A DNA stretch of 31,079 nt from a virus: positions 1 through 31,079 of IMG/VR virus record IMGVR_UViG_3300030109_002348, one strand, 5' to 3'. A model generated the notes under the pieces. That model made no database searches. It was given only the letters and a program-made list of their open reading frames with translations, and was not told the DNA's origin. The first letter of the stretch is position 1; every line of letters begins with the position of its first letter. A program made the translations under genes and the position numbers. Of this stretch, positions 1 to 31,079 are shown piece after piece.

Positions 1-146
1 TCCAAGTCCAGACGCTTGCCTCTCTCAGGTCCGGTCTCGGCTATATCAATGATAACAGGCTTGTAGTTGTCAGTGTTGCCCCTGCTCCAATTATCGCTGA
101 GCACATCAACCACAGCATCAATGCCCTCTTTGAACGTCGCTACCAT
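1..146 (-). CDS. Candidate tail-completion / neck protein, N-terminal part only
   Basis: This is an ATG-started reading frame that runs off the left edge, leaving about 48 N-terminal residues. The start lies 2 bases after the stop of the upstream gene, which is the normal spacing in this operon. The visible part begins MVATFKEGIDAVVDVL and continues with a 'NW..GNTDNYKP' segment. That pattern is typical of small phage tail-completion or minor tail proteins, which often carry an N-terminal helix followed by 'nT.n.kP'. Its place after the capsid and connector genes agrees with a neck or tail role. The function is inferred from position and a weak sequence pattern. Confidence 0.6.
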   Translation of the reverse strand, partial: MVATFKEGIDAVVDVLSDNWSRGNTDNYKPVIIDIAETGPERGKRLDL

Positions 147-148
147 GA

Positions 149-481
149 TTAGAACTCCATGAACTCTTTCTTCTTCTTCTCACGGTCATAAGCGTCGTGG
201 TCAGGGAGAATGACGCCTCCCTCGTTTCTTAGTTTATACTCAATTAATATAGGGGATTCAGTCATCATTCTTCGGTTGACCCTATCCTGCAATAGGGCCT
301 CGTCCTCGAACGATAAGTCATCACCATCAAGACCCCTCTCGGTTCTCTCTACAGCCTCCCTGTAGTCAGAGCCCTCTGTTACTGCTTTCTGTATTTCTTG
401 CTGGACATCGCCACTGCCTAGTGCAGCATCGAGTGTCTTCTTCCACTCAGCATAGACAAGTCTCTCCATTTCTTTACTCAA
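149..481 (-). CDS. Hypothetical 110-aa protein of the head-tail junction region
   Basis: I do not recognise this family. The protein is acidic and helical, with a Lys-rich run (REKKKKEF) close to the C-terminus. The start is probably TTG: the motif AGAGGTGATT ends about 4 bases before it, inside the end of the upstream connector gene, so the two genes overlap by 8 bases. There is no signal peptide or membrane segment. Lying between a connector-like protein and a tail-completion candidate, it may be a small neck or head-closure component. That role rests on position only. Confidence 0.6.
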   Translation of the reverse strand: MSKEMERLVYAEWKKTLDAALGSGDVQQEIQKAVTEGSDYREAVERTERGLDGDDLSFEDEALLQDRVNRRMMTESPILIEYKLRNEGGVILPDHDAYDREKKKKEFMEF

Positions 482-2039
482 AGGAAATCACCTCTATGTA
501 TCTAGGTAGAGTCCTATCGATGTCTTGTCTGTATAGTTGTATCTTAGATGACAGGTCAACGTTCTGAGTTCCCTCTGGTATGAGGACGCTTCTGTCATCG
601 CTTAGTAGTAACTCGATGGCGACCATCTTAGTACAAACGTCCTCAATGGCTTTCTCCACGTATCGCTCACCGTAGATGTATGCGACCTTGATTGCGTTCC
701 ACTCGAAGAACGGGTATGAGTTGTTGAAGTAGACTATGCCCATCTCATGGTCTACCCAGTAGTCCCTCAGTCTTGCCCTATCACCGCTAGAACTACCACC
801 CTGCAAGTCAACTTGTAGTATGTTTTGTGTTACGGTGAGTCCATTCAAATCGTCTACGGAAGAGCCTATGACAGAAGCGCACCCAGTGAATGTTGTGGCT
901 GTCTTACCTGTGTATCTAATAGCGGTATCACCAACGGATAGAACCCCAGCAGAAACAAATCCAGATGTCGAGTCAACGGTTAAGACAGTCGTTGTAGCAT
1001 TGCTGACAGTTGCAGTTCTCGTTTGTACTTGGTCTAACTCGATACTGCTGTCTGTAACAACAACGCTACAAGATTCACCTGCTTGAGTAGACCGCATACT
1101 AGTGACTTTGACTTGACCACTACCGTAGTCTGCATTGGCCGTGGCTAGGAACTCGTTATGCAAAGCGACGTTGGACGTGCTTCCTTCTAGTGTGAATGCG
1201 GGTGCAAACTCAACGGCTGCCTTGCTGACCCTGTCTTCCTTGTTAATTAGGTCAGCAAGATTCTGTGCTGTAGTTATCATGTCGAAATCTGCTCTCCATT
1301 GTCCGGTTCCTGTGCCTGTTGTGAGTGTAGCCGCAGTACCATTGCCGGGGGACATAACGATAGAGCCAGACAACGAACGTGGGTCGTCTGGTATCTTGAT
1401 ACGGAACTCAGCAGCACCTATCTCTCTGTAGTCATCACCTTGCCACAGTTCAACTCGTAGCAACTGTTGTACGTTTCTGAATAATAGGGGCGCTGTACCA
1501 ACGTAATCAGTGTAGTATCGACGCCTGTACGGTTTGTATGTGTCGAAGTTAATGTACTCGGCAGAAACTAAATTAGGCCTCCATGAGTTGTGAGTCGTGT
1601 TATCTATTCTATCTTGTGCACGTAGAATGAGTTGCTTTACCTTCTCATGTGTGATGCCTCTGGTGCTTCCGTTTGTGAATGAGGCTTTGTTCTGTACGAA
1701 TGGATTATCAGCAGTCTGGTAATCAGTGTCGGTTATCGAATCAGCAAAACCAAGTCTGACTCCATTTATGTTTGAAGTTATAGTGGTAATTACCCTTTCC
1801 AAACCTAGAGGGTCAGCGTCACTGTATATCAGAATCGTGTCTCCTACTGCGAATCCGATGTTACGAAAGTCAGTTCCAGTAACGAAAACCCCTGTAGTAC
1901 CAGCGTCCGCCGCCATTGCCACTGCTTCTTGAGGACCTATCTCCAACAAGTCAGCGACTTTCTGTGGTGTGGTGTATGCAAGAGCATCAGGGTCAAGGGG
2001 TCTCGTCTCAGGCTCACCGGGACTGAATACTTGTGGCAT
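474..2039 (-). CDS. Candidate head-tail connector / structural protein with beta-rich insertion
   Basis: 521 aa. The N-terminal part (about residues 20-40, 'YTTPQKVADLLEIGPQEA') and the C-terminal helices (about 450-515, 'YVEKAIEDVCTKMVAIELL') look like the two ends of an alpha-helical head-tail connector. Between them is a long Thr/Ser/Gly-rich beta region. It includes 'GFVSAGVLSVGDTAIRYTGK...TFTG', a short beta motif common in phage virion proteins. The ATG overlaps the previous stop as TAATG. It lies downstream of the capsid gene and before a tail-completion candidate, so a neck adaptor or fibre-bearing connector is likely. It could instead be another neck or baseplate protein; no catalytic motif is visible. 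Confidence 0.6.
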   Translation of the reverse strand: MPQVFSPGEPETRPLDPDALAYTTPQKVADLLEIGPQEAVAMAADAGTTGVFVTGTDFRNIGFAVGDTILIYSDADPLGLERVITTITSNINGVRLGFADSITDTDYQTADNPFVQNKASFTNGSTRGITHEKVKQLILRAQDRIDNTTHNSWRPNLVSAEYINFDTYKPYRRRYYTDYVGTAPLLFRNVQQLLRVELWQGDDYREIGAAEFRIKIPDDPRSLSGSIVMSPGNGTAATLTTGTGTGQWRADFDMITTAQNLADLINKEDRVSKAAVEFAPAFTLEGSTSNVALHNEFLATANADYGSGQVKVTSMRSTQAGESCSVVVTDSSIELDQVQTRTATVSNATTTVLTVDSTSGFVSAGVLSVGDTAIRYTGKTATTFTGCASVIGSSVDDLNGLTVTQNILQVDLQGGSSSGDRARLRDYWVDHEMGIVYFNNSYPFFEWNAIKVAYIYGERYVEKAIEDVCTKMVAIELLLSDDRSVLIPEGTQNVDLSSKIQLYRQDIDRTLPRYIEVISFE

Positions 2040-2338
2040 TAGAGCCTTGCCTCCTCATTTCTAGTTGCTAAATTATATTCCATTGGTCTGCTACAAGAAC
2101 CACAAGTTTCTCTCCACATAAAATGAAGGAAGCCACAGTGCTTGCACCTTGTACCAGAACCTATGTTAAGTATATCAGCGACGTCTTTGACGCGCTTGTT
2201 TTGTTTGCTTACAGTACCCTTCAAAGGATTGGGGTTGTCCCCAACCACTCCATCGTCGTACTTTATGTCCGAACGTACGTTTTGTTTCTGTGCTCTGGAT
2301 ATGTCTTCGATATCAAGTTCTCTCAATTCGAAACCCAT
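2039..2338 (-). CDS. Zinc-ribbon protein, 99 aa
   Basis: The C-terminal third holds CKHCGFLHFMWRETCGSC, two CxxC knuckles about 11 residues apart, a compact zinc ribbon. The N-terminal half is charged and probably disordered or helical (FELRELDIEDISRAQKQ). The ATG is preceded by GGTGAGGGG at a workable distance. The gene sits among small capsid-associated genes and is coupled to the connector by TAATG. Zinc-ribbon proteins in archaeal viruses may bind nucleic acid or stabilise virion contacts; this sequence does not say which. Confidence 0.65.
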   Translation of the reverse strand: MGFELRELDIEDISRAQKQNVRSDIKYDDGVVGDNPNPLKGTVSKQNKRVKDVADILNIGSGTRCKHCGFLHFMWRETCGSCSRPMEYNLATRNEEARL

Positions 2339-2353
2339 TCATACCCCTCACCA

Positions 2354-2548
2354 TCAAACGTATGTCACCAGTATGTAGACATTACCCAAAACCGTAAACG
2401 GGTCCGACGCTATCAGGCTGGTAGTGCTTGACGCATCACTCAACGTACCTACAGCAGTTGCTATGGTCGTTGACAGCGTGGACGTGTCACTGAACTCCTT
2501 CGGTGAGAAGGGTCCAACGACTTTGTACTTCGGTGTTAGGTTAGCCAT
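2354..2548 (-). CDS. Hypothetical 64-aa protein, possible minor capsid protein
   Basis: A short, Thr/Ser-rich, probably beta-structured protein with an aromatic and hydrophobic C-terminus (TVLGNVYILVTYV). The ATG has a clear GGTGACC ribosome-binding site 5 bases upstream, and the gaps to both neighbours are short, so I consider it real. It belongs to a run of small genes just after the major capsid gene, where decoration, fibre or head-completion proteins are usual. Nothing more specific can be read from it. Confidence 0.6.
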   Translation of the reverse strand: MANLTPKYKVVGPFSPKEFSDTSTLSTTIATAVGTLSDASSTTSLIASDPFTVLGNVYILVTYV

Positions 2549-2561
2549 TTAGGTCACCGCC

Positions 2562-2843
2562 TTAACTGCGGTGTCCCATAGCGAACCATGTGCCGTCTTG
2601 CCCGTTTACGTTCTGGATAACTAGGGAGGTGCCGTTGATGAGTGCGAACACTCCATCGACTCCTGCTCCAGTTCCAGCAGTTCCGCTTCCCGCAACTGCG
2701 TTGCATGCTACTATGTCGGCTAATAGACCAGATAGGTCGATAGTGCCTCCAGCATCGCTTCCGCCATTGGTAAAGGTTCCAGTAACCATTAGCAGGTTAC
2801 CCATTGTGTGTGGTCGTGTATCAATTGTACTTTCAAATGCCAT
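2562..2843 (-). CDS. Hypothetical 93-aa Gly/Ala/Thr-rich protein, possible decoration protein
   Basis: A low-complexity, beta-like composition (TGTFTNGGSDAGG, AGSGTAGTGAG) ending in 'NGQDGTWFAMGHRS'. It contains no Cys pair of metal-binding type and no membrane segment. AAAGGAGGA precedes the ATG, one of the strongest ribosome-binding sites here and consistent with high expression. With the 142-aa gene nearer the capsid gene it has the size and composition of a capsid decoration or cement protein. That assignment is inference. Confidence 0.62.
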   Translation of the reverse strand: MAFESTIDTRPHTMGNLLMVTGTFTNGGSDAGGTIDLSGLLADIVACNAVAGSGTAGTGAGVDGVFALINGTSLVIQNVNGQDGTWFAMGHRS

Positions 2844-2847
2844 TTAT

Positions 2848-3261
2848 TTATTCCTCCTTTATTATTTCCTCGACTGGTTCTTCGACGATTTCTTCTACTG
2901 GGGCCTCTTCTACTACGGCCTCCGGTACGACTACGGGGGCAGGTGGGTTAAGGACCTTGTCAACCAGACCCAATAGTTTGGTCTTAGTTTTGTATCCTCC
3001 ACCCACGCTGCTTCCGTTATCTTCAAGCCATTTGATGATATTGGCTCTTGTCCAACCATCATCTGGCAATCCGTCTCCATTCGAGTCAATGTGGACTCCT
3101 TCGTCTCCCTCAATCAGAAACACTGCGTCACTGATTTTCCTACGGAATTCGTCTAGCCATTCCTGACTGACTTCCCTTTTCTGTCCACGAATGAATGCCG
3201 GGACCTTTGGGTCCGGGCTCTTCCTCTCGTAGTAGGGTCCTTTGTAGGTCATGTGGGGCAC
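2848..3261 (-). CDS. HeH/SAP-like domain protein with Ca-binding-like loop and acidic tail
   Basis: 137 aa in three parts. Residues about 55-70 read HIDSNGDGLPDDG, a Dx(N)xDG loop resembling EF-hand or thrombospondin type-3 calcium sites. Residues about 68-105 (WTRANIIKWLEDNG...TKTKLLGLVDKVL) fit a helix-extension-helix (HeH/LEM/SAP-like) fold, often found in small phage proteins next to the capsid gene. The tail is repetitive Pro/Val/Glu (VVEEAPVEEIVEEP). The start is GTG: GAGGTGG lies 5 bases upstream of it and too far from the ATG three codons later. The role may be head-tail joining or capsid accessory. Confidence 0.65.
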   Translation of the reverse strand: MPHMTYKGPYYERKSPDPKVPAFIRGQKREVSQEWLDEFRRKISDAVFLIEGDEGVHIDSNGDGLPDDGWTRANIIKWLEDNGSSVGGGYKTKTKLLGLVDKVLNPPAPVVVPEAVVEEAPVEEIVEEPVEEIIKEE

Positions 3262-3272
3262 GAAAGACCACC

Positions 3273-3701
3273 TCAGACTACCACTAGCAGTAATTCTGCT
3301 CCAGTCGTGTCGTTAGTAGTACCGTCAGTTGTTGCCTCTATGTCGAAGGTCAGTACAAGGTCGCTGGTTTTTACCACTGCAAAGTTAGCAGTTGCGTCCG
3401 CGTGCTGTCCTACTACTGTTAGGATTTTGCTGCAAGAGCCGCTTAGGGTAAGAGTCTCGCCTTCTGCTAGAGCGCTGTTCATTGTCACAGCGACTAGCCT
3501 TGGGCTTCTTCTGTCTACTACCTGTGTGTTAGTTGCTTGGAAACCGTCTAGGTTACCGGGGTAACCAGCAGTTGCCTGTCCGTCGAGCCATAGTGTCTCG
3601 CTTTCGTCATTGCCAGCCCATAGACCAAGGTCTAGGTTGACCGTGGTGGTAGCGCTGCCGCTTGTTGTGTATGTTATTCCTCTGTGTGTTGTTGCTGCCA
3701 T
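3273..3701 (-). CDS. Probable capsid decoration/accessory protein, 142 aa
   Basis: Lies directly after the major capsid gene, with GAGGTGA 6 bases before the ATG. The sequence is Thr/Ser/Gly-rich with alternating hydrophobics and looks beta-structured (TTTVNLDLGLWAGNDES, VVKTSDLVLTFDIEA). There is no enzymatic motif, signal peptide or membrane helix. Small beta-rich proteins in this position in HK97-type viruses are commonly head decoration proteins, and that is my best guess. Its stop overlaps the ribosome-binding site of the next gene. Confidence 0.65.
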   Translation of the reverse strand: MAATTHRGITYTTSGSATTTVNLDLGLWAGNDESETLWLDGQATAGYPGNLDGFQATNTQVVDRRSPRLVAVTMNSALAEGETLTLSGSCSKILTVVGQHADATANFAVVKTSDLVLTFDIEATTDGTTNDTTGAELLLVVV

Positions 3702-3735
3702 ATCATTTCACCTCTTTATTATCTCCTCTGCAACC

Positions 3736-4875
3736 TCACTTTAGGTCACGAATACTCCCTTGTGCGCCGAAGAAAGTGGTCCATATCTCACCCATGGTTC
3801 GGTATAGTCCCTCTTGACCCAATCTGTTGATTGCGAATGGGTCGCCAGTCTCGATTCCGCTCTCGAAGTACTGCGTTGGTATTGCAGTGCTAAAGTAGAG
3901 GTAGTCTGTATCTAGGTAGTAAATCTTGGATAGGTTTCCGTCGTCATCCATGTCCTTGGTTGGGATGATTGGTACACCGTTGTAGGTTGCGACGATGAAT
4001 CCGGCTTCCATACCGGGAACACCTTTCACACCGTTGTAGGTTGGTGTAACTCTCTTCTCTTCCATGAACCTCTGCTGGGACTGTAGTAGTTGCTGTAGTC
4101 TCATTAGAGTGTCGTATCCAGTTAGCATGACCTTGGGGTTTCCACCACGCTCCCAGATTTGCTGGAACAATGTGTCCAGTTGGTCTAGGGATAGCGTTCG
4201 GTCAGTACCACCGCTGTCACAGTTGACTTCTGCGTCAGACCATGAGTTAGCGGACCTGTCGATGCTGTATAGGTCCATATCTGCGTCTGCGCTCACGTGA
4301 GTTGTACCGCCTCCCATTGCTGAGTGGCTTGCAGTAACTCGGTCTAGTGACTCGAAGTTGTTTGCTGCTGGTGTGTCGACGTCTGTTAGAAGCATCTTGT
4401 TGACCATCTCTGCGTGGTGCTTACCCATCTCTTCCTTTAGGACTGCTCGGATGTCTCCCAATCCGTCGTCCCTGTCTGCTAGGAAGATAGCTGTCTCAGA
4501 CATATCGAACGTGTGTGCGATAGTCTTTGGCTTTGCAGCGATGTGCTGGAAGGTAGGCTTCACAGTGTCTGGTAGTATTGCATTCTCAGCTACACCACCG
4601 TGGACTACACCTGCGTTAGGCTTGTCTGTGATAACTCTCCAACCACTCCTGTCCCAAGGTCTCTTGGGTAGGATGCTGAAAGCGTTGAACTCTTGGTTTA
4701 GTTGCGACCAGACCTTGCGACCGTAGATTGCTTGGTATGTACCAGCAGTCGTGGACAGCATAGGACTGTCAGCCTTGAGCAACTCGCTACCGGAGTAGGA
4801 GTAACCCATTGCGTTTCCGGCGCCATAGTAATAGCGCTCCATGTCAGTTATTGTTCGTACGTAATCTCTTGCCAT
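3736..4875 (-). CDS. Major capsid protein, HK97 fold
   Basis: 379 aa, the usual size for an HK97-fold major capsid protein, located immediately after a prohead protease and scaffold gene. Supporting features are a helical N-terminal arm, a 'MSETAIFLADRDDGLGDIRAVLKEEMGKH' spine-helix-like segment near residues 125-155, a beta-rich P-domain (IWERGGNPKVMLTGYDTLMRLQQLL), and a C-terminal 'GLYRTMGEIWTTFFGAQGSI' region. The ATG follows GAGGTGA at ideal spacing. It forms the icosahedral shell. The call rests mainly on synteny and overall pattern, so a profile search would firm it up. No fusion or truncation is apparent. Confidence 0.85.
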   Translation of the reverse strand: MARDYVRTITDMERYYYGAGNAMGYSYSGSELLKADSPMLSTTAGTYQAIYGRKVWSQLNQEFNAFSILPKRPWDRSGWRVITDKPNAGVVHGGVAENAILPDTVKPTFQHIAAKPKTIAHTFDMSETAIFLADRDDGLGDIRAVLKEEMGKHHAEMVNKMLLTDVDTPAANNFESLDRVTASHSAMGGGTTHVSADADMDLYSIDRSANSWSDAEVNCDSGGTDRTLSLDQLDTLFQQIWERGGNPKVMLTGYDTLMRLQQLLQSQQRFMEEKRVTPTYNGVKGVPGMEAGFIVATYNGVPIIPTKDMDDDGNLSKIYYLDTDYLYFSTAIPTQYFESGIETGDPFAINRLGQEGLYRTMGEIWTTFFGAQGSIRDLK

Positions 4876-4892
4876 ATTTCTTCACCTCTTAT

Positions 4893-5753
4893 TTACTCCG
4901 GGTTGAATGCCCTTGTAGCCAGATTGTGGACTTCACTCCATGACATTCTGGCTAGGTCTTCTGTTGAAGGCACGCTGACTGTTGGCTCTGCTGACTTCTG
5001 AATGGTTTCACCCACTGCTGGTGCAACGCCTGCCTCGATTCTCTCGGTCAGTGCTTCAATTGATTTCTGTAGGTCTGCTAGAGGACCGCGTGCATCGTAT
5101 GCTGCTGCCTCGGCTTTTGCGATTTCCTCTTGGCGCTCGTTTGAGTAGCGACTTGCAAAGTGGCTCTCAAGGCTTCCTCGGAACTCCTGCTCTAGTGCAG
5201 CAGCCTTGTAGACTTCGTATGCGGCCTCTACATCTGCGTCACTAACAAGTGCTGGGTCTAGATAGTCAGATTTCTTGACTTCTTTCTTACCACCGCTACC
5301 GGTTGTTCTGGAAATAGCGTTAGTAGAGGGAGCACCGTTTTCTTGTGCTCGGCCTTTTACTTGACCACCGAAGTAGTCAGCACCGTCTCCAATAGACTCT
5401 GGTGTGGAACCCAAGTTAGCTTTGGCGAGGTCATCGAAATGGGCTCTTGCGCCATCGATGTCGACTCCACCGCTCTTTAGGGTGTCTTCCATCCAGTTGA
5501 GGTAATCTGAAGTAATGACATCGGAAAACTCTTCAGACTTTTTCTTGTCTTCTTTGTCCTCTTCTTTCTTGTCTTCGCCCTTCATGTAGGCTTTCTCTTT
5601 GTCATCCTTATCCTCGTCTTTGCTGTCTTTCTTGCTTTCCATGTGTTCTTTCAGACCTTCGGGCATACCCTTCTCCATGGAGTCGAGTCTTCCTTCTAGA
5701 CGAGAGAGCACATCGCTCATCTGTTTCATCATGTCGTCATTTTCTTCTGTCAT
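4893..5753 (-). CDS. Nested internal-start scaffold protein (286 aa), in frame with protease
   Basis: Within the protease-scaffold gene, Met179 is preceded by AAGGAGA, 7 bases upstream, a better ribosome-binding site than that of the full gene. Initiation here would give the scaffold without the protease, exactly at the domain boundary. Nested scaffolds of this kind are known in tailed phages (lambda C/Nu3 and relatives). The product would be acidic and coiled-coil with the WSEVH C-terminal motif. The signal is clear but translation from it is inferred. Confidence 0.5.
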   Translation of the reverse strand: MTEENDDMMKQMSDVLSRLEGRLDSMEKGMPEGLKEHMESKKDSKDEDKDDKEKAYMKGEDKKEEDKEDKKKSEEFSDVITSDYLNWMEDTLKSGGVDIDGARAHFDDLAKANLGSTPESIGDGADYFGGQVKGRAQENGAPSTNAISRTTGSGGKKEVKKSDYLDPALVSDADVEAAYEVYKAAALEQEFRGSLESHFASRYSNERQEEIAKAEAAAYDARGPLADLQKSIEALTERIEAGVAPAVGETIQKSAEPTVSVPSTEDLARMSWSEVHNLATRAFNPE

Positions 5754-6287
5754 GTTTATGTCTCCTTTATCTTCTTTTAATATGCTAAAAGTTGCTTCTG
5801 GGTTTATTCCTTTTTCACAAATAGTGATTTCGTGTAGTTCAAGTTTACTGATTTCTTGGTAGTCGCCCCTTTTTGGGTCCGATTTCCTCATTCGCTTGAA
5901 TGCTTGGCCTCCGATGCTGAATCCCCTTAGACTTCCCTTGCGTATTTCCGCTGAGACTTCCTTGGCCTTCTCGATGTCACTTCTGAGTTGTACTACAACA
6001 AACATCCCGACATCGTCGACTTCGCTTTTCCATAACCTCCCTTCACTATCTGTGTAATTTGGAACAACTTCTCCGACTTGTATATTTGAGTGCGCTAGTT
6101 GGACGTTTCTGTACTTCGGGTCTTCCATGAACTTCTGAAATGCGTCCTTCAATGCCCCCCTTGTGATTATATCGCCCTGCTTGTCAACCAACTCGACACT
6201 GGCGTAACCAGCGACAATGAGGTCTCTTCCACCCTTGAGGAGGGAAATCGACTCATCTCTTCTGAGTAGTTGCTCACTTAGGACCAC
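4893..6287 (-). CDS. Prohead maturation protease fused to scaffold domain
   Basis: 464 aa. Residues 20-172 are a prohead serine protease of the HK97/XkdF-like kind: 'GYASVELVDKQGDI' at the start of the fold, His66 in LAHSNIQVGEV, Ser124 in RGFSIGG, and an acidic LELHEI segment at 149-154. Residues about 179-464 are charged, coiled-coil and low-complexity (Lys/Glu/Asp-rich 200-255), as expected for a scaffold. The protein would template prohead assembly, then cleave scaffold and capsid arms. It begins at GTG with only a weak AAGGTCA upstream. The C-terminus ends in ARMSWSEVHNLA, a motif repeated in the gene at 12343-12684. An internal start may also make the scaffold alone. Confidence 0.85.
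   Translation of the reverse strand: MVLSEQLLRRDESISLLKGGRDLIVAGYASVELVDKQGDIITRGALKDAFQKFMEDPKYRNVQLAHSNIQVGEVVPNYTDSEGRLWKSEVDDVGMFVVVQLRSDIEKAKEVSAEIRKGSLRGFSIGGQAFKRMRKSDPKRGDYQEISKLELHEITICEKGINPEATFSILKEDKGDINMTEENDDMMKQMSDVLSRLEGRLDSMEKGMPEGLKEHMESKKDSKDEDKDDKEKAYMKGEDKKEEDKEDKKKSEEFSDVITSDYLNWMEDTLKSGGVDIDGARAHFDDLAKANLGSTPESIGDGADYFGGQVKGRAQENGAPSTNAISRTTGSGGKKEVKKSDYLDPALVSDADVEAAYEVYKAAALEQEFRGSLESHFASRYSNERQEEIAKAEAAAYDARGPLADLQKSIEALTERIEAGVAPAVGETIQKSAEPTVSVPSTEDLARMSWSEVHNLATRAFNPE
5761..5767 (-). promoter_or_regulatory. Internal ribosome-binding site for nested scaffold
   Basis: AAGGAGA lies within the protease-scaffold gene and is followed by 7 bases and an in-frame ATG at 5753. 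It falls where the protease fold ends and the low-complexity scaffold begins. Confidence 0.5.
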
Positions 6288-6345
6288 TGACCTTGCGTTG
6301 GTTTGTCATACTACTTATACCGCTCGCAGTACTAACTGCAAGGTT
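6288..6345 (-). promoter_or_regulatory. Intergenic gap with hairpin and possible TATA-like element before protease/capsid genes
   Basis: A 58-base gap between the giant gene and the protease, among the longer gaps in a window where most are under 20 bases. It holds a 5-bp inverted repeat, GCAGT/ACTGC, at 6326-6339, and on the minus strand TATAAGTAG at 6319-6311, about 24 bases before the GTG start. An archaeal-type promoter for the capsid genes, or a processing hairpin, is possible. Both signals are short and could be chance. Confidence 0.25.
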
Positions 6346-9300
6346 TCATGCATCTAAATCGTTGTACTGCTCTTCCTTTTCCTTCTTTTCTTTAGGCTTC
6401 TTAGGATAGTCGGATGGCTTTTCTGGGTCTTCTTCAGGTCTTTCCTTCATGTCCCAGTCGGGTATGGCGTGCTCAGAAGTTAGACTAGTTGGTCCTCTAG
6501 GACTAGCTATATCAGAACCAACGTCTATTCCCAACGCCCTACCGCCACTCATAGGATAATGACCACTGCCTGCTTTTTCCAAAGCCTCCAATGCTTTCTC
6601 CATTATCAGCAAGGCCTTCAGGGTGTCTTTTGGTTTCAACAGAATGTTCTTGTCCTTCTTGGGTTTGAGTAGACCACCGCTCTGATGCTCTATTCTCTTA
6701 GCGCGTTCTTCGGTCATACCGTCTTTTGCATTGTTCTCATCCCAATCTGCTCTATCTGCGTTAGTGCTAAGATAATCAAATTCTTTTTTCTCTTTCAACA
6801 ATTCATTGAAACCTTGTCGCCAATAAGGTTCTAGACTGTTAGCGAGTCTTAGAGAATAATCCGACTTGGTTATACTACCTATAGCCGCCATTGGATTTAC
6901 AGGCTCGTTATCGACTATCTCGTACTTGACTAAATCCTCTGGTAAATGTATTACAAAGTGACCTCTATCGATTTCCATAGCAAAGGGAATGTGTATGTTC
7001 TCTACCGCCTTTGCAAGCAAAACCCACTTTGGATGCCTCTCCTCTCCTTTCATATACGTAGACTTAGCATCCCTCAAGAGTAATTTTTGCCCATCACCGC
7101 CGAGGTCCTTGATAGCATCCTCGAAACCAACCTCATCAGTAACACGTATGGATTCGGGGCTAGGGACATGAACAGGCTCATGACTTTCGAACTGTCCCCT
7201 CAGTAACTTAACTCGCTCTCTAGTAGTAAGGTCAGTGACATCCGTCTCCTCGTACAGCATTATGTCGTTTATGTGCAAATCATCACCGACTATGGTGCAA
7301 TCAATGACATAATCCCTCTCACAGACCTTCCTGAGTGATGCTCTTATCTCATCATCGACGCCGACTTTCTCGCCATCCTCATCAGTGATATCTATTCTTT
7401 TTCCCTTTCTCTTCACTTTCACTCTCTTACCATCGTGATACTTCGATATGACCCACTCGCCAGTAAAGCCCCGTAGTTGCTCCATATCCTCAATCTCAAA
7501 TATTCTGTGAAGCGGGTCAATGAGTGGCAGTTCCTTAGGAAGTTCCGCTTTCAGCATTTTTCCAACCTGATAGAAATCATCAACCGGTGCCTCACCGGTA
7601 TTCTGGTTTATTCTCATTTGGTTGTTCTGCAAAGCAGAGAGTTGTGATAAACCGGGACTGGAAAGCAGTTCATCGACATACTCTGGAGTGTCTTGGAACA
7701 GAGCCCGTATCCAAGGCTCGCTGACTGAGTTTAACAATTGCTCATTCGGCATGTTGGCACCAACCACAGGAGTATTTTGTGAACCCATAAACTCGTGACC
7801 GATGGTCGGTGACATGGGATATCCGTAGTCCATTCTGCCTGAGTTGAAAGCCGGGACCACTGTGTTGCCCTCTAGACTGGATACTGGTCTTATCGGTACG
7901 GTCATCTTACCATGGACTGGTTTTGTTACATCACCAGCACTGGCATCCTCTAGAGGACCGGATTGTCCCTCGTCAAATGTGTAGATACCATTTGACATTG
8001 CTTGGTAATATGCTTTCATTCTTTTCGATGAGGCCTGAATGGGATAAGCACCTCGGCTTGATTTACCTCTAGGAGGCAATGGATGGGGGTGCACTTCTAA
8101 ACCGTATGTGGTTAAATCACCTCTTTCTCTAAATTTTGGACTTCCTAAACGAGTAAGCGCACTCATCGCCCCATACTCGGGATTTGCCATGTTCAATGGT
8201 ATAGAGTCTTTAGAATACGGATGATTCTCAAAATCTCCGATATGCTCCCTCATTGGTCTGTCTATATCCTTGAACTCTGAGAAGTCTTCACCGGCGATGT
8301 CTTCACCCATGCGTAGTATCTGTCCAAATGTAGCAGCTTTAGTGGGACCAACCAATTTACCCAGCATCTCCTCAACTTGTAACCTATGGGCATCGTTGTC
8401 ACTGTCTGGCATCTCAAGTAGTTCCATAGCCTCATCAATTTCTTCCTCAGTTACGTTTTTAGGGTCTTCCGGGGGATTCAACACAACAGCGTTATCCCTG
8501 AGTGTGGTTGCTAGTTCCTTGTGTGGAGACTCCTGTCCTCTGTTTTGCAGTACCTGCTCCAGACTGTCCCTCGTCCCCTCCCTCTCATGATAACCTATAG
8601 TAGAGAGGTCATGGTCACCGTCCACCATTAAACCGCGACTAGCGTCATAAGCCAAGCGCATGATATTAGCCATCGCGGTGACAGGGTCGAGAGTGCTGAA
8701 AGCATCAGGGTTCTCCTTGAGTATCCCCGGCAGTAACTTTGTTCTGGCGTATGTTACTGTTGCTCTCAAGTCAGCGTCCAGCTTTTCATAGAAATCATCA
8801 CCAAATCTACCATAAGCATCCTTACGGGTATCGAGTTGGCCCATCTCTATATTTTCTTGAGCGGCTCTCAGTCGCTCCATGTCACCTCTGAGAATCCTCA
8901 ATTCTGCTTGTCTGTTACTCGTAGGAATCTCACCGGATTCGAGTTGTCTAATACGGGCCTCTACTTCTAGCATCTCACTTAGGATGTTCTTAAATTCTTG
9001 AGTTTCATCAATATTCTTCTTTTCACCAACTAACGCGAGATACTCAGGGTGACGGTCAGGCCTTGGTCCCAATTCTGGATTATCGTACAATTCCTTAAAG
9101 TTTCTAACAAGTTTATCCGAGGGATTAGCAGGGTTGCTACCCCTGCTAAGAGAGAAATCTAATCTGTGAGCGGCTCCTCCCCTGTTCATCAGTGAAGCAT
9201 CGCCCCTTGTAGAACCTATACCAGCAAAAGGGTGGCTTTGTTGGAAGTCTGCCGCAGTCTCTCTATTGAATTTTAAATCTTGAAAATGAGTATCCTCAGT

Positions 9301-11559
9301 TGGTAACTCATCATGGAGGCTCGCCATGAGTTCTGGGAAATAAGTCGTCAAGTCATCCGTGTAGTTGTTATGAGAGCTTCTAGTCTTAGGACGTTCTCCG
9401 ACACCTCTTTTTGAAACACCGTGTCTAGTCGATATCTGTGCAGGTGTGAGAGGAGTTGACTGCTCAGACATGAGAGGACTGATTAGCAGACCTCCGTATG
9501 CACCGACATTGTCGTTATCGAGAATAGTTTTATCCTTGCCTTCGGGGTGTGCTGGGTCGTTAAATATGAGATAGTTAGAAAGGAATTCGTTGTACGTTGC
9601 TGGGTCCTTACCAAGACCACCCCTATCACCGAAGTACTTGGTCATCAAATGACCCAACCCCCTCCTCTTACCATCCATGAAGATATAGTGGTCATCGTGC
9701 CCATCAGGTAAATCGGATGCTCTAGGCGGCGCATGGCCCGACCTTAGGAATCCCTTTGCATTCTTGATATCCTTGGACTGCATACCCAAAGAGACACTTC
9801 TGTCATATTGTTTCAGTGCTCTTTCAACGTCATCCTTGGGCAACAAGGGTCCTTCATATAACTCACCGGGGATTGTTGGATGCTCATCTAGTTCATTCAG
9901 TTCACTGTCGTACCCGGCGAGACTCAGAAATCCATCTCTGGATAGTTGCGCCTGATTTGACCTATTAGCATGAGCCAGAAATCCCTCTGCTGGAGAATCG
10001 CTTGTCTCCAAGTGCGCATTTACAATCGGGTGATTAAAATCATCATGGGCGAATAATTCACCCAACTGTATAGCCTCATTAGGGTCTTCCACATTTTTAT
10101 TGAGCACTGAGTTCAATTCTTTCAGTAACTTATCGTAAAGTTTTGCCTCTCTCAGAGCGGTTGCCATACCACCTTCAGTGCCTTTGAATTTAGTGTCATC
10201 TTCGGATTCTATGGTCTTTGGCACATTAGCGGGTCCTGACTTTTGATTCCTGCCGAACCAGTGGTACTCAGCCCCAGTATTCATCTCTAGGTTCTTCTTG
10301 AGTCTAGTCATAGGGAACTCCTTACCATCGGATAACTTGACTAATTGACGTTCAGGGTCATCAGTCGTATGCTTATTGATGTGCTGAAGCACCTTGGTTC
10401 GGTCCTCCGGCTTCAAGAAGTACAAGCCCTTCATCAGAGTGTTCCAACCCATGGAGTGGCTGTGTCTCATGCTATATGGCTCAGCAGCTTCTGGATTCCG
10501 AGTCCTGAGGTCATCCGCCTCTTGCTGCGATAAACCCTCAGTCGGGTAAACAGTCGTAGTGGCAGTGCCACCTCTTGACATCTTGTCCATCCTATCTTTG
10601 AAGTGCTGCATCTGCATGGCCCTCTCTTTATTCTCTTCCGATAGCCCAGAGAATTTTTCCTCAAGAGCAGCCATGTCAGTCCCCTCCTCTTCCTTCCATC
10701 TCTCGTAATCGTTGATGCGTGTCGTTTCCATGTGGTCATACGGACTATCCACATCATTCGACGTAGGTCCACCGAAGAAGGAGAAGGCTCTCTCACCCTC
10801 ACGTCTATCGACACTGTCGTAAATCGGAGAGCCTTTTTTCCTGTGATGCTTCTCATGAGCGTTCTCGGCTCTCATAGCTTGTTTGGCGAAGGACTCCTCC
10901 TCAGGAGCCTCTACCATTTTCTCATGAAAGTCATCCTCCCACCATGGTGTTTCATCATGACCGAAGTACTTCTCAAAGAGCATGGACTCATAGGTGGGTC
11001 TACCAGTAACGATGTTCTTCATTCTCAGAGGGTGAACATCCGGGTGGAATGGGTGGTGAATAGAATAGTCTTCTCCAGCATCAGGTTTGGCACCGGGCCA
11101 TTCACCATGCGCCATGCCAATGTCGTGATTACCGGTTATTCTGTCCTCCATCCCTATTACTTGCCCACTTTCATCAATCACAGTTTTCCTATAAGGATGA
11201 CTGGTCACATGCTGAGATAGAAGCCTAGAGAGGTTCCTTTCCCCAAGACCGAGGGTTCTATCCTTTTTTCTCTTTTCCTCTGCCTGCCTAACTTCTGGCA
11301 GACTAGCGAATCTATCCTCATCGCCCTCAAGCATCTGAATTAATTCGTTTGGTGATAGCCTTTGTTTTAGAATATCAGTAGCGGCCTTCAAACAGAGTAA
11401 ATCGTCATTCGTGGCTTCATAGTCTATACCTGAGCGTATGATGTTGTCAACGGAGAGAAGGTAGTGACCTGCTTCTTCCTCATAATCATATCCAAGTGTT
11501 ATTGACTTGAGGAGGTCTATTCTGTTTCTTTCAAGAACCTGTAGACCGTCTTCACGCAC
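6346..11559 (-). CDS. Giant virion-associated protein (1737 aa) with degenerate DNA-ligase-like domain
   Basis: The largest gene in the window, between the portal region and the protease. It begins at GTG with AAGGTGATTAA just upstream. Residues 1-1330 are charged, helical and His/Asp/Pro-rich with no domain I recognise. About residues 1350-1515 resemble an ATP-dependent DNA ligase adenylation domain: WVISKYHDGKRVKV (motif I-like), YVIDCTIVGDD (III-like), DVTDLTTRERVKLL, then GGDGQKLLLRDAKSTY and HPKWVLLAK (IV/V-like). The catalytic lysine position is occupied by Tyr1374, with Lys1373 one residue off, the motif III Glu is Thr, and the motif IV Lys is Arg. It therefore looks catalytically dead. 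The C-terminus is Lys/Glu/Pro-rich. A minor head or internal, perhaps ejected, DNA-binding protein is plausible. Confidence 0.72.
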   Translation of the reverse strand: MREDGLQVLERNRIDLLKSITLGYDYEEEAGHYLLSVDNIIRSGIDYEATNDDLLCLKAATDILKQRLSPNELIQMLEGDEDRFASLPEVRQAEEKRKKDRTLGLGERNLSRLLSQHVTSHPYRKTVIDESGQVIGMEDRITGNHDIGMAHGEWPGAKPDAGEDYSIHHPFHPDVHPLRMKNIVTGRPTYESMLFEKYFGHDETPWWEDDFHEKMVEAPEEESFAKQAMRAENAHEKHHRKKGSPIYDSVDRREGERAFSFFGGPTSNDVDSPYDHMETTRINDYERWKEEEGTDMAALEEKFSGLSEENKERAMQMQHFKDRMDKMSRGGTATTTVYPTEGLSQQEADDLRTRNPEAAEPYSMRHSHSMGWNTLMKGLYFLKPEDRTKVLQHINKHTTDDPERQLVKLSDGKEFPMTRLKKNLEMNTGAEYHWFGRNQKSGPANVPKTIESEDDTKFKGTEGGMATALREAKLYDKLLKELNSVLNKNVEDPNEAIQLGELFAHDDFNHPIVNAHLETSDSPAEGFLAHANRSNQAQLSRDGFLSLAGYDSELNELDEHPTIPGELYEGPLLPKDDVERALKQYDRSVSLGMQSKDIKNAKGFLRSGHAPPRASDLPDGHDDHYIFMDGKRRGLGHLMTKYFGDRGGLGKDPATYNEFLSNYLIFNDPAHPEGKDKTILDNDNVGAYGGLLISPLMSEQSTPLTPAQISTRHGVSKRGVGERPKTRSSHNNYTDDLTTYFPELMASLHDELPTEDTHFQDLKFNRETAADFQQSHPFAGIGSTRGDASLMNRGGAAHRLDFSLSRGSNPANPSDKLVRNFKELYDNPELGPRPDRHPEYLALVGEKKNIDETQEFKNILSEMLEVEARIRQLESGEIPTSNRQAELRILRGDMERLRAAQENIEMGQLDTRKDAYGRFGDDFYEKLDADLRATVTYARTKLLPGILKENPDAFSTLDPVTAMANIMRLAYDASRGLMVDGDHDLSTIGYHEREGTRDSLEQVLQNRGQESPHKELATTLRDNAVVLNPPEDPKNVTEEEIDEAMELLEMPDSDNDAHRLQVEEMLGKLVGPTKAATFGQILRMGEDIAGEDFSEFKDIDRPMREHIGDFENHPYSKDSIPLNMANPEYGAMSALTRLGSPKFRERGDLTTYGLEVHPHPLPPRGKSSRGAYPIQASSKRMKAYYQAMSNGIYTFDEGQSGPLEDASAGDVTKPVHGKMTVPIRPVSSLEGNTVVPAFNSGRMDYGYPMSPTIGHEFMGSQNTPVVGANMPNEQLLNSVSEPWIRALFQDTPEYVDELLSSPGLSQLSALQNNQMRINQNTGEAPVDDFYQVGKMLKAELPKELPLIDPLHRIFEIEDMEQLRGFTGEWVISKYHDGKRVKVKRKGKRIDITDEDGEKVGVDDEIRASLRKVCERDYVIDCTIVGDDLHINDIMLYEETDVTDLTTRERVKLLRGQFESHEPVHVPSPESIRVTDEVGFEDAIKDLGGDGQKLLLRDAKSTYMKGEERHPKWVLLAKAVENIHIPFAMEIDRGHFVIHLPEDLVKYEIVDNEPVNPMAAIGSITKSDYSLRLANSLEPYWRQGFNELLKEKKEFDYLSTNADRADWDENNAKDGMTEERAKRIEHQSGGLLKPKKDKNILLKPKDTLKALLIMEKALEALEKAGSGHYPMSGGRALGIDVGSDIASPRGPTSLTSEHAIPDWDMKERPEEDPEKPSDYPKKPKEKKEKEEQYNDLDA

Positions 11560-11571
11560 TTAATCACCTTC

Positions 11572-11718
11572 TCACCTCATCGCCGGTGCATATTGTGCGC
11601 ATTGGCTTAAACTCATTCCATCATGGCCGGGTAGTTTACAACCTTCGTATGCATTTGCACCGCATCTCGCGCAAGGACTCATTACGGCTGGTGCCTTAAT
11701 CACTGCTATCTTACCCAC
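11572..11718 (-). CDS. Small Cys-cluster protein, 48 aa
   Basis: A short gene in a gap that would otherwise look empty. It starts at GTG, 2 bases after the upstream stop, with AGAGGGAT as ribosome-binding site, and its TGA lies next to the GAGGTGA/AAGGTGATTAA signals of the giant gene. The protein holds SPCARCGANAYEGCKLPGH and a later SQCAQYAP. CxxC followed by two more Cys and a His is a likely zinc-binding knuckle. Position, spacing and the Cys pattern all support it being real. It may bind metal and interact with neighbouring virion proteins. Confidence 0.6.
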   Translation of the reverse strand: MGKIAVIKAPAVMSPCARCGANAYEGCKLPGHDGMSLSQCAQYAPAMR

Positions 11719-11720
11719 GT

Positions 11721-12341
11721 TTATCCCTCTGTCAAGTGACCGGGTGCAGGGGTATCATGTGGATTCTGGTTTCTATTCAAAGACTCTAGGTTTACAGTAG
11801 ATGAAGATGCGCCTTTGTTAGCAACGTCTTCTGAATCTAGTAGACTGTTGTTGGTGCTGTATTGTTGATGATATGTGTTGCCACCGGTCTCAATCATAAA
11901 TTGAGTTGACTCAGGATTTGTGTTGAAGGTCTGTATCTTGTGTTGTGAGCCTTTCTTCATGTCGACCGCTGCCTTACCCGTGCAACCCATCTTCATGCAC
12001 ATGCCTTTCTCCATATCCATCTTCTTCTCACCACAGGTAGCGCACATCCCCATGCCCTTTCCCTTCTCGACTTTGTCGTGAGCCTTATCACACTGTGCCT
12101 TTTCTTTTGCCGTGCACTCAGAGTATTTCTTACCGAAGTTCTTCATGCAGTACTTGTCTTTTTCACCCATGTCTGCTTTCTTCTTCTCATCTTTGGTACC
12201 CTTACCATCTGCTGCGAATGCTGGAACTTTCTTACCCTCATGTTCGACCATGTCAAGTTTCTCAGCCTTCTCTAGTAGGCTTTTGGCTCTCTTTAGCAGT
12301 TCATATGCCTCGCCTGAGGCTGGGCTTGGTATAGGTCTCAT
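11721..12341 (-). CDS. Cys/Lys/Met-rich putative metal-binding protein, 206 aa
   Basis: The N-terminus is helical (EAYELLKRAKSLLEKAEKL). The centre is a Lys-rich, Cys-rich region, about residues 55-130, with YCMKNFGKKYSECTAKEKAQC, then CATCG and CMKMGC. That gives seven cysteines with unusually many Met and Lys residues, suggestive of metal binding. The C-terminal third is Asn/Ser/Gln-rich and probably disordered. AAGGAG sits 10 bases before the ATG. It lies between the portal and the giant protein, so a virion-associated or assembly role is likely. I do not recognise the family. Confidence 0.6.
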   Translation of the reverse strand: MRPIPSPASGEAYELLKRAKSLLEKAEKLDMVEHEGKKVPAFAADGKGTKDEKKKADMGEKDKYCMKNFGKKYSECTAKEKAQCDKAHDKVEKGKGMGMCATCGEKKMDMEKGMCMKMGCTGKAAVDMKKGSQHKIQTFNTNPESTQFMIETGGNTYHQQYSTNNSLLDSEDVANKGASSSTVNLESLNRNQNPHDTPAPGHLTEG

Positions 12342-12342
12342 T

Positions 12343-12684
12343 TTAATACAACTCCTTTACTTCTCTTGTTTGGTCAGCCATCTCGTGTATTTCTGACCAA
12401 GTTAGATTATGAATTTCCTCATTGGTGTAATCATTGGAATCAGCCTTTACAATAGCGCTTGAACTTTCTACGGGTAGGTCCCCACGTAGCGGGTCGTAAC
12501 CCACATCTTCGCTCAAGGGAGTGCTGGCTGACACGTAACCTGCTTTTCTGAGAAGCGCTTGAGGAGAGTTGAGCATCTTTCTTAGAGCAACGTTCTCCGC
12601 TTTGAGAATCTGAACATCGTTATCCATGCTCTCCATCTTTGAGATGAGAGTGTTCATTAATTTCTCAGCGCCGTTTTCTTCCAT
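12343..12684 (-). CDS. Coiled-coil protein with scaffold-like C-terminal motif, 113 aa
   Basis: I start this gene at the ATG at 12684, 8 bases after GGTGAG, rather than at a GTG three codons earlier that lacks a binding site. Residues about 5-40 form a short coiled coil (LMNTLISKMESMDNDVQILKA). The C-terminus reads EEIHNLTWSEIHEMADQ, close to the MSWSEVHNLATRAF end of the protease-scaffold protein. The shared tail suggests both bind the same partner, for example the capsid or portal protein. The protein could be an auxiliary scaffold or a portal-associated assembly factor. That role is inferred from the motif and from location next to the portal. Confidence 0.62.
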   Translation of the reverse strand: MEENGAEKLMNTLISKMESMDNDVQILKAENVALRKMLNSPQALLRKAGYVSASTPLSEDVGYDPLRGDLPVESSSAIVKADSNDYTNEEIHNLTWSEIHEMADQTREVKELY

Positions 12685-12689
12685 CAGTT

Positions 12690-13055
12690 TCACTCACCGG
12701 GTCCGATGTATCTACCAAATGTGCTTCTTGCTTTCTGCATTCTTGAGTTTGTTCGTGCTGACATGATTGTTCCGGGTAACTGAATATCTCTGTTTGCTGG
12801 GTCAAAAGATGAGCCAGATTCATTGAAAGACGCGGTTGGCACTGCATTAGCGTAAACAGTCAGAGGGTCAGATGCGACTTCCTCTGCTTTTTTGATTGCG
12901 TAAACTAGGTCTTCCTCCAAGTAGGAACTGAGTTTCTTTATCTCAGATAGGTGCATTCTAGCAGCCTCTGGTTCCCCCGCTTCTATGGCCTTGGCAAAGG
13001 CCTCATTATGTACGTTCATTTTTCTCGCCATAGGGTGCATCTTGACTAAGTCCAT
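12690..13055 (-). CDS. Hypothetical helical protein downstream of the portal, 121 aa
   Basis: The N-terminal two-thirds are helical (HNEAFAKAIEAGEPEAARMHLSEI...LSSYLEEDLVYAIKKAEEVA). The C-terminal part is basic and Ser/Arg-rich (MSARTNSRMQKARSTFGRYI). AGGGCGAG precedes the ATG. It overlaps slightly with the start region of the next gene. Position immediately after the portal gene suggests a head assembly or portal accessory part. No family is recognised. Confidence 0.6.
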   Translation of the reverse strand: MDLVKMHPMARKMNVHNEAFAKAIEAGEPEAARMHLSEIKKLSSYLEEDLVYAIKKAEEVASDPLTVYANAVPTASFNESGSSFDPANRDIQLPGTIMSARTNSRMQKARSTFGRYIGPGE

Positions 13056-13093
13056 GGTAATCTCGCCCTGCTCGTAAGCGTCACGACTTTTAA

Positions 13094-14881
13094 TTATGCA
13101 CCCCGAAACCGTCTCGCATTCATTAAAGCACGACTATTTTGCTCCTGTTGGGAAGGTTGCATTCCTCGCTGTTGAACTGAGGATATTGGAGAGCCTGAAC
13201 CGGGGGTTGACCTTCGAGCCGGAGCAGCAGGACCTCTAGGGCTTCTAATGCCAACTCCCTCTCCTCCGGGCTGTGAGGGAGGCATTACTTGTCTAAGCAT
13301 ATTCGGTGGAACCTGTCGATTCAGACCGGTTGCCCCTATAGGTCCCCCCATCATCGGAGGCGCCTGACCGGCTGGCATACCCATACCACCCATAGGCGGA
13401 CCACCCGGTGGCATACCCGGCGGCATACCCGGAGGCATGCCCTGTTGCATAGCTTCCTCAGGTGGTAATTTCTTGTAGGAGAATCTAATATCCCTATCTC
13501 CCTCTTCAAGTAGTTCAGGCTTGTAACCAAGCATTTGCATTCTTTGAGCGAGGTTGACTTCCATCTCATCCCTTCTGAGTCTGGTTATCTCATCCTCTTC
13601 TTCATTTGGATATAGTGTAATCTTCCAATCTGTAATGCCCATCTGTCGCAACATTCTTGGGAATAATATGTCTGTGTATACTTTTTGACCAAACTCAACT
13701 GCCCTGTTCGTGACTAAAATTTGCATGCCCTCATTACCAAGGCCACCGCTCTTTCCACTGTCTATCATGAAAATGCTACTAACCCCATAGAACGCAGCAA
13801 TCCTGTTTCTCATTTCATCTCTTACAGCAGTATACTGCATTTCTTCAAGAGTATCCATGAACTTGACCCAGTTTACTCCCCCTCTACCGGTCTGACTTTC
13901 AATACCTACTTTAGGTATGTAGTGGGGGTCCCTCTCCATCTTCTCATCAACTGCTTTCCAGAAAGATTTCATCGACTCTAAGTTATCAGTGGTCACGGAT
14001 ATGATACCTTTTGGAGTCCTTCTTTTCTGGTATGCAGTATACATGTAATTGTCCATTGCTGTGAGGGTCATGGCTTGTCTCCACATCGTGTTGACTGGGC
14101 TTCTACCATACAATTTACTCGGTGAGTACTTGCTGACGTGAATCACTTCACCCTCTAGATAATACTGGGTCTTACCGCTACCAGCCATGTTGGCATAATG
14201 AGCATCCTGCATGTGATTGCCACATACAGTGCACTTCTCTTCTTGACCGGGGTAAGCAACTTGGTCTCTATGGATTGGGCATACTTTGTATCTACCACCT
14301 CTGACCCCCCTCTTATCAGATATAATTCTCATGAAGATAGGGTCACCGCGAATAACCTCCTTGATTCTGTAGTGTTGTATCTCTCCTGTGTCTGGGTCAA
14401 TAAAGTAGTCTTTGACTAATATTAGGAAAGCATCATCAACCACATTGAGGTCCTTCTCTATTTCGAACATGACTTGCATGAAGTTCTGTTCCATTTGATT
14501 CTCGCCTTTTAGCAACCACTTTGCATACGTGGTCTGATGGGGGTCAGGACCCCTTACCTCACCACCACAGATGTCACAAGCATCTACTTCAAATTGATAT
14601 TCTTCATCACACTCAACACACTTTTTCTGGAACTTCTTCTCCCAGTAATATCCTCTCCTGAATATCTCCTGTTGTAATTTTGAGATAACAGTTCTAAGAA
14701 TAAGATTTTCATGAGAAACTGCGTAAAGAGCGGGTATAGTTATCCCTTGAGCCAGAACTGGCTCTTGTATACCAGTTGTATAGAGAGGCATCTGGGGTTG
14801 AGGGGTAGAGCGGATTCTGAATGGACTCCTTATCGCATCTATAAATCGGCCTACTGGTCCCCTCTCTGCTTCATCAACCAT
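13094..14881 (-). CDS. Portal protein with two Zn-ribbon-like inserts and Pro-rich tail
   Basis: 595 aa from the chosen ATG, which overlaps the previous stop as TAATG and has AGGAGGG 6 bases upstream. A longer frame starting 6 codons earlier is less likely because that site would lie inside the protein. The core (about 250-440) matches portal features: YGRSPVNTMWRQAMTL, 'IISVTTDNLESMKSFW', 'MRNRIAAFYGVSSIFM'. The portal forms the dodecameric DNA channel at one capsid vertex and docks terminase. Unusual are two cysteine sites: C88/C91 with C102/C105, and C201/H204 with C217/C220. The last 120 residues are Pro/Gly/Met-rich with a GMPP tandem repeat. Confidence 0.85.
   Translation of the reverse strand: MVDEAERGPVGRFIDAIRSPFRIRSTPQPQMPLYTTGIQEPVLAQGITIPALYAVSHENLILRTVISKLQQEIFRRGYYWEKKFQKKCVECDEEYQFEVDACDICGGEVRGPDPHQTTYAKWLLKGENQMEQNFMQVMFEIEKDLNVVDDAFLILVKDYFIDPDTGEIQHYRIKEVIRGDPIFMRIISDKRGVRGGRYKVCPIHRDQVAYPGQEEKCTVCGNHMQDAHYANMAGSGKTQYYLEGEVIHVSKYSPSKLYGRSPVNTMWRQAMTLTAMDNYMYTAYQKRRTPKGIISVTTDNLESMKSFWKAVDEKMERDPHYIPKVGIESQTGRGGVNWVKFMDTLEEMQYTAVRDEMRNRIAAFYGVSSIFMIDSGKSGGLGNEGMQILVTNRAVEFGQKVYTDILFPRMLRQMGITDWKITLYPNEEEDEITRLRRDEMEVNLAQRMQMLGYKPELLEEGDRDIRFSYKKLPPEEAMQQGMPPGMPPGMPPGGPPMGGMGMPAGQAPPMMGGPIGATGLNRQVPPNMLRQVMPPSQPGGEGVGIRSPRGPAAPARRSTPGSGSPISSVQQRGMQPSQQEQNSRALMNARRFRGA
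13407..13442 (-). repeat. Three tandem 12-bp units encoding GMPP repeats in the portal tail
   Basis: Three adjacent 12-base units (ggNggcatNccc on the plus strand) encode GMPPGMPPGMPP. They lie in the Pro/Gly-rich C-terminus of the portal and are probably prone to slippage in copy number. Confidence 0.8.
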
Positions 14882-16023
14882 TACAATCCCTCCTGCCATT
14901 TAGCGACGTCGTCGGCGCTCACGCCCCACTCTGCGAGAAGGGTCTGGCTCTTTGCCTTGTCGTCGCTCCAGTTCGAGTACCTAACCACTCTTTTGAGTTC
15001 TTCTTTCCTCATAGAGTCTGGCTCCTCAATAAAAGCAAGCACTGCTTTTGCCTGAGTTTTCTTCATCTGAAGATGAGGCATAATCTTGTCAAGCAATTTT
15101 TTGATATCGCCTTTGGAGTAGAATTGCAATCTGTGTTGGCTTCTTTGGCTATCTTTGTACACTTTCTGGTCAAGTTGTAAAACACCACAGTCCAAGACTT
15201 TTCTAAGTTCCTCGCAATGTAGTCTACCTCTTGTGCCAGTAGCGATGAAACCTGCTCTTGGCTCGCCTCTCTTTGTTATAGTAATGTAACCATCAGCGTC
15301 AAGGAAACCAGCAGCATAAGCGTATGGGTCTTTGAGGACAAGACCGTGTTTGTCCATCTTGACGAATGTACCTCTTTGTGCTCCATTAACAATATCAACC
15401 TCTTCTCCATATAGAGACAAAAGTTTGGAGAGTTTGTTGGCAGTTAGCCCCGGCATCTTCTCAATACTATCAGATTCAAACAGAGCTCTAGCGCTCATAG
15501 GTCCGTTCATTTTGAGAAGATTGACACATTTGCTGATTGTTTCTTGCTCTTTACCAGTGAGTCTGTCCATCTGTGAGAGTGTAGACTTCCACATCTTACG
15601 AGCATCTTTCTTCATGCTCATTGCATCTACCCAAGTTTTTCTCTCTTCATCACCCCATACCTCCTCGTGCTCATTCAGCATCTTGAGGGTCTCATCTGCG
15701 TTTCTCCACATGAGGCATGCTTTGACTAAACCTACCTTACGGGTGTCGTAGAACTTTCTGAGGGACTTGAGGCTTTTGTCCGATAGGTCAAAGTTTCTTA
15801 TTTCTCCAAGATACTCATTAGCCCAATCAACTGATTTTAAAGTCATCTCGACTTCCATGGCTTTGAGCATTCTAACATCTTGAATCAAAGCATCAATATC
15901 TTGCTTCTCATCTTTGTTGTGTCTTCTTGCTTTTCTCAGTCTTGATACAATCTCAGTAGCACTGACGCCAAGGTTATCTTCAAACCATCCGTCACCGCTA
16001 ACTGAAAATGAACTCATATCCAA
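14881..16023 (-). CDS. LAGLIDADG-domain protein between terminase and portal
   Basis: 380 aa. Residues 1-155 are helical and charged. Residues about 160-225 look like a winged helix (ETISKCVNLLKMNGPMSARA...GLTANKLSKLL). Residues 234-335 resemble a single-motif LAGLIDADG fold: YAAGFLDADGYITI with acidic Asp242 and Asp244, then 'RLHCEELRKVLDCG' and 'LQFYSKGDIKKLLDKI'. The C-terminus has another small helical unit. It is not an intein: it has its own start and a TAATG coupling to the portal. Homing enzymes may be parasitic, but the fused N-terminal part and location suggest a domesticated packaging role such as DNA recognition or nicking. The start codon is TTG or, two codons later, ATG. Confidence 0.7.
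   Translation of the reverse strand: MDMSSFSVSGDGWFEDNLGVSATEIVSRLRKARRHNKDEKQDIDALIQDVRMLKAMEVEMTLKSVDWANEYLGEIRNFDLSDKSLKSLRKFYDTRKVGLVKACLMWRNADETLKMLNEHEEVWGDEERKTWVDAMSMKKDARKMWKSTLSQMDRLTGKEQETISKCVNLLKMNGPMSARALFESDSIEKMPGLTANKLSKLLSLYGEEVDIVNGAQRGTFVKMDKHGLVLKDPYAYAAGFLDADGYITITKRGEPRAGFIATGTRGRLHCEELRKVLDCGVLQLDQKVYKDSQRSQHRLQFYSKGDIKKLLDKIMPHLQMKKTQAKAVLAFIEEPDSMRKEELKRVVRYSNWSDDKAKSQTLLAEWGVSADDVAKWQEGL
14888..14894 (-). promoter_or_regulatory. Ribosome-binding site that sets the portal start
   Basis: AGGAGGG, 6 bases before the ATG at 14881. It sits inside the last codons of the LAGLIDADG-domain gene and argues for the shorter portal start and translational coupling. Confidence 0.65.
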
Positions 16024-16076
16024 GACGTCCTGTTTTCATTGTCGTTCTTTACGTGTGTTGTGTTGTTTTCATACAT

Positions 16077-17561
16077 TTATGGCACCATCCATGAAGGGGT
16101 CGACCGCCCACCCCTAAACCAGTTGTCGAAACCCGGCATATAATCATCAAGGAGCATTACTGACCCTCTGAACTCCTTTGAGGCCCAATTAGCAAGAGCT
16201 ATACTCATGGCTAAGTCGTCATGAACACCAACGCTTTCTAACTTGCCATTCTTCTGCATACCAAACCTATTGAGTTCCTGCATGACTTGATTTGTATAGT
16301 TTCTACTTCTCTCATCACCATATGGTAATTTGATTTGTTCTTGTTCAAATGCAAGGAGGAGCGACATAAACAGCGACTCCTTCTTTGTACGTGTGGTCAT
16401 GAATACCCTGATTGGCATGTCAGAGGCTAACTCCCTCATTTCCTGCTCAAGCATTCTTTGGAAGTTGTTACCCTCAAGTTCTATCAAATCAGGTTTGAAT
16501 TTGTTATTAAGTAAAACCATCATGCGCTTTTGCGCCATCGACGACATACCTCTCTCATGGACAACATGAACTATCTCCTTTATCTCTTCATCTGGCTTTA
16601 TCCTCATTACAGTCATGGCAGTAAAGTCAGCGTTTTTATCAGATGCGATAGCGGGGTCATGACCAATGAAGTGATGACCAAAGACACCATCAGCCTCACC
16701 CTCTTCATTGTAGAAAGTCTCAGCCCTGTCAATCAATACCAAGTTAGTGTCTTTTGCTTTCTCTAGCATGTCCATCGGGAACATACTCGCTACATCATGG
16801 ATTGGCTCACATAGATACTCACGGCTGAATTGTATAGCAGGCATCGAAAGCCTCCTCTCGTTCAGTGCCTCTAAGTTCCAGCGGTCGGGCCAAAGAGCCT
16901 CGCCCTTCTCGTTTATTGCCGGGAATGTCTCTACTCTAAACGTCTCTTTCTGCTCCAACTCGGCATAAAGGTCGTTGTAGGAGAACGGTGTACCAACCAT
17001 CATCAGTTTGCTACTGTGGTGCAGAACAGGAAGCAGTACACCGTAGAACCAGTCAGCGGTCTTAGCCAACTCAGTAGATGTGGTACCCCAGAGGATATCG
17101 TCACATACAACTATGTCAGGGTGGAATCCACGGGTAGCACCACCAACTGACTTTGCCATTAGACGTGAGCCGTTTGTAAAATTGAAGTAGGACTTTGCCC
17201 ACCTGTCGCTGTCGTCCTTCAAGTGTCTAAGTATGGGTGTGCCCTCAACGAGGTTCCTGATGAATCGCATGTGCTCAAGGGTCTGCTCAAGAGAATGTGA
17301 GAAAATCATGATGTGAGTATTGGGCCTGAAAGCCGCCAACCAGAGAGCGTATGACATGAAGAAGACAGATTTACCGTGGTCACGAGATGCCTTAACGCAA
17401 TAATACTGATGATTCGCTAGACCGTCGTGCCAAGATTCGTGATGGTCATTGTACAGAAACTCAAGCATCTCAGTAAAGAAATACTTAAACGATTTTTTGG
17501 ACATCTCCCTGTCCATGTTGAGAATGAACTCTTCCATGTCCCCTTCATTGGACAAAATCAA
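16077..17561 (-). CDS. terL: Terminase large subunit (packaging ATPase-nuclease)
   Basis: 494 aa, typical length. The ATPase half shows a terminase-type Walker A, KASRDHGKS (57-65), Walker B IVVCDD (150-155) and a coupling motif MMVGTP (187-192). The nuclease half shows Asp302 in FIGHDPA, acidic residues in LIELEGNN (359-366) and the C-terminal VGVHDDLAMSIALA (Asp448/Asp449). These fit the RNase-H-like metal site. It pumps viral DNA into the prohead through the portal and cuts it. The start is uncertain: TTG at 17561 overlaps the previous stop, but the TTG two codons on, 7 bases after GGGGG, or Met9 are alternatives. The gene is followed by a 53-base gap. Confidence 0.93.
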   Translation of the reverse strand: MILSNEGDMEEFILNMDREMSKKSFKYFFTEMLEFLYNDHHESWHDGLANHQYYCVKASRDHGKSVFFMSYALWLAAFRPNTHIMIFSHSLEQTLEHMRFIRNLVEGTPILRHLKDDSDRWAKSYFNFTNGSRLMAKSVGGATRGFHPDIVVCDDILWGTTSTELAKTADWFYGVLLPVLHHSSKLMMVGTPFSYNDLYAELEQKETFRVETFPAINEKGEALWPDRWNLEALNERRLSMPAIQFSREYLCEPIHDVASMFPMDMLEKAKDTNLVLIDRAETFYNEEGEADGVFGHHFIGHDPAIASDKNADFTAMTVMRIKPDEEIKEIVHVVHERGMSSMAQKRMMVLLNNKFKPDLIELEGNNFQRMLEQEMRELASDMPIRVFMTTRTKKESLFMSLLLAFEQEQIKLPYGDERSRNYTNQVMQELNRFGMQKNGKLESVGVHDDLAMSIALANWASKEFRGSVMLLDDYMPGFDNWFRGGRSTPSWMVP

Positions 17562-18451
17562 ACCCCCATGGAACTATCGCGTTGTTCTTTCAGACTCTCA
17601 GCGAGTTTCTCTCTCTGCTCTTCTTCCATCTGTTCTTTCTTTTCTTTCGCTGCCTTCTGCTGTTCCTTCATCTGTTCCATGGCTGCATCGGTAGCATCAG
17701 TGAAAGCAGTTGAGGACTGCAAATTACTTGACATATCAGGAGGTGCTACAGGTGGAGTGCCGATTGGTGGTGATTGAGCAGGTGGTAATGTCATGTTAGG
17801 TCTTATACCAATTTGATTTTGAAAATCTTGATAGGACGTACTAGGAATTTGTGTCGGTGGTTTTGGTGAGGCAAACATACTCATGTCAGTCCCTTGAGGA
17901 ATGTTGAATGGTTGTGCTAATCTACCTTGATAGTAATTAGCACTAGCAGGAGGCTGAGCATCAAACATTCCCATATCAGTTTGCTCAGGCATCGCAAACG
18001 GCTCTGCTGCTTGGGATTCAGTCAAAGGCTTTTGTAGATTCTCCGCCTGTCTTACCCCAACCCTTGTGCCTAGTTGTGCACCTGCTCTTGTCGCAAATGG
18101 TTGAGTAAATTGATAACCAGCCAAAGCACCAGTGCCTAAACCAGTCGCACTTAGTGGCTCACCTGATGCAGTCTGGTCATAGAGATTTTTCAAACCCCCA
18201 CCAAGTGCTGCTGCAAGACCGCCATATTTACCTGCCGTACGGGCAAATCGACTTGCAGTATCAGCGATATTTTCTCTTGCTCGAGGGAGGAAAGTAGTAT
18301 TAGGGGCTCTATCAGGTGCAATAATTCTTCTACCAGACAAATATTGGTCCACGGCAGCCATACCAGCCGTCTCTGGAGTAACTGTTGTATCGGGAGTAAG
18401 ATACACTTGAGCACCACCCTGACCTCCTGCCATCAGTTGAGTTCCTCCCAT
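17558..18451 (-). CDS. Hypothetical Gly/Pro-rich protein with internal peptide repeat, 297 aa
   Basis: Three parts are visible: a glycine-rich, moderately hydrophobic region (about 60-120, GGLAAALGGG, LGTGALAGYQF); a Pro-rich middle; and a charged C-terminal coiled coil (about 252-292, Lys/Glu/Gln-rich). Two copies of a 14-residue unit occur 30 residues apart, EPFAMPEQTDMGMF (150-163) and QPFNIPQGTDMSMF (180-193). GGGGGTG lies 11 bases before the first ATG. A second in-frame ATG at codon 7 has GGAGG upstream, so the start is uncertain. It overlaps the terminase start. An internal virion or assembly role is possible but unproven. Confidence 0.6.
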   Translation of the reverse strand: MGGTQLMAGGQGGAQVYLTPDTTVTPETAGMAAVDQYLSGRRIIAPDRAPNTTFLPRARENIADTASRFARTAGKYGGLAAALGGGLKNLYDQTASGEPLSATGLGTGALAGYQFTQPFATRAGAQLGTRVGVRQAENLQKPLTESQAAEPFAMPEQTDMGMFDAQPPASANYYQGRLAQPFNIPQGTDMSMFASPKPPTQIPSTSYQDFQNQIGIRPNMTLPPAQSPPIGTPPVAPPDMSSNLQSSTAFTDATDAAMEQMKEQQKAAKEKKEQMEEEQREKLAESLKEQRDSSMGV

Positions 18452-18496
18452 GGTGCCAGCCGCACCCCCTTCCTGCTTAACTAGAATCCAACCTAT

Positions 18497-20794
18497 TCAC
18501 TCACCCCCAAATGCTGTCTTGACGACCTTGACAACTTTGTCGCTGTAGCCGTACTTCTTACTGATTCTAGTCCAATCACCTTTGGTGAAGACAATTGTGT
18601 GAACATCAATCGGTGCTATGCCCATGCTCTTAGCCATAGTAGAGACATCGATGTTGGATTGCAGGCTCATCTTCTTGTTCGGTAGGTACTTGAGAACATC
18701 AGCGTCGTTCTTTGCATCTTGAATCTGCATCTGCTCAACGGCCTTCATGAGTCTATCACGAGCAACCTCTGGAGTATCATCGGACCTGTTGATGTAATCA
18801 GTGAGGAATGTTTGGTACGGGTCAGAAACCGTCTGTTGAAACTGTTGCAATCGACGGGGGTCGATTCGTGCTTCCGGCCTGACAGCCCCTACATCTCTCA
18901 TGGTCTGCTCAACCTGTGCGGGGCTGGCTTGCGCAAAAGCCTGTCTCCTCTGTTGGAAGGGAGTGAGCCTCGGGTCTGTTACTGCCACAGGGGGCGTTTG
19001 TGTGGGTGGAGAAAGTGGTGGACCCCCCGAAGTTACAGCCGATGGGGGTCCTTGAGAAGTTTCTGGTGGAGGTGCGCCTGCCACTGTTGGTGTCACTTGT
19101 ACAGGCTCCGCTGATGCAGATGGCACTGTTCTTGACACCGACCTCATGTGGTCTGGTATGCCCATAAGAGAGGCATCAGTGCTATATCCGCCCATTAGTT
19201 TGTTAGAAAGATAAGGTGCGAGCGCATCAATCTCATCTTGTGGTGGTATTGTTCTTCTTTGTTGAGTGCCCCTTGCCAATGAAACCATTTGAGCCATGTA
19301 TTCTATTGTTCTTCTAACACTCTCAACGTTGTCCATATGCTCGTCTGATGTCCTTAGATTCAAACCTGCCTCTGCTATCTCCTCAGGTGAGAGAGCATCG
19401 TACCTGAAGTTAGAGTTAGCGGCTGAGGGGTCGTCTTGCTCTATGTGACCTGATAGTAGGGCCTTGGCATATATTCTACTAGCGTTTTTGTTAGTGGCAC
19501 TAGTACGTCTTCTACCACTACTAGTCATTACCCCTAACTCATCTGGTGAGTGGTCGGAATGTTGTAGAAATTTGTCTATTGTTTTATCTTCATCACCATA
19601 CCTATCAGCGTAATGGTCATGTATTTTGTTAACCGCTCCAGTCTTAGTAGTTCTGCCAAATAAAGCGGCAAAAGCAGGATAAACAGATAATTCTTGCATG
19701 AGTGCTCTCATCTGGTCTTGATTGCTCAATAAGTATTGTAGGGGTGTACCCCTGTGGGACGCATCGATTCTGTTCAGAGGGACTGTCTCTTTTATCTCAG
19801 TGCCTATCATTGAGGTCTCGTTTCCTAAAACATGGTTCATGTGTTCCATTGCATCTCTAACTAATTTAGCATTACCAGAAGAACTAGACTTTGGTAGGAA
19901 ATAGGTATCAGGTAAATGATGTATGACATCCGAAGCAGTTATGTTTTGGAATTTTTTCTCTGGCATGCCCATGAAACCAAACCTATCTGTATGACTCGTT
20001 GGTAATGTGTCCTTACCCCCAAGATGACCAGAGGGTATGTGATACGCACCAGATTCCATCATGTTTGTTAGTGGATTGATGACGAAATGCAGATTCTCGG
20101 GTCTGATGTACGGTTTTCCAACGAAAGAGAAGTCTTGTCTTGGATTCTCAAAACCAGCTTCCTTCATCGCCTCCTCCAACTGATTGTGAAAGGGTATGGA
20201 GTATGACTCTAGGAACGTGCCGTATCTGTGTCTTTTACCATGGCTGTTTGTAGTTGTTGTAATCAGGTTACCGTTCGGGCCATAGTTGCCTCTGCTCATC
20301 ACGTCCCTTTGATATGGAGCGACAAACAACTTTCTCCACATCATGCTATCGACATCTGGTAGGTGGTTATCCTTATCCGGATGCAAGGTGTTGTACCTGT
20401 CTATGGCGCTCTGAATTATTTGCTTAGGGTCACCACGTATTCCTCTTTTGGCCATTGCCTCCCCGATTCTACGGATAACACCATCAACACCGTGAAGATG
20501 CTCACCACCTGACTGGTCTCTATATACAATCTCACCATGATTGCCTCTGATGAATTCACCGGGAATGACTCTACCAACACCGGGTATACCAGTCTCACCC
20601 TCATGAAATCCACCAGTGTGTGCGAAAGCAGGAACATCAGGTTGATTCGGGTCATCGTTATGTGCGTCTTCAGGTGGGTATCTCTGAACGTGGTAGGCAC
20701 CACCGAACACACCGTAATTACCATCACCCTTAATGAGCAAATGACCCATTTTTCTGATTACGTAGGATTTGCGGATGACTCGCACTGTGTTCAA
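18497..20794 (-). CDS. Large hypothetical protein with Pro-rich linker, 765 aa
   Basis: Residues about 15-540 are mixed and His/Asp/Arg-rich (GHLLIKGDGNYGVFGG near the start, then 'GTFLESYSIPFHNQLEEAM'). Residues about 550-630 form a Pro/Thr/Ser-rich disordered linker (PPPETSQGPPSAV...LSPPTQTPP). The last 60 residues form a small helical, perhaps HTH-like domain (VSTMAKSMGIAPIDVHTIVF...GYSDKVVKVVKTAF). It starts at TTG, overlapping the previous TGA, with GGGAGGA upstream. In size and low-complexity linker it resembles the 620-aa and 1737-aa genes. All may be internal head or ejected proteins. No enzyme motif is visible. Confidence 0.58.
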   Translation of the reverse strand: MNTVRVIRKSYVIRKMGHLLIKGDGNYGVFGGAYHVQRYPPEDAHNDDPNQPDVPAFAHTGGFHEGETGIPGVGRVIPGEFIRGNHGEIVYRDQSGGEHLHGVDGVIRRIGEAMAKRGIRGDPKQIIQSAIDRYNTLHPDKDNHLPDVDSMMWRKLFVAPYQRDVMSRGNYGPNGNLITTTTNSHGKRHRYGTFLESYSIPFHNQLEEAMKEAGFENPRQDFSFVGKPYIRPENLHFVINPLTNMMESGAYHIPSGHLGGKDTLPTSHTDRFGFMGMPEKKFQNITASDVIHHLPDTYFLPKSSSSGNAKLVRDAMEHMNHVLGNETSMIGTEIKETVPLNRIDASHRGTPLQYLLSNQDQMRALMQELSVYPAFAALFGRTTKTGAVNKIHDHYADRYGDEDKTIDKFLQHSDHSPDELGVMTSSGRRRTSATNKNASRIYAKALLSGHIEQDDPSAANSNFRYDALSPEEIAEAGLNLRTSDEHMDNVESVRRTIEYMAQMVSLARGTQQRRTIPPQDEIDALAPYLSNKLMGGYSTDASLMGIPDHMRSVSRTVPSASAEPVQVTPTVAGAPPPETSQGPPSAVTSGGPPLSPPTQTPPVAVTDPRLTPFQQRRQAFAQASPAQVEQTMRDVGAVRPEARIDPRRLQQFQQTVSDPYQTFLTDYINRSDDTPEVARDRLMKAVEQMQIQDAKNDADVLKYLPNKKMSLQSNIDVSTMAKSMGIAPIDVHTIVFTKGDWTRISKKYGYSDKVVKVVKTAFGGE

Positions 20795-22653
20795 GGTGTT
20801 CGTCCTCCCCTACTGGTGTAAACTCCAATGGGGTCCATGCCGAACGTACGTGGTTCGTTGTTCGCGTCTTCAGTCGCACCCTCTGGTCGAGTGGTCTGCT
20901 TAGGACCGTTTTCTGGGTGCTTTGGTAAGTTCGAGCCTGCACCCGCTGTATCTTTAGTTCCCATGCCTTTTTTCTTAGATTCCTTTTGCTTTATCGCCCT
21001 TCTAGCCTCATTGACTAATTGCCTCAACTCAGCTATGTCATAGTAGGTCAGGCTTTTCTTCTGTAAGTCACTACCCTTGCCTTGGGGTCCAGTCATGATG
21101 CCTTGAACTGATGATGTGGGTGTTCTACCGGGCCTCATTGGAGGTGGTGCTGCCATTTGCTGTACACCAACACCTGCTGTTGGCATAGGTGGTGCGCTTG
21201 GAATGGGTGGTGGGGCTGGCATTGTTGGTCTTGGTGGCACAGCAGGTGGCATAATCGGTGGTATCCTGTGTGGTTTGAGAGCAGGTCTTCTTGGTCTTTG
21301 AACACCTTGTAGCCTACCGCCACCGGTTGGACCAGCAGTGTATGAGCGAGCACCGAACCTAGTGGGGGTGGAGGTCACGGTTCTGACGTTCCCCAATCTC
21401 TTCCTACCCTCTTGCTGACCCATGTACTGCCTGTATTTCGCTGGGTTTTTGGACATTGGTTGCTTTGTCTTGACACCTCGATGTGACATCTCAACTGATA
21501 GATGTGACCTACCTAGTCCTGTTTTCTTATCACTCTTGATGCCTCTGCTTCTTGCCTTGGCTCTTCTTGAGGTGGCGGATGCTGGGTTGATACCACCGGG
21601 TGGCATTTTGAACTGTCCAGTAGAAGGACGGAATTTTTTGGTTCTTTCTTTCTTGTCCTTCTTCTCCTTGGCTTTGTCGCCTTTGTCCTTCTTAGGTTCT
21701 GGGTTTTTGTCAGGCACGAAGCCCTGCGCCTCTTGCTTGAGTAATCTAAAAGCGACATCTATCGGCTCGCTTTTCAAATCACCCATCATTGATGGGTCGA
21801 AAGACGGTTGTGCATTCTTCAATTTCAGTGCCTTTAACGTAGCCATGTACATAGCCATAGCAGCCTTCATGACATCTTCCTCAGTCATATCATACACGCC
21901 ACTTTGCTCTCTGTAATCATTCACGAGAGCACGAATACCATTTGCTAATTGAGGTGGGGAGCCTTGTGGTGAGCCACTAAGAATCGTATGGTCATGTAGC
22001 GCTTTCAACTGGTTTTCATAGTCGCGTAGGTAGGGTTCCATCGATTCATAACCTCCTTCGGAAGTCATTAACTCATTGACAACATCATCATTGTCATGTA
22101 TGAATGGATTGTTGGCATTGACATGCAAGAACGGAAATCTATCTTGGTCGAAGGAGTGGCCGAACATTCCTAACTCATCTATATCCCCATCCAAGTAGGA
22201 TTGTAGGTGTTCGTCTTCATATGCTTTCAGTAATCGGAACGCTACTTCCATCGGCTCACTCATGGCGAACATTTCACCACCGGCAGCACCGGGACCTCTC
22301 GCTCCCATAGCCAGACTGGTTAGGAATCCAAGATTACCCGGTGGACCTGTTTGAGCGGATATCTCACGCTCTTGGTCTCTTTTGTCAGCGTCATCCCTAC
22401 CCTCTTCTTTGTCATCCCTAAATTGTTCTAAGTCTGAGGGTTTGACCTTTATGTGTTTAAGACTGCTCATTATTTTTCTGCGAGCCCTATCTTTTGCCCT
22501 CTTACGGTCCATCTTGGAATCCTTTTCCTTGCCGTCTTCAGCACCATGCTTATCCTCCTCGTAATTGTTGCTGTACATGTGGGAGGATTCACTACGCGGG
22601 TTGTAGATTCTGGTATCACTACCAGTACCCATTCCTCCTGTACCCTGTGGCAT
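20791..22653 (-). CDS. Large basic/Pro-rich protein carrying two copies of a helical motif, 620 aa
   Basis: The first 100 residues are highly charged (KDSKMDRKRAKDRARRKI). Two near-identical segments, SEPMEVAFRLLK (132-143) and SEPIDVAFRLLK (295-306), flank a helical domain. A Lys-rich stretch (about 315-400) resembles a nucleic-acid-binding tail. Residues about 440-525 are Pro/Met/Ala-rich (PPIMPPAVPPRPTMPAPP). It ends in a Gly/Arg-rich tail. The ATG overlaps the previous stop (TAATG). The charge, disorder and paired motif suggest a DNA-associated virion protein, but the family is not recognised. Confidence 0.6.
   Translation of the reverse strand: MPQGTGGMGTGSDTRIYNPRSESSHMYSNNYEEDKHGAEDGKEKDSKMDRKRAKDRARRKIMSSLKHIKVKPSDLEQFRDDKEEGRDDADKRDQEREISAQTGPPGNLGFLTSLAMGARGPGAAGGEMFAMSEPMEVAFRLLKAYEDEHLQSYLDGDIDELGMFGHSFDQDRFPFLHVNANNPFIHDNDDVVNELMTSEGGYESMEPYLRDYENQLKALHDHTILSGSPQGSPPQLANGIRALVNDYREQSGVYDMTEEDVMKAAMAMYMATLKALKLKNAQPSFDPSMMGDLKSEPIDVAFRLLKQEAQGFVPDKNPEPKKDKGDKAKEKKDKKERTKKFRPSTGQFKMPPGGINPASATSRRAKARSRGIKSDKKTGLGRSHLSVEMSHRGVKTKQPMSKNPAKYRQYMGQQEGRKRLGNVRTVTSTPTRFGARSYTAGPTGGGRLQGVQRPRRPALKPHRIPPIMPPAVPPRPTMPAPPPIPSAPPMPTAGVGVQQMAAPPPMRPGRTPTSSVQGIMTGPQGKGSDLQKKSLTYYDIAELRQLVNEARRAIKQKESKKKGMGTKDTAGAGSNLPKHPENGPKQTTRPEGATEDANNEPRTFGMDPIGVYTSRGGRTP
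21736..22260 (-). repeat. Paired 36-base direct repeats encoding SEP(M/I)(E/D)VAFRLLK
   Basis: Two imperfect copies, at 22225-22260 and 21736-21771, lie in the 620-aa gene about 490 bases apart; the coordinates given span both. The peptides differ at only two of 12 positions while the DNA differs at several third positions, which suggests protein-level conservation. Confidence 0.7.
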
Positions 22654-23054
22654 TAGTGCTCAACTCCAGCGTAATCAAAACAGTATTCCATTGTCTTCTC
22701 GCCCAGTCTTATGTAGAAGTCAGTAGCAACTGACTCATTCACTATACAACTAGCCATATCCTCACAAAGTTCTTTGAAATTAGTAACGGACTCAGCCATC
22801 AAATCCCTCAAAGGTAAAATTTCAGCAGGGTCATCGGTATCGGAGATTTGGTCTAGTACAGATACAACATCAGTAAGTGACATCATAGTGACATGCTCAT
22901 GGTTCATGTTTGCGTAATGTTTGAATCTTTTACATACAAGCACACAGTATTCCATAAAAAGAGGTAATTCCATTTCTAAGTCAATAAACTCTTTTTGATA
23001 CAACTGAAAACCCGGATGAGTTATCTGCATTAAATCAACAGTTTTTGCCATCAT
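22653..23054 (-). CDS. Hypothetical all-helical protein next to small terminase, 133 aa
   Basis: The sequence is predicted to be almost wholly helical, with long amphipathic stretches (ELPLFMEYCVLVCKRFKHYANM; DLMAESVTNFKELCEDMASC). It has six cysteines but no clustered CxxC. GGAGGGAATTGAAC precedes the ATG, and the gene overlaps the terminase-like gene by 4 bases (ATGA), so the two are coupled. It may assist DNA packaging. No family is recognised. Confidence 0.6.
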   Translation of the reverse strand: MMAKTVDLMQITHPGFQLYQKEFIDLEMELPLFMEYCVLVCKRFKHYANMNHEHVTMMSLTDVVSVLDQISDTDDPAEILPLRDLMAESVTNFKELCEDMASCIVNESVATDFYIRLGEKTMEYCFDYAGVEH

Positions 23055-23737
23055 TGTTCAATTCCCTCCACTTGCTCTTGTAACTGTGCTTTGATTCTCA
23101 TCCAACTCTCAGGGCTCTCCTTAGCTAGTTCGACCTTAAGGATGTTAATTGTGTTATTGACCTGAGCGCCTTCACTTGTGGTTCCCCAAGTTGTTTGTAG
23201 TTTGACTAAGTCCTTTAGTGATTCTCTAACTTCCTTGTGCAGAGACACTGCATTTCTGATGAACCCGTCTTCGTGAACCGAGGACTCATTCATGAGTTCC
23301 TCGAACTTTCCGTTCAATCTCTCTAGGTTGTTTCGCATGACGTTCACCTCTTGACCAACGGTTATCGCTACTTCAGTAGCAGCGGACTTTTGCACTAGTG
23401 GTTGAAAGTGATTCTTCATGTGGTTGTAGACAGCTTCTTCCTTGATGCCCAACTCTTCTGCGATAAGGTCAGACTCTGCACCGTTTGTGAAATATCGGTG
23501 TTCAAAAGAAGCCCTGTTACTATGAGTGCAAATTACACATGATGGATTAGACGCTAGATGGTATTGACCCATGTGATTTCTAAAATGACGGTCGGCTGTG
23601 TTGGCTCTCCAACCCATCTCTTTGTCTAGTCTTTGACAACTGGTTTCGCCATTCTTGAGAGCCTCTTCCAACTCCTCCCTCTGCTCGCTGATGCAGAAGG
23701 AACAAGACCGTTTTACAACTGGCTTGCGCTCAACCAT
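23051..23737 (-). CDS. terS: Probable small terminase subunit with duplicated CxxC/HxxxH DNA-binding unit
   Basis: 228 aa. Two related N-terminal units are visible. The first has C12xxC15 ... H51xxxH55, and the second C67xxC70 ... H96xxxH100. Each also has a helix-turn-helix-like core, clearest in the second (LIAEELGIKEEAVYNHMKNH). Residues about 115-175 are coiled coil. The C-terminus has 'LVKLQTTWGTTSEGAQVNNT', a pattern seen in small terminases. DNA-binding N-terminus, oligomerising middle and C-terminal contact to the large subunit is the standard terminase layout. TerL lies 5.5 kb downstream in the same orientation. No ribosome-binding site is obvious. A host-type regulator is the alternative. 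Confidence 0.55.
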   Translation of the reverse strand: MVERKPVVKRSCSFCISEQREELEEALKNGETSCQRLDKEMGWRANTADRHFRNHMGQYHLASNPSCVICTHSNRASFEHRYFTNGAESDLIAEELGIKEEAVYNHMKNHFQPLVQKSAATEVAITVGQEVNVMRNNLERLNGKFEELMNESSVHEDGFIRNAVSLHKEVRESLKDLVKLQTTWGTTSEGAQVNNTINILKVELAKESPESWMRIKAQLQEQVEGIEQ

Positions 23738-23757
23738 GATGGAGCCGTGTAGGCATG

Positions 23758-23775
23758 TAGCAATTAACGTTGCTA
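23758..23775. repeat. Short inverted repeat TAGCAA/TTGCTA upstream of small terminase-like gene
   Basis: Six-base arms flank a 6-base spacer within the 39-base gap between the two-TM gene and the terminase-like gene. It could be an operator or packaging-associated site, or just a weak hairpin. Confidence 0.35.
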
Positions 23776-23776
23776 A

Positions 23777-24037
23777 CTAAAACCGCGTAATCCTATGGTA
23801 TACTGACGACAAGAGAAAAAGAGAGAGAAAGACGCCCACAACCATCATGGTCATCTCAGATTGACTTATCTCGTTTGCTTTGAATAGTAATATACCAACA
23901 AAAACGACGATTGCGCTTATCAGTTGAACCATCACCATGTCAACAATAATACTTCTTTTTGGAGCAAGTAACTGCATTGACATATCTGCAAATTGGCTTG
24001 GTATTGGAATACCGGGCATACTTCTACCACTCATCAT
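23777..24037 (-). CDS. Two-TM small membrane protein, 86 aa
   Basis: Two hydrophobic helices are clear: about residues 29-52 (SIIVDMVMVQLISAIVVFVG...) and 62-80 (MMVVGVFLSLFLLSSVY). They are separated by a short polar turn (KANEISQSE), and the C-terminus is basic (HRITRF). GGAGG lies 9 bases before the ATG pair. Size and topology are compatible with a holin-like protein or an accessory membrane anchor. With no lysis enzyme visible here, the holin call is weak. It stands just before the packaging genes. Confidence 0.65.
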   Translation of the reverse strand: MMSGRSMPGIPIPSQFADMSMQLLAPKRSIIVDMVMVQLISAIVVFVGILLFKANEISQSEMTMMVVGVFLSLFLLSSVYHRITRF

Positions 24038-24039
24038 AA

Positions 24040-24696
24040 TTATCTGCCTCCAGTCATCAATGTTCTGAGGAAAGAACCACCCGCTTCAGCAGCTCCAGTC
24101 ATTATACCGGGGTCAGCCATCGCTGCTTGCAATGCACCATGCATCATACTGGACTCAGCCCTCTGCATCATCTGCATTCTCTGAGTCTCTGCGTTACTAA
24201 CTGCTGTGTTGACATCGTTCTGTAGACCGCTCATCTGAGCCATGATATTCTCAGGACTCATAGTCTGTAGGTGATTCGGTAAGGAAGCAGGGTCCAGTTT
24301 GAAGACACCGAGTTCATCATCGAAGTTGAAGGATGCTTCCTTCAATACACTCAACAAGGAGAAGGTCATCAGTTGGCCCATTATGTCAAGGACTAAGTTG
24401 AAGGTATTGCTTTGAACGAATCTCTCAACGGGAATCTGGGTATTGAGCATGGTGATTAGAACTTCAGTTTCAGTTGGTGGCATGACGCCGTTTTGATATT
24501 GGGGGTCCATCCCGGTGGCGCTTCCCAAGAACGCGCCCATTAGGTTAGGCTGTTGTGGTTGTGCGTACCAATTGTTGGTAGGAGCACTATAACCTGAAGA
24601 AAACCCATTCTGATAGCCATTCCCAGTGGGTGCTCCAGTCATAGAAAGATTCAACGAGGAGCCTGTATGAGGTTGATTTTGGTTGAATCCCATCAT
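24040..24696 (-). CDS. Hypothetical Gln/Asn/Met-rich protein, 218 aa
   Basis: The N-terminal 80 residues are Gln/Asn/Gly/Pro-rich and likely disordered (GNGYQNGFSSGYSAPTNN). The central part is helical (FVQSNTFNLVLDIMGQLMTF). The C-terminal part is Met/Ala-rich and helical (NAETQRMQMMQRAESSMMHG). GAGGTGAG precedes the ATG, which overlaps the previous stop (TAATG). No motif for an enzyme or metal site is present. It is coupled to the 336-aa gene, so they may act together. A virion or assembly component is possible. Confidence 0.58.
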   Translation of the reverse strand: MMGFNQNQPHTGSSLNLSMTGAPTGNGYQNGFSSGYSAPTNNWYAQPQQPNLMGAFLGSATGMDPQYQNGVMPPTETEVLITMLNTQIPVERFVQSNTFNLVLDIMGQLMTFSLLSVLKEASFNFDDELGVFKLDPASLPNHLQTMSPENIMAQMSGLQNDVNTAVSNAETQRMQMMQRAESSMMHGALQAAMADPGIMTGAAEAGGSFLRTLMTGGR

Positions 24697-25706
24697 TACT
24701 GACTCACCTCGCTTGTTTGGTTCGGAGGAGGGGTAGCCACTTGAGGGTGTTGGTTGATTATAGGCTGAGGTGGCACTTGTTGCATCTGTTGCATCTGTTG
24801 CGCTAATACTTCTTGGAAAGCCTGAGTTGGAGTTTTCATATCGCGTAGTTCCTTTTGGAACATTCTGTTATCAAAGGTAATCACAGTGAGGTCATTCTCC
24901 TCGGTCTCTGGATTCGCATAGAACTGTACACTGATGCCCTTGCTTTTTCTAGCATCAGCCATAATCTCAGCGAAGAAGGGTTCGTATTTGTCCACCATTG
25001 GGTGTTGTGGTCCAGTTTCTGTGCCTGCCAGTGTCGCTACTGGCACTGAGACTAGGCTGACGCCCTTTCTCATCTTATCTCTGAATCGGCTAGGCTTCAT
25101 CTCTGCCTCTGCTTCTTCTTGCTCTTCCCACTTTCTGAGAAGGTGGTACAGGTGTAGGTGTTCAGGACAGTATGTGCCTCTCATCTTTCGACCACTGGTT
25201 ACACCCTCTCTTGCTACAAAGGCTTCTGCCTCTCCTGTGATTGGATTTTGCCAATATAGTTCCCAAAGTGATTTGCCTGTTTCATCATCGCATATTCTAG
25301 CATATAGGTTGTCATGTTGTATCAGGTCCTTGACGTTGCAACCATCAATGACACAAGTCCCAGTGTCCTTGGCGTACCTGTAAGGACTGAATCTCAACCA
25401 TCGCCTTGGGTCAAAGATAGACCTCTTTGTTGGTTTGAGTAGCTTGTATGCCTGTTTGATGTCCTGTCTTCTTGCTTTTCTAGGGTCAGGGTGACGAGAA
25501 GGATAGAAGTTTACTTTTGGCACTTCAATGTTCTTTTCAGTAGCGAATCTCTGCATCTGTTGTTGAGCTGCTTGTTGTTCAAGCAAGGCAGCGTGTGTGA
25601 AGTTAGGGTTGCCTTGTTGCGCTAGTGCCATTAAAGCAGCCTCATTCATTTGGCCAAGACTTTGTTGCGATTGTTGATTCTGAAAAGGATTGATTGCGTT
25701 TATCAA
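24696..25706 (-). CDS. Hypothetical protein with Cys/His site and Gln-rich ends, 336 aa
   Basis: The first 55 residues and the last 40 are Gln-rich (LLEQQAAQQQMQRF; LAQQMQQMQQVPPQP). The middle contains an Arg-rich stretch (DPRKARRQDIKQAYKLLKPTK) and a Cys/His segment spread over about 65 residues: GTCVIDGCNV, ARIC and GTYCPEHLHLYHLL, enough ligands for a zinc site. It starts at TTG with GGGGGAG 7 bases upstream. The nearby genes are an AbrB-like protein, a GTPase and membrane proteins. I do not recognise the family; it may scaffold the cluster or bind nucleic acid. Confidence 0.6.
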   Translation of the reverse strand: MINAINPFQNQQSQQSLGQMNEAALMALAQQGNPNFTHAALLEQQAAQQQMQRFATEKNIEVPKVNFYPSRHPDPRKARRQDIKQAYKLLKPTKRSIFDPRRWLRFSPYRYAKDTGTCVIDGCNVKDLIQHDNLYARICDDETGKSLWELYWQNPITGEAEAFVAREGVTSGRKMRGTYCPEHLHLYHLLRKWEEQEEAEAEMKPSRFRDKMRKGVSLVSVPVATLAGTETGPQHPMVDKYEPFFAEIMADARKSKGISVQFYANPETEENDLTVITFDNRMFQKELRDMKTPTQAFQEVLAQQMQQMQQVPPQPIINQHPQVATPPPNQTSEVSQ

Positions 25707-25709
25707 AAG

Positions 25710-25931
25710 TTACTCCCCCTCAAAAGCTGGAGATACGTGAATTATCATACTTTCCCCTTCTACCTTGAGTTCCCAAGCAATTTTTTCACCAGACATCAAA
25801 CCAAACTGTTTTACAATCCAAGAAGGAACGGTAGTACGTAGGGAACCAGTGCCAGTTGAAGTAAGAGAAGTCTTCGTCACACTGCGACCCATGATGGTCC
25901 GAGGGGGGACTACACCAAAAAGGTCACTCAT
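25710..25931 (-). CDS. AbrB/SpoVT-MazE-like DNA-binding protein, 73 aa
   Basis: Residues about 28-54 fit the AbrB/MazE swapped-hairpin fold: GTGSLRTTVPSWIVKQFGL followed by a MSGEKIAWEL turn and strand. Such proteins dimerise and bind AT-rich DNA, and they are common in archaea and their viruses. It sits just after the GTPase gene. The start is ATG at 25931; no convincing ribosome-binding site is visible, so it may be translated by coupling to the GTPase. It is a candidate regulator of the AT-rich gap at 27566-27721, from which this unit is probably transcribed. Confidence 0.7.
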   Translation of the reverse strand: MSDLFGVVPPRTIMGRSVTKTSLTSTGTGSLRTTVPSWIVKQFGLMSGEKIAWELKVEGESMIIHVSPAFEGE

Positions 25932-25941
25932 GAGGTCAGGT

Positions 25942-26658
25942 TTAGTAATTCAGCATATCAAACAAAGTTTGCTCAACATTCCAACCTATTCTAGTCGCCA
26001 TAAAAGCTCTATTGGTAGGCACTCCGGCCTTTTGTAATCTAACTAAATCATCTCTAAAGGGGTCGAAAATTTTGTGCTCACCTATTCTGCCCTGTTGCCA
26101 AAGCGTAGCAGCCTTGTCATCAAAGAATCTATCAGCCTTGTTTGCCACTAGAAGTAGCATTTTGGGAGTGTACTTCTTGCCTTTCCACCAACTCTTTAGG
26201 TTTCTATATCTGTAATTTCTGTAAAGAATAGCATCAACTAGGTATTTGAAACCAGCAACTTGTTGGAGAGCATCATCGCCACCCATGAAAGCCCGGTCAT
26301 CAAACATGAAAACGACATACTCACACTGTCTTGAGACCATATCGTCAATCCACAGATTCCAAAATCTGTCTTCCCCGCCTATGTCAGAGGAATGGACAAC
26401 TCTTCTCTCTCCTTGCCAACGTAATCTTTTCCTTGTTGGTTTAGGTAATATGTAACGGGTAAGGAGTTTGAAATGGTCCGTCCTCTCATCCACTGGTATC
26501 TCTTCCATCTCACCGGGTGTAGTCATGTATCTGTCAAGAGTAGTTTTACCAACCATCGAAGCCCCATATATTCCAATACGACGTGATTTCCAATTGTTGT
26601 ATATCTGTTGACCCCATAATGCAGCGCCGACTAATGCACTTCCTGCCATTGCCGCCAC
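25942..26658 (-). CDS. Ras/Arf-like small GTPase with hydrophobic N-terminus
   Basis: 238 aa with GTPase signatures in the correct order. G1 is GASMVGKT (32-39), G3 is DIGG (92-95) followed by EDRFWNLW as in Arf/Ras-type 'D.gGqe.fr.lW', G4 is NKAD (173-176), and an ATRIG segment near 220 may be G5. Residues 2-16 are hydrophobic (AAMAGSALVGAALWG) and may anchor the protein in a membrane. It starts at GTG with GAGGTGAT upstream. Its immediate upstream neighbours are two membrane proteins, so it probably acts at the membrane as a switch. A viral P-loop protein of another kind is possible, but NKxD strongly favours guanine nucleotide. Confidence 0.8.
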   Translation of the reverse strand: MAAMAGSALVGAALWGQQIYNNWKSRRIGIYGASMVGKTTLDRYMTTPGEMEEIPVDERTDHFKLLTRYILPKPTRKRLRWQGERRVVHSSDIGGEDRFWNLWIDDMVSRQCEYVVFMFDDRAFMGGDDALQQVAGFKYLVDAILYRNYRYRNLKSWWKGKKYTPKMLLLVANKADRFFDDKAATLWQQGRIGEHKIFDPFRDDLVRLQKAGVPTNRAFMATRIGWNVEQTLFDMLNY

Positions 26659-26669
26659 GGGCTATCACC

Positions 26670-26969
26670 TCAGGATACTAAACCAACTAACCAATCTGCA
26701 AAGTTTTCGACTTGCGTAAGTCCCCAGTTAACGGTGTTCTCCCAGAGACTAAAATCTCCCCAGTAGAACTCGGCTGCTGATACTCCTAACATACCAATAA
26801 CGGTCATGAGTATTGTTCTTACCCAACCTATACCCCATTCATATGTGTTGTCTACCGTATTCGCCATATGCATGGCTCTGAGAGTTTCCTCTACAGAATC
26901 ATCAGCAACACTTCTGAATATTCTTGGACCTTTGATTCCGGGTAACCCAAAGAGTCCGGGTAGTGGCAT
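26670..26969 (-). CDS. Single-TM protein coupled to the GTPase, 99 aa
   Basis: One hydrophobic helix at about residues 47-67 (GWVRTILMTVIGMLGVSAAEF) is followed by an aromatic-rich amphipathic tail (WENTVNWGLTQVENFADWLVGLV). The N-terminus is Gly/Pro-rich (PLPGLFGLPGIKGPRIF). The ATG overlaps the previous stop as TGATG, and the GTPase gene starts 11 bases after its stop. It is a likely membrane partner of the GTPase. No family is recognised. Confidence 0.65.
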   Translation of the reverse strand: MPLPGLFGLPGIKGPRIFRSVADDSVEETLRAMHMANTVDNTYEWGIGWVRTILMTVIGMLGVSAAEFYWGDFSLWENTVNWGLTQVENFADWLVGLVS

Positions 26970-27565
26970 CAGTTACCGCCACGCTTGGACTTGTACCTTA
27001 AGTCTGGTGTACCGTCTTTCTTCAAACGGGGAGTATCTTGACCATTTAGCAAATCATCAGCCATGGAATTCAATCCTAATTCCAAAGGTTGGTCCTGACT
27101 CGCTTGATGAGATGGTATGCCGGGATTGAAATTATTGTGATAATCAGTCCCTAGACCGGAGAAACCTGCACTATTGAAAGATGGTGAGACTTTATCTGGG
27201 TTCTCAGCCATCCATCGTAGTTCATTTTCCAATTGTGCTTCTTGCATCCTCATTTCTAACTCAGCTCTTCTTGAGTCGAAAGTCATCTGCGTTTGACGCA
27301 TTTGTCTCGACCTCATGTTCTGCATTTCTGCCAATTGCACTCGTTCTTGCATCTGTTGCTCGAAGAACATCTTGAAGAAGTAATACGCAATTGTCTGTAC
27401 TGCCAATGCCCCCATAGCGTATGTCATTCCGTTTATCCAAGATTCACCTGCCGAGCCTGCTGGTAACCAAATACCAGAATCATAAACTCCGACGGCAACT
27501 CCTACTAGCGCAGATTGGGCTAATATTAGCCCTGTCATTTTCATATCTTGTGAGCCCTCTGTCAT
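26969..27565 (-). CDS. Two-TM protein with cytoplasmic-type coiled coil, first gene after the AT-rich gap
   Basis: I start this at the ATG at 27565, which has AGGAGAG 6 bases upstream; a 22-codon longer version has no such site. TM helices lie at about residues 11-30 (TGLILAQSALVGVAVGVY) and 44-66 (SWINGMTYAMGALAVQTIAYYF). A Gln/Glu/Arg/Met-rich coiled coil follows at 68-118. The C-terminus is Asp/Pro/Lys-rich and likely disordered. Together with the 99-aa protein and the GTPase it forms a compact membrane cluster that opens this transcription unit. Receptor, holin-like or membrane-remodelling roles are all conceivable; none is shown. Confidence 0.68.
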   Translation of the reverse strand: MTEGSQDMKMTGLILAQSALVGVAVGVYDSGIWLPAGSAGESWINGMTYAMGALAVQTIAYYFFKMFFEQQMQERVQLAEMQNMRSRQMRQTQMTFDSRRAELEMRMQEAQLENELRWMAENPDKVSPSFNSAGFSGLGTDYHNNFNPGIPSHQASQDQPLELGLNSMADDLLNGQDTPRLKKDGTPDLRYKSKRGGN

Positions 27566-27571
27566 ATTCAA

Positions 27572-27578
27572 CTCTCCT
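27572..27578 (-). promoter_or_regulatory. Ribosome-binding site that sets the start of the two-TM coiled-coil gene
   Basis: AGGAGAG, 6 bases before the ATG at 27565, argues against the longer upstream start. Confidence 0.55.
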
Positions 27579-27721
27579 GACCTCGTATCTGGCACATAGG
27601 GTAGCATGATAAGGGTTGTGTACAGAAACACGGTCAGATATTTCTAATAATTCTAATGTATTGTCTATACAAATACAAATATATATTTATATGTATAGAT
27701 AGATACAAAGAATAATCGGAA
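27579..27721 (-). promoter_or_regulatory. AT-rich intergenic promoter-like region
   Basis: The longest gap in the window without an established gene. It is strongly AT-rich in a region of otherwise moderate base composition. On the minus strand it contains CATATAAATATATATTTG near 27678-27695, which fits an archaeal TATA-type element, upstream of the two-TM coiled-coil gene. A 7-base inverted repeat (TCTATAC/GTATAGA, 27664-27699) and three ATACAAA heptamers (27667, 27673, 27703) lie around it and may be operator sites, perhaps for the AbrB-like protein. It may also end transcription from the genes to the right. Assignments are from sequence composition only. Confidence 0.5.
27664..27699. repeat. 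Inverted repeat TCTATAC/GTATAGA around an AT-rich core
   Basis: Seven-base perfect arms are separated by 22 bases that hold the TATA-like stretch. This is an arrangement suited to a dimeric repressor covering the promoter. Confidence 0.5.
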
Positions 27722-28279
27722 TCATACGACTCTCAGAGTTCCCCTGTTCTTGAAGTGCCGAGCCCGGTTCGAGTGTTGCCCTTCAAGAGTAAGTTTCCCA
27801 CCTTGTGTGTGACTAACATCCTTACGGTCACCCGAACCGTAGATGCCCCTGCGGCGTCGTTCTTGATTGAGTTCCTCACGGTACTTGACTCGCTCCGGAC
27901 TCGACTCGTATTCCTTGTCATACTCTAACTTGTGGCGACGTGCTTCTGGTGAGAGTTCTCTAGCCTTCAGCACACCGACCATCTTAACAATCGTCGGTTT
28001 CCCACCAACACCCTGCTTCTTGGCCCGCTTTCTTTTTGTTGCAGCCCGCTTCTGTCCACCTGACATGCTTCCAGATGTCTTCGGAGTTTTGCTCGACACT
28101 TTTACTGAGGGTCTGCATTTCGGGTAACCCTTTCCTGATAATTTTGCCTTTGACCGTCCACACGGAGGATGTTTGCCTGTCTTTGGGTCTTTCCTCGATA
28201 CGTCCACCCACTTCTCTTTGAACCAACGATTCAGGTCCTTCACAACTAACGTATTGTGGCAGGTGCAGCGTTCGCTCAT
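27722..28279 (-). CDS. Basic Cys-containing marine-virus protein with degenerate HNH-like tail, 185 aa
   Basis: The N-terminus (C5xC7, then 'WFKEKWVDVSRKDPKTGKHPPCGRSK' and 'YPKCRP') matches a family common in marine phages, with Trp-Val-Asp and paired Cys motifs followed by 'VSSKTPKTSGSMSGGQK'. The C-terminal third (SSPERVKYREELNQERRRRG ... DVSHT ... NRARHFKNRG) resembles an HNH-like segment, also frequent in marine phages, but the catalytic pattern is incomplete. The gene overlaps the previous stop by 4 bases (ATGA). Nucleic-acid binding is likely. I cannot name the family with certainty. Confidence 0.62.
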   Translation of the reverse strand: MSERCTCHNTLVVKDLNRWFKEKWVDVSRKDPKTGKHPPCGRSKAKLSGKGYPKCRPSVKVSSKTPKTSGSMSGGQKRAATKRKRAKKQGVGGKPTIVKMVGVLKARELSPEARRHKLEYDKEYESSPERVKYREELNQERRRRGIYGSGDRKDVSHTQGGKLTLEGQHSNRARHFKNRGTLRVV

Positions 28280-28470
28280 TTCTTCTTCCCCTTCTTACCT
28301 CTGAATTTTCCTCTACAATACTGTACGGCCCATCCATTAGCATAGGCAGAGGGATAAACTTTGAATTTTCTTTTTGCTGCTGCTTTTCCTTCCGGGCAGA
28401 GTTTCTTTTCGAGAGAGTCCCACGCCACATCCATGCCGACGCAATGACCACAATCACAAGAACCTATCAT
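28276..28470 (-). CDS. Small Cys/Lys-rich protein, 64 aa, of a common marine-virus family
   Basis: The ATG at 28470 overlaps the previous stop (ATGA) and has GGTGG upstream, so I prefer it to a start 13 codons earlier. The protein has CDCGHC near the N-terminus, then LCPEGKAAAKRKFKVYPSAY ... YCRGK, a signature frequently seen in small proteins of marine tailed phages. It ends in a Lys/Gly-rich tail (RGKKGKKK). Likely a metal- and nucleic-acid-binding protein. The role in the virus is unknown. Confidence 0.62.
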   Translation of the reverse strand: MIGSCDCGHCVGMDVAWDSLEKKLCPEGKAAAKRKFKVYPSAYANGWAVQYCRGKFRGKKGKKK

Positions 28471-28664
28471 ATGACACCCACCATTTTCTTCATGTTCATC
28501 GGTGCCCATGCATCACAGACATGGTCTGCACGGCAGTTGAAGTCGTACCACTCGCAGTACCCAGTCATGGGGTCATCGGTCTTGCTCGAATCCCAAGCCT
28601 TGCAGTTGCCACACTTCTTGCCTGTAGTGGCTTTTCTGTAATTTGGTGCATCTGATTTGGCCAT
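28467..28664 (-). CDS. Small Cys-rich protein, 65 aa, HiPIP-like Cys pattern
   Basis: The ATG at 28664 overlaps the previous stop (TAATG) with AGGTGG 8 bases upstream, so the GTG four codons earlier is unlikely. C18xxC21, C37, C44 and C50 with Tyr/Trp residues and the ending VCDAWAP match small Cys-rich phage proteins with a pattern similar to high-potential iron-sulfur proteins. Metal or Fe-S binding is plausible. The role is unknown. Confidence 0.65.
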   Translation of the reverse strand: MAKSDAPNYRKATTGKKCGNCKAWDSSKTDDPMTGYCEWYDFNCRADHVCDAWAPMNMKKMVGVI

Positions 28665-29530
28665 TAGCAATTCCACCTTTTTAATGCTGCACCTTTTGGA
28701 GTTAGTTTACCATCCTTACTCGTCGGCCCTTTACTACCACTCATGCGAGCGCAGAAAGATTTTCTTCTTTTTGCTCTCTTGCTTCCGGGCTTGAGTTTAG
28801 ATGGTTTGGTGGTAACAGGTGGTTTTAGATTAGCACCTGTCTCTCGCTTGAACTTATCACGGCCCGCTTGATTGAGGCCACCTTTCTTGTGATGGCGCTT
28901 TGGATTGTAACCATGAAAGGGCTTTGATTTCTTCTTGCCCTTTTCAAAAACAGAGTCTAGAAGAGACATAGAAGCCTGTTGCATTGGTGTACAACAATCG
29001 CAAGATTCCGACTTCATTGTTATCGGAGTCAGGTTAGCTCTTGGTATTCCACCACTCCTAACATTGCTTTGTGTACCAGCCAAAGCCCCCCAACTTGGCT
29101 CTTGTTGTGATTCTGGAGCCGATAGGTCCCCTGCTCTTACGCCGACTACACCCACGTCTGCCTCAGAAAGGCCGTAGTTTTTGGCCCTTTCCAATGCGAA
29201 CTGGTACGCTAGTTCTGGATTATGGGTTGTGTAGGATATCTTTTCCTCATTTCTGAGACTGGGTGGGATGTAACGTCTAGACCTACCTCTAGTGTACCCT
29301 CCTCTGATTCCCTGTTCTAACACACTAGGCATGTTGACCGTACCGTGATATTCGGTTACTGGTCCAAGACTACTGGGAAAATCGGGGTGAAACTCACCGA
29401 GTTCAGTCTGCCTCGTCATCGACTTTTTTACAGCAATAGACTTGTTGCCATACTTCTTCTCCCATTTCTGGGCTAACTTAGGCTGCGTGGCATGGAGAAA
29501 ACGTCTTTGTTTCTCTGAACGGAACGGCAT
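28664..29530 (-). CDS. ADP-ribosyltransferase-like segment joined to a Cys/Lys-rich tail, 288 aa
   Basis: The N-terminus, MPFRSEKQRRFLHA, is a widespread phage peptide. Residues about 57-135 look like an ART/2'-phosphotransferase-type fold: EYHGT (60-64), a 'VLEQGI' helix, 'ISYTTHNPELAYQFA' (98-112) and 'VGVVGVRAGDL'. A CDCC cluster is at 177-180. The end (KGGLNQAGRDKFKRETG, then RRKSFCARMSG and RWNC at 285-288) matches a domain common in marine viruses (I believe DUF6321). Whether the enzyme part is active cannot be judged. If active it could modify host proteins or RNA. A weak GAGAGAT precedes the ATG. Confidence 0.62.
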   Translation of the reverse strand: MPFRSEKQRRFLHATQPKLAQKWEKKYGNKSIAVKKSMTRQTELGEFHPDFPSSLGPVTEYHGTVNMPSVLEQGIRGGYTRGRSRRYIPPSLRNEEKISYTTHNPELAYQFALERAKNYGLSEADVGVVGVRAGDLSAPESQQEPSWGALAGTQSNVRSGGIPRANLTPITMKSESCDCCTPMQQASMSLLDSVFEKGKKKSKPFHGYNPKRHHKKGGLNQAGRDKFKRETGANLKPPVTTKPSKLKPGSKRAKRRKSFCARMSGSKGPTSKDGKLTPKGAALKRWNC

Positions 29531-29532
29531 GC

Positions 29533-29850
29533 TTATCTCTCGCTCGGTGGTGTAAGGAAGTAATCATAGTCTACATCCTCTAGGTCACCATCGAGTTCTT
29601 CTTGAGACGTTGGTACGATTTCTTGCCGTTCATCGAACTTGTCTCTTTTCCTTCTGATTCTATTGATGTGGTCTAAAATTGCCTTATCTCTCATTTGTTT
29701 GGGAACTAGACTCTCAGTAACAGGGTCCGGCTTTGGCGGCTCGGGTGTTGGCTCAGGTGCCGGTTGCCTCATTGGTCTGAGTGGCTTTGGCTTGCGAGGA
29801 GGGGCGGCACTTCTAATCTTAAGAATCCGCCAAGCGTCTTCAAAAACCAT
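29533..29850 (-). CDS. Small Pro-rich protein with N-terminal helix motif, 105 aa
   Basis: I start at the ATG at 29850, because GAGGTGA lies 5 bases upstream and contains the alternative GTG. The N-terminus reads MVFEDAWRILKIRSA, a short amphipathic helix like those of the 620-aa and 186-aa proteins. Residues about 15-50 are Pro/Arg/Lys-rich (PRKPKPLRPMRQPAPEPT). The remainder is charged and helical (RDKAILDHINRIRRKRDKF) with an acidic C-terminus. It may be a virion-associated linker protein. No family is recognised. Confidence 0.6.
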   Translation of the reverse strand: MVFEDAWRILKIRSAAPPRKPKPLRPMRQPAPEPTPEPPKPDPVTESLVPKQMRDKAILDHINRIRRKRDKFDERQEIVPTSQEELDGDLEDVDYDYFLTPPSER

Positions 29851-29851
29851 T

Positions 29852-30445
29852 TTATTCACCTCTCATCTTCTGTTGCCTGTACATTTCTGTAGCTCTGTCA
29901 ATCATGCTTTGCTGACCGGGGGAGTGAGGCGTACCATCTCTCATCATGTTTGCTCGCCTTTCTTCGCGGGGCGGTATTGGAGGTAACATCTCCATAATTT
30001 TCCTTCTTGTTTCTTCATCACCTGACGGCTGATATGGCTCTAGCGGGGCAGTAGTGCGCGGTTCCGCCGGGGGATTTCTCATATCATATGGTGACGGCGG
30101 CGACTGCTCCGTTGGCTTGTACGGTGACGTATCCATTAACTCACCCAAGAACTCAGGAGGATAATTCATGAAATCGTCTGGCTCACCCATCGGTTCTATT
30201 GGGGCCTGATTTGCTATATTTCGTAAATTTCTAAAATATTCGTCCATATCAAGGGGTTGGCGACGTGGCTCATCCTGTTGTTTTTTGAGTGCATCCCATG
30301 CCTTCTTCATCGCCTTGTCATCGGGCTTCGATGTTTCATCGGGCTTCGATGTGTCTTCTGGGCTTTTTGGCATTTTAGGGCCCACTGAAATAATCAGGGC
30401 CATCTTAGATGGTTTTTGCTTGTCTCCTTTGTAGTCTGTTGGCAT
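29852..30445 (-). CDS. Proline-rich hypothetical protein, 197 aa
   Basis: Highly Pro/Asp/Lys-rich and probably largely disordered (PPEFLGELMDTSPYKPTEQS). It contains a duplicated TSKPD(E/D) unit and a helical DDKAMKKAWDALKKQ segment that faintly resembles the helix motif of its neighbours. The gap to each neighbouring gene is a single base plus its stop, so it is part of the operon. No Cys or membrane segment is present. The function is unknown. Confidence 0.58.
   Translation of the reverse strand: MPTDYKGDKQKPSKMALIISVGPKMPKSPEDTSKPDETSKPDDKAMKKAWDALKKQQDEPRRQPLDMDEYFRNLRNIANQAPIEPMGEPDDFMNYPPEFLGELMDTSPYKPTEQSPPSPYDMRNPPAEPRTTAPLEPYQPSGDEETRRKIMEMLPPIPPREERRANMMRDGTPHSPGQQSMIDRATEMYRQQKMRGE
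30319..30354. repeat. Two tandem 18-bp units within the 197-aa Pro-rich gene
   Basis: Two almost identical 18-base units (one mismatch) encode TSKPDE and TSKPDD. A small in-frame duplication. Confidence 0.8.
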
Positions 30446-30446
30446 T

Positions 30447-31007
30447 TTAATATCCTCGTTGTGGTGGATTTGTTTCCGGGCGGTACGGATAATTAAGCTG
30501 ACGAACGCCTACCATTGGTAAACCGTATTTATTGTAATGCCCAGCATCGAAGACGGAGCCTCTTTCTTTTTGTGCAGCGTCAGTCAATTCATAAGACTCA
30601 TCGCTCTCTCCCTCCCCCGGTCGGCGCTCCCCAGTCATTGATTGCATTGGGCCTTGGCCCATTATAGTACCATACCTAGAGTTAGGCGTCACAAAGGGGC
30701 CTCCAAAACGTCGTCTCTCAATAGCCTCCCTAGCAAGCCCTGATGGAGACCCAGATGAGCCCGCGGTATCGAAGATTTTCTCGCCCTCGACTGCCATTCT
30801 TTTATCAGGAAAATCTAATCTCCTTGACGGCATCTGTCTTCTTTCCATCATACCAAGAATAGCGGGATGAATAGTACCTGCTCTTCCTTCATATGGACGC
30901 CTATTCTCTTGTTGATACTGTATAGGAAATTCTGGTCGGGATGTGGTAAAAGCCTGTTGCTCTGGTAAGGCCTTGATGAACTTCACTGCGGCATCAATTG
31001 GCTTCAT
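30447..31007 (-). CDS. Hypothetical protein with N-terminal helix motif, 186 aa
   Basis: The N-terminus, MKPIDAAVKFIKALPEQQ, is a third variant of the amphipathic helix motif seen in the 105-aa and 620-aa proteins. The rest is Arg/Gly/Pro/Gln-rich, with likely disordered stretches (FPIQYQQENRRPYEGRAG; GERRPGEGESDESYEL). No Cys cluster or membrane segment. AGGAGG lies 7 bases before the ATG. A structural or virion-associated role is likely from context. Confidence 0.58.
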   Translation of the reverse strand: MKPIDAAVKFIKALPEQQAFTTSRPEFPIQYQQENRRPYEGRAGTIHPAILGMMERRQMPSRRLDFPDKRMAVEGEKIFDTAGSSGSPSGLAREAIERRRFGGPFVTPNSRYGTIMGQGPMQSMTGERRPGEGESDESYELTDAAQKERGSVFDAGHYNKYGLPMVGVRQLNYPYRPETNPPQRGY

Positions 31008-31008
31008 T

Positions 31009-31079
31009 TTAATTTCCTCCTCGTCTCATTCGGCTCATGTCCATTAGAGTCTGTCTAGTTATATCTTCACCTGTCATTG
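31009..31079 (-). CDS. C-terminal end of a protein continuing beyond the window
   Basis: An open minus-strand frame reaches the right edge and ends at a TAA 1 base before the next ATG. Visible residues are MTGEDITRQTLMDMSRMR followed by RGGN. The frame is closed by the same compact spacing as other genes, so it is probably the tail of a real gene. Too short for a functional call. Confidence 0.45.
   Translation of the reverse strand, partial: MTGEDITRQTLMDMSRMRRGGN

Follow-up and report, generated by a model that had tools for sequence, protein, structure and literature searches.

A conserved gene block around a Ras/Arf-like GTPase in Magrovirales-like tailed viruses, with a possible role at the host membrane

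Among the described systems closest to the GTPase reported here are the Arf/Sar/Arl proteins (PF00025; ARL8 and the structure 8oun among them), in which the G domain comes straight after an N-terminal membrane-seeking helix and carries a DxGGQ-like G3, a Trp 11 residues past the Asp and an NKxD motif. In the beta subunit of the SRP receptor (SR-beta, PF09439) a membrane-anchored Arf-like G domain docks a soluble partner, and in the MglA-type Ras-like GTPases of bacteria and archaea, and in conservons, a prokaryotic switch GTPase is accompanied by operon partners. Rab/Ras GTPases with the Ras fold are encoded by giant viruses. Phage holin/lysis cassettes have small proteins with one or two transmembrane (TM) segments in the late unit. 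According to a review, no holin gene has been identified in isolated archaeal viruses, most of which exit by an unknown route, and membrane use and exit by archaeal tailed viruses are largely open (PMC4456609). Here we describe a Ras/Arf-like switch from viruses in which our searches found none annotated earlier; the literature search gave no paper joining magroviruses and a GTPase, and an annotation within the main magrovirus papers, their supplements or the reference genomes is possible.

The GTPase and its neighbours in the window

The source contig is IMG/VR record IMGVR_UViG_3300030109_002348, and the whole stretch analysed, 31,079 nt, is called the window. Clades 1 and 2 are two sets of relatives distinguished below. 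On the minus strand the order, with others between the two-HTH protein and TerL, is as follows.

27632-27721, minus strand: AT-rich intergenic gap upstream of TM220, likely promoter region of the block
26969-27565, minus strand: TM220, a hairpin of two TM segments and, behind it, a long charged region that is probably a coiled coil; likely ATG start at 27565
26670-26969, minus strand: TM99, one TM segment (47-65), with a conserved pre-TM stretch of consensus DDSVEETLRAMHxANTVDN
25942-26658, minus strand: Ras/Arf-superfamily GTPase, 238 aa, GTG start, predicted N-terminal helix at residues 2-23
25710-25931, minus strand: AbrB/MazE-like small protein, an optional passenger between the GTPase and G336
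24696-25706, minus strand: G336, a Cys/His protein with invariant C118, C180, H183 and H185; fourth in the conserved order
24040-24696, minus strand: G218, a protein rich in Gln and Met; fifth in the conserved order
23777-24037, minus strand: G86, a clear two-TM protein present throughout clade 1
23051-23737, minus strand: two-HTH protein, TerS candidate, downstream of G86 and upstream of TerL
16077-17561, minus strand: TerL, downstream of the block
13094-14899, minus strand: portal, downstream of the block
3736-4875, minus strand: MCP, downstream of the block

PHROG matches in the window are to MCP, portal and TerL, and the portal is nearest to those of the haloviruses HCTV-5/HVTV-1. Relatives reach 85-118 kb, and a family B polymerase (PolB) is present in 13/13 of the large clade-1 ones tested. 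Magrovirales are recognised as tailed viruses of ~90-110 kb whose polymerase is of family B and whose HK97-type head genes resemble those of Druskaviridae. These features were all found, and on gene content the contig belongs with PolB-encoding archaeal tailed viruses of ~90-118 kb, in keeping with this order. The magrovirus literature gives Poseidoniales as the magrovirus host; Poseidoniales are the presumed host of the GTPase-bearing viruses, which are probably tailed viruses infecting abundant marine archaea. Elsewhere in the window, a gene between TerL and portal (14881-16023, minus strand) contains the motif AGFLDADGYI, of the kind usual in LAGLIDADG homing endonucleases, and is possibly a homing element. 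A 1737-aa head-region protein (6346-11559, minus strand) carries a ligase-like motif (SKYHDGKRVKVKRKGKRI), and a long protein at a comparable place in HVTV-1 is annotated as 'zeta toxin'. In 28664-29530 (minus strand) a YHGT ... VLEQGI ... YTT pattern, seen by eye only, recalls an ADP-ribosyltransferase-like domain.

Genes within the block are separated by -1 to 11 nt. The topologies of TM99, TM220 and G86 are judged by hydropathy. Those of TM99 and TM220, together with the spacing, agree with the initial annotation, in which a one-TM protein and a two-TM coiled-coil protein were clustered with the GTPase. The longest form of TM220 is 26969-27631 (minus strand), with a GTG at 27631 as first possible start and TM segments at 32-50 and 72-90; the family alignment favours the ATG at 27565, where the initial annotation had also ended the cluster. 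The AT-rich, promoter-like gap proposed before the cluster is shared by the family. Averaged over 75 loci, AT content climbs from ~0.52 to 0.70 some 80-200 bases ahead of the conserved motif in TM220; a sigma-70 promoter scan, a model unsuited to archaea, was at chance level. Judged by its composition, the gap is likely to be the promoter of the block. An AbrB-like gene does follow the GTPase, but the similarity to AbrB/MazE is weak (Pfam E 0.14-0.16) and the gene is optional; as it is missing in many relatives, we rejected it as part of the module. For G336 a fold search of the PDB gave nothing at E<=0.001, and no GEF, GAP or effector fold was recognised. The protein at 23051-23737 has two Cys/HTH repeats and a helical tail (HTH_20, E 3.8e-4) and no clear Pfam or PHROGs annotation; it is likely the terminase small subunit.

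In the ~57 kb late unit of a 108.6 kb relative (G026), the clear sense-strand TM genes are TM220, TM99 and G86, with one more sense-strand ORF borderline for TM. In the same genome a late ORF some 5,500 codons long (44413-60990; L477, L478) probably encodes a giant adhesin or tail protein, and there is a cluster of small TM proteins outside the late unit (92225-93628; L479:12225-13628). A 195-aa TM protein of this cluster has fast-varying, often repeated relatives in 11/16 large genomes, and the cluster provides rival candidates for lysis or superinfection functions.

Motifs, predicted fold and kinship of the GTPase

A G1, a G3 and a G4 had been read from the window protein, and the reading is borne out by 94-100% conservation of these motifs in 73 distinct relatives. 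G1 is GASMVGKT (residues 32-39), G3 is DIGG (residues 92-95), G4 is NKAD (residues 173-176), and T60 is the candidate switch-I Thr. G37, K38, T39 and T40 are 98% conserved, T60, D92/G95 and N173-K174-A175-D176 are 100% conserved, and G94 stands at 94%. The G1 pattern kept throughout is G-x-Y-G-x-x-x-x-G-K-T-T, with an invariant Thr 21 residues on. The clade-1 G3 reads DxGG[Q/E]xRFWNLW, with the Arf-type Trp 11 residues past the Asp, and a canonical G5 SAK is present in clade-2 GTPases. The residue after DxGG is Q in 35 of the 73, E in 28, D in 8 and H in 2. Because Q occupies this catalytic position in only 48%, GTP hydrolysis may be slow. The GTPase is under strong purifying selection (median dN/dS 0.051).

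Structure prediction, proposed in the initial annotation as a check, recovered a Ras/Rab/Rho-like fold. The AlphaFold2 model (pLDDT 78, pTM 0.79) is of low confidence at residues 35-53, the end of the P-loop and the start of switch I. Foldseek gave 1032 PDB matches at E<=0.001 (best E 6e-8), and the 50 listed are all Ras-superfamily GTPases or complexes containing one, with TM-scores of only 0.4-0.5 when normalised by query length. In BFVD the 50 best structural matches are all from giant viruses and mostly Ras/Rab or other GTPases, no tailed-virus model being among these 50.

As a single sequence the window GTPase is below every curated cut-off, and single-sequence searches of Pfam, PHROGs, PDB and INPHARED (tblastn) gave nothing significant; the signal comes from profiles, structure and the two-clade alignment. 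The suggested profile search did produce Arf, SRPRB and small_GTP matches, but these were weak and below cut-off, and there was no match to MglA. Among 38 members, Pfam Arf matched 13 (best E 3.8e-5), SRPRB (PF09439) 19 (best E 5.5e-5; 17.3 bits against a 25-bit cut-off in one member), Roc 19 and NCBIfam small_GTP 21 (best E 2e-5). For the curated models (Pfam Ras/Arf/Roc, NCBIfam small_GTP) all bit scores shown lie under the cut-off. The best PDB match of the two-clade profile is 8oun_A, 'GTP-binding protein' (E 4.4e-4), which we take to be an Asgard Arf-related protein; Rab33B is next, and SR-beta (5ck3, E 0.033) and ARL8 are weaker. On its motifs and predicted fold, the protein is confirmed as a member of the Ras/Arf superfamily. 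With these matches and the Arf-type Trp in the G3, it is best seen as a new family inside the Ras superfamily, most like Arf and SR-beta and a member of neither.

The N-terminus had been described as hydrophobic. The predicted helix is indeed moderately hydrophobic, but its family-mean KD of 1.1-1.3 (1.1 at the lower end) is under the TM threshold, which makes a shallow or peripheral attachment as likely as a TM anchor. Gly2, the site for myristoylation, is absent in the aligned GTPases with a complete N-terminus.

Conservation of the block in two clades

Relatives of the GTPase were found on 119, 215 and then at least 430 viral contigs, depending on the query, and not in isolated phages or PHROGs. 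With the INPHARED and BFVD comparisons, this is in keeping with the initial view that such GTPases are rare in tailed viruses. In a collection with one genome per prokaryote species, scanned with two peptide patterns that remote homologues would escape, the only cellular matches were on three short contigs, in Maricaulis, Asgard and Cytophagaceae MAGs (L162, L163, L164); since these contigs from unrelated bins show the viral gene order, they are apparently misbinned virus.

The clade-1 order, TM220-TM99-GTPase-G336-G218-G86-TerS candidate, is constant in 81 + 64 loci. Both membrane genes stand beside the GTPase in all contigs long enough to tell, and the only clade-1 loci without them are on contigs that start no more than a few hundred bases from the GTPase. 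A GTPase kept without the membrane genes, which the initial annotation held to speak against a dedicated module, was looked for in >200 loci and none was found. The proposed trio is thus invariantly linked, and with two more genes that move together with it the module goes beyond three genes. Contigs found by portal or PolB that have no GTPase also have no TerS candidate, or end beside it. This suggests that they were cut before the block, and we rejected them, as truncated contigs, as counterexamples to linkage. All PolB-located records of at least 80 kb that were searched have the GTPase, one of them as a contig-end fragment, in a survey that is not an unbiased census because the PolB query was drawn from GTPase-bearing genomes. 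No homologues of the block were found in HVTV-1 or in Methanomassiliicoccales virus vir335.

One PolB-located record with a divergent GTPase (E 2e-34) led to 80 loci that form clade 2, in which the GTPase has ~30% identity to that of clade 1. Among the clade-2 records G072-G085 most genomes have PolB split into ORFs of ~560 aa and ~310 aa, and a split PolB has been described for Aoguangviridae. The block of clade 2 lies ~3 kb past the MCP start, whereas that of clade 1 precedes the TerS candidate and TerL, and its order is again two-TM protein, one-TM protein, GTPase, Cys/His protein, Q-rich protein. Compared profile against profile (hhalign, 8 x 10 matrix), the clades match in the GTPase (E 1.7e-34), G336 (E 3.2e-6) and G218 (E 1.1e-5), with all off-diagonal pairs at E 1.6e-3 or worse. 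The TM pair is not significant between clades by profile (E 0.39, 0.13), its clade-2 counterparts being matched in position and topology only, and a recognisable G86 counterpart is absent in clade 2. That the block keeps its order at a changed genomic place speaks most strongly for a functional unit, and the five-gene block is well supported as a module.

Possible roles and likeness to known systems

Tentatively, and with somewhat less than even confidence, we favour a reading in which the block is a late-expressed, membrane-bound switch built around an Arf/SR-beta-like GTPase that recruits viral partners for assembly or exit. The GTPase would lie against the host membrane on the cytoplasmic side, anchored there by its own N-terminal helix together with TM99, the TM220 hairpin or both. 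In one nucleotide state it would dock G336, G218 and TM220's charged arm at the membrane, and hydrolysis of GTP would let them go again. Intermediates of the head or of DNA packaging, or an exit site, could in this way be assembled at a selected spot on the membrane and at a selected moment. The working mode might resemble that of Arf or SR-beta, where the G domain also lies right behind an N-terminal membrane-seeking helix. The TM proteins of the late unit and the position of the block, which is among morphogenesis genes in both clades, suggest a membrane step late in infection. What we infer is that the GTPase binds and hydrolyses GTP, that a complex forms, that partners are recruited to the membrane, and that the block acts late, in assembly or exit. 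The wider proposal, that a dedicated module of one switch, two anchors and two soluble clients runs a GTP-controlled, membrane-associated assembly or exit step, is core to an order of archaeal tailed viruses and represents a mechanism new for tailed viruses, is one that we consider possible and hold loosely.

The same membrane proteins might instead form the exit device proper, with TM99, TM220 and G86 as holin- or pore-like disruptors and the GTPase as timer or gate of rupture in a host that has no peptidoglycan. These three are the clear membrane proteins of the G026 late unit, and the lack of identified holin genes cited above would leave room for such a device; the block also has two soluble conserved proteins and lies amid head and packaging genes, however, and the second, fast-varying TM-protein family of 11/16 genomes could do lysis, so that we regard this as unlikely. 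Placement within the morphogenesis region, beside MCP in clade 2 and beside the TerS candidate and TerL in clade 1, would equally suit membrane proteins and a GTPase carried in the particle, for example as a membrane-active plug or tail part acting at entry. Similarity to structural proteins was looked for and none was found, and we know of no small switch GTPase that is a virion part of a tailed virus, which makes this reading quite improbable.

The resemblance to Arf, SR-beta and Rab, and the Rab/Ras genes of giant viruses, could also point to host takeover: the GTPase would imitate or hijack a small-GTPase or protein-targeting pathway of the host, the TM proteins serving as its membrane receptor, and so redirect host membrane processes or block superinfection. 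We think this improbable too: a virus-internal role is favoured by the position among morphogenesis genes and the conservation with viral partners, the scan with two peptide patterns gave no close cell-encoded relative, and there was no PADLOC match. For want of such a match the block was also rejected as a defence system. Some GTPase members score weakly with AAA_24, ATPase_2 and Sak4 and the block adjoins packaging genes, as might be expected of a degenerate P-loop NTPase or packaging ATPase helper rather than a nucleotide switch; given the invariant NKxD, the DxGG, the SAK-type G5 of clade 2 and the Ras fold, such an identity is very improbable.

Under the favoured reading of a membrane-bound switch, the GTPase block may be how archaeal tailed viruses use the host membrane late, for assembly or exit. 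Small, core and strongly constrained, the block centres on a switch of a known type and occurs in abundant marine viruses that are uncultured; neither virus nor host need be in culture to express the testable candidates it offers, the GTPase and two TM proteins.

Compared with the systems introduced at the outset, the viral GTPase shares the motifs and domain layout of Arf/Sar/Arl proteins, but it is below the Pfam cut-offs, has no Gly2, has the catalytic Gln in about half of its members, and differs further in a G3-G4 spacing longer by about 20 residues and in its viral operon partners. From SR-beta, whose Pfam model matches half of the members weakly, it is set apart by an N-terminal helix weaker than a TM segment, and no SR-alpha-like partner was found. 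The giant-virus Rab/Ras GTPases are likewise virus-encoded, but they are of eukaryotic type, belong to eukaryotic viruses and have identities of about 8-20% over the structural alignments. Whereas MglA-type GTPases and conservons share the combination of a prokaryotic switch and operon partners, the viral block is without a Roadblock/LC7 partner or an MglA match and has TM partners in a viral genome. Finally, the small TM proteins recall phage holin/lysis cassettes, but the block has no endolysin and no significant PHROG lysis match, and combines its membrane proteins with a conserved GTPase and two soluble partners.
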